A program made the translations under genes and the position numbers. DNA of 64,000 bases from contig NZ_CP095397.1 of the NCBI RefSeq assembly GCF_023008545.1, forward strand, positions 3,461,199-3,525,198. Direction: 5' to 3'. Below the pieces are notes generated by a model. It was given only the letters and a program-made list of their open reading frames with translations, ran no database searches and was not told the origin of the DNA. Origin of the DNA: Natribaculum luteum (lineage in GTDB: Archaea; Halobacteriota; Halobacteria; Halobacteriales; Natrialbaceae). How positions within the stretch are numbered: position 1 is the first letter of the stretch; every line of letters begins with the position of its first letter. Of this stretch, positions 1 through 64,000 are shown piece after piece.

Positions 1-2
1 GC

Positions 3-1157
3 GTCTCGCCCGAGGACATCGAGACGGTCGACGACATTCACAAACTCCCGTTCACGACGAAAGAAGACTTCCGCGCCGAGTACCCCGACGGCCTGTTCGC
101 CGTCGACGACGAGGAGATCCGGCGGATCCACGCCTCCTCGGGGACGACGGGCAAGCCCAAGATCGTCTCCTACACCGAGAAGGACCTCGACGTCTGGAGC
201 GACGCGGTCGCACGCTCGCTCGCCGCGGGTGGCGTCGAACCGGGCGACACCGTCCAGAACGCCTACGGCTACGGCCTGTTCACCGGGGGCCTCGGTCTCC
301 ACTACGGGGTCGAAAAACTCGGCGCGACGGTGATCCCCATCGGCGGTGGCGGAACCCAGCGTCAGGTCGAGATGCTCCAGGACCTGGAGAGCGACGCGAT
401 CTCCTGTACGCCATCGTACGCGCTCTACCTCGCCGAGACGGCCGAGGAGATGGGCGTCGACGTCAAGGACCTGCCCCTCTCGACGGTCATCTTCGGCGCA
501 GAGCCCTGTACAGAACCGATGCGCGAGGAGATCGAAGAGCGCCTCGACGTCAACGGGATCGACATCTACGGCCTCTCGGAGATCGTCGGCCCCGGCGTCT
601 CCAACGAGTGCCACGAAGCCCAGGACGGCCTGCACCTCTGGGAAGACCGCTTCTACCCGGAAGTCGTCGACCCCGAGACGGGCGAACCGCTCCCCGAGGG
701 CGAAGAGGGCGAACTCGTCCTGACGACGCTCTCGAAAGAGGCACTGCCAGTGCTCCGGTACCGCACTGGCGACCTCACGACGCTGAACTACGAGGAGTGT
801 GAGTGTGGCCGGACGATGGTCCGGATGGACAACGTCACCGGTCGCGCCGACGACCTGCTGATCGTCCGCGGGGTCAACCTCTACCCGAGCGAGATCGAGG
901 ACGTCGTCCTCGAGTTCGACGAGGTGGCACCCTACTACCGCATCGACCTGGACCGCGAGAACAACCTCGACACCATCGAGGTCACGGTCGAACTCGTCGA
1001 CGACTTCGACGGCGACGTGGACGAACTCCACGACCGGATCCTCACCCGCCTCGAGAACGTGCTCTCCTTTACCCCCGACGTCCTGACGCTCGCCGAGTAC
1101 GGCACCATCGAGCGCACGGAAGTCGGCAAGGTCCAGCGCGTGTTCGACCACCGATAG
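3..1157 (+). CDS. paaK: phenylacetate-CoA ligase, 5'-truncated by window edge
   Basis: This is an AMP-forming ligase that activates phenylacetate (or a related aryl acid) to its CoA thioester, the entry step of the phenylacetyl-CoA epoxidase route. The reading frame is open from the left edge and lacks about 43 N-terminal residues compared with the complete paralogue at 6229. The A3-type ATP loop HASSGTTGKPKIV is encoded at about 129-167, and the C-terminal part has the CECGRTM cysteines and a LIVRGVNLYPSEIE hinge like the second copy. The two proteins are clearly paralogous (most residues identical by eye). A T6 run follows the stop. Substrate preference cannot be separated from the second copy by sequence alone. 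Confidence 0.9.
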   Translation, partial: VSPEDIETVDDIHKLPFTTKEDFRAEYPDGLFAVDDEEIRRIHASSGTTGKPKIVSYTEKDLDVWSDAVARSLAAGGVEPGDTVQNAYGYGLFTGGLGLHYGVEKLGATVIPIGGGGTQRQVEMLQDLESDAISCTPSYALYLAETAEEMGVDVKDLPLSTVIFGAEPCTEPMREEIEERLDVNGIDIYGLSEIVGPGVSNECHEAQDGLHLWEDRFYPEVVDPETGEPLPEGEEGELVLTTLSKEALPVLRYRTGDLTTLNYEECECGRTMVRMDNVTGRADDLLIVRGVNLYPSEIEDVVLEFDEVAPYYRIDLDRENNLDTIEVTVELVDDFDGDVDELHDRILTRLENVLSFTPDVLTLAEYGTIERTEVGKVQRVFDHR

Positions 1158-1187
1158 TCCCTGCGGACTGTCGATCCGAGGGCCTTC

Positions 1188-1200
1188 GGTTCGTTTTTTC
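1188..1200 (+). terminator. oligo-T terminator after paaK copy 1
   Basis: A run of six T (1194-1199) lies about 37 bases after the paaK stop, in otherwise GC-rich DNA. Archaeal intrinsic termination commonly uses such U-tracts without a stem. Inferred from sequence only. Confidence 0.4.
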
Positions 1201-1352
1201 CGAGACCGACGAACGCGTCGGACTGCCGGAACGCTGGTCACACGCTGCTGTCCGCTGGTCGCAGCTGTCGCTGGCGCTGGTGGACTGTCCGTCGCCAACC
1301 GTCGGTCTCTCTGCCCGTATCTTCGCGAGAAGAACGTAACCGGCGTCCGATT

Positions 1353-1751
1353 CTAGCCCAGGATGTACACCCGGCCGCGGAACGTCGAGATCCGTTCGTC
1401 GTCCTGGTCGGTGACGACGACCTCGTACTCGGCGGTTCGGCCGGCGACGTGAGTCTCCTCTGCGGTCGCCGTGAGGACGTCACCGACGTCGACGGCGTCG
1501 AGGTAGGAGATGTTCGTCTCGAGGGCGACCGCGGTGTCGCCGTGGGAGTTCGAGGCGGCCGCAAACGCCGCGTCCGCGAGCGAGTAGACCGCGCCGCCGT
1601 GGGGAGTTCCGTGGAAGTTCAGCAGGTCTTCGGTCACCGTCAACTCGGTCGTCGCGGTGCCTTCGCCGATGTCGGTCAGTTCGATCCCGAGGGTTTCACA
1701 GTACGGATCGTCCTCTGCGAGCGAACGCGCAGTTGCAACTGAGTCCTCCAT
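1353..1751 (-). CDS. paaI: PaaI-type hotdog thioesterase
   Basis: This is a single hotdog-fold acyl-CoA thioesterase of the PaaI/hydroxyphenylacetyl-CoA family, 132 residues. The family hydrolyses stalled or toxic aryl-CoA intermediates of phenylacetate breakdown. The motif NFHGTPHGGAVYSLAD, with the HGG loop and following acidic residue, is the family's active-site helix region. The ATG at 1751 (protein MEDSVATAR) is preferred over an in-frame TTG 27 bases upstream because the family rarely extends further. The gene is convergent with the upstream paaK and follows the regulator gene at 1803 on the same strand, so it may be co-transcribed with that regulator. Confidence 0.85.
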   Translation of the reverse strand: MEDSVATARSLAEDDPYCETLGIELTDIGEGTATTELTVTEDLLNFHGTPHGGAVYSLADAAFAAASNSHGDTAVALETNISYLDAVDVGDVLTATAEETHVAGRTAEYEVVVTDQDDERISTFRGRVYILG

Positions 1752-1802
1752 GGCCGGGCGGTGTGCGTGTGAGACCAAATAACTATCGGGCGGGTGCGGT
1801 CG

Positions 1803-2441
1803 CTACATGAAAATCTGCTCGAACAGCGACGCCTCCGCGCGGTGGAGTCGCTCGAGGAACGCCGACTTGCTGATGCCGAGTTCGTCGGCGACGTCGCTCG
1901 CGGTCGCCTCCCGCGGGATGGAGAAGTAGCCGAGTTCCAGCGCGACGCGAATGCACTCTTCCTGTCTCGGCGTGACGTTCCACTGCTGGCTCGGAACCTC
2001 CTCGGCTTCCGACTGGAGCGGGTAGACGCGCTCGAGCCGCACGCCGACGGCCTGTCCGGCCCGTTCCATGACGCCCTTGAGGACGTCGCGGCCGACGACC
2101 GCACCGAAGATGGCGGCCCGGCCGTCCCGGTACCGGAGGTTCTCGACGATGAGCCCGCCGCTGATGAGCGTGTGGACGATGCAGGGGTGTTTCGAGAGAC
2201 AGCGGTAGGTGTCCCGGCCGTCCGCGGTCGCGACGTGGAGGTAGCGGATCCGGTCGTCGGCGTCGAGGGTCTCGCGCAGGGCCTCGTTCGTCGGCGAACT
2301 GAACTGCAAGAGAACGTAGCCGTCGTCACGGAGCTGGGGCGAGAGCGCGTTGATCTGTACGTCGACGTCCCGTGTCGCGTCGGCCAGTGGACAGTCGTCG
2401 TCGGTGACCTGGAACTCCACGGCCAGACACTCCTCGATCAT
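1803..2441 (-). CDS. bacterio-opsin-activator-type HTH regulator (HTH_10)
   Basis: This 212-residue transcription regulator has an N-terminal sensor-like half of the Bat/BAT-N type and a C-terminal HTH_10 domain at about residues 156-208 (TPRQEECIRVALELGYF, then the helix-turn-helix ATASDVADELGISKSAFLERL). HTH_10 proteins are a haloarchaeal group that often regulates neighbouring catabolic genes. It is divergent from paaA, and an 18-base inverted repeat lies in the 88-base gap, covering its own probable TATA box. A role in controlling the paa operon and itself is inferred from position, not shown. Whether it binds an aryl-CoA ligand cannot be told. Confidence 0.85.
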   Translation of the reverse strand: MIEECLAVEFQVTDDDCPLADATRDVDVQINALSPQLRDDGYVLLQFSSPTNEALRETLDADDRIRYLHVATADGRDTYRCLSKHPCIVHTLISGGLIVENLRYRDGRAAIFGAVVGRDVLKGVMERAGQAVGVRLERVYPLQSEAEEVPSQQWNVTPRQEECIRVALELGYFSIPREATASDVADELGISKSAFLERLHRAEASLFEQIFM

Positions 2442-2458
2442 GGTCGATCGTAGCGACC

Positions 2459-2476
2459 CTGGGTACTTAAACCCAG
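2459..2476. promoter_or_regulatory. inverted-repeat operator candidate between regulator and paaA
   Basis: The sequence CTGGGT-ACTTAA-ACCCAG is a perfect 6+6 inverted repeat around an AT-rich centre. Read on the minus strand, the centre gives TTTAAGTA, a good TATA box about 25 bases before the regulator start. The site is therefore placed to repress the regulator promoter and to act upstream of paaA. Confidence 0.5.
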
Positions 2477-2529
2477 TCTATGTCCGGGTCAATCACTAAG
2501 GCCGTGTCCGTGCTAGACAACTATGAACG

Positions 2530-3471
2530 ATGGACGTCGACACAGTCAAAGAACGGGCGGAACCGCGGGCGTTCAGCCCCGCGGACGACATGCCCGAGGA
2601 GTACCGGAAGGCGGCGACCCGGATGATCGAGTTCCACGCCAACAGCGAGATCATGGGCGCGTACCTGGAGCGTCCGTTCATCCGGCAGGCGCCGAGTATC
2701 GACCGAAAGCTGGCGTTCTCCGCGAAGGTCCAGGACGAGATCGGCCACGGGCAGTTGCTCTACCGCGCCGCGGAGTCCCTCGGCGTGAAGACCCGCGAGG
2801 AGATGCTCGACGACCTCGCGAACGGCAAGGGCAAGTTCCTCAACTGCTTCCACTACCCGATGGACAGCTGGGTCGAGACGCCGATGATCGCCTTCTTCGT
2901 CGACGGGGCGGCGATGCGCCGGCAGGCGACCCTGCGTCGTACCAGCTGGGAACCCTACGCCCACGCGATGGACAAGGTCTGCTTCGAGGAGGGCTTCCAC
3001 GTCAAACACGGCGAGAGCATCCTCGCGACGCTGATGACGGGCTCGAAGAAAGAACAGGAGATGACCCAGGAGGCCTTCGAGAAGTGGTGGCCCCGCATCA
3101 TCCAGTTCTTCGGCCCCACCGACGACCAGAGCACCCACCACGACTTCTCCTCGGACGTCGGGCTGAAGACGAAGTCCAACGACGAACTTCGCTCGATGTT
3201 CCTGCGCGAGTACATTCCGAAAGCCGAGCGCTACGGCCTCGAGATCCCCGACGAGCCGCGCATTCGCGAGCGCGACGACGGCACCTACGAGGTCGTCGAG
3301 GACGATCTGGACTGGGACGAGTTCTTCCAGATCGCCAAGAACGACTACGAACCCGGACTGGGTCAGATCAACGGTCGCAAGGCCGCACAGGACGCCGTCC
3401 AGTGGGTCCGTGACACGCTCGAGTGGGAGAACGTGCCCGAAGGAAGCGCCAAACCGCAGGCAGCCGACTGA
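2530..3471 (+). CDS. paaA: 1,2-phenylacetyl-CoA epoxidase, catalytic subunit A
   Basis: This is the catalytic diiron subunit of the multicomponent epoxidase, which converts phenylacetyl-CoA to its ring-1,2-epoxide with O2 and two electrons. At 313 residues it is the normal PaaA length. Ferritin-like diiron ligands are visible: an upstream Glu (E40 or E47), E70 and H73 in DEIGHGQ, then E154 and H157 in FEEGFH. It leads an operon paaA-paaB-paaC-paaD-zinc ribbon with 2-base gaps or 1-base overlaps. The ATG at 2530 matches the family N-terminus; an overlapping ATG at 2523 is in another frame. The reductase subunit PaaE is not seen anywhere in the window. Confidence 0.96.
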   Translation: MDVDTVKERAEPRAFSPADDMPEEYRKAATRMIEFHANSEIMGAYLERPFIRQAPSIDRKLAFSAKVQDEIGHGQLLYRAAESLGVKTREEMLDDLANGKGKFLNCFHYPMDSWVETPMIAFFVDGAAMRRQATLRRTSWEPYAHAMDKVCFEEGFHVKHGESILATLMTGSKKEQEMTQEAFEKWWPRIIQFFGPTDDQSTHHDFSSDVGLKTKSNDELRSMFLREYIPKAERYGLEIPDEPRIRERDDGTYEVVEDDLDWDEFFQIAKNDYEPGLGQINGRKAAQDAVQWVRDTLEWENVPEGSAKPQAAD

Positions 3472-3473
3472 CC

Positions 3474-3791
3474 ATGATCTGGGAAGTATTCCGACAGGAA
3501 GAGCAGGGTGGCTACCACACCCACTGTGGCAACGTTCACGCGCCGGACCGCGAGATGGCAAAGCAGTTCGCCGCTATCCAGCACGGCCGGCGCAAACCGA
3601 CCAACAGCATCTGGGTCGTCCCGAAGTCCGAGATCGGCGAACTCGACGCCGACGAAATTTCCTTCGGCGGCTCGACCGACAAGAGCTACCGCTGGGCGCC
3701 GACGTACAAGTCGGACGTCGAGCACGCGGCGGAGGTCATCGACTCGGAAGGCCAGCAGGCCGAAGCCGAGAAACAGCGGGGTGACGCCTGA
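3474..3791 (+). CDS. paaB: 1,2-phenylacetyl-CoA epoxidase subunit B
   Basis: This 105-residue structural subunit of the epoxidase bridges PaaAC heterodimers in the known bacterial complex. The start MIWEVFRQEEQGGYHTHCG is typical of the family, as is the middle segment RRKPTNSIWVVPKSEI. The ATG lies 2 bases after the paaA stop; an earlier in-frame ATG would run 51 bases into paaA and is not needed. It overlaps paaC by one base (TGATG). Confidence 0.95.
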   Translation: MIWEVFRQEEQGGYHTHCGNVHAPDREMAKQFAAIQHGRRKPTNSIWVVPKSEIGELDADEISFGGSTDKSYRWAPTYKSDVEHAAEVIDSEGQQAEAEKQRGDA

Positions 3792-4654
3792 TGGTCGGCG
3801 AGATCGAGAGCCCCGAGGAACTCGACGCCGACGAGCGAGACGCGCTCGAGGCCCTGCTACAGCGCCTCGCCGACGACGAGTACGTGCTCGCAGAGCGCTA
3901 CACCGAGTGGCAGGTCCGCGCACCCACCCTCGAGTCGGACCTGGCGCTGTCGAACAACGCCCAGGACGAACTCGGTCACGCCAGACTGTGGTACGACGTC
4001 CTGGAAGACCTCGGCTACGAGGAACACGAACTCGTGTACGAACGCGAGCCCGACGAGTGGCGCCACAGCACGCTCGTCGAACGGCCGTTCGCCGAGGGTG
4101 ACTGGGCCGACGCCATCGTCCGCCACTACCTCTACGACGTCGCCGAGGAACTCCGCCTCGAGGCGCTCGAGGAGTCCAGTTACGCCAAGATCGCAGACCG
4201 CGTCGGCAAGATCCAGTCCGAGGAAGGATACCACCGAGAGCACGCCGAAAACTGGATGGAACGGCTCGCCAACGGCGAAGGCCACGACCACCTCCAGGAT
4301 GCCGTCGATCGGCTCTTCCCCCACGCGCTGACGCTGTTCGAACCGGTCGACGAACAGACGGAGGAAACGATCGTCGACGCCGGGTTCCGGACCGAGAGCC
4401 TCGAGGACCTCGCCGAGGAGTGGGTCAACACGGTCGCCCCGTTCCTCGAGGGACTGGGCCTCGAGACGCCGGCAGTCGAACGGGTTCACTTCGACGAGTA
4501 CGAGTTCGAAGTTCGAGACGACGCGCTCCCAGACGAGCGCGGCCGCGACGGCAGCCACACCGACGCGTGGGCCGACCTCCACGACGAGTTTACCCACACC
4601 TACCGCGAACTCGGTCGCTCGGAAGCGACCAAGATCATGGAGACCGCCGAATAA
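3791..4654 (+). CDS. paaC: 1,2-phenylacetyl-CoA epoxidase subunit C
   Basis: This 287-residue ferritin-fold subunit pairs with PaaA but is non-catalytic in characterised enzymes. The NAQDELGHARLWYDVL segment (E60, H63) and KIQSEEGYHREH mirror the paired helices of PaaA. Its ATG overlaps the paaB stop by one base, which indicates translational coupling. The C-terminus is acidic and ends shortly before paaD (7 bases). Confidence 0.95.
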   Translation: MVGEIESPEELDADERDALEALLQRLADDEYVLAERYTEWQVRAPTLESDLALSNNAQDELGHARLWYDVLEDLGYEEHELVYEREPDEWRHSTLVERPFAEGDWADAIVRHYLYDVAEELRLEALEESSYAKIADRVGKIQSEEGYHREHAENWMERLANGEGHDHLQDAVDRLFPHALTLFEPVDEQTEETIVDAGFRTESLEDLAEEWVNTVAPFLEGLGLETPAVERVHFDEYEFEVRDDALPDERGRDGSHTDAWADLHDEFTHTYRELGRSEATKIMETAE

Positions 4655-4661
4655 TCCCATC

Positions 4662-5084
4662 ATGAGCAGCGAGACTCCAGACACCGACCCCGACGCGACG
4701 CCGTGTGCGTACACCGACTACCGCGAAGGCGAAGCCGTCGAGGAACTCCCCGCAACCGGCGAGGACGCGACGGGCCTCGAAGCCGACGTATGGGAGGTCC
4801 TCTACGAGATCGAAGATCCCGAGATGCCGGTCAGCATCGTCGACCTCGGCCTGATCTACGGCGTCGCCGTCTCCGACGACGGCGTCGCACACGTCGACAT
4901 GACGCTCACCTACTCCGGCTGTCCCGCACGGGACATGCTCGAGGGCCAGGTCGAGGAGGCCGTCGCCGACGTCGACGGCGTCGAGGAGGTCGACCTCCAG
5001 CTCGTCTGGAGTCCCGGCTGGTCGATCGAGATGGTGACCGAACAGGGCAAAGACGACCTCCGCGAGTTCGGACTCAGTATCTAA
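4662..5084 (+). CDS. paaD: PaaD, MIP18-domain part only
   Basis: PaaD is thought to help mature the iron centres of the epoxidase system. This 140-residue protein has the MIP18/DUF59 core, with DPEMPVSIVDLGLIY at 52-66 and the cysteine of YSGCPA at position 87. Bacterial PaaD continues into a C-terminal zinc ribbon; here the protein stops (ending REFGLSI) and the ribbon is encoded by the next gene, 2 bases further on. A short N-terminal extension of about 40 acidic residues precedes the core. Confidence 0.92.
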   Translation: MSSETPDTDPDATPCAYTDYREGEAVEELPATGEDATGLEADVWEVLYEIEDPEMPVSIVDLGLIYGVAVSDDGVAHVDMTLTYSGCPARDMLEGQVEEAVADVDGVEEVDLQLVWSPGWSIEMVTEQGKDDLREFGLSI

Positions 5085-5086
5085 CC

Positions 5087-5251
5087 ATGCGAGAAGATCC
5101 ATCCGTTGCCACGAGCGGCGAGACGGCGGGCGCCGAGTGTCCCTACTGCGGATCGACCAACACCGTTCGCGAACACCCGAAGGGACCGTCGCTCTGCCGG
5201 TCGATGCACTACTGTAACGCCTGCGACCAGCCGTTCGAGAAGTTCGAATAG
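5087..5251 (+). CDS. PaaD-type zinc-ribbon protein, separate gene
   Basis: This 54-residue protein has two CxxC pairs, C18/C21 (CPYCGS) and C43/C46 (CNAC), plus C37, and ends QPFEKFE. That matches the C-terminal zinc domain of bacterial PaaD, including the GPSLCRSMHYCNAC stretch and the terminal PFxxF. It starts 2 bases after the paaD stop and closes the epoxidase operon. It probably works with the MIP18 half as one functional unit; this is inferred from synteny and similarity to the fused form. Confidence 0.88.
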   Translation: MREDPSVATSGETAGAECPYCGSTNTVREHPKGPSLCRSMHYCNACDQPFEKFE

Positions 5252-5269
5252 GCCGACCGAATCCGTTCC

Positions 5270-5282
5270 CCCGATTTTTGCC
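5270..5282 (+). terminator. oligo-T terminator after the paa operon
   Basis: A T5 tract (5275-5279) follows the last operon gene by 24 bases, before the convergent gene that ends at 5343. It is a plausible archaeal U-tract terminator. Confidence 0.3.
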
Positions 5283-5342
5283 CGCTCGATCAGCGTTCGC
5301 TCTGTCGACTCGAGTGCTCGTCCTGAACCCCACGCGCGCGCG

Positions 5343-6008
5343 TTATTGAAACGAGACGCCCAGGTCGTGCAGTCCGTCGTTTTCCACCGCCAGGTTGATC
5401 AAAAGTGGCGTCATCGCCTCGACCTCGGCGCTGTTGGCCAGCGCGCCGCCGTCGAGCGCACGGAGGCCGTCGATCTCCTCGACGAGCGCCGTCACCGTCG
5501 CCTTCGCGTCGGCGTCGTCCCCGGTGACGATCACGTCGAACCCGAGGTCGTGCTCGAGGTCCGCCAGCGCGCCGGCCGCGAGGTTCTGGAAGGCACCGAC
5601 GACCGGAACGGCGTCGGGTGCGGCCTCCGCCGCGACCTCCGCGACGCTTCCGTGTGGCGGGCGGTTGTAGTGGAACCCCTCGTCGTCTCTCGAGATGCCG
5701 ACCGCGGGGCTGACGAGGACGGCGTCGTCGTCTACCCTGCCTGCGACGGATTCGACGGTGTCCGAGACGTGGTACGGTGGGACGCAGACGGCGACTACGT
5801 CCGCGTCGACCGCCGCGTCGTCGTTTTCCGCACTCGAGAGCTCTGCGGTGAGATCGTCGCCGAGTCGGTCGGCGTACTCCTCGACCGCCGACGCCGCCTT
5901 CTCGGCCGTTCGCGAGCCGACGACGACCTCGTGGGTCGTATCGCGAGCCAGTCGCAGGGCCAGTCCTTCGCCGATGTCACCGGTTCCGCCGAGTAACGCG
6001 ATTCGCAT
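5343..6008 (-). CDS. NADPH-dependent F420 reductase-like protein
   Basis: This 221-residue Rossmann-fold protein resembles archaeal F420H2:NADP oxidoreductase (Fno), which passes hydride between NADP(H) and coenzyme F420. The N-terminus MRIALLGGTGDIGEGLALRLA carries the GxGxxG loop, followed by VVVGSRTAEKA as in NADP-binding members. The ATG at 6008 is chosen because upstream codons read as non-coding. It is convergent with the paa operon and divergent from the second paaK. F420 chemistry beside an oxygenase operon lacking its reductase is suggestive, but the link is unproven. Length is normal for Fno. Confidence 0.85.
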   Translation of the reverse strand: MRIALLGGTGDIGEGLALRLARDTTHEVVVGSRTAEKAASAVEEYADRLGDDLTAELSSAENDDAAVDADVVAVCVPPYHVSDTVESVAGRVDDDAVLVSPAVGISRDDEGFHYNRPPHGSVAEVAAEAAPDAVPVVGAFQNLAAGALADLEHDLGFDVIVTGDDADAKATVTALVEEIDGLRALDGGALANSAEVEAMTPLLINLAVENDGLHDLGVSFQ

Positions 6009-6201
6009 ACGGAGTCTCGTTCGAACGCCCCCGTGAAAGCAGTTCCCGTCCCGGCGAGATACACTGCGGCTGACGCGTCCGGGTGGCGAAACGTCCATCC
6101 GGGACCCGCTCGACGACTTCCACACGACCGGCCGGTGACCATCCAACGCGTCTCGCTATCCATGTAGGGCCGTGAGACAAGATATCAAGAGCTTTGGCGC
6201 T

Positions 6202-6214
6202 TGCCATCATGGCA
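6202..6214. promoter_or_regulatory. 13-base palindrome upstream of paaK copy 2
   Basis: TGCCAT-C-ATGGCA is a perfect 6+1+6 palindrome ending 14 bases before the paaK2 start codon, at or just after the expected transcription start. Its position suits a repressor site. Confidence 0.35.
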
Positions 6215-6228
6215 TTCGGTGAAGAACC

Positions 6229-7512
6229 ATGACAGAGGACATCGAGCGAGCGTCACGTGCCGAACTCCGCGAGCTGCAGTCCAAGCGGCTCCAACGGACG
6301 GTCCGACACGCCTACGAGAACGTCCCGCGGTACCGGGAGAAACTCGAGGAGGCGAGCGTCTCGCCCGAGGACGTCGAGACGATCGACGACGTTCGCGAAC
6401 TCCCGTTCACGACGAAAGCGGATTTCCGCGCCGAGTACCCCGACGGCCTGTTCGCCGTCGACGACGAGGAGATCCGGCGCATCCACGCCTCCTCGGGGAC
6501 GACGGGCAAGCCCAAGATCGTCGCCTACACTGCAGACGACCTCGAGGTGTGGAACGAGGTGATGGCCCGCTCGATGCGAGCGGCGGGGATCGACTCGAAC
6601 GACACCGTCCAGAACGCCTACGGCTACGGGCTGTTCACCGGCGGGTTGGGCTTTCACGGCGGAGCCGAGGCACTCGGCGCGAACGTCGTCCCCACGAGTA
6701 GCGGGAACACGCAGCGACAGATCGAACTCGCACGCGACCTGGGGAGCGACGCAATCGGCTGTACGCCGTCGTATGCGCTCTACCTCGCCGAGACGGCCGA
6801 GGAGATGGGCGTCGACCCCCGAGAGTTGCCGATCTCGACGGTCCTCTACGGCGCAGAGACCTGCACGGAGCCGATGCGCGAGGAGATCGAAACGCGCCTC
6901 GACGCCACGGGAATCGAAAACTACGGCCTCTCGGAACTGATCGGCCCCGGCGTCGCCGTCGAGTGCCACGAGGCCCAGGACGGCCTGCACATCTGGGAAG
7001 ACCACTTCTATCCCGAGGTGATCGACCCCGAGACGGGCGAGCCACTCCCCGAGGGCGAGGAGGGCGAACTCGTGCTCACGTCGCTTTCGAAGGAGGCGCT
7101 TCCCGTCCTCCGCTATCGGACCGGCGACATGACGACGCTGACCTACGAGGAGTGTGCGTGTGGCCGGACGATGGCCCGAATGGACGGCGTCACCGGCCGC
7201 GCCGACGACCTGCTGATCGTCCGCGGGGTCAACCTCTACCCGAGCCAGATCGAGGACGTCGTCCTCGAGTTCGACGCCGTCGAACCCCAGTACCGCATCG
7301 ACCTCCACCGCGAGGGGAACCTCGATCGACTGGACCTCACCGTCGAACTCGCCGAGGAGTTCGACGGCGACCGCGATGAACTGCGCGAGGACGTACTCGT
7401 CCGACTCGAGAGTGCGCTGTCGTTTACGCCCGACGAACTCGAGTTCGTCGAGTACGGCAGCATCGAGCGGACGGAAGTTGGAAAAGTAAAACGCGTCTAC
7501 GACCACCGCTGA
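6229..7512 (+). CDS. paaK: phenylacetate-CoA ligase
   Basis: This complete 427-residue AMP-forming aryl-acid CoA ligase fits the PaaK family length (about 430-440). The ATP-binding loop is at residues 86-98 (HASSGTTGKPKIV), the adenylation core includes YGAETCTEPMREE, and the C-terminal domain begins near LLIVRGVNLYPSQIE. It makes phenylacetyl-CoA for the PaaABC epoxidase encoded 1.1 kb upstream. It is paralogous to the truncated copy at the left edge, with some stretches nearly identical at DNA level. A cysteine pair in CACGRTM may bind metal. A 13-base palindrome lies just before the start. Confidence 0.93.
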   Translation: MTEDIERASRAELRELQSKRLQRTVRHAYENVPRYREKLEEASVSPEDVETIDDVRELPFTTKADFRAEYPDGLFAVDDEEIRRIHASSGTTGKPKIVAYTADDLEVWNEVMARSMRAAGIDSNDTVQNAYGYGLFTGGLGFHGGAEALGANVVPTSSGNTQRQIELARDLGSDAIGCTPSYALYLAETAEEMGVDPRELPISTVLYGAETCTEPMREEIETRLDATGIENYGLSELIGPGVAVECHEAQDGLHIWEDHFYPEVIDPETGEPLPEGEEGELVLTSLSKEALPVLRYRTGDMTTLTYEECACGRTMARMDGVTGRADDLLIVRGVNLYPSQIEDVVLEFDAVEPQYRIDLHREGNLDRLDLTVELAEEFDGDRDELREDVLVRLESALSFTPDELEFVEYGSIERTEVGKVKRVYDHR

Positions 7513-7554
7513 GGCCCTGCGGACGCGAGTCGGCTCTCTGTCCTCGCCGGACGA

Positions 7555-16205: not shown

Positions 16206-16266
16206 GCGCCGGCCGCTGTTCGGCTCTCCAAAACAACTAAGCGGCTGTGATTCTCGTTCATTAGCT

Positions 16267-17028
16267 ATGAACGACGACGTGCGGACGATAAACGCAGTCG
16301 AAACGGCGTTCGACATCGTCGAATACCTGAAGGAGGTCGACGGTGCTGGCGTCACCGAACTGGCGACGGAACTGGACCTGGCGAAAAGTACCGTCCACAG
16401 CCACCTCGCGACGCTATACTCGAACGGCTACGTGACCCGCGACGGGGACACGTTTCACGTCGCGCTCCGATTTTTCAACCTCGGGAATTACGCTCGCGAG
16501 CAAAGTTCGCTCTACCAGGTCGGTCGGAAGAAAGTCGACGAACTCGCCGAGGAGACGGGCGAGAAAGTCTACATCCTCGCGGAAGAGCACGGCCGCGGGA
16601 TGCACCTGTACATCGCGACGGGGAAGCGGTCGGTACAGACCTACGCGCGAACCGGCCAACTCAGCTATCTCCACCAGCTCGCGGCCGGGAAGGCCATCCT
16701 CGCCCACCTCCCCGACGACCGGATCGACGAGATCATCGACCGGTACGGTCTCCCTGCCCAGACTGAGGACACGATCACCGACCCCGACGAACTCTGGACC
16801 GAACTCGAGGAGATTCGCGAACGGGGATTCGCCCAGAACCGCGAGGAGTCGATCCCCGGCCTCCACGCCGTCGGCGTTCCGATCACCGACGAGGACGGCG
16901 TCGCCGTCGGCGCGCTGAGCCTCTCGGCTCCGGCCAAACGGCTCCGCGGCGAGCGGTTCGACGAGGAGATGCCAAATCTCCTGCTCGGAGTCGCAAACGA
17001 AATCGAGATCAACATGACGTACGTCTAG
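16267..17028 (+). CDS. IclR-family transcriptional regulator
   Basis: This 253-residue protein has an N-terminal winged helix at about 10-70 (ELATELDLAKSTVHSHLATL) and a C-terminal IclR effector domain with the family segment LHQLAAGKAILAHLP and later RGFAQNREESIPGLHAVGVP. IclR proteins sense small organic acids and control catabolic operons. Its position beside the VOC gene and the EthD-ThDP operon makes those the likely targets. The ATG at 16267 gives the standard start of the family; upstream codons run back into the VOC gene. Confidence 0.93.
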   Translation: MNDDVRTINAVETAFDIVEYLKEVDGAGVTELATELDLAKSTVHSHLATLYSNGYVTRDGDTFHVALRFFNLGNYAREQSSLYQVGRKKVDELAEETGEKVYILAEEHGRGMHLYIATGKRSVQTYARTGQLSYLHQLAAGKAILAHLPDDRIDEIIDRYGLPAQTEDTITDPDELWTELEEIRERGFAQNREESIPGLHAVGVPITDEDGVAVGALSLSAPAKRLRGERFDEEMPNLLLGVANEIEINMTYV

Positions 17029-17309
17029 CGAGATCCGCTATCGTTCGCCAGAGGGGAACGGTGGTCGTCCTCGTCGACGGGTGACTCGCGGCCTCTCCGA
17101 TAGACAACGACGTACAGACGTGAACAGCCATCGTCATTGCTGTCACCATTCCACACGTCGATCACGGTTTCTTTACAGGCATATGTCCGTAAGAACGTGT
17201 GCCCGTTGCGTTCCCGAGAGACGAACGACCGGGTGGTGGTCGCGGTCGCGACTGGCGACCCGAAACAGCCGACAGTCGAGGTAGCGACGGCGGAGGAATC
17301 GCGAGCGAG

Positions 17310-19253
17310 TCAGATTTCGGTGACCGTCTCGTACTTTCCCTCGAGCGGTGCCGCGTCCTCGGTCAGCAGCGCGACGACCAGGTATTCGGCGTACTCGGCG
17401 ACGTACTCGACGAGTCGGGCGATTCGGTCGGCGTCGATCGCCTCGAGCGAGTCCAGCAGAATGAACGGGACGTCCTCGTAGACCTCGTGGGCGAGGTAGC
17501 CGGCCAGCGCGAAGACGATGCCGGTCACTTCGCGTTCGCTCTCGCTCAAGTGCTCGATCGTGTCCTCGTACGCACGCCCCGAATCGGCCGTCCGAACGAT
17601 GTGAAGATCGAACCGCCCGCCCTCGTATCGATCCGAGCCGAGTTCGGGGCCGTCGGTTCGCTCGATCCAGATCCGCTCGAGGTTGTCGTAATCGAGCAAC
17701 TCGAGGATCGTCTCCATGTGCTCGTTGAAGTGGTCGACGGCTTCACGCTCGATTCGCTCGATCCGCGTTCGCTGTTCTTCCAGCGCCTCTCGGACCTCGT
17801 CGCGCTGTCGCTCGAGTCGGTCGCGGTCGTCTATGCGTGTCTCGATCCGATCGATCTCCGCCTCCACGTCCTCGCGTTCTCCCTCGAGATTGCGCAGTTC
17901 GATCTCGAGCGTGTTGACTTCCTTGTGGAGGTCGACGATCTCGCCGTACTCTTCGGACTCCAGTCGCTCGACGTCCGTCTCGAGCGTTTCGATCTCCGCC
18001 GTGAGATCCTCGCGGCGCTCCTCTAGGTCGTCGATACGCGCTTTGCGCCGTTCGATCTCGTCGTCGATCTCGTCGAGTCGGCGTGTGATCCGCTGGCGGC
18101 GATCCTGCCGGCTCTGCAGCTCCTTTTGCGTCGACGTGAGCTCGCGCAGGTCGCTCTGGATGGTCGATCGTTCGGAGACCTTCTCCTTTCGGAGGTCCCG
18201 GAGCCGATCGAGCGTATCCTCGATCTCCTCTCGTTTCACCTCGCTCCCGCACGTCCAGCAGATGACGGTCTGTTCGTCCTCGAGCAGCTGGTCGGTCACC
18301 GACTCGCTCTCGTCGTCGCGAAGGGCCGAGAGAACGTCGGCGCTCGCCCCGTCGAGCATGTCCTCGTTGAACCGGACGATGGTCTGTAAGTCGTTGATCT
18401 CCGAATCGAGCGCCTGCTTCTGCTCGCGCAGCGTCGTGATGCGTTCCTCGACTGTCTCGATCGTCTCGGTTTCGGTCTCCGAGAGCGACTCGAGTTCCGC
18501 CTCGAGTTCGTCCTGCTCGTCGATTACGTGCGAGAGCGTCTCTCGTTCGGTCTCCAGGTCGAACCGGGCGTCTTCGAGTTCCGACTGGGTCGACTGCAAC
18601 GTCGCGAGCGCGTCTTCGAGTTCGGACTGACCGTCACGTCCCTCCGCGACGTTCTCGTCCGCCTCGTCGAGTTCCGTCCGTTTTGCCTCCAGTTCCTGCC
18701 GTTTCTCCTCGATGCTCTCGGTGAGCGTCGTTCGCTCCTCCTCGAGCGAGGGCAGTCGTCGCGATAATTCGTCGAGTTCCTCGAGTTCGGCGTCGATCGC
18801 TCGCTTCTCCGACTGCAGCCGTTCGATCTCCTCCTGTATCGCCGCTGTGTCGATCGGCCGCATGATGAGTTCGCGCAGGTCGTCGCCTCCTTCGACCGCC
18901 CGACGGGCTTCGTTGGTCTGGAGGTGAAACGCGAACAGATCCGCGACCTCCGGATCCTCGAGATACGGGTCGCCAGCCGTGGTGAGTCCGTCGCCCGTCC
19001 GTTCGAGGTATCTGGTGTACGTCTCGTCGCCGATCGTCAGTTCGATCTCGCCCTGCTCGGCGTCGCCTTTCAGCGAGACGTCGTCGCTTCCCAGCGCGCC
19101 CATTACCGATCGAAGAAACGACGTTCTGTTCGTCGCGTTCCTTCCCGAAAGGATCGTTATTCCCGGTGAGAACGAGACGGTCGTACTGTCGATACCGCCC
19201 ACGTTCTCGACGGACACCTGTACATCCGACGTTCCTGTCACGTACGAGTTCAC
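17310..19253 (-). CDS. archaea-specific SMC-related ATPase-like protein
   Basis: This is a Rad50/SMC-like protein of about 647 residues: an N-terminal ATPase lobe, long coiled coil (about 150-540) broken by a zinc-hook-like CWTCGSEV, and a C-terminal lobe with a signature-like LSESEREV and Walker-B-like PFILLDSLEA. The Walker A region reads SGRNATNRTS, with no canonical glycine-lysine pair. The family is typically found next to rdfA, as here (divergent, about 106 bases). GTG 19253 is chosen because a TATA-like GTTTAATAT sits 28 bases before it; a GTG at 19292 is possible. Confidence 0.83.
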   Translation of the reverse strand: MNSYVTGTSDVQVSVENVGGIDSTTVSFSPGITILSGRNATNRTSFLRSVMGALGSDDVSLKGDAEQGEIELTIGDETYTRYLERTGDGLTTAGDPYLEDPEVADLFAFHLQTNEARRAVEGGDDLRELIMRPIDTAAIQEEIERLQSEKRAIDAELEELDELSRRLPSLEEERTTLTESIEEKRQELEAKRTELDEADENVAEGRDGQSELEDALATLQSTQSELEDARFDLETERETLSHVIDEQDELEAELESLSETETETIETVEERITTLREQKQALDSEINDLQTIVRFNEDMLDGASADVLSALRDDESESVTDQLLEDEQTVICWTCGSEVKREEIEDTLDRLRDLRKEKVSERSTIQSDLRELTSTQKELQSRQDRRQRITRRLDEIDDEIERRKARIDDLEERREDLTAEIETLETDVERLESEEYGEIVDLHKEVNTLEIELRNLEGEREDVEAEIDRIETRIDDRDRLERQRDEVREALEEQRTRIERIEREAVDHFNEHMETILELLDYDNLERIWIERTDGPELGSDRYEGGRFDLHIVRTADSGRAYEDTIEHLSESEREVTGIVFALAGYLAHEVYEDVPFILLDSLEAIDADRIARLVEYVAEYAEYLVVALLTEDAAPLEGKYETVTEI

Positions 19254-19276
19254 GTGTAGTGCTGTCGTAGCCAGCC

Positions 19277-19285
19277 ATATTAAAC
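19277..19285 (-). promoter_or_regulatory. TATA box of the SMC-related gene
   Basis: GTTTAATAT on the minus strand is centred about 28 bases before the GTG at 19253, supporting a leaderless start there rather than at the GTG 19292, which would lie upstream of the box. Confidence 0.4.
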
Positions 19286-19359
19286 TATACACTCCTTGTG
19301 ACGGGAGAGGAGTACCGATTTCTCAAGGTTTTTCTACGGGCCCGACTCACGTGGTACTG

Positions 19360-20013
19360 ATGAGCCACCATCGCGGGAACGACGGTCACGCCGACGAGGC
19401 GATGCCACGGTGTTCGTGCAAGGTCGGGCGGACGATCGAGTCGTACGACCTCCCGGGGATGAACGCGGACCTCGCCGCCCGGTGGACGGGGCGTGGCAGC
19501 GAGAAGTACAGCCTCCGTGAACTCGAGCGGTACTTCAACGAACGGGTGTTGCAGGCAGCGCTGGAAGCCGCCGGCGTCGATCCGCTCAATGGCGAGGTCG
19601 AGAACCTCTACGCACTCCTCACGAGCGACGACAGCGGCGAAATCGAGGCTCGCCGACGACTCGAACGTGAGGGTATCGACGTCGAACGCGTCACCAGCGA
19701 CTTCGTCTCCCACCAGGCGATACACAGCCACCTCCGGGACTGCTGTGACGTCGAACTCGAGAAGGATACGGGCGATCCGCTCGAGAAAGGGAGAGATACG
19801 ATCGCCAGTCTGCAAAATCGCCTCACTGCCGTCACCGAGAACACGTTGCAGCGACTCGCCCGTACCGGCGTGCTCTCTCTCGGCGACTTCTCCGTGTTCG
19901 TAAGTGTCCAGATCACCTGCGAAGAGTGTGGCCAGTACTATTCGATCACCGAGTTACTCGATCAGGGTGGCTGTAATTGTCAGGAGGATGTCGATGACGA
20001 GGTGGGCGAGTGA
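19360..20013 (+). CDS. rdfA: RdfA-family rod-determining factor
   Basis: This 217-residue protein of the haloarchaeal RdfA family is needed for rod shape in Haloferax volcanii. Recognisable features are an N-terminal CSCKVGRTIESYDL, the FNERVLQAALEAAG and VENLYALLTSDD segments, FVSHQAIHSHLRDC, and a C-terminal CEEC...CNC cysteine set that looks zinc-binding. The divergent SMC-related gene reproduces the arrangement seen in other haloarchaea. ATG 19360 is likely; a second ATG at 19402 (MPRCSCK) is possible. Confidence 0.85.
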   Translation: MSHHRGNDGHADEAMPRCSCKVGRTIESYDLPGMNADLAARWTGRGSEKYSLRELERYFNERVLQAALEAAGVDPLNGEVENLYALLTSDDSGEIEARRRLEREGIDVERVTSDFVSHQAIHSHLRDCCDVELEKDTGDPLEKGRDTIASLQNRLTAVTENTLQRLARTGVLSLGDFSVFVSVQITCEECGQYYSITELLDQGGCNCQEDVDDEVGE

Positions 20014-20206
20014 CATGTGTTTCCGGGACTCACGACCTCGCATACGACTGCTTACAGCAGTAGCCGTGTAATCAGCCTCGAACAACTATCGTGATACTGG
20101 TAGTCCGTCGCTTTTCGACGACTCCGCACTCACTCGTGTCTGCTCGAGTCGTGTACTTCGCCGCTGCCGACACATCTATCTGTCATGCGGTCGTCCACTC
20201 GCGTGT

Positions 20207-20596
20207 ATGTACACAGTTGTCGTGGGTATCGATACCGATGCCGATCGTGCTCGAGCGCTGGCAGAGGAACTCCTCGCTTTCCCCGGCGACGACGTCACCG
20301 CGGTCCTCGTCCACTCGTTCGACGAGAACCCGGAAGGTGCGTCGATCGCCCAGGTCGGCGCGGTCCGCCGTGCCCAGGAAATCCTCGAGGAGGCGGGTAT
20401 CGAGGTGACACTCGAGGAGGGCAGCGGCGATCCGGCCTCGGTTATCCTCGAGGTCGCAGACGAACACGACGCGGACCTGATCGCGGTCGCCGGTCGGAAG
20501 CGATCGCCGGCCGGAAAGGCGGTCTTCGGAAGCGTCACCCAGGACGTCATTCTCGGTACCGATCGCTCGGTGCTCGTCGCGACTGCATCGGAGTGA
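20207..20596 (+). CDS. universal stress protein (UspA family)
   Basis: This 129-residue single Usp domain starts MYTVVVGIDTDADRA. The ATP-binding G2xG9xG(S/T) signature is degraded: AGRKRSPAGKAVFGSV lacks the second glycine at its usual place, so ATP binding is doubtful. It lies 11 bases upstream of the amidohydrolase gene on the same strand, probably one transcript. Function unknown beyond stress association of the family. Confidence 0.88.
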   Translation: MYTVVVGIDTDADRARALAEELLAFPGDDVTAVLVHSFDENPEGASIAQVGAVRRAQEILEEAGIEVTLEEGSGDPASVILEVADEHDADLIAVAGRKRSPAGKAVFGSVTQDVILGTDRSVLVATASE

Positions 20597-20607
20597 CGGG
20601 GGTGGCG

Positions 20608-21507
20608 ATGCCGGCAGACGACCGATCGAACGAGGGGGACGACGACCGTCACGTCCGCTTTCGGCCAGCGATCGACGCACACACGCACCTGTTTCCCGAA
20701 CGACTCACCGAGGCGATTCGACGCGCGCTCAGCGACGAAGCGGGCTGGTCGTTTTCCCACCCCACCGCTCGCCCGGAGATCGAGGACGTGCTGTCCGAGG
20801 CGGGCGTTTCGACCTACGTGGCCTTGCCGTACGTTCACGAGGCCAGTCTCGCGACCGAGTTGAACGAGTGGCTCTGTGCGCAGGCCGCACGGTCCGACCG
20901 ACTCGTCCCGTTCGCCACGGTCCACCCCGACGACGAGGACGTCGGCGACGTCGTCCGACGGGCGTTCGAGGACGGCGCTCGAGGGCTGAAGTTCCACTGT
21001 CCGGTCCAGGAGTGTACGCCGGCCGATCCGCGTCTCGAACCCGCACTCGAGACCGCCGCCGCGTTCGACCGGCCGGTGACGTACCACGGGGGAACGGCCC
21101 CGATGTTCGAGGACAGCCCCTACGTCGGCGCGGACGTCTTCGAGGACGTGGTCGCCTCGTATCCCGACCTTCGGGTCTGCTGTGCCCACATGGGCACGTA
21201 CGAGGTCGATCGCTTCCTCGAGTTCGCACGCGAGTACGACAACGTCTACCTCGATACGACGTTCGCGATGTCGACGTCCGCCGAGGAGACCATGGGGTTC
21301 GATCCGTCGACCATCCCCGACGAAACCTTCGTCGAACTCTCGGAGTCGATCATGTACGGCTCGGACTTTCCGAACGTTCCGTACCCGTATCGCAACGAGC
21401 GGGTCGGCCTGCTCGACCGCGACCTCCCAGCGGACGTCGCACGCGACGTCTTCTACCGGACTGCAGCCGACTACCTGGGTCTGGACTTCGGGTCGGCGCG
21501 CGCGTAG
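20608..21507 (+). CDS. metal-dependent amidohydrolase (amidohydrolase 2 type)
   Basis: This 299-residue TIM-barrel metallohydrolase has the HxH metal motif in IDAHTHLFPERL, further histidines in KFHCPVQ, YHGGTAP and CCAHMGTYE, and a catalytic-type aspartate in MYGSDFPNVPY. The family includes ACMSD-type decarboxylases and hydrolases of ring compounds; the substrate here is unknown. ATG 20608 follows the Usp stop by 11 bases. An in-frame GTG 6 bases earlier is also possible. Confidence 0.87.
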   Translation: MPADDRSNEGDDDRHVRFRPAIDAHTHLFPERLTEAIRRALSDEAGWSFSHPTARPEIEDVLSEAGVSTYVALPYVHEASLATELNEWLCAQAARSDRLVPFATVHPDDEDVGDVVRRAFEDGARGLKFHCPVQECTPADPRLEPALETAAAFDRPVTYHGGTAPMFEDSPYVGADVFEDVVASYPDLRVCCAHMGTYEVDRFLEFAREYDNVYLDTTFAMSTSAEETMGFDPSTIPDETFVELSESIMYGSDFPNVPYPYRNERVGLLDRDLPADVARDVFYRTAADYLGLDFGSARA

Positions 21508-21596
21508 GTGCAAAGCGCCGGCGTCTTCCACCCTGGCGATTTCTCGTCCGTACAGTACTGCTTTGTACTCCCACCACGTGTCGACGATCACGAACG

Positions 21597-22319
21597 ATGA
21601 AAGATGCGATCCGCCGAAACTTCGACGCGAGCGCCGTCACCTACCGGGAGTTCGAAGCCGAGACGGGCCAGTTCGAGACGCTGGCGGCGCGACTCGCGAC
21701 GGTCGTCGACGACGCCCTCGCGGACGACCCCGTCCGCCTCCTCGACGCCGGTGCCGGAACCGGAGCGAGCACGCGTCGCCTCCGAACCGTCGGGGACGCG
21801 GTCGTCGCGCTCGACCTGAGCCGCGAGATGCTCCTCGAGAATCCGACCACCGATCGGGTGCAGGGCGACTTCGACGCGCTCCCGTTCGCGGTGGACGGCT
21901 TCGACGCGGTCGTCTTCACCGCGTCGCTATTTCTCACGCCCGATCCCGAACGCGCGGTCGCCGAAGCGAGTCGCGTGCTCCGATCCGGGGGCGTCGTCGC
22001 GGCCGTCGCACCGCTTGGCTGGTACGCGGCCGACGGCCGGGACGTCTTCGAGACACTCGCTCGAGACTCACGGTCGCCGAGCGACGCCACCGACATCGAA
22101 GCGGAACTGCAGGATCGGTTCGCCCTCGAGACGGGCACCTGGGAGAGCGAGATCAGCGCCGACCACCTCCGACAGTTTTACTCGATCCCCGCCGTCGCAG
22201 CGCGGCTGTACCCGACGCTGCCGCCGGACGAGCGCGTCCAGAAGGCGCGAACGCTCCTCGCTGACGTCGAGGGGCCACTCGAACAACGCTGGCGGTGGCT
22301 GCTCGGTCGCAACGAGTGA
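21597..22319 (+). CDS. class I SAM-dependent methyltransferase
   Basis: This 240-residue methyltransferase of the BioC/UbiE-like group begins MKDAIRRNFDASAVTY. Motif I is LLDAGAGTGASTRRL, motif II is near VVALDLSREMLL, and DFDALPF precedes the usual post-motif helix. The methyl acceptor is not identifiable. It is 89 bases downstream of the amidohydrolase and followed by a gene-free stretch of about 530 bases. Confidence 0.88.
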   Translation: MKDAIRRNFDASAVTYREFEAETGQFETLAARLATVVDDALADDPVRLLDAGAGTGASTRRLRTVGDAVVALDLSREMLLENPTTDRVQGDFDALPFAVDGFDAVVFTASLFLTPDPERAVAEASRVLRSGGVVAAVAPLGWYAADGRDVFETLARDSRSPSDATDIEAELQDRFALETGTWESEISADHLRQFYSIPAVAARLYPTLPPDERVQKARTLLADVEGPLEQRWRWLLGRNE

Positions 22320-22850
22320 CGGCACGGAGTCGGCCGACGTCGGCGAACGAGGACGCGACTCTCGAGTTCGTCGCACAACTCCCAGATCCACATACAACCC
22401 TAGTATCTGACTGATAATCTGGATTTGATATCTCGTCGAATCGACTTGCAACCGCCGGAGACTCGTCCGAGGTCTGCACTCGAGCAGCCGGGACAGCCGC
22501 TATCGAGCGCGCAGACTGCCAGTACGTTCGATCGAGACGGCTCGGCGGTACGTCGACTCGTGCTCGAACGGACGATTCGACGCACTCGACTTCGATGCGT
22601 CGTTTCCGTCTCGAATCGCCACCGAACGCGCGTCTCGCCGCCGAACGGGCAAGGAACCGGCTGGTTCGGACGGGTTCCGTCTCGAGCGTCGAGATCGCCG
22701 GTGCGAAATATAGAAGAAAGTATAACTCGAGAGATCCACCACCTACCTGCTATTACGAGAGTCGGGACCGTCGACCTGCGATCGCGAGCGGCCACCGAGC
22801 CGACGGCGTCGAGCGCGTCGGCGATGCTCTCGAGGCCGGACCACCGGGCG
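22320..22850. other. 531-base stretch without a recognisable gene
   Basis: No reading frame here shows haloarchaeal protein character, and no tRNA or hairpin was recognised. An AT-rich patch at about 22395-22430 and another at about 22708-22730 (AAATATAGAAGAAAGTATAA) could be promoter remnants. The base composition otherwise resembles decayed coding DNA. It separates the plus-strand methyltransferase from the minus-strand MaoC gene. Confidence 0.5.
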
Positions 22851-23315
22851 TTACGCCTTACTCGAGCGTTTCAGCGACAGCACGGTTCGATCGAACTCAC
22901 AGACGAGCGGTTCGTCCGGGTCGTTCACTTTGAAGACCTCGACGTGCATCGTGACGATGCCGCGCTCGCCGTCGCTAGTCTCGCGTTTGTCCGTCACCGT
23001 CGACTGAACCCGGATCGTGTCACCGTGAAAGACCGGCTTCGGGTGCTCGACGTCGTCGTACGAGAGGTTGGCGACGATGGTGCCGTCCGTCGTCTCGGGG
23101 ATGGAGATGCCGACCGCGAGCGACATCGTGTAGAGGCCGTTGACGAGGCGCTCGTCGAACTGCGTCTCGCCGGCGAACGCCGCGTCCAGGTGCAACGGCT
23201 GCTGGTTCATCGTCATGTCACAGAACCGCTGGTTGTCGCTCTCCGAGATCGTGCGGCGACGCTCGTGTTCGATCGTCTCGCCGACCTCGAACTCCTCGTA
23301 GTACAGCCCAGTCAT
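22851..23315 (-). CDS. MaoC-family enoyl-CoA hydratase
   Basis: This 154-residue hotdog-fold hydratase begins MTGLYYEEFEVGETIEHERRR. The (R)-specific hydratase-like segment SDNQRFCDMTMNQQPLHLD holds the Asp and His expected for catalysis, and the later FHGDTIRVQSTV is typical of MaoC. It is the last gene of the operon with acyl-CoA synthetase, acyl-CoA dehydrogenase and biotin-dependent carboxylase, so it probably hydrates a 2-enoyl-CoA or a carboxylated enoyl-CoA made by that operon. Confidence 0.87.
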   Translation of the reverse strand: MTGLYYEEFEVGETIEHERRRTISESDNQRFCDMTMNQQPLHLDAAFAGETQFDERLVNGLYTMSLAVGISIPETTDGTIVANLSYDDVEHPKPVFHGDTIRVQSTVTDKRETSDGERGIVTMHVEVFKVNDPDEPLVCEFDRTVLSLKRSSKA

Positions 23316-23363
23316 GGGTTCGTAATTATCGCTGGTGTGTTCGTCATGCTTGTCATCGTGTGG

Positions 23364-25103
23364 TCAGAGGATCGTTCCGTGTTTCTTCGACGGGAGGTCC
23401 TTCTCGACGGTCTCGTAGAACTCGAAGCGTGCCTCGAGTTCGTCCCGAAGCGAACTGGGCGGGACGATTTCGTCGATGACGACCTCGCTCGCCATCCGGT
23501 GGACGTCGATGTCCTCGCGGTACTCCTCGCGTAACTCCCGTTCGCGCTGCTCGCGTTCGTCCTCGTCGTCGATCTCCGCGAGCTTGTTCGCGTAGACGGC
23601 GTTGATCGCCGCCTCGGGGCCCATGATGGCTATCTCGCCGCTGGGGAGCCCGATCACACTCTCGGGGTCGTACGCCGGCCCCGACATCGCGTAGATGCCC
23701 GCGCCGTAGGCCTTCCGGACGACGACCGACTGTTTCGGAACCGTCGCACTCGAGGTGGCGTAGATCATCTTCTTGCCCTGCTCGAGAATGCCGTCTTTCT
23801 CGACCTGCGAACCGGCCATGAAGCCGGGCGTGTCACACAGGTACAGCAGCGGGATCTCGTAGGCGTCGCAGGTCCAGATGAACTCCGCGGCCTTCTCGGC
23901 GGCGTCGGGGAAGATCGCCCCGGCCCGCTGGTTGGGCTGGTTGGCGACGATGCCGATCGGGCGACCGTCGATCCGCGCGAACGCCGTGATGATCTCCGGA
24001 CCGTACTCGGGGCGCAACTCGAGGACGGAATCTGCGTCGACCACCCGCTCGATGAGGTCGAACATGTCGTAGCCGCGATTCGGTTCCTGGGGGACGACCG
24101 CGTCGATGCCCTCGGGAGACAGTCGCGGTGCCGTCCCGTCCGTCCGGGGCGGCGTCTCGTCTGCGTTGTCCGGCAGGTAGCCGACGAGTTTCGCCACGAG
24201 TTCGCGGGCGTGTTCTTCGTCCTCGGCGATCAGGTCCGCGCTGCCGGAGTGGCGAGCGTGGACGTCGGGACCGCCGAGGTCGTCCATGCTGATGTCCTCG
24301 CCGGTGACCATCTGGACCATCCGCGGGCTCGCGATGGCCATCGCGCTCATGTCCCGGACCATGACCGTGAAGTCGGCGAACACCGGGGTGTACGCCGCGC
24401 CGGCGATACACGGCCCGTAGAGCACGCAGATCTGGGGGACGCGACCGGAGAGCATCGAGTGGTTGTAGTAGTACTTCCCGATGCCCTCACGGTTGGCGAA
24501 GAAGCCGGTCTGCTGGTCGATCCGGCCGCCGGAGGAGTCCATCAGGTACAACACTGGCTTGCCGGTCTTCAGCGCTCGCTGTTGCATCCGCAGGAACTTC
24601 TCGACGCCTTTCCCGGCCATCGACCCCGCCTTGACGGTGAAGTCGTTGGCCATGAAGTGGACGTCGCGGCCCTCGAACTCGGCCGCACCCGTGAGCAGCC
24701 CGTCGGCCGGCAGTCTGTCGTCCGAATCGAAGTTCGCGAACTTGCCGTCCTCGAACAAAACGCCGTCCTCGCCGTTGAACCAGAGGTCGAGCCGATCGCG
24801 AACGAACAGCTTCCCCTGCTCGGAGAGGCGCTCTTTGTACTTCTCGGGGCCGCCCTCGAGGATGTCCTCGATCTCCTCGAGCAGCAGCTCCTCGCGTTCG
24901 GTCGGCTCGAGGTCGTCGACGGCTTCGCCGTCTGCTCGAGGGGTCGGTGCTCCGGTGCCGTTCGCGCTGGCCGACGCGCTCGCGAGCGGGTCGTCGTCGC
25001 CGCCCACGTAGAGGTCGACGTCGTCGCCGAAGTGGTCGGCGAGCGCCTTCGCGATCGCCCGCGCTTCACCTTCCGTCGTGGATTCGTCGATCCTGAGTCG
25101 CAT
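23364..25103 (-). CDS. acyl-CoA carboxylase, carboxyltransferase subunit with N-terminal extension
   Basis: This 579-residue biotin-dependent carboxyltransferase of the PccB/MccB/LiuB type carries both crotonase-like halves. It has the segments GPCIAGAAYTPVFADF, GGPDVHARHSG and, in the second half, CDTPGFMAGSQVEKDG. It moves CO2 from biotin to an acyl-CoA. About 60-90 N-terminal residues precede the usual core: MRLRIDESTTEGEARAIAKA followed by an Ala/Ser/Gly/Pro linker. That extension resembles the separate small PccX subunit of haloarchaeal propionyl-CoA carboxylase, so a fusion is possible. The next gene upstream encodes the biotin carboxylase, with a 2-base gap. Confidence 0.9.
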   Translation of the reverse strand: MRLRIDESTTEGEARAIAKALADHFGDDVDLYVGGDDDPLASASASANGTGAPTPRADGEAVDDLEPTEREELLLEEIEDILEGGPEKYKERLSEQGKLFVRDRLDLWFNGEDGVLFEDGKFANFDSDDRLPADGLLTGAAEFEGRDVHFMANDFTVKAGSMAGKGVEKFLRMQQRALKTGKPVLYLMDSSGGRIDQQTGFFANREGIGKYYYNHSMLSGRVPQICVLYGPCIAGAAYTPVFADFTVMVRDMSAMAIASPRMVQMVTGEDISMDDLGGPDVHARHSGSADLIAEDEEHARELVAKLVGYLPDNADETPPRTDGTAPRLSPEGIDAVVPQEPNRGYDMFDLIERVVDADSVLELRPEYGPEIITAFARIDGRPIGIVANQPNQRAGAIFPDAAEKAAEFIWTCDAYEIPLLYLCDTPGFMAGSQVEKDGILEQGKKMIYATSSATVPKQSVVVRKAYGAGIYAMSGPAYDPESVIGLPSGEIAIMGPEAAINAVYANKLAEIDDEDEREQRERELREEYREDIDVHRMASEVVIDEIVPPSSLRDELEARFEFYETVEKDLPSKKHGTIL

Positions 25104-25105
25104 GA

Positions 25106-26923
25106 TTACTCGAACACCACCAGCGGATCGCCCATGTCGACGGAGTCGCCCTCCGAGACCGGAACCTCGGCGACGGTGCCGCCCGCCGGCGCGACCACGT
25201 CGTTTTCCATCTTCATCGCTTCGAGGACGCAGACGACGTCGCCGCCTCCGACCTCGTCGCCGGGGGAGACGTTCACCGAGAGGACCGTCCCCTGCATCTC
25301 GGCCGTGACGGCGTCGCTCGCCGCGACCTGCGTGCCGCCGCCGTTCGAGGACGCCTCACCGCCGCCGTTTGGCCGCTCGGCGCTCGCGGCCGCTCGTGGG
25401 AGGCCGTCCTCGACGACCACCTCGTAGCGCCGGTCGTCGACCTCCACGACGAGTTCGTTCGTCGCGCGCTCGCCGTCGACCCCCCCGATCGCTTCGGGCG
25501 CACCCCAGCGGTCGACTGCCGCTTCCAGGTCTGCGGCGTCGACCTCGTGATCGAGGTACTTCGTCGTGTGGTCGCCAGCCCGGAAGACGTCGTCTTCGAG
25601 CATCAGCCTGTGGAACGGGATCGTCGTCTCCACGCCGGCGACGTCGAAGTGGGCGAGGGCTCGGGCGGAGCGCTCGAGACACCGCTCTCGCGTGGGTGCG
25701 CGGACGATCAGCTTCGCGATCATCGAGTCGTAGTCGCCCGCGATCTCGTCGCCCTGGGCGACGGCGTCGTCCAGGCGGACGCCGAGTCCGCCCGGCGGGT
25801 CGTACGCCTCGAGCGTGCCGGGCGTCGGGGCGAACTCCTCGGCTGGGTTCTCGGCGTTGATCCGGAACTCCATCGCGTGGCCCTCGATTTCCACGTCGGC
25901 CTGCGCTACGGGCAATTCCTCGTCGGCGGCGACGCGGATCTGCTGGCGAACGACGTCGATACCCGTGACCTCCTCGCTTACGGTGTGTTCGACCTGGATG
26001 CGTGTGTTCACCTCCATGAAGTAGAACTGTGGTTCGGCGGCTGCGCCGCCTTCCCCTCGTTGCGTCTCCGACGCAACGCTGTCCTCTACGAGAAATTCGA
26101 CCGTCCCCGCGTTCGTGTAACCGGCCTCGCGAACGCCCCGACGGGCCGCCTCGCCGATCTCCGCGCGGAGGTCGGCGTCGAGGGCCGGGCTCGGTGCCTC
26201 CTCGATGACCTTCTGGTGGCGACGCTGGAGCGAGCAGTCCCGTTCGCCCAGGTGCAAGACGTTGCCGTGGTTGTCGGCGAGAATCTGCACCTCGATGTGT
26301 TTCGGTTCCTCGAGGAACTTCTCGACGTAGACCGACTCGTTGTCGAAGTAGGCTTTCCCCTCGCGTTTCGCGCTCTCCAGGGCGTCTTCGACTTCTTCGT
26401 CACCACGGACGATCTTCATGCCACGGCCGCCGCCGCCGCCCTCGGCTTTGATCGCCAGCGGGTAGCCGTACTCCGCGCCGAGTTCGCGCACTTCGGCGGC
26501 CGACTCGACGGGTTCGGTCGTTCCGGGGACGACGGGGACGTCGGCCGCCTCCATGACACGGCGGGCTTTCGTCTTCTCGCCCAGCGCCTCCATCGCGTCG
26601 CTCGACGGACCGACCCAGGTGATTCCGTCGGCCTCCTCGACGCGGCGGGCGAACTCGGCGTTCTCCGCGAGGAAGCCGTACCCCGGGTGGACGGCATCTG
26701 CCCCGGCGCGTTCGGCCACCTCGAGGATCGCCTCCTGGTCGAGGTAGGAGTCGCTGGCGGGTGCGGGACCGACGTTGTACGCCTCGTCGGCGTACTCGAC
26801 GTGGCCGGCCGAGCGATCCGCGTCGCTGTAGACCGCGACCGTCTCGACGCCCAGCTCCTCGCAGGCCTGCATGACGCGGACGGCGATTTCGCCGCGGTTT
26901 GCGACCAGCAGTTTCTCGAACAT
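25106..26923 (-). CDS. acyl-CoA carboxylase, biotin carboxylase/BCCP subunit
   Basis: This 605-residue subunit has biotin carboxylase (residues 1 to about 450, [21 protein letters not shown]-grasp loop [13 protein letters not shown]) and a C-terminal biotinyl domain with the attachment lysine in EAMKMEND. It carboxylates biotin for the neighbouring carboxyltransferase. An Ala/Gly/Glu-rich insert of about 17 residues sits just before the conserved [14 protein letters not shown], where relatives have two or three residues; its DNA contains two perfect hairpins. The ATG at 26923 matches the family. It lies 2 bases from each neighbour in the operon. Confidence 0.93.
26036..26078. repeat. two perfect hairpins inserted in the biotin carboxylase coding sequence
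   Basis: GGCGGC-TGC-GCCGCC (26036-26050) and CGTTGCGTC-TCC-GACGCAACG (26058-26078) are perfect inverted repeats separated by 7 bases. They coincide with an extra peptide in a highly conserved part of the ATP-grasp domain and keep the frame. The GACGCAAC core also occurs in the palindromic element at 59351. Confidence 0.7.
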
Positions 26924-26925
26924 GG

Positions 26926-28092
26926 TCAGTAGGACTTGGGGAAGCCGAGCTGCTGGCTGATGTGGTTGTACGCCATCTGCTGGGAGACGGGCGCGAGGCG
27001 GGTGAGGTTGATCTCGCGCCACCAGCGTTCGACGTCGTACTCCTTCGCGTAGCCCCAGCCGCCGAAGGCCTGCATCGAATGTTTGACGGCCTCGATGCCG
27101 GCGGAGACGGCCGTCGCCTTCGCGACGTTCGTCTCGTAGCCACAGTCTTCGCCCTGGTCGTAGAGCCAGGCGGCCTTCTCGCGCATGAGCGCGGCCGTCT
27201 CCATCTTCGCGTAGGCTTTCGTGATGGGGAAGGAGACGCCCTGATGGGTGCCGATCGGCGCGCCGAAGACCTCGCGGTCGTTGGCGTACTCGATCGCCGC
27301 GTTCGCCGCGAGTTTCCCGATGCCGGTTCCGGCAGCGGCGAAGCCGATCCGCTCGGGATTGAGCATGTCCACGAGGACCCACCAGCCGTCGTCTTCCTCG
27401 CCGAGCAAGTTCTCCTCGGGGACCCGGACGTCCTCCAGGAAGACCTCACACGACTTCGAGTAGTTGATGGCGTGTTTGGGGATCGGCGAGACGTCGATGT
27501 TCGGGTCGTCCATGTCGACGATGAACAGGCTGATGCCGTCGGTGCCCCGATCGACGTCCTCGAGTGGCGTCGTCCGCGTGACGATGATCATGTTCTCGGC
27601 ACGGTCGGAGAACGTGATCCAGGCTTTCTGCCCGTTGAGGACGTACTCGTCGCCCTCTCTCTCGGCGGTGGTGGCGACGTTCAGCGTGTTCGTCCCGGCC
27701 TCGGGTTCGGTGATGCCGATCGAGAAGTTTCGCTTCCCGTTCGCGATGTCGGGCAGGTAGGTCTCTTTCTGCTCGTCGGTGCCGTACTCGCGGATGCCGA
27801 CGGCCGCCATGCCAGCGGTGAGCACCAGATACCAGGTGCCGGCCATGCCACAGCCCTCGGCACAGAGGGTCTCCATCGCCAGCCCCATCTCCTGCATGCC
27901 CATGTCAGCACCCTCGTACTCCTCGGGGATCAGCAGGCCGTGGAAGCCGGCCTCGGCGAGTTCGTCCCAGAACGCCTCGGAGAACTCCCCTTTCTCTTCT
28001 TTCTCGCGCCAGTGCTCCGGTCCGTACTCGGCGGCCACCTCTTCGGCCGTCGAGCGGATCAGTGATCGCTCCTGTGATGGTTCGAAATCCAT
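26926..28092 (-). CDS. acyl-CoA dehydrogenase
   Basis: This 388-residue FAD acyl-CoA dehydrogenase has the usual flavin and substrate segments: [20 protein letters not shown], a core around [31 protein letters not shown] and the C-terminal [20 protein letters not shown]. It introduces a 2,3-double bond into an acyl-CoA. In this operon the product would be the substrate for the biotin-dependent carboxylase or the MaoC hydratase. The operon order resembles isovalerate (Liu) and acyclic-terpenoid (Atu) pathways. The chain specificity cannot be read. Confidence 0.9.
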
Positions 28093-28108
28093 TGTCTCTA
28101 GTGTCGGC

Positions 28109-29788
28109 TCAGTCGTCCGCTTCGGCTTCTGCGTCGTCCTGGAGTTCCGTCCGGCGGATCTTCCCGGTGACGGTCTTGGGCAACTCCTCGCGGAACTCGA
28201 TCTCGCGAGGGTACTCGTGGGCCGAGAGTTCCTCTTTCACGTGGGTCTTGATGTCCTCCGCGAGGCCCTCGGAGGGGTCCGCCCGTTCGCTTGGCACGAC
28301 GTACGCCTTCACGATGTTGCCCCGCTCGCGGTGGGGTTTCGGGACGACGGCGGCCTCGGCGACGGCGTCGTGTTCACCCAGCGAACTCTCGACCTCGAAA
28401 GGTCCGATGCGGTATCCCGAGGAGATGATGACGTCGTCCGCCCGGCCCTCGAACCAGAAGTAGCCGTCGTCGTCTTTGTGCGCGAGGTCGCCAGAGAGGT
28501 ACCACTCGCCCCCGGGCCCGTCGACGAAGCAGTCCTGGGTCTGGTCCGGTTTCTCCCAGTACTCGGCGAAGAAACACGGGTAGTCCCCGCGCTGGGCGAT
28601 CTCGCCAGTCTCACCGGGCTCTACGGGATCGCCCGTCTGCGGGTCGACGACGTCGGCCTCGATTCCGGGGAGGGGCTTGCCCATCGAGCCGGGTCGGACC
28701 TCCATCGATGGATAGTTGTTGATGATCATATTCCCCGTTTCGGTCTGACCGTAGGTGTCGTGGATCGTCACGCCCAGCGTCTCCTCGCCCCACTCGACGA
28801 CGCCCGCCGAGAGCGGTTCGCCGATCGACAGCGCGTGGCGCAAGTCGAGGGAGGTCCCCTCGAGTACCTCCTCGTGTTCCCGGAGCATCCGGTAGGCGGT
28901 CGGCACCGAGAACAGGACGCTGATCGGGAATCGGTCGAGGAGGTCGGCCCAGGTTTCGGGATCGAACTCGCCCTGATACGTGAACAGCGCGGTGCCCCAG
29001 AACCAGGCGCCGAGCGTGTTGATCGGCCCGGTCAGCCAGCCGAGGTCGCCGGTCGACCAGTAGCAGTCGCCCTCCCGGAGGTCGGCGGCGTACTTCTGGG
29101 TGGCAGCGACGCCGGTGACCCAGCGGTGCTTGTGAAGGACGCCCTTGGCCAGCCCGGTCGTCCCGCTGGTGTAGTACAGCAGGGCGTCGTCCTCGCCGCC
29201 GGTCGAAGCGGGTTCGTACTCGCGGCTCGCGGTTTCGAGTTCGCCGTAGTAGCTGACGTCGCCGCGCCGGATACCCGTCCCGTCGTCGCTGACGACGATG
29301 ACGTGCTCGACGGAGGGTGCGTCCTCGAGTGCCGTCGCGACGGTGTCGCGGTTGTCGGCGGTGGTGACGACCGCCGTCGCGTCGCAGTCCGACAGGCGAT
29401 AGGAGATGCCGTCCGGTCCGAACCGCTCGTTGATGCCGCCGAAGACCGCGCCGCGCTTGAGGGTCCCCACGAGCGCCACGTAGTGTTCGGGAATCCGCGG
29501 CATGTACGAGAAGACCCGATCGCCCTGCTCGATGCCCAGGTCCTCGAGGACGTTGGCAAACCGGCTCGTCTCCTCGGCCAGCTCCCAGAAGGTCATCGTC
29601 GTCAGCTCGCCGTCCTCGTCGACCTGATAGAGCGCGACCTTCTCTTTGTTTTCGGCGTGACGATCGCAGACCTCGTGTGCGATGTTCAGCTCCTCCGGTG
29701 CGTTCCCGTCCGCGTCGGCGTAGATGTCCGTCCACGAGAACGACTCACGCTCTCGCTCGTAGTCGGACATGTTGTGTTTCGGTGGCAT
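28109..29788 (-). CDS. AMP-forming acyl-CoA synthetase
   Basis: This 559-residue acetyl/acyl-CoA synthetase-family enzyme has the P-loop-like LLYYTSGTTGLAKGV, the TYGQTETGNMI adenylation motif, the hinge GRADDVIISSGYRIGPFE and the catalytic lysine in KTVTGKIRR. It activates a short or branched acid for the downstream dehydrogenase and carboxylase. The ATG at 29788 is favoured over a second ATG at 29770, because GTTATTAC on the minus strand lies 28 bases upstream, suiting a leaderless start. The protein resembles medium-chain acyl-CoA synthetases more than acetate enzymes. Confidence 0.9.
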   Translation of the reverse strand: MPPKHNMSDYERERESFSWTDIYADADGNAPEELNIAHEVCDRHAENKEKVALYQVDEDGELTTMTFWELAEETSRFANVLEDLGIEQGDRVFSYMPRIPEHYVALVGTLKRGAVFGGINERFGPDGISYRLSDCDATAVVTTADNRDTVATALEDAPSVEHVIVVSDDGTGIRRGDVSYYGELETASREYEPASTGGEDDALLYYTSGTTGLAKGVLHKHRWVTGVAATQKYAADLREGDCYWSTGDLGWLTGPINTLGAWFWGTALFTYQGEFDPETWADLLDRFPISVLFSVPTAYRMLREHEEVLEGTSLDLRHALSIGEPLSAGVVEWGEETLGVTIHDTYGQTETGNMIINNYPSMEVRPGSMGKPLPGIEADVVDPQTGDPVEPGETGEIAQRGDYPCFFAEYWEKPDQTQDCFVDGPGGEWYLSGDLAHKDDDGYFWFEGRADDVIISSGYRIGPFEVESSLGEHDAVAEAAVVPKPHRERGNIVKAYVVPSERADPSEGLAEDIKTHVKEELSAHEYPREIEFREELPKTVTGKIRRTELQDDAEAEADD

Positions 29789-29812
29789 ACACCGCAGGAG
29801 GTTCCGTCAGTT

Positions 29813-29820
29813 GTAATAAC
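29813..29820 (-). promoter_or_regulatory. TATA box of the acyl-CoA synthetase operon
   Basis: GTTATTAC on the minus strand is centred about 28 bases before the ATG at 29788 and would drive the five-gene operon ending at 22851. Confidence 0.45.
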
Positions 29821-29944
29821 TACTTCGGAGCGTTTCCTTACGCGTCGTGTGGAATAAAACTCGAGTCGACGGCTCTCCTCGATCCGACCCCGACGCAGTC
29901 TTGCGTAAACAGTTTCGTATACAGCTTGCCGACTCGAGTGCGCC

Positions 29945-31345
29945 TTACGTCAGGTCGTCGCCCTCGAGGTCGTTCTCGAAGCCGAGGTCGGCCCACGATT
30001 CGCAGACGGCGTCTCTGATCTCGGGCGGGTACGAGTCGGTGACGGAGACGCGGGGGGCGATGTACTCGTCGTCCCACCGGGGGTCCCACGTGGCGTCGAC
30101 GTAGAGGCGAGCGCCGGTGTCGCCCTCGCTGTGGTAGGTCGGCATGCGAGCCGACGGCGCGTTGGGTTCGCTGAACAGCCAGTCGCGCGACGGGTGGGCT
30201 TTGACCCAGATGTCGCCGAGCACCCGCCCGAAGTTTCGCGGACTCGTCTCCCCATCGACGACGACGACCTTGTCGAAGCAGTCCGAGAGCGAAAACAGGA
30301 AGTTCGCCAGCTGCCACTCGAAACCGGCGTAGAGGGTTTCGGTCGCGACGAAGCAGATGCCGAGCCGTCCCTCGACCGGCAAGAGCAGCCACTCGACGGG
30401 CGAGACGCCCCAGTAGCTGTTGACGCGGTCGAAAAGCGTCGTCGCCGTGGCCAGCGTCACGAGCAGGAGGTCGTCGGACAGCGGGACGCCGAGTGGCGTA
30501 AACGGGACGACGGCGTCGTCGCGAGCGAACACGTCGTCCACCTCGAGTGTGAGCGTCGTCCCGTCGACGAGTCGCTCCCAGAACTCCCGCTTTTCCGAGC
30601 GGGTTTCGGGTTGCTGGTCGGCGACGGTCGTCTCGAGGACGACCTCGGCGGAACTGGGGACGACCCCGCCGGCCGTCGGAACGACGGGCACGGCGGCCCC
30701 GACGCCGCGGTCCTCGATCGGCGTCGAGAGCCGGTCGGTGACCGCGAGCAGGTACGTCGCCGCCAGCGCCTCCGACGGGACGCCGAGCGCGACCGAGACG
30801 GCGTCGCCCTGCTCGAGTTGGTCCGTGATCGCGTCGGGGACGCGAGCGCGAAGCGTCCGGTCGTCGATCACCGTCCCGTGGATCGGTGTCCAGTAGGAGC
30901 CTTCGTCGGCACCGACCGAGAGCACGCCGAGCGTAAATCGCGGCCAGGTCTCGTCCGGCGGCGTCGGGAGTTCGAGGTCGCGCACGTTCAGGTCGGTGGT
31001 CGACGCCGCACGCGCGACGTAGGTGACGTCGCGCTCGTCGAGCCGTCTCCCGAGCGCGAGCAGCGCCTCGAGGACGTCGACGTACGCCGGGTCGCGATCG
31101 ACGCCCAGGCCAATGCCGAGTCGCGTCCACGGGTAGCGGCGTCGGCGTTGTAGCTGGTCGACGCCGCCGTAGATGCCGCTGGCGAGTCCGAGCGCCGAGC
31201 CGTCGGTCGTGAACCGCAACGCCGGCCCGTTGGCTCGAAGCGCCTCCGCGGCGACGACCTGCGGCGACGGCGACTCGGGTCGCTCGAGCGACTCGAGGTC
31301 GTCGGTCTTCCGGAGGAAGCCGAGGTGGTTGCGAAACGCCGTCAT
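29945..31345 (-). CDS. UbiD-like protein lacking the catalytic motif
   Basis: This 466-residue protein aligns loosely with UbiD decarboxylases along its length. It has a GPALRF start region, a strand near LGVLSVGADEGSYWTP, and a C-terminal KVVVVDGETSPRNFGRVLGD followed by HPSRDWLF as in UbiD. Where active UbiDs carry the E..R..EGPFGD loop it has PETRSEKREFW (246-256), and the Asn/Arg flavin motif is not seen. It is therefore probably a non-catalytic partner of the UbiD encoded immediately upstream (ATGA overlap). Confidence 0.72.
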   Translation of the reverse strand: MTAFRNHLGFLRKTDDLESLERPESPSPQVVAAEALRANGPALRFTTDGSALGLASGIYGGVDQLQRRRRYPWTRLGIGLGVDRDPAYVDVLEALLALGRRLDERDVTYVARAASTTDLNVRDLELPTPPDETWPRFTLGVLSVGADEGSYWTPIHGTVIDDRTLRARVPDAITDQLEQGDAVSVALGVPSEALAATYLLAVTDRLSTPIEDRGVGAAVPVVPTAGGVVPSSAEVVLETTVADQQPETRSEKREFWERLVDGTTLTLEVDDVFARDDAVVPFTPLGVPLSDDLLLVTLATATTLFDRVNSYWGVSPVEWLLLPVEGRLGICFVATETLYAGFEWQLANFLFSLSDCFDKVVVVDGETSPRNFGRVLGDIWVKAHPSRDWLFSEPNAPSARMPTYHSEGDTGARLYVDATWDPRWDDEYIAPRVSVTDSYPPEIRDAVCESWADLGFENDLEGDDLT

Positions 31346-32853
31346 CGATCTCCTCCGGTGTCGTGTTCGAAGATGGTCTCGTCGACTCCCGCCTCGACGA
31401 GCAGGTCGCGGGCCCGTTCGCGCGCCGCTCGATCGCCGATCGTCTGGACGGGACGCGAGCCGTCGGCCAGCGCGTCGACGTACGCCTTCGCCGTCTTCGA
31501 CTTCGACGTGCCGACCGTCGCGCTGCCTTTCTCGTCCGGTGTCTGGTAGATGTTGAGCGGCACCTTCGGCATCCGCTCGACGCCGAACTGGTGGAAGTCG
31601 CGGTCGGGATCGGCGTGCAACGCGATCGCCTCGAGGGCGGCACGGGGATCGAGCGGGTTCACGTCCGCGTCGACGAACACGAAGAAGTCGATGTGGAGCA
31701 TCCCCCAGGTCGTGAAGATGAAGTTCGCGAGTTCGTGTAGCGTTCCGGGGTAGGACCGCTCGATCGCGATAACCCAGACGGTCCGGGACGTAAAGTCCCA
31801 CGGCACCGCCATCTCGACGTCGAACCCGGCGGCCCGGAGGCCGAGCGTGGCGTCCGGCCCGCTCGCCGCGGTCTGGAACGTACTCGAGGAGTTGCGGCTG
31901 TAGCCGACGCCCGACCCCTCGACGCAAAACGGCAGGTACGGCGCTCGCCGGTGGGTGATCGCGTCGACCTCGAGGACCGGCATCGACCGCCGCGGGCCGT
32001 TCATGTAGCCGAAGTAGTCGCCGAACGGCCCTTCGTCGAGCCGTTCGTTCGGGAGGACCCGCCCCTCGACGACTACCTCCGCCGACGCCGGGACGTGGAG
32101 GTCGTTCGTCTCGCACTCGACGAGTTCGACCGGCGCATCCTGCAGTCCGCCCGCGAAGGCCGCCTCGCTCCGACCGACCGGGATCCACATCCGCGAGGCG
32201 GCCTCGACGGCCGGTCCCGCACCGATCGCGAGCGCCACTGGCATCGGTTCGTCGCGGCGTTCGTACTCGTAGTAGTAGAGGTTCGGCACCTGCTCGCCGG
32301 CCAGAAAGAGGACGCTCGCCTGCGAGGCGGCGTGGATCATCGCGCGGTGGTGTGACCAGTTCTCCCAGTCGCCGTCCGGATCCGGCGCGACGAGCGTCGC
32401 GAGGTTGGCGTACCGCCCGCCGTCGCCCTGGTGGATGTACGGCCAGGGAAACTCGAGCAAGCTGGCCGCGTCGCCCGTCCGGACGACCTCCTTGCACGGG
32501 GCCGCCGACGCCTCGACGACGGTCGGTTCGTGCGAAGAACGGAGCCGATCGATCACCGCCTCGTAGTAGGCCGGCCCGGACAGCCCCGCCTCGAGGCCGA
32601 GCGCTCGAGCGAACCGATCCCAGGGACGGTGTCGCGGTCCGCGGTAGGGATCGCCGACGAGGCGCGCGCCGTCGATCGCTGACTCGATCCGCTCGAAGAC
32701 GGGAATCCGGTCGTCGAACTCGTTTGCCAGCATCGTGATCGCACTGGCCTCGAGGTCCCAGGAGATTTCGTCGGTGATGGAGTTCGTCTCGTCTCCCTCC
32801 TCGAGGACGTCGAGAAATTCGCGAAACGTCCGGGCGGCCACGCGCTCACTCAC
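31342..32853 (-). CDS. UbiD-family prenylated-FMN decarboxylase
   Basis: This 503-residue UbiD-family enzyme performs reversible decarboxylation of an aromatic or alpha,beta-unsaturated acid with prenylated FMN. Cofactor- and acid-base residues are conserved: N165 and R170 in NWSHHRAM, E230 in GRSEAAFAGGL, and E270 and E274 in PNERLDEGPFGDYFGYM. Start GTG 32853 overlaps the upstream small gene by 8 bases, and the 3' end overlaps the UbiD-like gene by 4, giving a tightly coupled three-gene unit. No UbiX prenyltransferase gene is in the window. Substrate unknown; the aromatic-acid setting suggests an aryl carboxylate. Confidence 0.87.
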   Translation of the reverse strand: MSERVAARTFREFLDVLEEGDETNSITDEISWDLEASAITMLANEFDDRIPVFERIESAIDGARLVGDPYRGPRHRPWDRFARALGLEAGLSGPAYYEAVIDRLRSSHEPTVVEASAAPCKEVVRTGDAASLLEFPWPYIHQGDGGRYANLATLVAPDPDGDWENWSHHRAMIHAASQASVLFLAGEQVPNLYYYEYERRDEPMPVALAIGAGPAVEAASRMWIPVGRSEAAFAGGLQDAPVELVECETNDLHVPASAEVVVEGRVLPNERLDEGPFGDYFGYMNGPRRSMPVLEVDAITHRRAPYLPFCVEGSGVGYSRNSSSTFQTAASGPDATLGLRAAGFDVEMAVPWDFTSRTVWVIAIERSYPGTLHELANFIFTTWGMLHIDFFVFVDADVNPLDPRAALEAIALHADPDRDFHQFGVERMPKVPLNIYQTPDEKGSATVGTSKSKTAKAYVDALADGSRPVQTIGDRAARERARDLLVEAGVDETIFEHDTGGDR

Positions 32854-33322
32854 GCTCTAACGCCTCGCGTAACGGATCGCTCTCGTACTCGGTTCGCAAC
32901 TCGTCGTACGCCTCGAGCAGCGACGGATGGGCATCGGCCAGCCGTTCGAACATGAGCTCGCGAGCGGCTGCCGACGTCGACTCGTAGTGGTCCGTTTCGA
33001 CGAGATACCGGAGCAACACCGCCAGATCGTCCGAGCGCGTGTTGATGACGTTCGACCCCTCCTGCTGTTCGCGGACGATGCGCCGGAGTCGGTCCTCGTC
33101 GACGGCGTCGTCGACGAGTTCGACGTACCACTGCTCGGCCGTGTTCTCGTGTGGCCCCCTGACGACCGACAGCGGCTGTGGATCGTCGAGACGCGACGGC
33201 TCTTTCGCGATGCGCGCTCGCGTGTGGAAAATCTCTTTCGTCTCCGCGTCCCGGATCTGGAGCACCGTCTCACCCTCGCCGTCGTCGGGAACGTGCTCTT
33301 CGGCAGTGATGTACTTCGACAT
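32846..33322 (-). CDS. small acidic protein of unknown function, first gene of the UbiD operon
   Basis: I do not recognise this 158-residue soluble protein. It has a beta-rich N-terminal half (about 1-75, MSKYITAEEHVPDDGEGETV, QIRDAETKEIFHTRARIA) and a helical C-terminal half from about 80 (VDEDRLRRIVREQQEGSNVI). No signal peptide, membrane segment or cysteine pair is seen. Its stop lies within the UbiD gene start (8-base overlap), so it is probably made in fixed ratio with UbiD and could be a third subunit or assembly factor. That is inference from gene order. Confidence 0.75.
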   Translation of the reverse strand: MSKYITAEEHVPDDGEGETVLQIRDAETKEIFHTRARIAKEPSRLDDPQPLSVVRGPHENTAEQWYVELVDDAVDEDRLRRIVREQQEGSNVINTRSDDLAVLLRYLVETDHYESTSAAARELMFERLADAHPSLLEAYDELRTEYESDPLREALERE

Positions 33323-33583
33323 ACGTGACGTGTTCGCGAGGCCGTCGGACGGCCCTCGAATGAGACGATTCTCGAGGAGGTAAAATAATAATTCTTGTCA
33401 CCCGGTTCCCGTGGCGAGCGCACTCACCGCGTTCGCAGCCAACCGCTCGAGGTGGTGACGCCGTCGTTCGGACTGACCTCACCACGACGGGTCGATCGCC
33501 GCAGGCTCATACTGCCGGTAGTAACTGGTTCCTGGTGCGACCGCACGACAGGTTGTACCGGAACTGACGTCCAATCGACGGTA

Positions 33584-33988
33584 TCAGTTCTCGATCGACG
33601 ACCAGTCGTCGTCTCGTTGCCCGTACTTGTCCTCGAACTCCTGGATGAGCTGGCCCATCTTGGCGTACCAGTCGTTGAGCATCCGCTGCATGTCGTCTGC
33701 GACCTGTTTGGGGTCCGTCGGGTGGTAGACGTGGTAGTAGCCGCCCTGGTCGTAGTTGATCTGTTCTTTCTGGATGAAGCCCGTCTGGAGCAGTCGCTGA
33801 ATCGAGCGGTAGGCCGTCGATCGTTCGCGATCGACCCGATCTGCCACCTCGTCGATCGTCAACGGTTCCTCGCTCTCGACGAGCGTCCGGAAGCACTCCT
33901 TGTCGAGTCGTTTGAGCCCGTGGAGACACTCCAGCAAGCCCTCACACACCATGTCCTGCTGGAGTTGCTCGGCCATCGAGTTCGCCAT
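33584..33988 (-). CDS. TrmB-like winged-helix regulator
   Basis: This 134-residue DNA-binding protein has a winged helix at about 30-90 (IDEVADRVDRERSTAYRSIQ, then LLQTGFIQKEQINYDQGGYY) and a C-terminal helix (MQRMLNDWYAKMGQLIQEFE) suited to dimerisation. Small one-domain TrmB-like proteins of this type sit next to sulfur-transfer genes in haloarchaea. Here it follows the TauE/SafE gene on the same strand by 97 bases with its own TATA (CTCTTTTAAC) about 31 bases before the ATG. Start ATG 33988 is assigned because upstream codons read as non-coding. It is a candidate regulator for the sulfur island. Confidence 0.85.
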   Translation of the reverse strand: MANSMAEQLQQDMVCEGLLECLHGLKRLDKECFRTLVESEEPLTIDEVADRVDRERSTAYRSIQRLLQTGFIQKEQINYDQGGYYHVYHPTDPKQVADDMQRMLNDWYAKMGQLIQEFEDKYGQRDDDWSSIEN

Positions 33989-34013
33989 ATCGTACCGCTC
34001 AGTAGGTGCTACT

Positions 34014-34046
34014 GCGTTAAAAGAGTTTTGCGAGTGTTGTGCAATT
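34014..34046 (-). promoter_or_regulatory. promoter of the TrmB-like regulator with candidate operator
   Basis: Read on the minus strand, ATTGCACAACACTCGCAAAA is followed at once by CTCTTTTAAC, the probable TATA box. The ATTGCAC...AAAAC pattern resembles the sites at 39012-39039 and 42022-42048, suggesting autoregulation. Confidence 0.4.
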
Positions 34047-34085
34047 CTACGGCGAGAGAATACTCGGCGACCGCCGACGGCTCGT

Positions 34086-35126
34086 CTAGTCTGCGGCGAC
34101 CGCGGTCGTTTCGGGCTCCTGGCGGAGGGCGACGACACTCGAGTAGACGACGGCGCCGCTGACGAGGAACGCCGACAGGAGGATCAGCGCGAAGCTGACC
34201 GTGTTCAGGATGTCCATCCCGATGTAGTCGCCGATCTGGCGGAAGGCGACCGCGACGGAGCCACCGAGCAGCATCAGGCCGAAGTAGACCTTGATCTCGC
34301 CTTCGTCGACGATGCCGGTCGCGGCCGAGCCGACACGGGCACCCAGCGCGCTGCCAGCGAGCAGGGGCGCGACGATCGAGAGGTCGACGCCGCCGCCCTG
34401 GGCGTAGAGGAACGAGCCCAGGCCGCCGGAGAAGACGATCTCGAACAGGTCGGTCCCGACGGCGATCGGCACCGGCACCCCGATGAGGTAGAACATCGCG
34501 GGCATCCGGATGAAGCCGCCACCGACGCCGAGGAAGCCCGATAGCAGCCCGGTCGCGAACGCAACTGCGAGCACCATCCACAGCGAGACCTGGATGCCCC
34601 CGCGGATGGTCATCATCGGCGGGACGTGGTACGACTGGATTTTCTTGGCGATGTCGGGGATCGCGTCGGGGTCGATCTCCTGGTCGGCGGCCTCGTGGTG
34701 GCCACCGTCGCTGTCGTCGCTGCCGTCACTCTTGAGGGCGTTGTAGGTGACGAAGACACCGACACCACCGAGCAACAGCACGTACGTGACGCCGATGACG
34801 CCCGACGCCAGCCCGATCGACTCGAGGTGGAGAACCATCTCCTTGCCGACCTCGATGCCGGCAGTAGTGCCGACGATCATCAGGCCGCCGAGTTTGTAGT
34901 CGACCTGGCCGAGGTCGTGGTGTTTCAGCGTCGCGATGACGGCCGTCCCGAAGACGAACGCCATCCCGCTCCCGACCGCGACGCTGGCGGGATACCCCAT
35001 GACCAGCAACGCGGGCGTCACGAGGAACGATCCCCCCATCCCGAAGAAGCCAAACAGCACGCCGACCATCAGGCCGAAGCCGACGAACAGGACCAACGTG
35101 GTTAGTGCGATTCCAAGTATTTCCAT
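34086..35126 (-). CDS. TauE/SafE-family sulfite/sulfur-anion exporter
   Basis: This 346-residue polytopic membrane protein has two TauE/SafE repeats, each starting with a Gly-rich segment (GVLFGFFGMGGSFLVTPALL and LLSGFLGVGGGFIRMPAMFY), and about eight membrane spans. A cytoplasmic-type acidic loop of about 60 residues (SDGSDDSDGGHHEAADQEID) separates the halves. Family members export sulfite, sulfonates or other sulfur anions. It is preceded on the same strand by a 49-residue membrane protein (3-base gap) and followed by the TrmB-like regulator. Removal of sulfite made by the persulfide dioxygenase is the likely job. Confidence 0.88.
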   Translation of the reverse strand: MEILGIALTTLVLFVGFGLMVGVLFGFFGMGGSFLVTPALLVMGYPASVAVGSGMAFVFGTAVIATLKHHDLGQVDYKLGGLMIVGTTAGIEVGKEMVLHLESIGLASGVIGVTYVLLLGGVGVFVTYNALKSDGSDDSDGGHHEAADQEIDPDAIPDIAKKIQSYHVPPMMTIRGGIQVSLWMVLAVAFATGLLSGFLGVGGGFIRMPAMFYLIGVPVPIAVGTDLFEIVFSGGLGSFLYAQGGGVDLSIVAPLLAGSALGARVGSAATGIVDEGEIKVYFGLMLLGGSVAVAFRQIGDYIGMDILNTVSFALILLSAFLVSGAVVYSSVVALRQEPETTAVAAD

Positions 35127-35129
35127 GTG

Positions 35130-35279
35130 TCAGGCGTTCTGGATTGCGTCGATCAGCGGTTTCGTCACGGCACTCGAGATCGCGCCGTACCCCACGTAGA
35201 GGACGATCGCCTCGAGCAGGACGGCACCCACGAGGACCGCCGCCTGGGCCGTGGGGGAGAGCGATGCGACGTCTATCAT
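35130..35279 (-). CDS. 49-residue single-span membrane protein upstream of TauE/SafE
   Basis: This small protein, MIDVASLSPTAQAAVLVGAV continuing into LLEAIVLYVGYGAISSAVTK and ending DAIQNA, has one predicted membrane span (about 12-36). It resembles a haloarchaeal small-protein family (DUF7512-like) that occurs next to TauE/SafE genes. The stop lies 3 bases before the exporter start, so the two are almost certainly co-translated. A role as an accessory subunit of the exporter is inferred. Confidence 0.8.
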   Translation of the reverse strand: MIDVASLSPTAQAAVLVGAVLLEAIVLYVGYGAISSAVTKPLIDAIQNA

Positions 35280-35350
35280 TGGTTCCGATCACCGTTGCGG
35301 TGCAGTTGTGTGCGGATCATACTTTTCTACTCAGTACCTCCTAATCCACA

Positions 35351-35385
35351 GGGCATAATAACGCTTTTGGGAACATCGTACAATA
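35351..35385 (-). promoter_or_regulatory. promoter region of the TauE/SafE operon
   Basis: On the minus strand TATTGTACGATGTTCCCAAA is followed by GCGTTATTATGCCC, a possible TATA. It weakly resembles the ATTGCAC-type motif of the other sulfur promoters. The distance to the first gene (about 75 bases) implies a short leader. Confidence 0.3.
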
Positions 35386-35536
35386 CTATTTTGGGAGTCA
35401 ACGAATAACCTATAGGCAACACACGCATCACGGACGAGTCTCGGCCGCGACGCGACCGTTCTCAGAATGCGGGCGAAGTCGGGTCAGAATCGAGTCCGCC
35501 GATCGCTCGCGCGCGTCGCCCAGATCGACTCGGCCG

Positions 35537-36712
35537 TCAGAACGCTGCCGTTACGGCAACCGAGCCGTAGCCGATGGCGAACGCGACGGCGAACGACAGG
35601 ACCCACGCGACGCCCGTGACGAGGAGTTTGCGCCTGCTGACCCCACCGCCGCCACCGACGGCGAGTCCGCTCCCGACGATCGCGCTGACGATGATCTCGT
35701 TGAACGAGACCGGAACGCCGAGTAACACCGCCGTCTGGGCGATGAGAAACGAGGGCACGAGCGTTGCGATCGATCGACGGGGGCCGAGCGAGGAGTAGTC
35801 CTGTGCGAGCGACTTGATCATCCGCGGCGCTCCCGTCCAGGAGCCGACGAGAATGCCGACACCGCCACCAAAGAGAACTGCGAACGGCGAGACGGCCGGC
35901 AGTTCGTCGAGCAGCGGGAACAGCGGGCCGACGGCGAGCCCGACCTGGCTGCCGCCGGCGGAGAACGCCACGAGTGCACCCAGTGCGAGGAGAAATCGCC
36001 GGAGTCCGCCAGCCACGTCGCGGCCGATATCCCACCGGAGCGCGAGCCACACTGCCAGGCCAAATCCGAGCGAGACGACAATCGTCGCCATCGTCCCGTC
36101 GACCGGGAGGCGAGCACCGAGCGTCGTCGCGAACGTCCCGCCGTCGGGACCGAGAAACGCGAACTCGAGGTTCGCGAGGACGACACCGACGAGAGCACCC
36201 AGGATCGGGACGCTTACCCGCTCCGGAACGTCGTCTCGCGGGAGGACGCTCGCGATGCCGTAGGCGATCCCGCCCCCGACGAACGGCGTGAGGACCCACA
36301 TCGCGCCAATCTGTTGGTACTTCGCCCACGCGGGCGCGCCACCCAGCGCGAGTCCGACGCCGATGATCGCGCCTGTCACCGTAAACGCGGTTGCGATCGG
36401 GTACCCGGTGTAGATTCCGACCGCCATGAGTCCCGCGCCGACCGTGAGCGCGAGGATGACGCCGCTGGGCGGGAGGCTGATGCCGTGGACGAGTCCTCGT
36501 CCGACGGCCTCCGAGACGTTCGCTCCCTGCGTGACCGCACCGACGAAGCCGAAGATGCCGACGACGAACGCCGCGCGCATCGTCGAGATGGCGTTCGCAC
36601 CGACGGCTGGCGCGAACGGCGTCGCGCCACTCGAGCCGGCGCCGATGACCCACGCCATGAACAGACTCGCGACGGCGGCGGCGAGAAACAGCAGTATTGT
36701 CGTAACTTCCAT
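35537..36712 (-). CDS. PiT-family permease, possibly CysP-type sulfate/thiosulfate
   Basis: This 391-residue membrane protein has the duplicated PiT domain: GAGSSGATPFAPAVGANAIS near the N-terminus and a second copy around GSWTGAPRMIKSLAQDYSSL and SFNEIIVSAIVGSG. PiT proteins carry phosphate, and the CysP branch carries sulfate. Here the gene is the last of a minus-strand run with persulfide dioxygenase and two YeeE/YedE genes (33-base gap), so sulfate or thiosulfate transport is the better guess. Sequence alone does not settle the anion. Confidence 0.85.
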   Translation of the reverse strand: MEVTTILLFLAAAVASLFMAWVIGAGSSGATPFAPAVGANAISTMRAAFVVGIFGFVGAVTQGANVSEAVGRGLVHGISLPPSGVILALTVGAGLMAVGIYTGYPIATAFTVTGAIIGVGLALGGAPAWAKYQQIGAMWVLTPFVGGGIAYGIASVLPRDDVPERVSVPILGALVGVVLANLEFAFLGPDGGTFATTLGARLPVDGTMATIVVSLGFGLAVWLALRWDIGRDVAGGLRRFLLALGALVAFSAGGSQVGLAVGPLFPLLDELPAVSPFAVLFGGGVGILVGSWTGAPRMIKSLAQDYSSLGPRRSIATLVPSFLIAQTAVLLGVPVSFNEIIVSAIVGSGLAVGGGGGVSRRKLLVTGVAWVLSFAVAFAIGYGSVAVTAAF

Positions 36713-36745
36713 CGTAGAGAAGTGAACGTTACAGCGTCGCGGTGG

Positions 36746-37204
36746 TTAGTCGGCCCCGGCACCGGCCGTCTCGGTCGCCGCCTGACGGCTGCGCCACAGG
36801 CCCTGGACGTACGCACCGGCGAACATGCCGGCGAGCGCCCACAGGATGGTGACGTTACCGATGCCGATGCTGGCGTAGGCCGCGCCCGGACAGATGCCGG
36901 ACAGTCCCCAGCCGACGCCGAAGATCGAACCGCCGATCAGGACGTTGCGATCGAACGATTTCAGCCGGCGTTCGAACTGGTCGCCGGTCAGCGGTGCCCG
37001 ACCGAGCAGCCGCGGGGCGAGGAAGAACGTCACGCCCGTCACGATCGCGGCGCCGAACATCACGAACACCAGTCCGAAGTCCTCGAACTGGAGGAAGTTC
37101 AGCACCACTTCGGGGCGGGCCATGTGGCTGAATCCGAGGCCGAAGCCGAAGATCAGGCCGCCGACCAGGATCAGCGGCATGAAGAGGGGATGACGGTCCG
37201 ACAT
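36746..37204 (-). CDS. YeeE/YedE (TsuA-like) sulfur-transport half-protein, C-terminal half
   Basis: This 152-residue membrane protein of the YeeE/YedE family has about four spans. The conserved cysteine is C105 in GWGLSGICPGAAYA, the position that relays thiosulfate sulfur in the bacterial transporter TsuA. It is half the size of bacterial YeeE; the other half is the adjacent gene, whose stop overlaps this start by one base (TAATG). Together they presumably make one thiosulfate importer. Confidence 0.88.
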   Translation of the reverse strand: MSDRHPLFMPLILVGGLIFGFGLGFSHMARPEVVLNFLQFEDFGLVFVMFGAAIVTGVTFFLAPRLLGRAPLTGDQFERRLKSFDRNVLIGGSIFGVGWGLSGICPGAAYASIGIGNVTILWALAGMFAGAYVQGLWRSRQAATETAGAGAD

Positions 37205-37761
37205 TACGGACTCACCCCCAGTGCGGCGACGATCTGTGCGGTCAGGATAGCCACGATCATGAACGTGATCACGCCCGTGATCGAGGTCTTCGACGCGGAG
37301 CCGACGCCACAGACGCCGTGTCCGGACGTACAGCCCTTGCCGATACGCGTCCCGATCCCGACGAAGAAGCCGCCGACGAGGAGTCGCCACGGCTGGACGT
37401 CCGTCGACCAGAGCGTCAGGCCACCGACCTCGTACAGTTCGCCGGTCGTCCCGGGCTGGTAGAGCGAACTCGTAATCATCCCGGACTGGAACGTCGCCGC
37501 GAACGCCAGCGCACCCAGGATAATGCCGAGCGTGAACACGAGCCGCCAGTCCCGGGAGGAGACGTACTGCTGGAATCTCGACTGGCCGGAGACGTACGAC
37601 AGCGTCGACTCGAGGAACGTACTCGCACCGGCGGGGATGCCGGTCCCGAGGTAGATCACGACCGTCCCGAGACCGACGAAGAGCCCGCCGATGGCGTACC
37701 GACTGATCCCGTTCGGGAACAGTTCGGCGGCCAGCTGTAGTGGTACTGGGTCAGTTACCAT
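37204..37761 (-). CDS. YeeE/YedE (TsuA-like) sulfur-transport half-protein, N-terminal half
   Basis: This 185-residue membrane protein has about four to five spans and the signature GKGCTSGHGVCGVG with C144 and C151, matching the first cysteine motif of YeeE/TsuA. It probably imports thiosulfate, passing sulfur to cytoplasmic carriers such as TusA. It lies 11 bases downstream of the persulfide dioxygenase gene and overlaps the second half-gene by one base. Confidence 0.88.
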   Translation of the reverse strand: MVTDPVPLQLAAELFPNGISRYAIGGLFVGLGTVVIYLGTGIPAGASTFLESTLSYVSGQSRFQQYVSSRDWRLVFTLGIILGALAFAATFQSGMITSSLYQPGTTGELYEVGGLTLWSTDVQPWRLLVGGFFVGIGTRIGKGCTSGHGVCGVGSASKTSITGVITFMIVAILTAQIVAALGVSP

Positions 37762-37772
37762 TGATAGTGAGA

Positions 37773-38969
37773 TTAGTCACCAGCGAGCGATTCCTGGCTG
37801 GCAGCACAGTTGTTCGGGCCGAGCTCGAGAGAGAAGGCTTCGTCGTCGTCGTCGACGACGTTCTGGCCGAGGTTGGTGGGGATGATCGTCTCGTAGTTGG
37901 CCGGGCGGGGCGGCATGTCCGAGAGGATCAGCTCGACGAAGTCGTCTTCGTCCATCGTGAGCGCGTCCATCTCGTCCTCGAGCTGGCCGATCGGAGCGGT
38001 GTAGGTGCCGTCGTCGGCGGGCTCGGCCGCGTCGCTGAAGTGGGCGCCACCGATCAGGGTGTCGTCAGGGAGCGTGAGCACGCGCTCCTGGAGCGACTCG
38101 TAGAGCTGGCGTGCGGCGTCGGGCGCACCGTCGTCGCCCTCCTCGAGGTCGGGGCGGGCGACGCTCTCGACGAACAGACCGTCGCCGGTCGCCAGCAGGC
38201 TGTCACCGATCAGATAGGAGGTCATCCCGGAGGTGTGGCCGGGCGTGTAGACGGTCTCGATCGTGACGTCGCCGACCTGGAACTCGTCGCCGTCTTCGGC
38301 CAGCGTCACGTCGTCGGCGTAGGTGACGCCACGATCGACCGACGCCTCGGGGATGACGCCCTCGACGTCTTCGTCGTCGAGCGCGCGAACGCCCGAGAGG
38401 TGGTCGGCGTGGATGTGCGTGTCGATTGCGTACGTGAGATCGACGCCGAGGTCGTCAGCGTCCTCGAGGTAGCGGTCGGTGAAGGCCCGGAGGGGATCGA
38501 TCACGGCGGCCTCGTCGCCGTCGTAGACGAAATAGCCCAGACAGCCACTCGAGGGGCGCTGGTACTGGACGAGCGTGCCGGGGCCGTCGTAGTCGGCGAC
38601 CTCGACGGCCTCGTAGATCGCGGCCCAGCCGTTCATCCCGTCTTCGAGGTGGACGGCGTCGTAACCGCGCTCTTTCAGCGTCGCCGCGACGTACTCGCTC
38701 GAGCCGCCTTTCGCACAGAGGACGACGATCTCGCGGTCGTCGGGGATCTGTGCGAGGACGTCGTCGTCGATCTCGTCCTCGAGAAACTCGAAGTAGGGGA
38801 CGTTGATCGACTCGACGGTCTCGCCCTCGATGTGCCACTCCTCGTAGTCACTTTCCATGCGAACGTCGAGGAGCGTCACGTCTTCACCCGCGTCGATTCG
38901 GCTCTTGAGCGTCTCCGGATCGACCGTGTCGACCGGAACGTCTGGGGTCGGAAGGTCCATGTCGCTCAT
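37773..38969 (-). CDS. rhodanese-MBL fusion, persulfide dioxygenase-like
   Basis: This 398-residue protein has an N-terminal rhodanese domain (1-120, active-site C85 in CAKGGSS) and a metallo-beta-lactamase domain of the ETHE1/Blh persulfide dioxygenase type (125 to about 320, HIHADH at 185-190, further metal ligands in VYTPGHTSGM and IGGAHF). It would oxidise protein or low-molecular-weight persulfide to sulfite and/or move sulfane sulfur. It heads the minus-strand operon with YeeE halves and the PiT-type permease. The order rhodanese-MBL is the reverse of many bacterial fusions. Confidence 0.9.
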   Translation of the reverse strand: MSDMDLPTPDVPVDTVDPETLKSRIDAGEDVTLLDVRMESDYEEWHIEGETVESINVPYFEFLEDEIDDDVLAQIPDDREIVVLCAKGGSSEYVAATLKERGYDAVHLEDGMNGWAAIYEAVEVADYDGPGTLVQYQRPSSGCLGYFVYDGDEAAVIDPLRAFTDRYLEDADDLGVDLTYAIDTHIHADHLSGVRALDDEDVEGVIPEASVDRGVTYADDVTLAEDGDEFQVGDVTIETVYTPGHTSGMTSYLIGDSLLATGDGLFVESVARPDLEEGDDGAPDAARQLYESLQERVLTLPDDTLIGGAHFSDAAEPADDGTYTAPIGQLEDEMDALTMDEDDFVELILSDMPPRPANYETIIPTNLGQNVVDDDDEAFSLELGPNNCAASQESLAGD

Positions 38970-39011
38970 ATTGTGCAGTCGGTTCTACCGGACGCACCCA
39001 CATAAGGGTTT

Positions 39012-39039
39012 GCATAGTATTTCACAAATAGTGCAATAT
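39012..39039 (-). promoter_or_regulatory. candidate sulfur-regulon operator upstream of the rhodanese-MBL operon
   Basis: The minus strand reads ATATTGCACTATTTGTGAAA followed by TACTATGC, just upstream of a TATA-like CTTATG (39001-39006) that lies about 35 bases before the start codon. It shares ATTG(G)CAC and GAAATACT with the site at 42022. Confidence 0.45.
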
Positions 39040-39154
39040 GGTGGGACCGGTGATCGGGATTCGGTTCACGCAAATGTGATCAGAGACGAAGATACGGACG
39101 AACTTTGAGATGCGCGCCGATAATAGACTTGTGCTCACGATTGAGAACCGGTAT

Positions 39155-39162
39155 TCTTTTAA
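39155..39162 (+). promoter_or_regulatory. TATA box of the tusA-dsrE operon
   Basis: TCTTTTAA followed by T lies about 58 bases before tusA, giving a leader of some 30 bases. ATTGAGAACC just upstream faintly recalls the shared sulfur-promoter motif. Confidence 0.35.
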
Positions 39163-39216
39163 TCCTGGCGTCAATATTGTGTGGTAGCTCCAATACAGAG
39201 CACTAAGGAAACCACC

Positions 39217-39462
39217 ATGAGCACTGAATTCGACGTTACGGAAACACTCGACGTACAGGGTGCGAGCTGTCCGATGCCGGTCGTCAAGACCAAGCAGGCG
39301 ATCGACGATCTCGAGGAAGGAGAAGTCCTCGAGGTAGTCGCGACCGACTCCGGGAGCATGAGCGACATCGAGGGCTGGGCCGCCGGCACCGACGGCGTTT
39401 CCCTCCTCGAACAGGTCGACGACGGCGACGTCTACAAACACTACGTCGAGAAGACCGCGTGA
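39217..39462 (+). CDS. tusA: TusA-family sulfur carrier
   Basis: This is an 81-residue TusA/SirA-fold protein with the CPxP motif at C18 (GASCPMPVVKTKQAI), which carries persulfide sulfur. The ATG at 39217 is preceded by AAGGAAACC, a weak purine-rich ribosome site; an in-frame GTG at 39181 is less likely. It is divergent from the persulfide dioxygenase operon and followed by a DsrE-like gene after one base. It probably accepts sulfur imported by the YeeE pair. Confidence 0.94.
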   Translation: MSTEFDVTETLDVQGASCPMPVVKTKQAIDDLEEGEVLEVVATDSGSMSDIEGWAAGTDGVSLLEQVDDGDVYKHYVEKTA

Positions 39463-39463
39463 G

Positions 39464-40042
39464 ATGAGCTCGGATACACAGCCATCGGGGGACGCGGCAG
39501 ATCCAACCGAGGCCGAACTCAGACAGCGTGTCGAGGAACTCGAAGCGCAGTTGGCCGACCTCGAGGCGGCCGTCGGCGACGACCAGAAGCAGATGACGAT
39601 CGTCGCGACGAAGGGGACGCTCGACATGGCGTACCCGCCGCTGATCCTGGCGAGTACCGCCGCCGCCTTCGGCTGGGACGTCGTCGTCTTCCACACGTTC
39701 TGGGGGCTGGACATCCTCCACGAGGAGAAGTCCGAGAACCTCAAACTCTCGGCGGTCGGCAACCCGAGTATGCCGATGCCCAACGCGCTTGCCGCACTCC
39801 CCGGCATGGACGCGATGGCCACGCGCATGATGGAAAAGAAGATCGACGAGAACAACACCGCCACCATCGAGGAACTCATCGAACTCTCGCTGGACAGCGG
39901 CGTCGACCTCCAGGCCTGTCAGATGACCATCGAACTGATGGACTACGACGAAGACGACTTCTACGACGGCGTCACCACCGGTGTCGGGGCCGCCACCGCC
40001 CTCCAGCACATGGCCGACTCCGACGTCCAGCTGCTCGTCTGA
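39464..40042 (+). CDS. DsrE/DsrF/DrsH-family sulfur-transfer protein (DsrE2-like)
   Basis: This 192-residue protein has a coiled-coil N-terminus (about 14-40) and a DsrE fold beginning QMTIVATKGTLDMAYPPL. The conserved cysteine is C152 in LQACQMTIELM. DsrE2 proteins exchange sulfur with TusA, and the gene follows tusA by one base. No TM pair is seen, unlike some membrane DsrE2. A perfect hairpin follows 76 bases after the stop. Confidence 0.9.
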   Translation: MSSDTQPSGDAADPTEAELRQRVEELEAQLADLEAAVGDDQKQMTIVATKGTLDMAYPPLILASTAAAFGWDVVVFHTFWGLDILHEEKSENLKLSAVGNPSMPMPNALAALPGMDAMATRMMEKKIDENNTATIEELIELSLDSGVDLQACQMTIELMDYDEDDFYDGVTTGVGAATALQHMADSDVQLLV

Positions 40043-40118
40043 GTTCTCGCGTCCGCGTGCCACAACTTCTGTCTGCGCCTCCGCTGTCCGCGTGCCGTTA
40101 CAGATACTCGAGAAGAAA

Positions 40119-40140
40119 TCCCACGACCGAAGTCGTGGGA
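40119..40140. terminator. perfect 9-base-pair hairpin between convergent genes
   Basis: TCCCACGAC-CGAA-GTCGTGGGA is a perfect stem with a 4-base loop, lying between the DsrE-like stop and the transducer stop. The same type of stem occurs at ends of haloarchaeal IS200/IS605-family (IS1341-type) elements, but no transposase gene is present. It may be a terminator or a remnant of such an element. Confidence 0.55.
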
Positions 40141-40144
40141 GTAG

Positions 40145-41776
40145 TCACTGTTCGTACACGGGCCGCCGTTCGACGTTCTCTAGCTCGGTCAGTTTGCCGA
40201 CATTGGTCGCGATCTCGGAGAGTCTCGCCGTCTGCTCTTCGGTCGCAGCAGCGACGGACTGCGTCTCGGTCGAGACGCGTTCTGCCTTCTGTGCCGACTG
40301 TTCGACCGTCCGGTGTATCGCCTCCGCACTGGTCGCCTGATCGGCCGACGCGTCCGCAACGTCGTCGATCCCGGTCGAGACTTCCGCGACCGCGTCGTGG
40401 ATGGCGTCGAAGTCCGTGACCGCCTCGTCGACGCGGTCGACGCTCCGTTCGAGCCGATTGGTCGTCTCGTCGACCGTCTCGATCGTATCGGTCGTGACTT
40501 CCTTGATGCCCTCGACTTCGGTCTCGATCGCGTCCAGGTCTGACTGGGCCTGGTCGGCGAACGACTGGACTTCCTCGGCGATGACCTTGAGCGTCCCCTG
40601 CGTGTTCTCTCCCCGTCCGGCCTCGACGGACGCGTTCGTTCCCAGCACTCGCGTCCGCTCTGCAAGTCCGCTGACGCGGTCGATCACGTCGTCGATCGCG
40701 TCCGTTCGCTGCTCGAGTCGTTCGACGGTTTCGGTGAGTTCCGCCGTCACTTCCTGGACGGCCGCCAGTTCCTCGAGTGCCGCGTCGGCCTGTTCGGCAC
40801 CGTTTTCGGCCAGCGATTCGGCCTCGTCGCTCATCTCGCCGACCGTGTCGGCGGTCGCGGCGATCTCTTCGACGTTCGCGCTCAGCGACTCCACCTCGTC
40901 GGCGATCGTGTCCATGTCCTGGGCCTGACTCGACGCGAGGTCGTTGATCGTCTGGGCGCTTCTCGCGACCGACGCGGACGTCTCGTTCATGTCCTTGATC
41001 GGCTTCTGGACGTCCTTTTCGACCTCCCGTGCGAGCCGTTCGCGCCGCTCGATCGCCCGGTCGAGGTCGTTGCTGTAACTCTCGAAGTAGGTGTCGGCCG
41101 CTACCTGCATGTCGAGGTTGATGATCCGGAGCAACGCCAGGACGTCCGCCATTCCGTCGTGGATCGCCTCGCGGACCGCCTGCTCGAGCGACGGATCAAG
41201 TCCGTCGTCGTCCCCATCGTCGCCGGTAAGTCCCCGGAATCGGTCGACGACGCGCGACTGGAAGCCGCCCTCGTCCATCTCCTCGTCGACCCACTGCTCG
41301 ATGGCGCTTACGGTCTGTTGCTGGACGCGCTCGTCGACTTCGGAGAAGATGAGGTCGTAGTAGACGCCGTACTGGCCGACGTAGTGTTTCATCGGCATGT
41401 CGAGCAGTTCGTGGAGTTTCCCGATTCGGGCCCGCTGTCGGAAGTACTCCTCGTCGTAGTTGCCGGTGGCGAGCGAGACGAGGTAGGCACGCTGGGTCTG
41501 TTTCAGGGCCTCGATCCCCTTCGGCGACCGACTCATGATCTCGAGAGTCCCGTCGTACTCGGTCAGGTTGTCGTAGAATCGATCCGCGATCTCGTTTTGA
41601 CTGTCGCGCAACAGCGGCTCGAGGTCGGCGAGGCGTCGCTCGTCTTCCTCGTCGAAACCGATGAAATCCTTCCGCTGAGAGATCTCGTCCGCGTCGAGGT
41701 CGATGTCCTCGAGAAGTTCGGCAGGATCGACGTGCTGGTTAAGTTCTCCCTGACCGAATACCTTCGCCGGGTTCAT
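40145..41776 (-). CDS. HemAT-type globin-coupled soluble transducer
   Basis: This 543-residue cytoplasmic methyl-accepting protein has an N-terminal globin-coupled sensor domain (about 30-190) with proximal heme histidine H122 in RARIGKLHELLDMPMKHYVG, a linker and a long coiled-coil signalling domain. The hairpin tip is near DRVSGLAERTRVLGTNASVE and EAGRGENTQG. No membrane spans are present. HemAT mediates aerotaxis in Halobacterium. The gene lies within the sulfur island but points the other way to tusA-dsrE. Confidence 0.92.
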   Translation of the reverse strand: MNPAKVFGQGELNQHVDPAELLEDIDLDADEISQRKDFIGFDEEDERRLADLEPLLRDSQNEIADRFYDNLTEYDGTLEIMSRSPKGIEALKQTQRAYLVSLATGNYDEEYFRQRARIGKLHELLDMPMKHYVGQYGVYYDLIFSEVDERVQQQTVSAIEQWVDEEMDEGGFQSRVVDRFRGLTGDDGDDDGLDPSLEQAVREAIHDGMADVLALLRIINLDMQVAADTYFESYSNDLDRAIERRERLAREVEKDVQKPIKDMNETSASVARSAQTINDLASSQAQDMDTIADEVESLSANVEEIAATADTVGEMSDEAESLAENGAEQADAALEELAAVQEVTAELTETVERLEQRTDAIDDVIDRVSGLAERTRVLGTNASVEAGRGENTQGTLKVIAEEVQSFADQAQSDLDAIETEVEGIKEVTTDTIETVDETTNRLERSVDRVDEAVTDFDAIHDAVAEVSTGIDDVADASADQATSAEAIHRTVEQSAQKAERVSTETQSVAAATEEQTARLSEIATNVGKLTELENVERRPVYEQ

Positions 41777-42021
41777 ACTTGCCCGAGACGGCTCAGCTAC
41801 TTCAGCGTTAATAAACTTCCCTACAGGTCAGAAAACAGTATATTATATATACATTAACAGCATGTGTGGGAATTACTATACTGAAGGTACACTCGAATTC
41901 AGAAGGTGTTCCATTTCCGACGTATATATCGAAGACCTATCATATATCACTCGAGGTCTCGATCTTCGGAACACCCACGTCGGTTCCGCCGCTCTGCTCC
42001 CGTCCAGTCCACTGCGTGTAG
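41777..42021. other. AT-rich intergenic region between transducer and flavoprotein genes
   Basis: A TATATTATATATAC tract at about 41838-41852 and another AT-rich stretch near 41925-41950 stand out in the GC-rich window. GGTGTTCC (41905-41912) and GGAACACC (41966-41973) form a spaced inverted pair. No credible coding sequence is seen. The region contains the transducer promoter on the minus strand and possibly regulatory sites. Confidence 0.4.
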
Positions 42022-42048
42022 TATTGGCACATTCACGAAATACTTTAG
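42022..42048 (+). promoter_or_regulatory. promoter and candidate operator of the CoA-disulfide-reductase-like gene
   Basis: TATTGGCACATTCACGAAAT followed by ACTTTAG contains the shared ATTG(G)CAC...GAAATACT pattern. TACTTTAG also acts as TATA, centred 28 bases before the ATG at 42073, so the transcript should be leaderless and the operator overlaps the core promoter. Confidence 0.45.
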
Positions 42049-42072
42049 CCGATGGGAACTGTACTGTCACTT

Positions 42073-43422
42073 ATGACCGAGACGTTCGTGATCGTCGGCG
42101 GGGACGCTGCCGGGATGAGTGCCGCAAGTAAGGCAAAACGCGAGCGACCCGACATGGACGTGATCGTCTTCGAGAAAGGCGAGTGGGTCTCCTACGCCGC
42201 CTGCGGGATGCCCTACTACGTGAAAGGCGACGTCGACGATCTCGACGATCTCGTGGCGGTGACGCCCGAGGAGTTCGTCGAGGAGCGAGACGTCGACCTC
42301 CGAACCGGACACGAAGTCGTCGGGATCGATCGTGACGACCAGACGGTCACCGTCGACGTCGACGGCGACCGATTCGAACAGCCGTACGACCACCTGCTGA
42401 TCGGCACCGGCGCACACGCGATCGAACCGCCGTTCGACGGGATCGACCTCGAGGGCGTGTTCACGATCCACGACATGGACGAGGCAGACGCCATCGACGA
42501 CTACGTGGCCGACCACGACCTCGAGACCGCCGCGATCGTCGGCGGTGGCTACGTCGGCATCGAGATGGCCGAAGCGCTCACGGCGCGTGGCCTGTCCGTC
42601 AGCCTCTTCGAGATGCTGCCACACGTCCTCCAGCCGTTCGGCGAACCGGTCGCGGAAGTCGTCGAGGATCACCTCCGCGAGCAGGGCGTCGACCTCCACC
42701 TCGAGACGGCCGTCCAGGGCTTCGTCGGGGACGAGCGGGTCGACACGGTCGAACTCGAGGACGACGCCGTCTCCGCCGACCTCGTGATCGTCGGCGTCGG
42801 CGTCGCGCCGAACACGGAACTCGCCGAAGAGGCAGGCATCGAACTCGGTCCGACGGGGGCCATCGCGATCGACGAGTACGGTCGAACGAACGACGAACGG
42901 ATCTACGCGGCCGGCGACTGCGCCGAGGCGACGAACGTCGTCACCGGCGAACCCGACCACGTTCCGCTGGCGTTGACGGCGAATCGTGCGGGACGAGCGA
43001 TCGGCCAGACCGTGACTGGGTCGCCGACGTCCGTCGGAAAAATCGCCGGAACGGCGATCGTGAAGGCGTTCGAACTCGGTGCGGCTCGAACCGGGATCGT
43101 CGACCCCGAGCAAGCACGCGAGGCCGGGTTCGACCCCGTCTCGGTCACGATCGACGCGCCCACGCGCCCACACTACTACCCCGGCGCGACCGAGCTCACC
43201 GTGACGCTGCTGGCCGACCGCGAGAGCGAACGCGTCCTCGGGGCGAGCCTCGTCGGCCGCGACGGCGTGAAACGAGTCGACACGGTCGCAACCGCGCTCT
43301 CTGCAGAACTGACCGTCACGGAACTCCAGAACCTCGATCTGGCGTACGCGCCGCCGTTTAGCCCCACCTGGGACCCGATTCTCACCGCCGCGAAGGTCCT
43401 CTCCGGAAAACTCGAGGGCTGA
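42073..43422 (+). CDS. FAD-dependent CoA-disulfide reductase/NADH oxidase-like protein
   Basis: This 449-residue flavoprotein belongs to the pyridine nucleotide-disulfide family, CoADR/Nox/persulfide-reductase branch. It has the FAD loop GGDAAGMSAASKAKR, single redox cysteine C44 in SYAACGMPYYV (as in CoA-disulfide reductase), NAD loop IVGGGYVGIEMAEAL, second FAD motif IYAAGDC and the C-terminal dimer domain. It may reduce CoA disulfide or CoA persulfide with NAD(P)H. Its promoter carries the same motif as the sulfur operons, placing it in that regulon. ATG 42073 gives the canonical start. Confidence 0.9.
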   Translation: MTETFVIVGGDAAGMSAASKAKRERPDMDVIVFEKGEWVSYAACGMPYYVKGDVDDLDDLVAVTPEEFVEERDVDLRTGHEVVGIDRDDQTVTVDVDGDRFEQPYDHLLIGTGAHAIEPPFDGIDLEGVFTIHDMDEADAIDDYVADHDLETAAIVGGGYVGIEMAEALTARGLSVSLFEMLPHVLQPFGEPVAEVVEDHLREQGVDLHLETAVQGFVGDERVDTVELEDDAVSADLVIVGVGVAPNTELAEEAGIELGPTGAIAIDEYGRTNDERIYAAGDCAEATNVVTGEPDHVPLALTANRAGRAIGQTVTGSPTSVGKIAGTAIVKAFELGAARTGIVDPEQAREAGFDPVSVTIDAPTRPHYYPGATELTVTLLADRESERVLGASLVGRDGVKRVDTVATALSAELTVTELQNLDLAYAPPFSPTWDPILTAAKVLSGKLEG

Positions 43423-43495
43423 TCACGCCCGAATCCGAACGCGTCGTCCACTTCTTCTGGCGATCGAAAAAGCCAAGATAAGTGTATTGCGATGA

Positions 43496-44341
43496 CTATC
43501 GCTGCGTCGGCGGGACGATGAGTACGTTACTCTTCGCACGAGCGGTGACGCTCTCGGAGACGCTCCCGATGAGCAGGCGGCGCAGGCGGCTCTGCCCGCG
43601 CGACCCCATCAGGATCACCGTCGGATCGTACTCCTCTTCTGCAGCGAGGATCCCCTCGACCGGTTCGTCCTCGCGGACGTCGATCGTCGTGTCGATGCCG
43701 TACGACTCGAGGTCGTCGGCCATCGACTCGAGGCGCTCGCGCGCCTCCTCGGTCGAGATACCGGCTTCCTGCTGTTCGCGGTCGCTGACGTGGACCAGCG
43801 TCGCTTCCTCGGTGGCGTTCTTGAGGACTCGGAACTGATCGAACGCGCGGTCGGCGTTCTCGGAGAAGTCCGTCGCGTACAGCACGCGCTGGAAGAGATG
43901 CTCGCGGGCGACCTCGTGGCCGTCGTCCTCCTCGACGATGCGCTCGATCAGTAGCGGCCGAACGGAAGTCCGTGCGACGTTCCGTGCGGTGCTGCCGATC
44001 AGCCGACGCTCGAGCGGGCTCTGCCCTTTCGAGCCGACGACGATCATGTCCGCGCCAACGCGCTTTGCGACGTCGTTGATCCGGCGGTGTGGCGTCCCGC
44101 GGACGACGTGCATCTCGACGTCGAAGCCCTCTTCCTCGAAGAACGCTCGCTGGTTCTCGAGAGCCTTCCGCCGCTGGGAGTCGAGGTCGAACCCCGGCAT
44201 CCCGTAGTGGACGTTCGAACTGATGACGGTGACGAGGTGCACCTCGTCGATTCCGATCCGGTTGAGACACTCGAGGCAGGCCTGGGTACTGATCGCAGCG
44301 GTGCTGGCCTCCGACAGGTCGGTTGCAAATACGGCTCTCAT
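43496..44341 (-). CDS. tandem-domain universal stress protein
   Basis: This 281-residue protein has two Usp domains (1 to about 145 and 150-281). Both keep the ATP-binding pattern: VVGSKGQSPLERRLIGS in the first and LMGSRGQSRLRRLLIGS in the second. The ATG at 44341 starts MRAVFATDLSEAS, a standard Usp opening; upstream codons are not protein-like. It is convergent with the flavoprotein gene (73-base gap). Role in stress signalling is known only at family level. Confidence 0.92.
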   Translation of the reverse strand: MRAVFATDLSEASTAAISTQACLECLNRIGIDEVHLVTVISSNVHYGMPGFDLDSQRRKALENQRAFFEEEGFDVEMHVVRGTPHRRINDVAKRVGADMIVVGSKGQSPLERRLIGSTARNVARTSVRPLLIERIVEEDDGHEVAREHLFQRVLYATDFSENADRAFDQFRVLKNATEEATLVHVSDREQQEAGISTEEARERLESMADDLESYGIDTTIDVREDEPVEGILAAEEEYDPTVILMGSRGQSRLRRLLIGSVSESVTARAKSNVLIVPPTQR

Positions 44342-44561
44342 AGTTTGACGTACGCGGTCGGCAGTGATAATCTTGTCCCCAATACACAATTCTGATGTTT
44401 TCGAAATCCGTGGACGTGAACTCGCCATTTTCGATTCTTGCCGTCGAGACTGGCGAGCGTCGGCTGTGACACTGTTTCTCGAACGTCGGAGAACACGCCG
44501 TTCCACGGGTGCGACGATGGAGAACGCTCTGGTCGTGTCTACGGCCGCTCTGCGGGAGGAT

Positions 44562-44897
44562 TCACAGGTAACCGTCGGGCAGTTCGTCTTCGTGTCGAGT
44601 CAGCACCTCGAGCAGCGGACGTATCTCGTCGAACGCCGGCCCCTTGACGATGCGGCCACTTTCACGGTCCCACTCGACGAACCCCATCTCGGCCAGTTTC
44701 GGCAGGTGGACGTGCCGGAGTTGCGTCTCGAAGTATTTCGCGTCGCCCTCGAACGAGAGTTCCTCGAACTGGGCCGATTCGCGTCGCGGATTCGACTCCA
44801 TGAGGTTCACGAGAAGTCGTCGGCGAACGCAGGCGCGAAGCGCTTCGAGAGCGTCGTCGAAGGTGATCTCTCGATTCGATCGGTTGAGCGTCGTCAT
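44562..44897 (-). CDS. winged-helix DUF7344-type DNA-binding protein
   Basis: This 111-residue haloarchaeal wHTH protein has helix ALEALRACVRRRLLVNLME, a recognition region near RHVHLPKLAEMGFVEWDRES and a C-terminal helix LLEVLTRHED. Such small proteins are abundant in haloarchaea, mostly uncharacterised, and resemble ArsR-type repressors. It lies 59 bases downstream of an HTH_10 regulator on the same strand. Confidence 0.8.
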   Translation of the reverse strand: MTTLNRSNREITFDDALEALRACVRRRLLVNLMESNPRRESAQFEELSFEGDAKYFETQLRHVHLPKLAEMGFVEWDRESGRIVKGPAFDEIRPLLEVLTRHEDELPDGYL

Positions 44898-44956
44898 ATA
44901 GCTCTACTGAGCTATCGCTCCGTGTAGGCCTACACGTTGAATGAACTACGCATTTA

Positions 44957-45622
44957 TCAGTCGTCGTCGTCTCGATCGTCCCTGTGTCGCCCCAGCGTAT
45001 TTTCGATGAGCGTCGCCATCCCTCGGCGTAATCGTCCCGATAGTGCCTGTTGAGTTATTCCAAGCCGCTCTGCTATCTCGTCGCCCGTCGTCTTCCGCGG
45101 GACGTCGTAGTAACCTTTGTCGTACGCCGTAAGGAGGGATTTTCGCTGTTTCTCCGAGACGCCGTACTGTGCGTGCCCCGGGGTCTTCGGTGCGGTCAGC
45201 TGGTGGAGCGTGACGGGGCCTTCCTCTTCGAAGTGCTCTTCGAACTCGCCGAAGTGCTCGTGCGAACCGAATCGGACCCACAGCCGCCACTCGTCGCGAG
45301 ATCCGCGTGCCGCGAGGATCACCCCCTCGTGGTCTAAGATCGTCTCGAGTCGTTCGTTCACGACTTCTGCCCACTGGATCTGATACAGACGGCTGTCGGA
45401 GAACGAATCGGTCACGGTCGACTCGACGACCGTCGGATCGCCGGCCAGCGCCGCCTCGAACTGGTCCCACTCGTCTCCCAGCACCCAGAGAAACGGTATG
45501 ACGTAGTTCGGACTGTGGGCGACCAGGCGGTCCAACTCGACGGTGATTTGCGGGACTACCTCGAGCGTCTCGGCCAGACAGAACGCCTCTGCTGGAACGC
45601 TGAAGTCGGCGGTAACGCTCAT
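44957..45622 (-). CDS. bacterio-opsin-activator-type HTH regulator (HTH_10)
   Basis: This 221-residue regulator has an N-terminal sensor region (about 1-150, including LAETLEVVPQITVELDRLVA) and a C-terminal HTH_10 domain. That domain begins VSEKQRKSLLTAYDKGYYDV and continues KTTGDEIAERLGITQQALSG. Target genes are unknown; the nearest are the DUF7344-type gene downstream and msrA, divergent from it. Sequence is only distantly similar to the regulator at 1803. Confidence 0.88.
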   Translation of the reverse strand: MSVTADFSVPAEAFCLAETLEVVPQITVELDRLVAHSPNYVIPFLWVLGDEWDQFEAALAGDPTVVESTVTDSFSDSRLYQIQWAEVVNERLETILDHEGVILAARGSRDEWRLWVRFGSHEHFGEFEEHFEEEGPVTLHQLTAPKTPGHAQYGVSEKQRKSLLTAYDKGYYDVPRKTTGDEIAERLGITQQALSGRLRRGMATLIENTLGRHRDDRDDDD

Positions 45623-45818
45623 AGCGTAGACACGTGACGAAGTGGTGAACCTATTTGGTTTTCGTGCGTGGCTGAAGAACTTCGGCCACCAGAACTGGCG
45701 TCGAATTCTCGCGTTTATCGGATCTCACGCGGTGATCCGCCACGACGGAGCGTCCTGCGCGAGAACACGGGGTTTCTGCACGTCACATACATACACCCTG
45801 GGATTCAAATGAGTACCA

Positions 45819-46355
45819 ATGAGTTCGACACAGCGAGCGACGTTCGGCGGCGGTTGTTTCTGGTGTACGGAAGCGGCGATGAAGGAACTCGAGGGGGTCA
45901 CGTCGGTCACGTCGGGGTACGCCGGCGGCCACGCGGAGAACCCGACGTACCAGCAAGTCTGTAGCGGCACGACCGGCCACGCGGAGGTCGTTCAGGTCGA
46001 GTACGACCCCGACGTGATCGGCTACGACGACCTCCTCGAGGTGTTCTTCGCCACGCACGATCCGACGCAGCTGAACCGACAGGGCCCCGACGTGGGGACG
46101 CAGTATCGCTCTATCGTCCTCTACCACGACGACGAACAGCGCCGGCTGGCCGAGTCCTACATCGAGGCACTCGACGAGGAGTACGACGACGAGGTGGTGA
46201 CGGAACTGGAACCGCTCGAGGAGTTCTACGAGGCAGAAGAGTATCACCAGGATTACTTCGAGAAGAACCCCAACGACGCCTATTGCCGGATGCACGCAGC
46301 GCCGAAAGTCGAGAAGGTCCGAGAGAAGTTCGAGGCGAAGGTACACCGAACGTAG
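45819..46355 (+). CDS. msrA: peptide-methionine (S)-S-oxide reductase
   Basis: This 178-residue MsrA repairs oxidised methionine in proteins. The catalytic cysteine is C13 in GGGCFWCTEAA; SGYAGGHAENPTY and the GHAEVVQVEYDP segment are characteristic. C-terminal YFEKNPNDAYCRMHAAPKV holds a resolving-cysteine candidate. ATG 45819 gives the standard short N-terminus. The upstream 196 bases hold no recognised gene. Confidence 0.96.
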   Translation: MSSTQRATFGGGCFWCTEAAMKELEGVTSVTSGYAGGHAENPTYQQVCSGTTGHAEVVQVEYDPDVIGYDDLLEVFFATHDPTQLNRQGPDVGTQYRSIVLYHDDEQRRLAESYIEALDEEYDDEVVTELEPLEEFYEAEEYHQDYFEKNPNDAYCRMHAAPKVEKVREKFEAKVHRT

Positions 46356-46442
46356 GTGGTCCGTCTCTCTCGAGTATCTCCTTCTGGAGACGCTGCCCTC
46401 ATGAAGCCGCTCGATTGGTGCCCGAAACCGTCTTTCGAGGAC

Positions 46443-46480
46443 GCTCGAGGGGTCGCCGCTCGAGAGGTCGCCGCTCGAGA
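46443..46480. repeat. short tandem repeat, 15-base unit
   Basis: GGTCGCCGCTCGAGA is repeated head to tail at 46451-46465 and 46466-46480, preceded by a partial copy (CGCTCGAGG). It lies directly after the 3' end of the minus-strand cyclase gene, ending 3 bases before its stop codon. Confidence 0.6.
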
Positions 46481-46482
46481 GG

Positions 46483-47145
46483 CTACTCGACCACGGCGAC
46501 CGCTCGCACCGGCGATCCGTCAGCGTTCCGGACCGAGAGCGGGTAGGCGTGTACGTCGAACTCGCACGGGACGGACTCGAGCGCGCGCAGGTTCTCGACG
46601 ATCAGTCGGCCGTCGGCGAAGAGGACGCGGTGGGCAGGGTAGCCGTCGGGTTCGCCGTCTCGAGCGGTCGCCGTCGGCGTCGGATCGACGTTCGGCGCGT
46701 CGATCCCGAGGTGACAGTTCCACTCGACGAGCAGGTCGGCCGCGCCGTCTGTGAGGAAGGGATGCTCGAAGTACCGGTCCGTTCCCCAGTGTGCCGCCCA
46801 CCCGGTACAAACCGCGAGCAGGTCAGCCTCGAGTGCGGCGTCGGCGTCGACGGCACTATAAAGCGCGTCGGCGTCGATCGGTTCGCGGGCGGCGAGCGGC
46901 CGCAGATCGACGAGACGCGCCGCGAAGCGGAACGTCTCGAGTGGGTACTCATCGAGCGTCCGCCCGTCCGCGAGCAAGTGCGCCGGGGCGTCGACGTGGG
47001 TTCCGGCGTGGGTGTCGACGTCGAGGCTCGTCGTCCGGTACCCGTCCTCCTCGACGGTCGCCGCCGGTTCGATCTCGACCGGCGGATCGCCGGGGTAGAC
47101 CGGCATCCCGCTCTCGAGGGAGTGTGAGAGGTCGTAGGTAGGCAC
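46483..47145 (-). CDS. cyclase-family (kynurenine formamidase-like) metal hydrolase
   Basis: This 220-residue cyclase-fold protein has the signature HAGTHVDAPAHLL (HxGTHxDxPxH), which binds a divalent metal, plus DLSHSLESGMPVYPGDPP at the start. Family members hydrolyse N-formylkynurenine or other amides and lactones. GTG 47145 is the likely start since the family begins at about this point; a TTG 27 bases further upstream is less likely. Substrate unknown. Confidence 0.85.
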   Translation of the reverse strand: MPTYDLSHSLESGMPVYPGDPPVEIEPAATVEEDGYRTTSLDVDTHAGTHVDAPAHLLADGRTLDEYPLETFRFAARLVDLRPLAAREPIDADALYSAVDADAALEADLLAVCTGWAAHWGTDRYFEHPFLTDGAADLLVEWNCHLGIDAPNVDPTPTATARDGEPDGYPAHRVLFADGRLIVENLRALESVPCEFDVHAYPLSVRNADGSPVRAVAVVE

Positions 47146-47231
47146 GGGTAAGCCGTCGTCTCGAGGGGCCAAAAGACGTTGTGGCTTGCGGTCGTCGGCC
47201 TGTCACGATATTGGATTCGAGATCGCGACGA

Positions 47232-47549
47232 TCACAGCACGCTTCGAAACAGCAGGACGGCCCCGATTCCAGCCCCCAGGGCGAGCAGGATGTTCTGTGT
47301 CCGCCACGCGAGCAAGAAGACGACGCCGGCCGCACCCCACTCGGCGGGGCCTGCCGACGCGAGTTCGGGGCCGAGAATCGAGATCACGATCGCGCCCGGC
47401 AGCACCGACAGCCCGGACTCGACGCGCTCTGACACCTCGAGACGGCTCAGTACCCACAGACCGCCCGCCTTCGTGACGTAGGTCGCGACAGCCATCGCGG
47501 CGACGATCGCCACGACGTACGGGTCGAGGGCGAACGGGCTAGTCGTCAT
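47232..47549 (-). CDS. azlD: AzlD-family branched-chain amino acid transport protein
   Basis: This 105-residue protein with about four membrane spans has the AzlD pattern, including VAIVAAMAVATYVTKAGGLW and SVLPGAIVISILGPEL. With AzlC it forms an exporter of branched-chain amino acids. Its start lies inside the azlC 3' end (11-base overlap). Confidence 0.9.
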   Translation of the reverse strand: MTTSPFALDPYVVAIVAAMAVATYVTKAGGLWVLSRLEVSERVESGLSVLPGAIVISILGPELASAGPAEWGAAGVVFLLAWRTQNILLALGAGIGAVLLFRSVL

Positions 47550-48306
47550 AGCGGATCACCTCGAGCGTCGCTGCGGCGAGTCCGCCGAGCAGGATGTACC
47601 AGCGACCCGGGAGCATCTCGGCGGCGGCGACGGCGACGAAAAGCGCCACGAGCCACGGCAGCAGCGACGACCTCCCCTCCCAGAGTTCGACCGCGAGCGC
47701 GACGAACACTGCCGAGAGGACGAAGTCGAGGCCGAAGCGGGCGGGTTCGCCGATCACGCCGCCCGCGGTCGCGCCGACGATCGTTGCGACGACCCAGAAC
47801 GACCAGATGGCAAGGCCGCTGCCGAGGAGGAACGCGCCGCGAGCGCTCCCCGAGCGGAGGTCGCTCATCGTCAACGCCCAGTTCTCGTCGGCCATGAAAA
47901 ATACGCTGGCGTAGGTGCGAGCGGCCGACAGGTGCTCGAACCACGGCCTGAGAGCGGCACCCATCAGCGAGTACCGGAGGTTGATCACAACCGTCGTGAC
48001 GACGATCGTCGCGACCGGGATCGGATCGGCCCAGAGTTCGATCGCGACCAGCTGGGCCGCGCCCGCGACCACCGTCGCGCTCATCAGCGTCGCCTCTGCG
48101 ACGCTCAACCCTGCCTGTCGCGCCAGGACGCCGAAGACGACGCCGTAGCCGCCGACGCCCAGAGCGACCGGGACACACCGAAGAAAGCCCACTCGAGCCC
48201 CTTCGAGCGTGAACGTCACGTCCTCGCCCCCTCGAGTGGACTCAGACTCGTCGTTCGCACGCCGGGGTCGCTGCTCCGTGCGCCCGGACGCCTCCTCGGT
48301 GCTCAT
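47539..48306 (-). CDS. azlC: AzlC-family branched-chain amino acid exporter
   Basis: This roughly 255-residue membrane protein has the AzlC core LRCVPVALGVGGYGVVFGVL, the conserved SATVVAGAAQLVAIEL and NLRYSLMGAALRPWF. The N-terminal 35 residues are hydrophilic and poorly conserved, as often in haloarchaea. ATG 48306 is preferred to a GTG at 48327. It overlaps azlD by 11 bases. Confidence 0.9.
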   Translation of the reverse strand: MSTEEASGRTEQRPRRANDESESTRGGEDVTFTLEGARVGFLRCVPVALGVGGYGVVFGVLARQAGLSVAEATLMSATVVAGAAQLVAIELWADPIPVATIVVTTVVINLRYSLMGAALRPWFEHLSAARTYASVFFMADENWALTMSDLRSGSARGAFLLGSGLAIWSFWVVATIVGATAGGVIGEPARFGLDFVLSAVFVALAVELWEGRSSLLPWLVALFVAVAAAEMLPGRWYILLGGLAAATLEVIRYDD

Positions 48307-48520
48307 CAGCGTCGGTCCGCCGGCCACGAAGAGCCGCCGACGGGGCGCTCTCGAACGCTGACGCTACGCAGTCGATCGTTCTCGGCGTCACTCCGACGAC
48401 CCAGTCTGAGAGAGGGCATAGTAGACGACTGCTTGCCGTCGAGCCGTCATCAACCCGACGGTTGTGCGGCGGCGGTTCGTCCCGAGAACCCGGCGACTCG
48501 TCGCCGACCGTCCGTCGGTA

Positions 48521-48928
48521 TCACTCGACCACGAGGACGGGGATCGACGTGTCTTCTGAGACGCGATCGGAGACGCTCCCGCGAAAGAGGCGATCGACGT
48601 CGATGCCCCTGTGTCGGCCCATGACGATCAGGTCGACGTCGTGCTCGTCGGCGTACTTCAGGATTGCCTGGGGGCGAAGTCCGTGTGTGACCATCGTCTC
48701 GACGTCCGTGACCCCTTCTTCGGCGGCCAGTTCCGCAACGTGGTCGACTGCCTGCTGGCCGATCTCCTCGAGGTCCTCGAAGTCGATCCCGGGTGCGATC
48801 GCGGCCGAGTTGATGACGTAGAGGGCGTGGACGGTCGCGCCGTGGACGGCCGCGAGTTCGATCGCCTCCTCGATCGCCCGTCGCGTACTCTCCCGGCCGT
48901 CCGTCGGGACGAGGATGTCGCCGTACAT
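48521..48928 (-). CDS. universal stress protein (UspA family)
   Basis: This 135-residue Usp domain starts MYGDILVPTDGRESTRRAI and has IVMGRHRGIDVDRLFRGSVS, close to the ATP-binding pattern although the first glycine pair reads GRHRG. The ATG at 48928 is chosen over a GTG 9 bases upstream. It is divergent from another usp gene at 49029 across 100 bases. Confidence 0.9.
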   Translation of the reverse strand: MYGDILVPTDGRESTRRAIEEAIELAAVHGATVHALYVINSAAIAPGIDFEDLEEIGQQAVDHVAELAAEEGVTDVETMVTHGLRPQAILKYADEHDVDLIVMGRHRGIDVDRLFRGSVSDRVSEDTSIPVLVVE

Positions 48929-49028
48929 GGGTGCCACGTTCGACGGCGACCGTCAAAGACCTGTCGTGGCGTTGACCGAAGGTGTCGTCCGGGAGTAGAC
49001 TTATTCTCGTCATCGACGAACGAGACGT

Positions 49029-49454
49029 ATGTCGATGCGTGTACTGGTCGCACTCGACGGCTCCGAACAGTCGACGGCCGCACTGTCCTACGCCGCGGAA
49101 ACGTACGCCGACGCGGCGATCGTCTGCTTTCACGCCATCGATCCGTTCGACCGCGATCCAGAGGAGTCGACGGCAGAGCCACTTACCGAAGAGTGGCTCG
49201 AGTCAGAGCGCGAGCGCGCCGACGACCTGTTCGACCGCGCGCTCGAGGCTGTCGACCTCCCCGACGAACGGGTCGAGCGAGAGACGACCGTCGGCGCGCC
49301 GGCGGAGTCGATCGTCGCGTACGCGGAGAGCGAAGACGTCGATCACGTCGTCGTCGGGAGTTACGGACGGGGCGAGGCGACGCAGTTGCAACTCGGGAGC
49401 GTCGCGGAGGTCGTCGTGCGACGGACGCCGGTACCCGTAACCGTCGTCAGATAA
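49029..49454 (+). CDS. universal stress protein (UspA family)
   Basis: This 141-residue Usp domain starts MSMRVLVALDGSEQSTAALS. The nucleotide-binding signature VVGSYGRGEATQLQLGSVAE fits G2xG9xG(S/T), so ATP binding is likely. It closely resembles the next gene, suggesting tandem duplication. Confidence 0.92.
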   Translation: MSMRVLVALDGSEQSTAALSYAAETYADAAIVCFHAIDPFDRDPEESTAEPLTEEWLESERERADDLFDRALEAVDLPDERVERETTVGAPAESIVAYAESEDVDHVVVGSYGRGEATQLQLGSVAEVVVRRTPVPVTVVR

Positions 49455-49553
49455 TCGCGACGGCGGTGAGTGGACGGAGGCGAGTGGCGTGTAACGTTTG
49501 GCGTGCCCCCCCGGTGACATACCGTTATTGGGTCGCCGGTCGAAGACTGTGCT

Positions 49554-49997
49554 ATGATAGACCACGTCCTGGTCCCGGTCGACGGCTCCGAACAGTCGAA
49601 CGCCGCCCTGGTGTACGCCGTCGAACTCGTTTCGGACGCGACGATCACGCTCTTGCACGTCGTCGATCCGGTCAGCGAGATGGACGACCTGTCGACGACC
49701 GACGGCCAGTACACGGCGGCACAGCGCCAGACCGCCGAACAGGTGTTCGAGCACGCTCGAGCGCGCCTCGACGACGAGGACGTGACGATCGAGACGGCGA
49801 TCGAGACGGGAGCGCCCTGGCGTGAGATCGTCGACTACGCCGCCGGTCACGATGTCGACCACGTCGTGATGGGGAGTCACGGCCGCGACGGCGCGACCCG
49901 GCTCCTGCTTGGGAGCGTCGCGGAGGTCGTCGTCCGTCGATCACCGGTTCCGGTGACGGTCGTCAGCCAGGAATCCGTTCCCAAGGCCGATCGCTGA
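49554..49997 (+). CDS. universal stress protein (UspA family)
   Basis: This 147-residue Usp domain starts MIDHVLVPVDGSEQSNAALV and carries VMGSHGRDGATRLLLGSVAE, a full ATP-binding pattern. The opening and closing segments match the gene at 49029 closely at DNA level (VDGSEQS, LGSVAEVVVRR), consistent with duplication. It precedes a membrane protease gene by 33 bases on the same strand. Confidence 0.92.
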   Translation: MIDHVLVPVDGSEQSNAALVYAVELVSDATITLLHVVDPVSEMDDLSTTDGQYTAAQRQTAEQVFEHARARLDDEDVTIETAIETGAPWREIVDYAAGHDVDHVVMGSHGRDGATRLLLGSVAEVVVRRSPVPVTVVSQESVPKADR

Positions 49998-50030
49998 AGG
50001 GACTTTACTTTTCGCAGCCGTAGTGGTGCT

Positions 50031-51233
50031 ATGTTCAGAAGCTACCGGATCGGATCGGTCCTCGGGATTCCGATCAAGCTCGATGTCACGTTCCTCCTGA
50101 TCCTGCCGGTGTTCGCCTGGCTCATCGGGAGCCAGTTCACCGACCTGGCGACGGCTCTGAACGCCATCTTCGGCGTCGGAATCGACGCCACGGCGCTCGA
50201 AGGGACGAACGTCGTCTGGCTGCTCGGGCTGGCCGCCGCAGTCGGGCTGTTCGCGAGCGTCCTCTTGCACGAACTGGGCCACTCGGTGGTCGCGTTACGC
50301 TACGACGTCCCTATCGAGTCGATCACGCTCTGGCTGCTCGGCGGCGTCGCCCAGCTTTCGGGACGACCGGACAACTGGCGACAGGAACTCGCGATCGCGA
50401 TCGCCGGACCCGTGGTCAGCGTCGTCCTCGGCGCGCTCTCGTACGGGCTGTTGCTCGCCACACCGGCGAACGTCGACGCCGTCCGGTTCGTCCTCGCCTA
50501 TCTCGCGCTCATGAACGTCGTACTCGCGGCGTTCAACATGCTACCGGGCTTTCCGCTCGACGGTGGACGGGTGCTCCGGGCGCTGCTCGCGCGCAACCGC
50601 CCCTACGCGGTCGCGACACAGCAGGCGGCCCGGATCGGCCAACTGTTCGCCATCGCGCTCGGCCTGTTCGGCCTGCTCGCGCTCAACTTCATCATGGTCG
50701 CCATCGCCCTGTTCGTCTACGTCGCCGCCGCCGGCGAAGCCCGACAGACCGCACTCGAGTCGGCCTTCGGCGACGTCCAGGTGGCGGACGTGATGATCCC
50801 CCGCGAGGACCTCGTGACGATCGACCGAGAGGAAACGATCAGTGGTCTGCTCGAGCGGATGCTCGGTCGACGACACACGGGATTCCCGGTCGTCGACGAG
50901 GGGACGATCACCGGCGTCGTCACGCTCGAGGACGTCCACGACGTGGCGCCGGTCGAACGGGACGCTTACACGGTCGCGGACGTGATGGCGACCGACGTGC
51001 CGATGGTCGATCCCGACGACGACGTGATGGGCACGCTCCGGACGCTCCAGACGGCGGACGCCGATCGGCTCCTGGTCACCGACGCGTCCGGATCGGTCGT
51101 CGGGATGGTGACCCAGTCCGATCTCGTTCGAGCGCTCAGCGTCGGCGTGATGCTCGGCCCGCAGGAGGCCGACAGAGGCGACCGGACCGACGACGAGGTT
51201 TCGATCGCCGACTCGCCGATCCACCGCTGGTGA
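50031..51233 (+). CDS. site-2 protease-type M50 metalloprotease with CBS domains
   Basis: This 400-residue intramembrane zinc protease has HELGH at 80-84 and the third ligand in NMLPGFPLDGG at 169-179, with about six spans in the first 245 residues. Two CBS domains follow (about 255-375; VADVMIPREDLVTIDREET and VADVMATDVPMVDPDDDVM), which may sense adenine nucleotides. Such proteases release membrane-held regulators. Substrate unknown. The upstream usp gene may be co-transcribed. Confidence 0.93.
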   Translation: MFRSYRIGSVLGIPIKLDVTFLLILPVFAWLIGSQFTDLATALNAIFGVGIDATALEGTNVVWLLGLAAAVGLFASVLLHELGHSVVALRYDVPIESITLWLLGGVAQLSGRPDNWRQELAIAIAGPVVSVVLGALSYGLLLATPANVDAVRFVLAYLALMNVVLAAFNMLPGFPLDGGRVLRALLARNRPYAVATQQAARIGQLFAIALGLFGLLALNFIMVAIALFVYVAAAGEARQTALESAFGDVQVADVMIPREDLVTIDREETISGLLERMLGRRHTGFPVVDEGTITGVVTLEDVHDVAPVERDAYTVADVMATDVPMVDPDDDVMGTLRTLQTADADRLLVTDASGSVVGMVTQSDLVRALSVGVMLGPQEADRGDRTDDEVSIADSPIHRW

Positions 51234-51259
51234 CGGTCACGGCCGACGGCGGCGTCGAA

Positions 51260-52894
51260 CTACCCGCCGTCGAACTGCTCGAGGACGGCGCCGCGACACG
51301 CCCCGGCGTCGGGGTTTTCGACGACGAGATCGCCCGACCCGGGTACGACCGACGTCCCCGCCTCGAACACCTCCGTCGCTTCGACGATCGGTCCGTACTC
51401 GAAGGAGCCGAACGCCTCGCTGGCCGAGATCGTCCGCTCGCCGTCGACGCCGCCAACCGGTTCGCTGATCGTGCCGACCGTCGCCTCGTCGGCTTCGGTC
51501 CACCAGACGACGTGGAGCAACACGTCGGCGAACGCCCCCGTCACGCGAACGGTCTCGCAGTCGAGGTACTCGACGGTTCGCTCCTCTGATCGGTCGTCGG
51601 CGTCGTCGTCCGACTTTCCGCTGTGCCGTTTCCGGCTCTCGTCGATCGACCGCGCCCAGGCGTCGGCGTCGTCGTCGTCGAACCGCCTCCCTGCGGCGAC
51701 GAGACCGTCGTCCTCGTCGTCACATAGCGACGTGACGACGCTCCGGAAGTCCGCCTCGAAGAACGTACGCCCGAGCGTCCCGACCCAGCCGCGACCGTTC
51801 CGTGCACCGCCGGCGACGACGCCTCGAGGAGTTCGCGTCGCACCGAAAAGCGGCGTGTCCGCTCGTTCCTCGAGCCACTGGCGGTCGCCACCGGCAGTGT
51901 AGCCGACGACGAAGCCGTCGCCCTCGAGGGTCTGGGCGGGAAACGTCTGGAAGTCGCGGGCGTCGAGACGCGGGCCGACAGAGCCGACGACGAGGACGTC
52001 CTCTCTGGTGTCCGTCTCGTTCGGTTCGACGTCGGTCGCTCGCGTCGGCCCCGCCGTCTCGAGGGCGAACTGATCCTGCCAGCGGACGGCACCCTGGTCG
52101 TCGACGCCGACGACCCAGGCACGTTCGTCACCCAACTCTGGTTCGTAGTGGCCGGAGAGTACGTAGCCGCCCACCGTCGGGACGATGCCGGTGAACACGT
52201 CCTGTCTGGCCGTCTCGGCGAGATCGCGCTCCGTCGCGGGGATTCGACGGAACCAGTTTATCGAGCCGTCGGTCGCGACCGAGACGAGCCAGCCGCCACC
52301 GCCGAGCAGGATCCCCGGCGACTCGATTCCACAGAGCAGGAAGCCGTCCTCGGTCACGACGCCGTCGGCGAGGTAGCTGTACCCAGACGCGTCCTCGAGG
52401 TCGAAGAACGATCGCTCCCATTCCACCCTGCCGTCGCCATCGACGCGAACGAGCCGGCCGACGTAGACGGCCGTGTTGTCGTAGTAGGTCCAGCCGACGA
52501 GCAGGTAGCCGCCGTCGGCAGGGAGTGCGAACGCGAACCCGTCTTCCGGGATCGGCCCGATCACGTCTTCCTCGAGCGCCTCGCGCTGGTCCGCCGAGGC
52601 GTACTGGCGCTCCCACTCGACCGTGCCGTCGCGGGTCAGTTTCGTCGCGAACCCCCTGGCCGGCGACGGCAGGTCTCGAACCGTCCCGACGAGGAGGAAG
52701 CCGTCGTCGACGCAGCGCACGTCCGAGACCGAACTGAACCCGTCGTCGCTACGGCGCCACTCCCACTGGCGATCCGTCTCCGTCGGTTTCGTCTTCGTCT
52801 TCGACTCCGTTCCCACGACACGTCCGGCGACCGATCCGATCGTTACTGCCCCTGCCGTCGTCAGAAGAAAGTCGCGGCGATCGACGATCGTCAT
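51260..52894 (-). CDS. Tat-exported beta-propeller-like repeat protein of unknown function
   Basis: This 544-residue protein has a twin-arginine signal, DRRDFLLTTAGAVTIGSVAG, so it is exported folded. Residues about 45-380 contain four or more repeats of about 50-70 residues that pair a phrase like GGYLLVGW or GYVLSGHY with a following DGxVEWER/INWFRR strand, typical of PQQ-like or similar beta-propellers. The last 130 residues are a separate acidic domain (TVEYLDCETVRVTGAFADVL). No catalytic motif is recognised. It is convergent with the protease gene. Confidence 0.78.
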   Translation of the reverse strand: MTIVDRRDFLLTTAGAVTIGSVAGRVVGTESKTKTKPTETDRQWEWRRSDDGFSSVSDVRCVDDGFLLVGTVRDLPSPARGFATKLTRDGTVEWERQYASADQREALEEDVIGPIPEDGFAFALPADGGYLLVGWTYYDNTAVYVGRLVRVDGDGRVEWERSFFDLEDASGYSYLADGVVTEDGFLLCGIESPGILLGGGGWLVSVATDGSINWFRRIPATERDLAETARQDVFTGIVPTVGGYVLSGHYEPELGDERAWVVGVDDQGAVRWQDQFALETAGPTRATDVEPNETDTREDVLVVGSVGPRLDARDFQTFPAQTLEGDGFVVGYTAGGDRQWLEERADTPLFGATRTPRGVVAGGARNGRGWVGTLGRTFFEADFRSVVTSLCDDEDDGLVAAGRRFDDDDADAWARSIDESRKRHSGKSDDDADDRSEERTVEYLDCETVRVTGAFADVLLHVVWWTEADEATVGTISEPVGGVDGERTISASEAFGSFEYGPIVEATEVFEAGTSVVPGSGDLVVENPDAGACRGAVLEQFDGG

Positions 52895-53167
52895 ACCGCC
52901 CGAGTTGGGTGACCCGAGATATCAATCATTTTCCGCGTCTGACTGAGTCTCACGCGAGACGACCGAATAGGGGCAGATTACCCGCCACGGTTCGACGACG
53001 ACGGTCCTCGAGCGACGAGCCACCCGCCGGTGTCGGATCGCCGTCGCGAAATCGTCACGTACTCGTACGGTACGCCAGGACAAAATCGGTCACACCGACG
53101 GCGTTCGCGTGAGCGGCGACGGTAGAACGCCACTGTTCGACCCGAGCACCGCTCGGTCTGCTCGCGG

Positions 53168-53332
53168 TCAGCGTCCCCACTCGTAGAACCACCAGCCGAT
53201 TCCGAGGAGCATCAGTCCCGCGCCGAGCGCGGACGTCGCTGGCTCGGGAAAGACGAACAGGACGAAACCGACGACGATCAGCACCGTCGGCTCGAGTTCG
53301 TTCCAGTACGACGAGAGCGATGGCATCGCCAT
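53168..53332 (-). CDS. 54-residue small membrane protein
   Basis: The protein MAMPSLSSYWNELEPTVLIV continues VGFVLFVFPEPATSALGAGL and ends LGIGWWFYEWGR, with two short predicted membrane spans around a proline turn. Codon use is haloarchaeal. An in-frame ATG two codons later is an alternative start. The stretch 52895-53167 before it holds no recognised gene. Function unknown. Confidence 0.65.
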   Translation of the reverse strand: MAMPSLSSYWNELEPTVLIVVGFVLFVFPEPATSALGAGLMLLGIGWWFYEWGR

Positions 53333-53587
53333 GGTACGGGTGTTTGCGGGCCAAACTCAAAGCCGTTGACGCGGGTTCGGGACGGCCACCGCCGAGCGCC
53401 AGCCGAACGGGCCTACTGTCGGCTATCGGGAGCTAAATTACGTACAGTATACGGGTAACGGAAAGCGCTCGCCGGACGGTCGTCTCTGCCGGTCCGATAG
53501 ATCGCCGGGCGCGTCGCCGACCTGTTCGACGAACTCGAGGTAACGACCGGGAAGCAGATTTAACACGCCCGTCCTCGAGATGTCGGT

Positions 53588-54394
53588 ATGAGTGAACGGA
53601 CAGCCGTCGAACGGGTGGACGAACCCGTCACCGTCTCGTCGCTCGTCGCCGACCTCCGTGACGTCGGCGTCACTGCGGGCGAGACGCTGCTGGTCCACTC
53701 GTCGCTGAGCGCGCTCGGCTGGGTCTGTGGCGGTCCGCAGGCGGTCGTCGACGCGCTTCGGACCGTCGTGACCGAGTCGGGAACGCTCGTGATGCCGACC
53801 CACACCGGCCAGTACACCGATCCGGCAGGCTGGTCGAACCCGCCCGTCCCCGAAGCGTGGGTCGAACGGATACGCGAGACGAGACCGCCGTTTCGTCCGG
53901 ACGTTACGCCGACGCGGGGGATGGGCGCGATTCCCGAGTGTTTTCGGACCTATCCCGACGTCGTGCGCAGCGACCATCCCGAGGTCTCATTTGCGGCGTG
54001 GGGCGCGGACGCCGACGCGATCGTGGCCGACCACGGACTCGACTACGGCCTCGGCGAGAACTCTCCGCTCGCACGCGTCTACGACCGAGACGGGAGCGTC
54101 CTGCTGCTCGGCGTCGGCCACGACAGCAACACGTCGCTCCACCTCGCCGAGTACCGGGCCGACGTTCCCACGGAGACTGCGATGAATCACGTGCCGATCC
54201 TCGAGGACGGTCGACGAACGTTCGTCGAGTACGAAGACTTCGAGACGAGCACCGAGGACTTCGTCGACCTCGGCAAGGCATTTACTCGAGAGCACGAGGT
54301 CACGACGGGCACCGTCGGCACTGGGGACGCCACGCTCGTCGATCAGCGAATACTCGTCGACTTCGCCGTCGACTGGTTCGAAGCGAACCGATAA
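53588..54394 (+). CDS. AAC(3)-family acetyltransferase homologue
   Basis: This 268-residue protein is of the aminoglycoside N3-acetyltransferase/YokD family. It contains TLLVHSSLSALGWVCGGPQA, LVMPTHTGQYTDP and HPEVSFAAWGADA, the usual acetyl-CoA and active-site regions. In archaea antibiotic inactivation is unlikely to be the native task; acetylation of another amine is expected. It is convergent with the ABC permease gene. Confidence 0.9.
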   Translation: MSERTAVERVDEPVTVSSLVADLRDVGVTAGETLLVHSSLSALGWVCGGPQAVVDALRTVVTESGTLVMPTHTGQYTDPAGWSNPPVPEAWVERIRETRPPFRPDVTPTRGMGAIPECFRTYPDVVRSDHPEVSFAAWGADADAIVADHGLDYGLGENSPLARVYDRDGSVLLLGVGHDSNTSLHLAEYRADVPTETAMNHVPILEDGRRTFVEYEDFETSTEDFVDLGKAFTREHEVTTGTVGTGDATLVDQRILVDFAVDWFEANR

Positions 54395-54422
54395 CGATCG
54401 GCTCCAAGACCAGCACGAGCGC

Positions 54423-55316
54423 CTAGGAGCGCCGAACGGCGACCGTCGCGACCGCGAGGGACACACCGGCCCAGAGGAACAGTCCCAGCAGGCTCGCGAT
54501 CGGCGCGGCCGTTCGCGGTCCCGTCCCGGAGGCCACGACGACCGCCGTCTCGAGGACGAGCCCCCGGTAGGCGCTGATCGGACTGAGCGCGAGCGTGTAC
54601 ACCAGACTCGAGTCGCCGACGAATCCCGAGGCGAGACCGTAGACGATCGCGAGGTCCGCGCCGACGAGCACGACGACGAGTGCGACCACCGCGAGTGCGA
54701 GCGCGCTCCGGGTCGTGCTCGCGACCGCCGAGATCGCGATCGCGACCGCGAGGACGACCAGTGCGAACAGGATCGTGAGGACGACGACGCGGGCGAACAG
54801 GATCGGTGAGTCGGCACCCGCGTGGGTCGCGTAGATGCGAACCTCCTCGGTCCCGGTCAGCGCGACCGCGAGGGCGACGACGACCAGCGGGAACGCGACG
54901 GCAGTGACGAGTCCCGCCGCCCGTCCCAGGTACGCGCCGCCGACGACCTGCCACGACGAGACGGGGTACGTTCGCAACACGTCGAGTTCGCCGCGGCGCT
55001 CGTCGGCCAGCACCGCCCGGTAGCCGAAGGCGACGGCGACGATCGGGATGAGCAACTCGAGCGGCGTCAGCAGGTCGACCGCCGTGGGAACGTAGCCACC
55101 CCGGACGCCGCCGCCGACCCACGCGACGCCAAGGAGCACGACCGTCAGCGCGAATCCAAGCAGGAGAAACGTCCGCGTTCGACGCACCGTCTGGAGTTCG
55201 CGTCGGACGATCGTCTCGAGGACGTGGCTCTGGCTCGGTGTGGCCCGCTCACCGACGTCGGCTTCGTGTTCCGTCTCCGCCGGCGTCGCCGTCCCGGTAC
55301 CGGTCTCCCCGTTCAC
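54423..55316 (-). CDS. NosY-like ABC transporter permease
   Basis: This 297-residue protein has six membrane spans and a hydrophilic N-terminus, of the NosY/ABC-2 type. Segments such as ADERRGELDVLRTYPVSSWQ are typical of this permease class. Its GTG start overlaps the NosF stop (GTGA). Together with NosF it forms a transporter, known in denitrifiers to supply sulfur/copper assembly for NosZ; no nosZ is in the window. Confidence 0.85.
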   Translation of the reverse strand: MNGETGTGTATPAETEHEADVGERATPSQSHVLETIVRRELQTVRRTRTFLLLGFALTVVLLGVAWVGGGVRGGYVPTAVDLLTPLELLIPIVAVAFGYRAVLADERRGELDVLRTYPVSSWQVVGGAYLGRAAGLVTAVAFPLVVVALAVALTGTEEVRIYATHAGADSPILFARVVVLTILFALVVLAVAIAISAVASTTRSALALAVVALVVVLVGADLAIVYGLASGFVGDSSLVYTLALSPISAYRGLVLETAVVVASGTGPRTAAPIASLLGLFLWAGVSLAVATVAVRRS

Positions 55317-56050
55317 GCCGACTCACCCCGGACGCGGACGGTGCCGGCCTCACCCGTGACCGACGCCTCGTAGGCCTCGAGCAGCGAGTCGGCCTCGAGT
55401 GCGTCTCGGATCGCCGCTGGCGAACCCGTCTGGACGATCTCCCCCTGGTCTAGCAAGACGACCTGATCGACGCCTCGCTCGACGAGCGCGAGGTCGTGCG
55501 AACTCAGGAGAACCGCCGTCCCCGCGTCGGCGAGGTCGGCGGCGACGTCGTAGATGTGGACGCTCATTCCGGGATCGAGGCCGCTGCCGGGTTCGTCGAG
55601 GACGACGACCGGCGGATCGCCGACCGTCGCCTGTGCGACGCCGAGCAGGCGCGTCATACCTCCCGAGAGCGCCTCGACCTGGCGGTCTGCCGCGGCCTCG
55701 AGTCCGACACGTTTCAGAAGCTTCATCGCGGCGTCTTCGTCGTCGCCGACCAGTGAGGCGTAGAACGTGAGCGTCTCCCGGACGGTGAAGCCGGGACGAA
55801 ACGCCGGATGCTGGGGGAGATAGCCGATCGGCCGGGCGGTTTCGGGGCCCAGGTATCGGATCTCGCCGGCCGTCGGTTCGTGGAGACCGGCGAGCGCGCG
55901 CAAGAGCGTCGTCTTCCCCGAGCCGTTTGGACCGATCAGCGCCGTTACGTCGCCCGCCGAGATCGAAATCGAGACCTCGTCTAACACGGGGACGTCGCCG
56001 TACGACTTGTCTACGTCGACTGCCTCGAGTATCGGTGAATCTTCCGTCAT
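55313..56050 (-). CDS. NosF-like ABC transporter ATP-binding protein
   Basis: This 245-residue ATPase has Walker A GPNGSGKTT (40-48), a Q-loop near GYLPQHPAF, signature LSGGMTRLLGVAQ and Walker B VVVLDEPGSGLDPG. It couples to the NosY-like permease; genes overlap by 4 bases at both ends with nosD and nosY, indicating one transcript and translational coupling. Confidence 0.9.
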   Translation of the reverse strand: MTEDSPILEAVDVDKSYGDVPVLDEVSISISAGDVTALIGPNGSGKTTLLRALAGLHEPTAGEIRYLGPETARPIGYLPQHPAFRPGFTVRETLTFYASLVGDDEDAAMKLLKRVGLEAAADRQVEALSGGMTRLLGVAQATVGDPPVVVLDEPGSGLDPGMSVHIYDVAADLADAGTAVLLSSHDLALVERGVDQVVLLDQGEIVQTGSPAAIRDALEADSLLEAYEASVTGEAGTVRVRGESA

Positions 56051-57969
56051 GATGTCTCCTCGTTCACGCTCGTTTCACACGCGTAGTCGTCCGGATCCCA
56101 GTCGGTGTCCGCGAACAGTTCCGGATTCGCCGGTTCACACAGCGGTGCGGTGTCGACGACGCTCCCCGCTCGCATCCCGGGAACGGTTCCCTGCAGCCCC
56201 TCGACCGCGTCGAGTGCGGGCGAGCGGGCGAGCGCCGGGGTACCGTCGACGCGGTGGAGACGCTGGTCGACGGGGTCCGTCGGGGAGTACGACCGATCGA
56301 GAACGCCACCCTCCGCAGTCCCGATGGCCCCCTCCCAGTAGTTGCCACGACCGTCGTGCGTGTAAATGCGCAGGGGTCCTGAACTCGCCGTCGCGTGGCG
56401 GTCGTTGTCGACGAAGTCGTTGCCGACCACCCGGTTCGAGGGGACGATCGAACTCGCCTGGAGGCCGACGTCGTTGCCCGCGATGAGATTGTGCTCGTAG
56501 ATCGAGTTGCCCGCCGCGGTCGTCATCCCCAGTTCGTTGCCGATGACGACGTTCCCGGCGATGTAGCTGTTAGAGCCAGCCGTCCGAATCCCGCCGGGGG
56601 TGTTGCGAACGTCGTTTCCGACGATGGCGTTCAACTCGGGGCCGGTCATGACGATGATTCCGGAGAGTTCCTGATCGCGGACGCGATTGTCGGCGATCAG
56701 CGTCTCCGAGGTGTGCATGACGTGGACGCCGAATCGCCCGTCTTCCATCACGTTGTTCCGGACGACCAGCCCGTTCGAACGGTGCATGTAGACGCCGTCG
56801 CGCCCGTGGCGGAACGTCGAGTTCTCGATCACGCCCGGCGAGCGCATCGTCATGACGCCCATGAACCCTTCGGCCCACTCCTCGCTGCCGTTTACCGTGA
56901 CGTTCCGGACGACCATGTCGGGACTGTCACGAAGCAACACGCCGTTGGCGGGCGTCTCGATCGTCACGTCTTCGATCAACACGCCGGACGTGTCGACCGC
57001 CGCCACGCCGGCGTCGCCGTGTCCGTAGCCGAGTTCGACGTTGTGGTCCCACGTGTCGGTCTCGATCTCCACGTCGGGGTCACGCGTCGTGTTCCCGACG
57101 CCAGTGACGTCGAATCCGACGACTGCCGCTCGGTCGGCGTTCAGCCTGACGACCGTCCCGTTCCCGTCGCCGTGGATGGTCGGCGTCCCCTCGCCAGCGA
57201 GGGTGATCGACTCGTTGACGACGACGTTCTCGTCGTACGTCCCTTCCGGCACGACGACCGTCGTGTTCGCCGGTGCCTCGTCGACCGCTTCCTGGATGGT
57301 CGACGCGTCCTCGCCGACGACAACCGACTCGGGTCGATCCTGGAGTTCGGCCGCCGCAGCGACCCGTTCGTCGGCGTCTCGTCGCTGCTCGTCGACGCGC
57401 TGGCGAACCGTGTCGGCGGTGTCGACGTCGAACGTCCGCTCGAGGACCGCCTCCCAGGAGAGGACGGTCCCGTCGTACTCGTCGGCGAAGGCCTCGGCGT
57501 CCGCGCGGTCGGAAAACGGGATGACCGTCTCCCCGGCGGGCGTTCGCGCCTCGCTGTCGACGACGAAGTGAGCCTCCTCCGCGTTCGTCCAGCCGCCGAA
57601 GCGGTCGGTTCGCGGATAGCCCTCGTCGGTCAACTCGAGGTCCGTCCCGCTGTAGTCGGAGACGTAGACGGCGAGCGGGTAGCCAAAGCGCTGTTCGTGA
57701 TTCGGCTGTTGCTGGGCGTCGACGAACGTCTCGACGCCGTAGTAGCCGACGACGTAGCGGTACTGCGAGTAGAACACCTGCACTCGAGGGAGTTCGATGT
57801 CGTCCTCGAGTGCGTACTGTGACTGCAGCGAGATGCCCATCGAGATCGTATCGTCGAAGTTGACGGGCTCCGGTGAGGTCGATCCGGCGTCGACGGTGAA
57901 CAGTCCGACGGCACCGCCAGCCACGACGAGGATCGCGACCAGAATCCAGACCGACCGTGTTTCGCGCAC
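56047..57969 (-). CDS. NosD-like beta-helix protein with NosL-like N-terminal domain
   Basis: This 640-residue exported protein has an N-terminal membrane anchor or signal (residues 7-28). It has a NosL-like domain at about 90-175 (WTNAEEAHFVVDSEARTPAG, then IPFSDRADAEAFADEYDG) and a right-handed parallel beta-helix with CASH/NosD repeats from about 215 to 560 (SIRxN-type turns such as GNDVRNTPGGIRTAGSNSYI). The metal-binding CGM-type motif of true NosL is absent. GTG is the start. It is followed by nosF and nosY. Confidence 0.85.
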   Translation of the reverse strand: MRETRSVWILVAILVVAGGAVGLFTVDAGSTSPEPVNFDDTISMGISLQSQYALEDDIELPRVQVFYSQYRYVVGYYGVETFVDAQQQPNHEQRFGYPLAVYVSDYSGTDLELTDEGYPRTDRFGGWTNAEEAHFVVDSEARTPAGETVIPFSDRADAEAFADEYDGTVLSWEAVLERTFDVDTADTVRQRVDEQRRDADERVAAAAELQDRPESVVVGEDASTIQEAVDEAPANTTVVVPEGTYDENVVVNESITLAGEGTPTIHGDGNGTVVRLNADRAAVVGFDVTGVGNTTRDPDVEIETDTWDHNVELGYGHGDAGVAAVDTSGVLIEDVTIETPANGVLLRDSPDMVVRNVTVNGSEEWAEGFMGVMTMRSPGVIENSTFRHGRDGVYMHRSNGLVVRNNVMEDGRFGVHVMHTSETLIADNRVRDQELSGIIVMTGPELNAIVGNDVRNTPGGIRTAGSNSYIAGNVVIGNELGMTTAAGNSIYEHNLIAGNDVGLQASSIVPSNRVVGNDFVDNDRHATASSGPLRIYTHDGRGNYWEGAIGTAEGGVLDRSYSPTDPVDQRLHRVDGTPALARSPALDAVEGLQGTVPGMRAGSVVDTAPLCEPANPELFADTDWDPDDYACETSVNEETS

Positions 57970-58044
57970 AGTGGACGTAGGGCGAGGACTGAAATATACC
58001 GTCTGGTTTGTCTGTCGAACGATCGGCTGCGTGATCGGCCGCGA

Positions 58045-58587
58045 TCACTCCGGCTGCGCGCTCGCGTCGGCGTGGGCGTCCTCGAGGAGGTTGTCGACGA
58101 GTCGAGCGAACCGGTCGACCAGCCGGTCGGCGACCGACGGGGTCACGCGCGCGAGCAGTTTGCCGGTTCGCTCGGGATTCGCGAGGTAGAGGGTCACCCG
58201 GTTTCGCTCGTCGTATCGCTTCTCGACGAGGCCCTGCTCGACGAGGTGCGAGAGGTGCCACTCGAGCGTGCTTCGCGCGATGCCGAGTTCGTCGGCGACG
58301 TCGCTCGGCGACGTCGGCCCGCGCTCGATCAGCGAGACCAGGACGTCACGGCTCGTCTCCCGGCGGAGCAACGCGAGCGCCCGGCGGTCCCAGGGATCGT
58401 AGTCGGTGGGATAGTAGTGCGTTCGACCGTAGAGTTCCTCCGAGACGATCTCGTCGGCACGGAGGAGCCGTCGCGTGTGGTACTGCGTCTGCCCGGCAGC
58501 GAGATCGAGGTCCCGTGCGAGCGCGTTGAAGTGGATTCCGGGATCTGTCCGTATCCGTCGTCGAATCTGGTGTCGTACGTCGCTCAT
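58045..58587 (-). CDS. winged-helix transcriptional regulator (two wHTH modules)
   Basis: This 180-residue protein has a first winged helix (about 5-60, GIHFNALARDLDLAAGQTQY) and a second (about 85-150, SDVADELGISRSTLEW-like: SPSDVADELGIARSTLEWHL). Such paired-wHTH proteins are common near haloarchaeal nosDFY-type and membrane protein genes. It lies 75 bases upstream of nosD on the same strand and is divergent from a membrane protein gene. Regulation of the nosDFY operon is inferred. Confidence 0.88.
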   Translation of the reverse strand: MSDVRHQIRRRIRTDPGIHFNALARDLDLAAGQTQYHTRRLLRADEIVSEELYGRTHYYPTDYDPWDRRALALLRRETSRDVLVSLIERGPTSPSDVADELGIARSTLEWHLSHLVEQGLVEKRYDERNRVTLYLANPERTGKLLARVTPSVADRLVDRFARLVDNLLEDAHADASAQPE

Positions 58588-58787
58588 GCTCTGGTCTCGA
58601 TAGCCGTCACTAGTTGTAGTCAGCAACCGCGAGCCAAAGTGTGTGTCGCTGTGGCTGTGCCGACGGTCCACGATCGGGACCGTTCGACCGCCTTCGGCGT
58701 GGCCGTGATTCCGGTGGGCCGGGATCACCGTCTCTCTGCCGTTGCGACGGCAGCCGAGGGATGCGACGTCGAGGTTCGATAGGTGGT

Positions 58788-58958
58788 GTGTCCCGACTGC
58801 TATCCAGTGGTATCAGCTGGCACTGCGGTTCGAGCGAACCGCGAACGGATGCCGACGACCTGGTCGTGCGATTCACCGAGATCGAGCCGGCGGATCGCGA
58901 CACCGACGGCCGACAGTATATGTCCGCCGAGCACGAAACGTCCGACATCGAACTATGA
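58788..58958 (+). CDS. possible small acidic protein overlapping the next gene
   Basis: From GTG 58788 a 56-residue frame reads MSRLLSSGISWHCGSSEPRT then an acidic haloarchaeal-looking tail, ADDLVVRFTEIEPADRDTDG, ending SDIEL. Its stop overlaps the following start as ATGA, the usual sign of coupling. The codon third positions are GC-rich. The 58588-58787 stretch before it has no other recognised gene. Start codon uncertain; it could also be the remnant of a longer gene. Confidence 0.4.
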   Translation: MSRLLSSGISWHCGSSEPRTDADDLVVRFTEIEPADRDTDGRQYMSAEHETSDIEL

Positions 58959-59305
58959 TCTCCACTGCTGGAACGATCGCGACGAACTGGCCGGCGGTGC
59001 GCTACTCTCCCTTGCTGCTCGGTCTTCTCGCGTTCGCGGCGCTCGGAACGACGGTTCTCTTCTGGCTCGGAACGGTCGCGTACAGACGGCGACGGTCGAC
59101 GCCGTACCTCCTCGTGGTGCTCGCGCTGAGCGCGCTCGTCGTCCGGACGATCGTCGGCCTCGGGACCGTCCTCGGTGTCGTGCCGATGGGGGTTCACCAC
59201 CTCGTCGAACACGGTCTCGACGTGCTGGTCGCGGTCGTGCTCCTGGCAGCCGTCTACCAGGGCGGGTCAGTTCGGCGGCCACGGGACGAACCTGACAGTC
59301 CGTAA
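58955..59305 (+). CDS. small polytopic membrane protein (DUF7471-like)
   Basis: This 116-residue protein has three predicted membrane spans (about 16-42, 50-72, 80-105), with YRRRRSTPYLL between the first two placing positive charges inside. It resembles a haloarchaeal family found next to the paired-wHTH regulator type encoded at 58045, as here. Function unknown. The ATG overlaps the end of the small frame at 58788. Confidence 0.75.
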   Translation: MISTAGTIATNWPAVRYSPLLLGLLAFAALGTTVLFWLGTVAYRRRRSTPYLLVVLALSALVVRTIVGLGTVLGVVPMGVHHLVEHGLDVLVAVVLLAAVYQGGSVRRPRDEPDSP

Positions 59306-59350
59306 CGTCGCCGACACGATCCGTATCTCCCGAGAACGGGCGAACGACTG

Positions 59351-59431
59351 TAATGATGGCTGTGACTGGTTGTCGACGCAACCGCAAGATGGTTCGCGGT
59401 TGCGGCGGTACAGACTCACAGCCATCGTTAT
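59351..59431. repeat. 82-base palindromic element, copy 2 (inverted relative to copy 1)
   Basis: The sequence starts TAATGATGGCTGTGACTGGT and ends ACTCACAGCCATCGTTAT, with inner GACGCAACCGC and GCGGTTGCGG arms. Its reverse complement matches 11139-11220 with few differences. Like copy 1, it lies between the stops of two convergent genes. Confidence 0.85.
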
Positions 59432-59474
59432 GGTGGGGAGACGTCGCGAAAAACGAAGGTCGCGGTTCGATCGG

Positions 59475-59726
59475 TTACCTGCTCGCCGGGGTCTGGTCGG
59501 GACCCTGGTTGCTCGGCGTCGCGCGCTGTCCGAGTCGGGTGACGGCGAACGCCACCGCGATCACTGCGAGACCGAAGACGATCATACTCACGAAGTACGC
59601 CGGGGAATCGATCGCGTCGATGGTCGGGACGATCGTGTAGAGACCGATGGCGGTGAGTGCGACGACGACGACGCCGATCGTACCCACGACCGCCTTGAAC
59701 CACCTCGGTGTTGTGCTCTCGTTCAT
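59475..59726 (-). CDS. small membrane protein
   Basis: This 83-residue protein has two predicted spans (about 12-34 and 43-62: VVGTIGVVVVALTAIGLYTI and YFVSMIVFGLAVIAVAFAVT) and a polar tail. I do not recognise a specific family. The ATG at 59726 is preceded, across its promoter, by the inverted repeat TTCCCA-GGTCG-TGGGAA (59780-59796). Confidence 0.7.
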   Translation of the reverse strand: MNESTTPRWFKAVVGTIGVVVVALTAIGLYTIVPTIDAIDSPAYFVSMIVFGLAVIAVAFAVTRLGQRATPSNQGPDQTPASR

Positions 59727-59988
59727 AGCCCTCTCTTGAGAGTAGGTAGCCCATCAGTACGTAAAAGGTGTGGATCCGATTCCCAGGTCGTGGGAACTGG
59801 TACCGATCCTGGACGTTCACCTTCGATCCAACGTCGCTCGAGCCACAGCGCCCGGATCGCCCAAACAGTTTAATACGACTATCGCATATGGTGTTTCGAA
59901 GATAGCGCAATATGGACAATATTGGCGGCAGTTTCGCTCATCGAAAATCCGCCGTCGCTTGCTGCTCATCACCTCCCACTCGCTACCG

Positions 59989-60303
59989 ATGACACCCCTA
60001 CTCGAGACAGACGTCGAACTGGTCGAACAGAAGTCGAACGCGAACGTATACGAGGTCGCCTACGGCCGAACTGATCGACCGACGCTCGCCGTCGTCGACG
60101 CGCTCGCCAGAATCGAGAGCGTCGACCCGAGCGAACTCAGCCCGCTGCACGACGCGATCGATACGGACGCACTCGACCGTCTCGTCGATCACGCTCGAGG
60201 ACGAACGCCGGAAGCGGCGTTCACCGTCACGTTCACGTTCGACGGGTACGAGATCGAGATCGACCACCCCGGTCGCATTCGCATCGAAGCGCCAGCCCGA
60301 TAG
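59989..60303 (+). CDS. HalOD1 output-domain protein
   Basis: This 104-residue protein matches the haloarchaeal HalOD1 domain, with VVDALARIESVDPSELSPLH and the closing TFTFDGYEIEIDHPGRIRIE. Such proteins occur alone or fused to receiver or histidine-kinase parts and are thought to be signalling outputs. The region upstream is AT-rich and holds a CAATATGGACAATATTG palindrome-like site (59908-59924). ATG 59989 gives the usual length. Confidence 0.82.
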   Translation: MTPLLETDVELVEQKSNANVYEVAYGRTDRPTLAVVDALARIESVDPSELSPLHDAIDTDALDRLVDHARGRTPEAAFTVTFTFDGYEIEIDHPGRIRIEAPAR

Positions 60304-60650
60304 GCAGCCGGTCCAGGCGAGCGACGAGCGAAGCAGGGCGTGACTCGAGCGGACCGGTAGCCGACCCGACCACCATCGGCAAACGACGGGTTCCCAGCCG
60401 GCAGGAATCCGCGAACGTATTAATCTGGCGTCCCCCCGAGAGACTAGCGAATGCACGACTGGACGATCATCACGAACGGCCGGCGAGCGTCCACGATCGC
60501 GGACTGCCGTGTGTCTGACGGGACCGGTGGGGACGGTCCCGGTGCCGACCGGCGGCCGTGGGGCGCAGTCGGCACCCGTGCTGCCACACCATCTAGCGAA
60601 GGAGTAACCATTGTTAAGACCCCGTCCCTAGGGAAAGCGTAGACTACGTT
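60304..60650. other. intergenic region upstream of hemH
   Basis: TATTAAT at 60418-60424 stands about 30 bases before an ATG at 60451. That ATG opens a 63-codon frame (MHDWTIITNGRRASTIADC...) ending at 60642, of uncertain reality. TCCCTAGGGA, a perfect 10-base palindrome at 60625-60634, lies 18 bases before hemH and close to its expected transcription start. Confidence 0.4.
60451..60642 (+). CDS. possible 63-residue protein of unknown function
   Basis: A frame from ATG 60451 follows a good TATA box at leaderless spacing and has GC-rich third codon positions in its first half. The second half is rich in Gly, Asp and Arg without secondary-structure pattern. No family recognised. It may be a leader transcript for hemH instead. 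Confidence 0.25.
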   Translation: MHDWTIITNGRRASTIADCRVSDGTGGDGPGADRRPWGAVGTRAATPSSEGVTIVKTPSLGKA

Positions 60651-60651
60651 C

Positions 60652-61728
60652 ATGAACACTGGAATTATCCTGCTCAACTTCGGCGAACCGCCACGGCCCG
60701 ACCGCGAGGTCGTCGTCGAGTACCTCACGAACATCTTCTTCAACAACGCCGACCTCGAGGGCGCAGAGACCGAGGAGGAAGCGATGGAACGCTCCCGGGA
60801 ACTCGCACGGCGTCGCGCACCGGGACTGATCGAGGAGTACGAGGAGATCGGCGGCTCGCCGCTGAACGAACAGTCGCGAGCGCAAGCGGCGGCACTCGAG
60901 TCTGCACTCGCGGACAGAGGCCACGACGTGACGACGTACGTCGGGATGCAGTTTCTCGAGCCCTATATCGACGAGACCGTCGCACAGGCGCGAGAGGACG
61001 GCGTCGAGCACCTGATCGGTCTGCCGATCTATCCGCTGTGTGGCCCGTCGACGACGGTCGCCGCGCTCGCCGAGATGCGCGAGGCCGTCGACGCCCACGA
61101 CGACTGGGACGTCGAGGTCGACGAACTCTCCGGCTGGCACAAACACCCCACGTACAACCGACTGCGAGCCGAGTCGATCACGTCGTGCGCCGCCGACCGC
61201 GGCGTCGACCTGACCGACGACGAGACGGCGCTCGTCTTCTCTGCCCACGGCACGCCCCGACACTACCTCGAGGAGGGCAGCCGCTACGAAATCTACGTCG
61301 AGGAGTTCTGCGAGACGATCGCCTCGCTCGTCGGCGTCGACGACTACGAACTCGGCTACCAGAACCACGAGAACCGCGACATCCCGTGGACCGAACCGGA
61401 CGTCGAGGACGTGATCGAGACGGTCGACGCCGAGCGCGTCGTCGTCGATCCGGTGAGCTTCATGCACGAACAGTCCGAGACGCTGTCGGAACTGGACGTC
61501 GAACTCCGCGAGGAAGCCGAGGAGCGCGGCCTCGAGTTCCACCGCGTGCCGATCCCCCACAATGACCCGCGCTTGGGCGACCTGCTCGCCGACCTCGTCG
61601 AGCCGTTCGTCGCGGGCTTCGAGCCGAGTTACTACCAGTTCCGGCAGTGTCAGTGCCGAGACGAACCGGGAACGATGTGCCTGAACGCCCCCCAGGAACC
61701 GACCGGGGCTCCGAACGCGAACGAATGA
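60652..61728 (+). CDS. hemH: ferrochelatase
   Basis: This 358-residue enzyme inserts metal into a porphyrin (protoporphyrin IX or coproporphyrin III). The start MNTGIILLNFGEPPRPDREV and the catalytic H199 in VFSAHGTPRHYLEEGSRY identify the family. The C-terminus carries an unusual RQCQCRDEPGTMC cysteine cluster that could hold an Fe-S centre. It overlaps the next heme gene by 4 bases (ATGA). Whether the organism uses a protoporphyrin- or coproporphyrin-dependent route is not settled by sequence; the FAD oxidase next to it suits either. Confidence 0.93.
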   Translation: MNTGIILLNFGEPPRPDREVVVEYLTNIFFNNADLEGAETEEEAMERSRELARRRAPGLIEEYEEIGGSPLNEQSRAQAAALESALADRGHDVTTYVGMQFLEPYIDETVAQAREDGVEHLIGLPIYPLCGPSTTVAALAEMREAVDAHDDWDVEVDELSGWHKHPTYNRLRAESITSCAADRGVDLTDDETALVFSAHGTPRHYLEEGSRYEIYVEEFCETIASLVGVDDYELGYQNHENRDIPWTEPDVEDVIETVDAERVVVDPVSFMHEQSETLSELDVELREEAEERGLEFHRVPIPHNDPRLGDLLADLVEPFVAGFEPSYYQFRQCQCRDEPGTMCLNAPQEPTGAPNANE

Positions 61729-62987
61729 GAGTCGGCATCGTCGGCGGCGGCCTGACGGGACTGGCGCTGAGCTACTACCTCGAGCGCCGCGGTGTCGACA
61801 GCGTCACCTTCGAGGCGTCGTCGTCCCCCGGCGGCGTGATCCGGAGCGGTCGACAGAACGGCACCGTCGTCGAGTACGGCCCCCAGCGGATGCGCCTCTC
61901 CGACACCCTCGCGGAGCTGACGAACGACCTGCGCCTGCGCCACGAACTCGTCGTCGCGGACGACGACCTCCCGCTGTACGTCTACGCCGACGGAACGCTC
62001 CGCGAGGTGCCGACCTCGCTGCCCGCGTTCCTCCGGACGGACGCCCTCTCCTGGCGCGGCAAACTCCGGCTGCTGGCGGAGCCGCTGACCGCGGACGCAC
62101 GCCCCGAGGAGACGGCCGCCGACCTGTTCACCCGGAAGTTCGGTCCCGAGGCGTATCACAACGTCATCGGGCCGCTGTTCGGCGGCATCTTCGGCTCCGA
62201 TCCCGCCCGAATGCCGGCAAAACACTCCCTCCAGGGGCTCCTCCGACTCGAGCAGCGCGACGGGAACCTGCTCGTACCGGCGATCAAACGCGTCGCCCTC
62301 GGCGGCAGCAGTTCGCCCGCCGTGGTGTTCGAGGACGGCAACCAGCGTCTGCCGGAAGCCCTCTACGAGGCGACGAGCGACCGAGTCCGACTCGACACCC
62401 CCGTCGAGGCCATCGGCGAGGACGGCGACGGCTACGTCCTCGAAGCAGGTGGCGAGTCGGAGCCCGTCGACGAGGTCGTCGTCACGACGCCGGCGGACGC
62501 GAGCGCCGACCTCCTGGCCGACGTCGCCCCTGACGCCGCCGAGCGACTCCGTGGGTTGCACTACAACCCGCTCGCGCTCGTCTACCTCGAGGCCGACGCG
62601 CCGGTGGACGGCTTCGGCTACCAGGTGCGAAAGGACGAACGGCTGCACACGCTCGGCGTCTCCTGGAACGGCCGGGCGTTCGGCCGCGACGACGTCACGA
62701 CGTGCTTTTTCGGCGGGATGTGGGAACCCGACCTCGTCGACGAGTCGGACGAGCGACTCGCCGACATCGCCCGCCGGGAGTACGAGATGGTGACCGGCCG
62801 CGACGCCGAGTTCCTCGAGGTCGAACGCCTCCACCGGGGGTTCCCCGCACACGACGACTCCTGGGACGCACTCGAGGGGATGGAACTGCCCGACGGCGTC
62901 CACCTCGCGACGAACTACACCGGTCGGATGGGGATCCCAAGTCGGGTCCGGGAGGCCCGCGGGCTCGCAAAACAGTTCTCGAGTTAG
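61725..62987 (+). CDS. hemY: FAD-dependent protoporphyrinogen/coproporphyrinogen oxidase
   Basis: This 420-residue HemG/HemY-type flavoprotein has an N-terminal FAD loop VGIVGGGLTGLALSYYLERR and a PPGGVIRS-like region (SSSPGGVIRSGRQNG). A central porphyrin-binding domain and a C-terminal LATNYTGRMGIPSRVREARG complete it. It oxidises a porphyrinogen to the porphyrin used by HemH. ATG 61725 overlaps the hemH stop. Its stop overlaps the stop of the convergent hemE gene (62984-62987). Confidence 0.92.
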   Translation: MRVGIVGGGLTGLALSYYLERRGVDSVTFEASSSPGGVIRSGRQNGTVVEYGPQRMRLSDTLAELTNDLRLRHELVVADDDLPLYVYADGTLREVPTSLPAFLRTDALSWRGKLRLLAEPLTADARPEETAADLFTRKFGPEAYHNVIGPLFGGIFGSDPARMPAKHSLQGLLRLEQRDGNLLVPAIKRVALGGSSSPAVVFEDGNQRLPEALYEATSDRVRLDTPVEAIGEDGDGYVLEAGGESEPVDEVVVTTPADASADLLADVAPDAAERLRGLHYNPLALVYLEADAPVDGFGYQVRKDERLHTLGVSWNGRAFGRDDVTTCFFGGMWEPDLVDESDERLADIARREYEMVTGRDAEFLEVERLHRGFPAHDDSWDALEGMELPDGVHLATNYTGRMGIPSRVREARGLAKQFSS

Positions 62988-63994
62988 CTCCGGTCGACCG
63001 ATTTCGCCGTCTCGACGAACGCTCGCACGTTCTCGACCGGCGTCTTCCGGTTGACGCCGTGGCCGAGGTTCAGCACGTGTCCGGAGGGGCCGGCCGCGTC
63101 GATCACTTCTCTCGTCCGTTCGCGGACGGACGCCTCGTCGCCCAGTAGCACCGCCGGGTCGAGGTTGCCCTGCACCGGCGTCTCGCCGAGTTGCTCGCGG
63201 GCGCTGGCCATGTCGACGGTCCAGTCTAAGGCAACGACGTCCGCGCCGCTCTCCTCGAGCAGGTCGAGCCTGCCGCCCATGTTGCGCGCGAAGACGATCG
63301 TCGGCGCGTCGACCGACTCGAGGATGCGCTGGTGCAACGGCAGCAGGAACTCGCGGTAGTCGTCGGGGCCGAGCAGGCCGGCGTAGGTGTCGAACAGCTT
63401 CACGACGTCCGCGCCGTGGTCGACCTGGTAGGCCAGGTACTCGGCGACGACGTCGGCGAAGGCCGAGAGCAGCGTCTGGAACGCGTCGGGATCCGCGACG
63501 CGCAGTCGCCGCAACGCCATGAAGTTCCGCGAGGGCTCCCCCTGGGCGGCGTAGGCGGCGAGCGTGAACGGCCCGCCGGCGAACCCGAGCACGGCCGCCC
63601 GTCCGTCGAGTCGTTCCTGGAGGCGCTCGAGCAGTTCCCCGACGTACGGGAGCGTCTCGTCGACGGGTGCTCGCTCGCGGTCGACGTCGTCTGGCCCCTC
63701 GACGGGGTTCTCGACGACCGGCCCGACGCCGGACTCGATGTGATAGGAGAAGCCAAGCGGCTCGAGGGCGGTCAGGATGTCGGAGTACATCACGATGCCG
63801 TCGGGCTCGAACAGCTCCCAGGGGAGCATGGTGACGCGCTCGGCGACCTCGGGCGTCGTGATCGCCTCGTAAAACGTGTGTTCCGAGCGGATCTCCCGGT
63901 ACTCGGGGATGTACCGGCCGGCCTGGCGCATCAGCCAGACCGGAGGGCGTTCCGTTCGTTCGCCCCGGGCGGCGCGCAGGAAGAGGTCTCTCAT
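62984..63994 (-). CDS. hemE: uroporphyrinogen decarboxylase
   Basis: This 336-residue enzyme converts uroporphyrinogen III to coproporphyrinogen III. The N-terminal PPVWLMRQAGRYIPEYREIR and GFAGGPFTLAAY are family hallmarks, and the Asp of the active site is in VMYSDILTALEPLGF. Gene is convergent with hemY; stop codons overlap in TTAG. ATG 63994 gives the full N-terminus, and the window ends just beyond it. Confidence 0.95.
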   Translation of the reverse strand: MRDLFLRAARGERTERPPVWLMRQAGRYIPEYREIRSEHTFYEAITTPEVAERVTMLPWELFEPDGIVMYSDILTALEPLGFSYHIESGVGPVVENPVEGPDDVDRERAPVDETLPYVGELLERLQERLDGRAAVLGFAGGPFTLAAYAAQGEPSRNFMALRRLRVADPDAFQTLLSAFADVVAEYLAYQVDHGADVVKLFDTYAGLLGPDDYREFLLPLHQRILESVDAPTIVFARNMGGRLDLLEESGADVVALDWTVDMASAREQLGETPVQGNLDPAVLLGDEASVRERTREVIDAAGPSGHVLNLGHGVNRKTPVENVRAFVETAKSVDRS

Positions 63995-64000
63995 ACGTCA

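Follow-up and report, generated by a model that had tools for sequence, protein, structure and literature searches.

A haloarchaeal three-gene unit pairing an active-looking UbiD with a pseudo-UbiD in genomes lacking a recognisable UbiX

The window analysed here, a stretch of 64,000 nucleotides from Natribaculum luteum, carries a trio of overlapping genes encoding a small protein (P0001), a UbiD with an intact acid-base network (P0002) and a UbiD-like protein with at most two of the four key catalytic residues (P0003), and the trio recurs across Halobacteria in genomes in which UbiX is not detected. Our confidence is evenly balanced on the reading that the trio encodes a heteromeric UbiD (de)carboxylase for CoA-dependent acid catabolism without UbiX, operating on unprenylated FMN or on a cofactor made by other means.

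Table 1. Features of the trio and its neighbourhood in the window.
Feature	Position	Strand	Details
Small protein P0001	33322-32846	-	ORF, 158 aa, ATG start
Ribbon-helix-helix-like part of small protein	32879..33100	-	Model residues 75-148 aligned to SegB
UbiD P0002, active-looking	32853-31342	-	ORF, 503 aa, GTG start
R170 codon	32344..32346	-	35/35 trio UbiDs
E274 codon	32032..32034	-	35/35 trio UbiDs
D279 codon, place of catalytic acid (Fdc1 Glu282)	32017..32019	-	35/35; motif from PMC5818171
Pseudo-UbiD P0003 (UbiD-like)	31345-29945	-	ORF, 466 aa, ATG start
AMP-forming acyl-CoA synthetase, downstream (context)	28109..29788	-	NCBIfam acetate-CoA ligase / MbcS models, below cut-offs
Acyl-CoA dehydrogenase family (context)	26926..28092	-	
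Biotin carboxylase with carrier domain (context)	25106..26929	-	
Carboxyltransferase subunit, biotin-dependent acyl-CoA carboxylase (context)	23364..25103	-	
MaoC-type hydratase (context)	22851..23315	-	PF01575 88 bits

The three open reading frames lie on the minus strand in the order small gene, UbiD and UbiD-like gene, with overlaps of 8 and 4 nt, confirming the layout given in an earlier note on this DNA. This order is kept in all 35 loci read, the small gene being degenerate in L113, and the overlap between UbiD and pseudo-UbiD measures 4 nt in 33 of them. Genes for the pseudo-UbiD and the small protein occur in an identical set of 66 out of 292 Halobacteria genomes, and the trio genes adjoin in 64 of the 66; in G213 the small gene is not adjacent to the main UbiD pair. 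The order, the overlap and the adjacency together indicate that the arrangement is not due to chance, and the genes are kept together across haloarchaea, a point on which the earlier note had staked its proposal. Comparing the three proteins by their distance matrices gives correlations of r 0.84-0.87, which species history alone can produce.

Sequences were compared in alignments (A1-A3) that take in 30 of the 35 loci along with the window, and in a tree of 76 rows, kept after thinning the listed trio rows and dropping P0003. The UbiX-bearing Halobacteria are represented by 18 UbiDs from 16 of 23 genomes; G145, G257, G268 and G272 were left out of these rows, and L114, L116, L126 and L130 were left out for want of a BLAST match of 60 bits to P0002. 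On the inferred tree, the trio active subunits group with those of L146 and L148 (bootstrap 100) and the pseudo-subunits with the second UbiDs of the same loci (bootstrap 97). As the two UbiDs both group with their counterparts in a second archaeal class, probably the Archaeoglobi, the UbiD pair is old.

P0002, the sole PF01977 match in its own genome (215 bits), also matches UbiD_C (59.5 bits) and UbiD_N (33.6 bits) over cut-off, and its nearest solved sequences are Fdc1/HudA-type UbiD decarboxylases. Metal binding in Fdc1, where prenylated FMN (prFMN) is held with Mn2+, involves Asn, His and Glu ligands. At these places the trio UbiDs present Glu in 35 of 35 sequences, Asn in one and Gln instead of His in all 35. 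The Gln-His pair of Fdc1/HudA-type UbiDs reads Glu-Gln in the trio (E187, Q188); HudA also lacks the Asn, and UbiX-bearing relatives also carry the Gln. Because the UbiX-bearing L146 and L148 share Q188, this residue does not mark the loss of prFMN and was discarded as proof of it. HudA (4ip2) carries Ser at the N165 place, yet prFMN is still bound by this enzyme, together with Mn2+ and K+ (PMC7976604).

The UbiD catalytic network follows the motif R-Xn-E-X4-(E/D), whose residues have been shown to matter in Fdc1 (PMC5818171), and under this motif the network of P0002 consists of R170, E274 and D279, each invariant in the 35 trio UbiDs. The earlier note had called P0002 active-looking on the strength of N165, R170, E230, E270 and E274. 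The conservation of R170, E274 and E230 (the latter likewise 35/35) upholds part of that set, whereas E270 is conserved in just 21 sequences and N165 only in the same-genus L033, the position being otherwise occupied by D (18), R (9), S (5), T (1) or H (1). Other residues, such as H169, E187 and W223, are invariant and specific to the trio. These residues and Q188, with the altered cofactor side, would also suit a UbiD pair that has lost its decarboxylase function and now catalyses a different reaction, or serves CoA-ester metabolism as a binding protein or scaffold, as would the absence of UbiX and the variety of catabolic neighbourhoods; the invariance of R170, E274 and D279, a set important in Fdc1 (PMC5818171), nevertheless argues against such a loss, which we regard as improbable.

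P0003 matches UbiD_C at 45.3 bits (cut-off 24.2), PF01977 at 13 bits, below cut-off, and P0002 with 26% identity over 261 columns (BLASTP), and its structural model (residues 1-389) aligns with solved UbiDs at Z 34.7 and rmsd 2.9 over 355 residues in the best row. The UbiD_C and model matches show P0003 to have the UbiD fold. In two alignments, none of 35 pseudo-UbiDs presents an acid at the D279 place or a Glu at the E230 place; Arg is found at the R170 place in 18, and Glu at the E274 place in six or four, depending on the alignment. At most two of the four key residues are retained in any of 36 sequences, bearing out the proposal of a UbiD-like partner without catalytic residues and leaving none in which the set is kept. 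The pseudo-UbiD nonetheless presents 54 invariant columns across 31 sequences. Having kept the fold, it probably takes the place of one of the two protomers in a UbiD dimer or helps to shape the active site, and the active UbiD would pair with it to form the heteromeric (de)carboxylase.

The small protein was modelled (pLDDT 81.1) as an N-terminal beta-rich part (residues 1-72) followed by a ribbon-helix-helix (RHH)-like part (about residues 75-148). The latter aligns with SegB at Z 6.8 and rmsd 3.0 over 73 residues, a Z below 8 that can mean merely a common arrangement; all five PDB profile matches are RHH proteins (E 0.47-1.1), and no Pfam RHH family scores over cut-off in P0001. With its C-terminal half RHH-like, the small protein may serve regulation and not be part of the enzyme, and in haloarchaea it is probably the sensor or regulator of the operon. 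The earlier proposal of a three-subunit enzyme thus holds for the tight coupling of UbiD and pseudo-UbiD, but is not established for the small protein. The short gene beside the L146 pair gives no match to the small-protein profiles with default filters. With filters off, it ranks first of 2887 ORFs with the N-terminal profile (E 0.29) and second with the full-length profile (E 0.13), the L148 short gene ranking seventh (E 15), and profile-profile comparison with the L146 gene returns E 9.8e-5 at probability 58. These similarities are weakly suggestive of an N-terminal part shared with the short genes beside the L146 and L148 pairs.

UbiX (TIGR00421, flavin prenyltransferase) scores over cut-off in 23 of the 292 Halobacteria genomes, at 177-227 bits. 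Among the 89 UbiD-bearing genomes, it is present in all 23 without the trio and, as a recognisable sequence, in none of the 66 with it (raw genome counts, uncorrected for kinship). Trio genomes and UbiX genomes coexist within the same genus twice (g27, g40). The earlier note had proposed a test for prFMN and a look for UbiX in the genome; the profile searches for UbiX come out negative both for the genome that holds the window and for every other trio genome covered. Since UbiX was not found there, a prFMN enzyme cannot be assumed, and the trio may use another cofactor or obtain prFMN by a route of its own.

An ordinary UbiD/UbiX system, with UbiX present but missed or prFMN taken up, is very unlikely. 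Its appeal is that the absence of UbiX comes from profile searches and that some genomes are in many contigs; yet the same searches recover UbiX in the 23 other Halobacteria and, over cut-off, in 56 of 59 genomes belonging to the class of G493, the assemblies of several trio genomes comprise 1-5 contigs, and uptake is at odds with the conversion of prFMN into an inactive radical upon oxygen exposure (PMC10865409, excerpted text). Every trio genome, moreover, yields one Flavoprotein-family gene (PF02441; 66/66) with a frame of at least 386 aa, the length of CoaBC; a single such gene is likewise found in 15 of 15 named trio genomes, seven of which repeat members of the 66 (identical match places). 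UbiX and the CoaC half of CoaBC are members of one family. CoaBC is one candidate for an unrelated flavin prenyltransferase supplying prFMN, alongside P0001, P0003 and other unlinked genes. Such a source would accord with the invariance of the residues around the acid-base network, as expected with unchanged chemistry, with the existence of same-clade relatives bearing UbiX and with the constant company that the small protein and pseudo-UbiD keep with UbiD in the 66 genomes. We consider it rather unlikely, however: no trio protein is prenyltransferase-like by profile score, Asn165 is replaced in 34 of 35 sequences, and CoaBC-like genes, as far as seen, also occur where UbiX is present or UbiD absent, as in Haloferax volcanii, which in the control sets has a PF02441 match and none for TIGR00421 or PF01977.

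The neighbourhood of the trio falls into different contexts. In 14 of the 35 loci (assigned by the carboxyltransferase cluster) it comprises CoA ligase, acyl-CoA dehydrogenase, biotin-dependent carboxylase and MaoC genes, and in 17 (by the metallo-hydrolase cluster) a metallo-hydrolase, hydratases and an acyl-CoA dehydrogenase, with which PaaC-like (12/35) and PaaA-like (8/35) genes are listed; the L096 and L113 trios have as neighbours a gene encoding a CoA ligase and one encoding a periplasmic-binding protein, the latter a PF13458 match in L113. Inferring a single pathway from gene context was rejected, as contexts differ among lineages; isobutene/3-methylcrotonate and styrene/cinnamate were considered as candidate substrates.

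In the heteromeric (de)carboxylase that we favour, the active subunit, with its Arg-Glu-Asp network, would carboxylate or decarboxylate an acid at an unsaturated or aromatic carbon, the acid being one that the neighbouring genes would handle as a CoA ester. The cofactor would not be prFMN made by the known route, because these cells lack UbiX, and the simplest version would use unprenylated FMN or another flavin. Points that weigh against this explanation are the Gln at position 188 in UbiX-bearing relatives, the Ser of a prFMN-binding HudA, the Mn2+ requirement and ubiX-like gene of D. anilini, the differing neighbourhoods and the G213 arrangement. It is conceivable, if somewhat short of even likelihood, that a haloarchaeal UbiD lineage dispensed with prFMN altogether, its heteromer keeping the acid-base network and its CO2 chemistry with FMN or another cofactor after UbiX was gone, in a three-gene unit borne both by chromosomes and by plasmids. 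UbiD enzymes have been described as associated with a single, highly conserved UbiX (PMC10865409, 2024, excerpted text). A widespread archaeal UbiD lineage from which UbiX is excluded, in one class and within two genera, makes it possible to ask directly whether prFMN is required for UbiD chemistry, and H. volcanii would be a clean host for this; prFMN being dispensable or being made by another enzyme would each be new, and the conserved pseudo-subunit lends itself to asking what the second protomer does.

Searches of the literature on UbiD in haloarchaea, UbiD without UbiX, UbiD pairs and UbiD pseudoenzymes returned no paper on the trio, and one on the identity of the Mn2+ ligands turned up nothing useful. 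Phenylphosphate and phenylphosphoamidate carboxylases resemble it in having two UbiD-like subunits that act together; in the excerpted account (PMC7500099), these differ in their small subunits and in UbiD-like subunits not described as dead. Both UbiD-like subunits of D. anilini are needed, and the pair, reported active with FMN as sufficient, sets a precedent for a trio without prFMN, although it still required Mn2+ and its genome holds a ubiX-like gene (PMC7500099, same excerpts). The Vdc/Lpd decarboxylases share a UbiD accompanied by a small accessory protein (the D protein; the LpdD chaperone), but have a UbiX (B) and no second UbiD, and LpdD is Pba3/4-like (PMC10865409, in the part drawn on here); no such UbiX-type B subunit of hydroxyarylic acid decarboxylase (BCD) appeared in profile searches of trio genomes. 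Identity with either system was rejected on scores below cut-off: P0002 reaches 153.3 of 564.6 bits (alpha) and 96 of 468.95 bits (beta) with the phenylphosphate carboxylase models and 162.4 of 650 bits with VdcC, and P0003 reaches 42.4 and 16.5 bits with alpha and beta. Naphthalene carboxylase clusters likewise hold several UbiD-like genes, with a CoA ligase next in the pathway, and differ in having four UbiD-like genes in N47, in their anaerobic bacterial hosts and in the prFMN proposed for them (PMC12016498, excerpted text). Fdc1/HudA-type enzymes share the fold of P0003 and the Arg-Glu-(Glu/Asp) network of P0002, whereas the solved ones are prFMN enzymes and the trio genome lacks UbiX. The L146/L148 pairs combine an active UbiD with a second UbiD bearing G or N at the D279 place, next to a short gene that may be a relative of the small protein; they differ in that their genomes have UbiX, in the retained Asn and the Glu at 279 of their active subunit, and in their short gene, which at 112 or 118 aa is insufficient for a second RHH-size domain.

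The three adjoining genes (the trio) encode a small protein (P0001, 158 aa), an active-looking UbiD (P0002, 503 aa) and a pseudo-UbiD (P0003, 466 aa) and, as the earlier note had placed them, lie on the minus strand with overlaps of 8 and 4 nt. Pfam profile searches matched all three UbiD domains in P0002 above cut-off, and genome-wide P0002 is the only PF01977 match. Its catalytic motif, R170, E274 and D279, fits the R-Xn-E-X4-(E/D) rule, under which activity is retained when the acid Glu is Asp (PMC5818171). The earlier observation stands with this corrected motif, but two of the residues proposed there drop out: among 35 relatives, position 270 is Glu in 21 and position 165 is Asn in 1, L033 from the window's own genus.

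Among 292 genomes drawn from the Halobacteria, relatives of P0003 occur in 66 (21 genera) and, by computed set equality, relatives of P0001 occur in the identical 66; the three genes adjoin each other in 64 of these. The lack of joint conservation that would have refuted the earlier note's reading was not seen. In one exception (G195), the genes are split between about position 410 and the stretch past 138,958 of a single contig, probably at opposite ends. The other (G213) carries a better-conserved UbiD pair without an adjoining small gene and a second UbiD pair flanked by a degenerate one; its full-length small gene stands by itself ~0.9 Mb from the first pair, which suggests that the encoded protein can act in trans. 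Gene order (small, UbiD, pseudo-UbiD) is the same in the 35 loci read in detail, where, with gene starts picked by alignment, 4-nt overlaps join UbiD to pseudo-UbiD in 33 and the small gene to UbiD in 21. A protein search of plasmids returned 17 records, haloarchaeal without exception.

P0003 matched UbiD_C above cut-off and PF01977 at only 13 bits. The top Foldseek match of its structure model, built with a 31-sequence alignment (mean pLDDT 78.9; residues 374-439 poor), was the solved UbiD 4ip2 (E 7.6e-22), and a further structural comparison aligned it with HmfF (Z 34.7, rmsd 2.9, 355 residues). Scored in two alignments, none of 35 pseudo-UbiDs has an acidic residue at the D279 place or Glu at the E230 place, while 18 keep Arg at 170, and Glu persists at 274 in 6 or 4, depending on the alignment. 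Every pseudo-UbiD, P0003 included, retains at most two of four catalytic residues, as anticipated for a partner without the catalytic set. An invariant core of 54 columns across 31 sequences marks P0003 as a maintained protein rather than a decaying copy.

Pairing extends to a second class of the phylum, probably the Archaeoglobi, where in L146 (G493) and L148 (G465) an active UbiD adjoins a second UbiD whose D279 place is occupied by G or N (the second gene of L148 is truncated by the contig end). Maximum-likelihood analysis of 76 sequences clustered the trio UbiDs with the active UbiDs of these loci (bootstrap 100) and pseudo-UbiDs with their second UbiDs (bootstrap 97); the UbiD pair either predates its haloarchaeal form or was transmitted as a pair.

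Of the 292 genomes, 23 matched the flavin prenyltransferase UbiX (TIGR00421) above cut-off, and a 24th (G229) gave a weak match, in a frame of 393 aa. PF01977 is present in 89, exactly the 66 trio and 23 UbiX genomes with zero overlap (Fisher p 8.5e-22, kinship of genomes ignored), and twice both kinds occur inside a single genus (g27, g40). The broader Flavoprotein family, to which UbiX and CoaBC both belong, gave exactly one match per trio genome (66/66, frames of at least 386 aa) and likewise a single one in all 15 named trio genomes, 7 of which duplicate members of the 66 (identical match places). Outside the window's genome these genes were classed by frame length alone; the window genome's own is CoaBC (342 bits against a cut-off of 219.7, curated model). 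The UbiX that the earlier note proposed to find is not recognisable in the window's genome or in the other trio genomes searched. In the class of G493, taken as control, UbiX passed the cut-off in 56 of 59 genomes and in 54 of 56 with a UbiD match, the remaining two being G535 (76% complete) and G536 (9% contamination). The result is an absence of recognisable UbiX, not of prenylated FMN (prFMN), and a UbiD lineage excluding UbiX is a stronger finding than the three-subunit complex first proposed.

H169, R170, E187, Q188, E230, E274 and D279 (P0002 numbering) are invariant in the 35 trio UbiDs, and position 165 is D in 18, R in 9, S in 5, and N, T or H in one each. The Fdc1-type structure 7nf0 has Asn and His at the 165 and 188 places, which we take to be Mn2+ ligands, and Asn occupies the former in 17 of 18 UbiDs from UbiX-bearing Halobacteria. 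A position that varies between Asp and Arg among orthologues is unlikely to hold the same metal-phosphate group. This argument is weakened by the UbiX-bearing relatives L146 and L148, which also have Gln at 188, and by HudA (4ip2), with Ser at the 165 place, which nonetheless requires prFMN, Mn2+ and K+ (PMC7976604). Separately, the only PF01977 match of G160 (L129, table) may be another altered UbiD.

P0001 had no Pfam match. Its model (pLDDT 81.1, pTM 0.48) comprises five strands, then helices from residue 76. Profile comparison with PDB sequences gave five weak matches, all ParD, CopG/Arc/MetJ or NikR (E 0.47-1.1). Foldseek returned nothing at E <= 0.001; its first row was SegB (probability 0.97), which a further structural comparison aligned at Z 6.8 and 6.4 against 2.6 for the next rows, where Z below 8 can be mere common arrangement. 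We read the helical part as a predicted ribbon-helix-helix (RHH) domain. Because the N-terminal part may be common to a short gene adjoining the L146 pair, it is tentatively the older part. One homologue is labelled 'ubiD operon protein' in RefSeq.

Lying 3' of the trio on the same strand are a CoA ligase, an acyl-CoA dehydrogenase, a biotin-dependent acyl-CoA carboxylase and a MaoC hydratase, a neighbourhood found in 14 of 35 loci as judged by the carboxyltransferase cluster. In 17, a metallo-hydrolase follows the trio, with hydratases and acyl-CoA dehydrogenases nearby, joined in some of these loci by PaaA/PaaC-like genes. What the neighbourhoods share is the breakdown of acids as CoA esters. 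The pHTUR01 oxygenase set (table), accompanied by a 2Fe-2S protein and an acyl-CoA synthetase and identically arranged in Halalkalicoccus jeotgali, may represent an aerobic aromatic-CoA pathway in haloarchaea. The Haladaptatus pairing (table) could make or break a carbon bond in the pathway that the trio serves. Five of the 35 loci (L096, L098, L100, L104, L105) have a relative of the window's SMC-related protein close to the trio, and a possible partner gene adjoining this protein had no NCBIfam match.

Features observed in the window and in loci of relatives
Locus	Coordinates	Strand	Feature
Window	17310-19292	-	Archaea-specific SMC-related protein, NF045487, 692 bits, above cut-off
L105	10995-12776	-	The same, 472 bits, above cut-off
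Window	33584-40042		Upstream of trio: small Lrs14/Sta1-like regulator (below cut-off) first; beyond it, by eye, sulfur transport/transfer-like genes (membrane exporters, rhodanese, MBL domains, TusA-, DsrE-like)
L044, Haladaptatus	10302-12889	-	HMG-CoA-synthase-like protein adjoining thiolase-family protein, near trio
L129, UbiX-bearing G160	2131-3495	+	UbiD with Gly for Asn and Lys for Glu metal ligand
L164, Haloterrigena turkmenica plasmid pHTUR01	17717-20929		PaaA/PaaB/PaaC-like multicomponent oxygenase set near trio
L193, G213	3978-4523	-	Lone full-length small protein, GPHE motif kept, ~0.9 Mb from pair lacking small gene

Together, these results partly support the reading of the trio as a three-subunit complex: the dead UbiD partner, co-conserved and tightly coupled, holds, whereas the small protein reads as RHH-like and may be a regulator rather than a subunit. 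A system in which an RHH-like small protein accompanies a dead UbiD in the absence of UbiX was not found in the literature searched, with most subscription journals outside its coverage. Small partners of UbiD are already known (PMC10865409), a naphthalene carboxylase cluster carries four UbiD-like genes (PMC12016498), and two UbiD-like subunits act jointly in phenylphosphate carboxylase (PMC7500099). The same source describes a D. anilini phenylphosphoamidate carboxylase that requires both UbiD-like subunits together with Mn2+, K+ and FMN, its authors holding that FMN is sufficient (PMC7500099).
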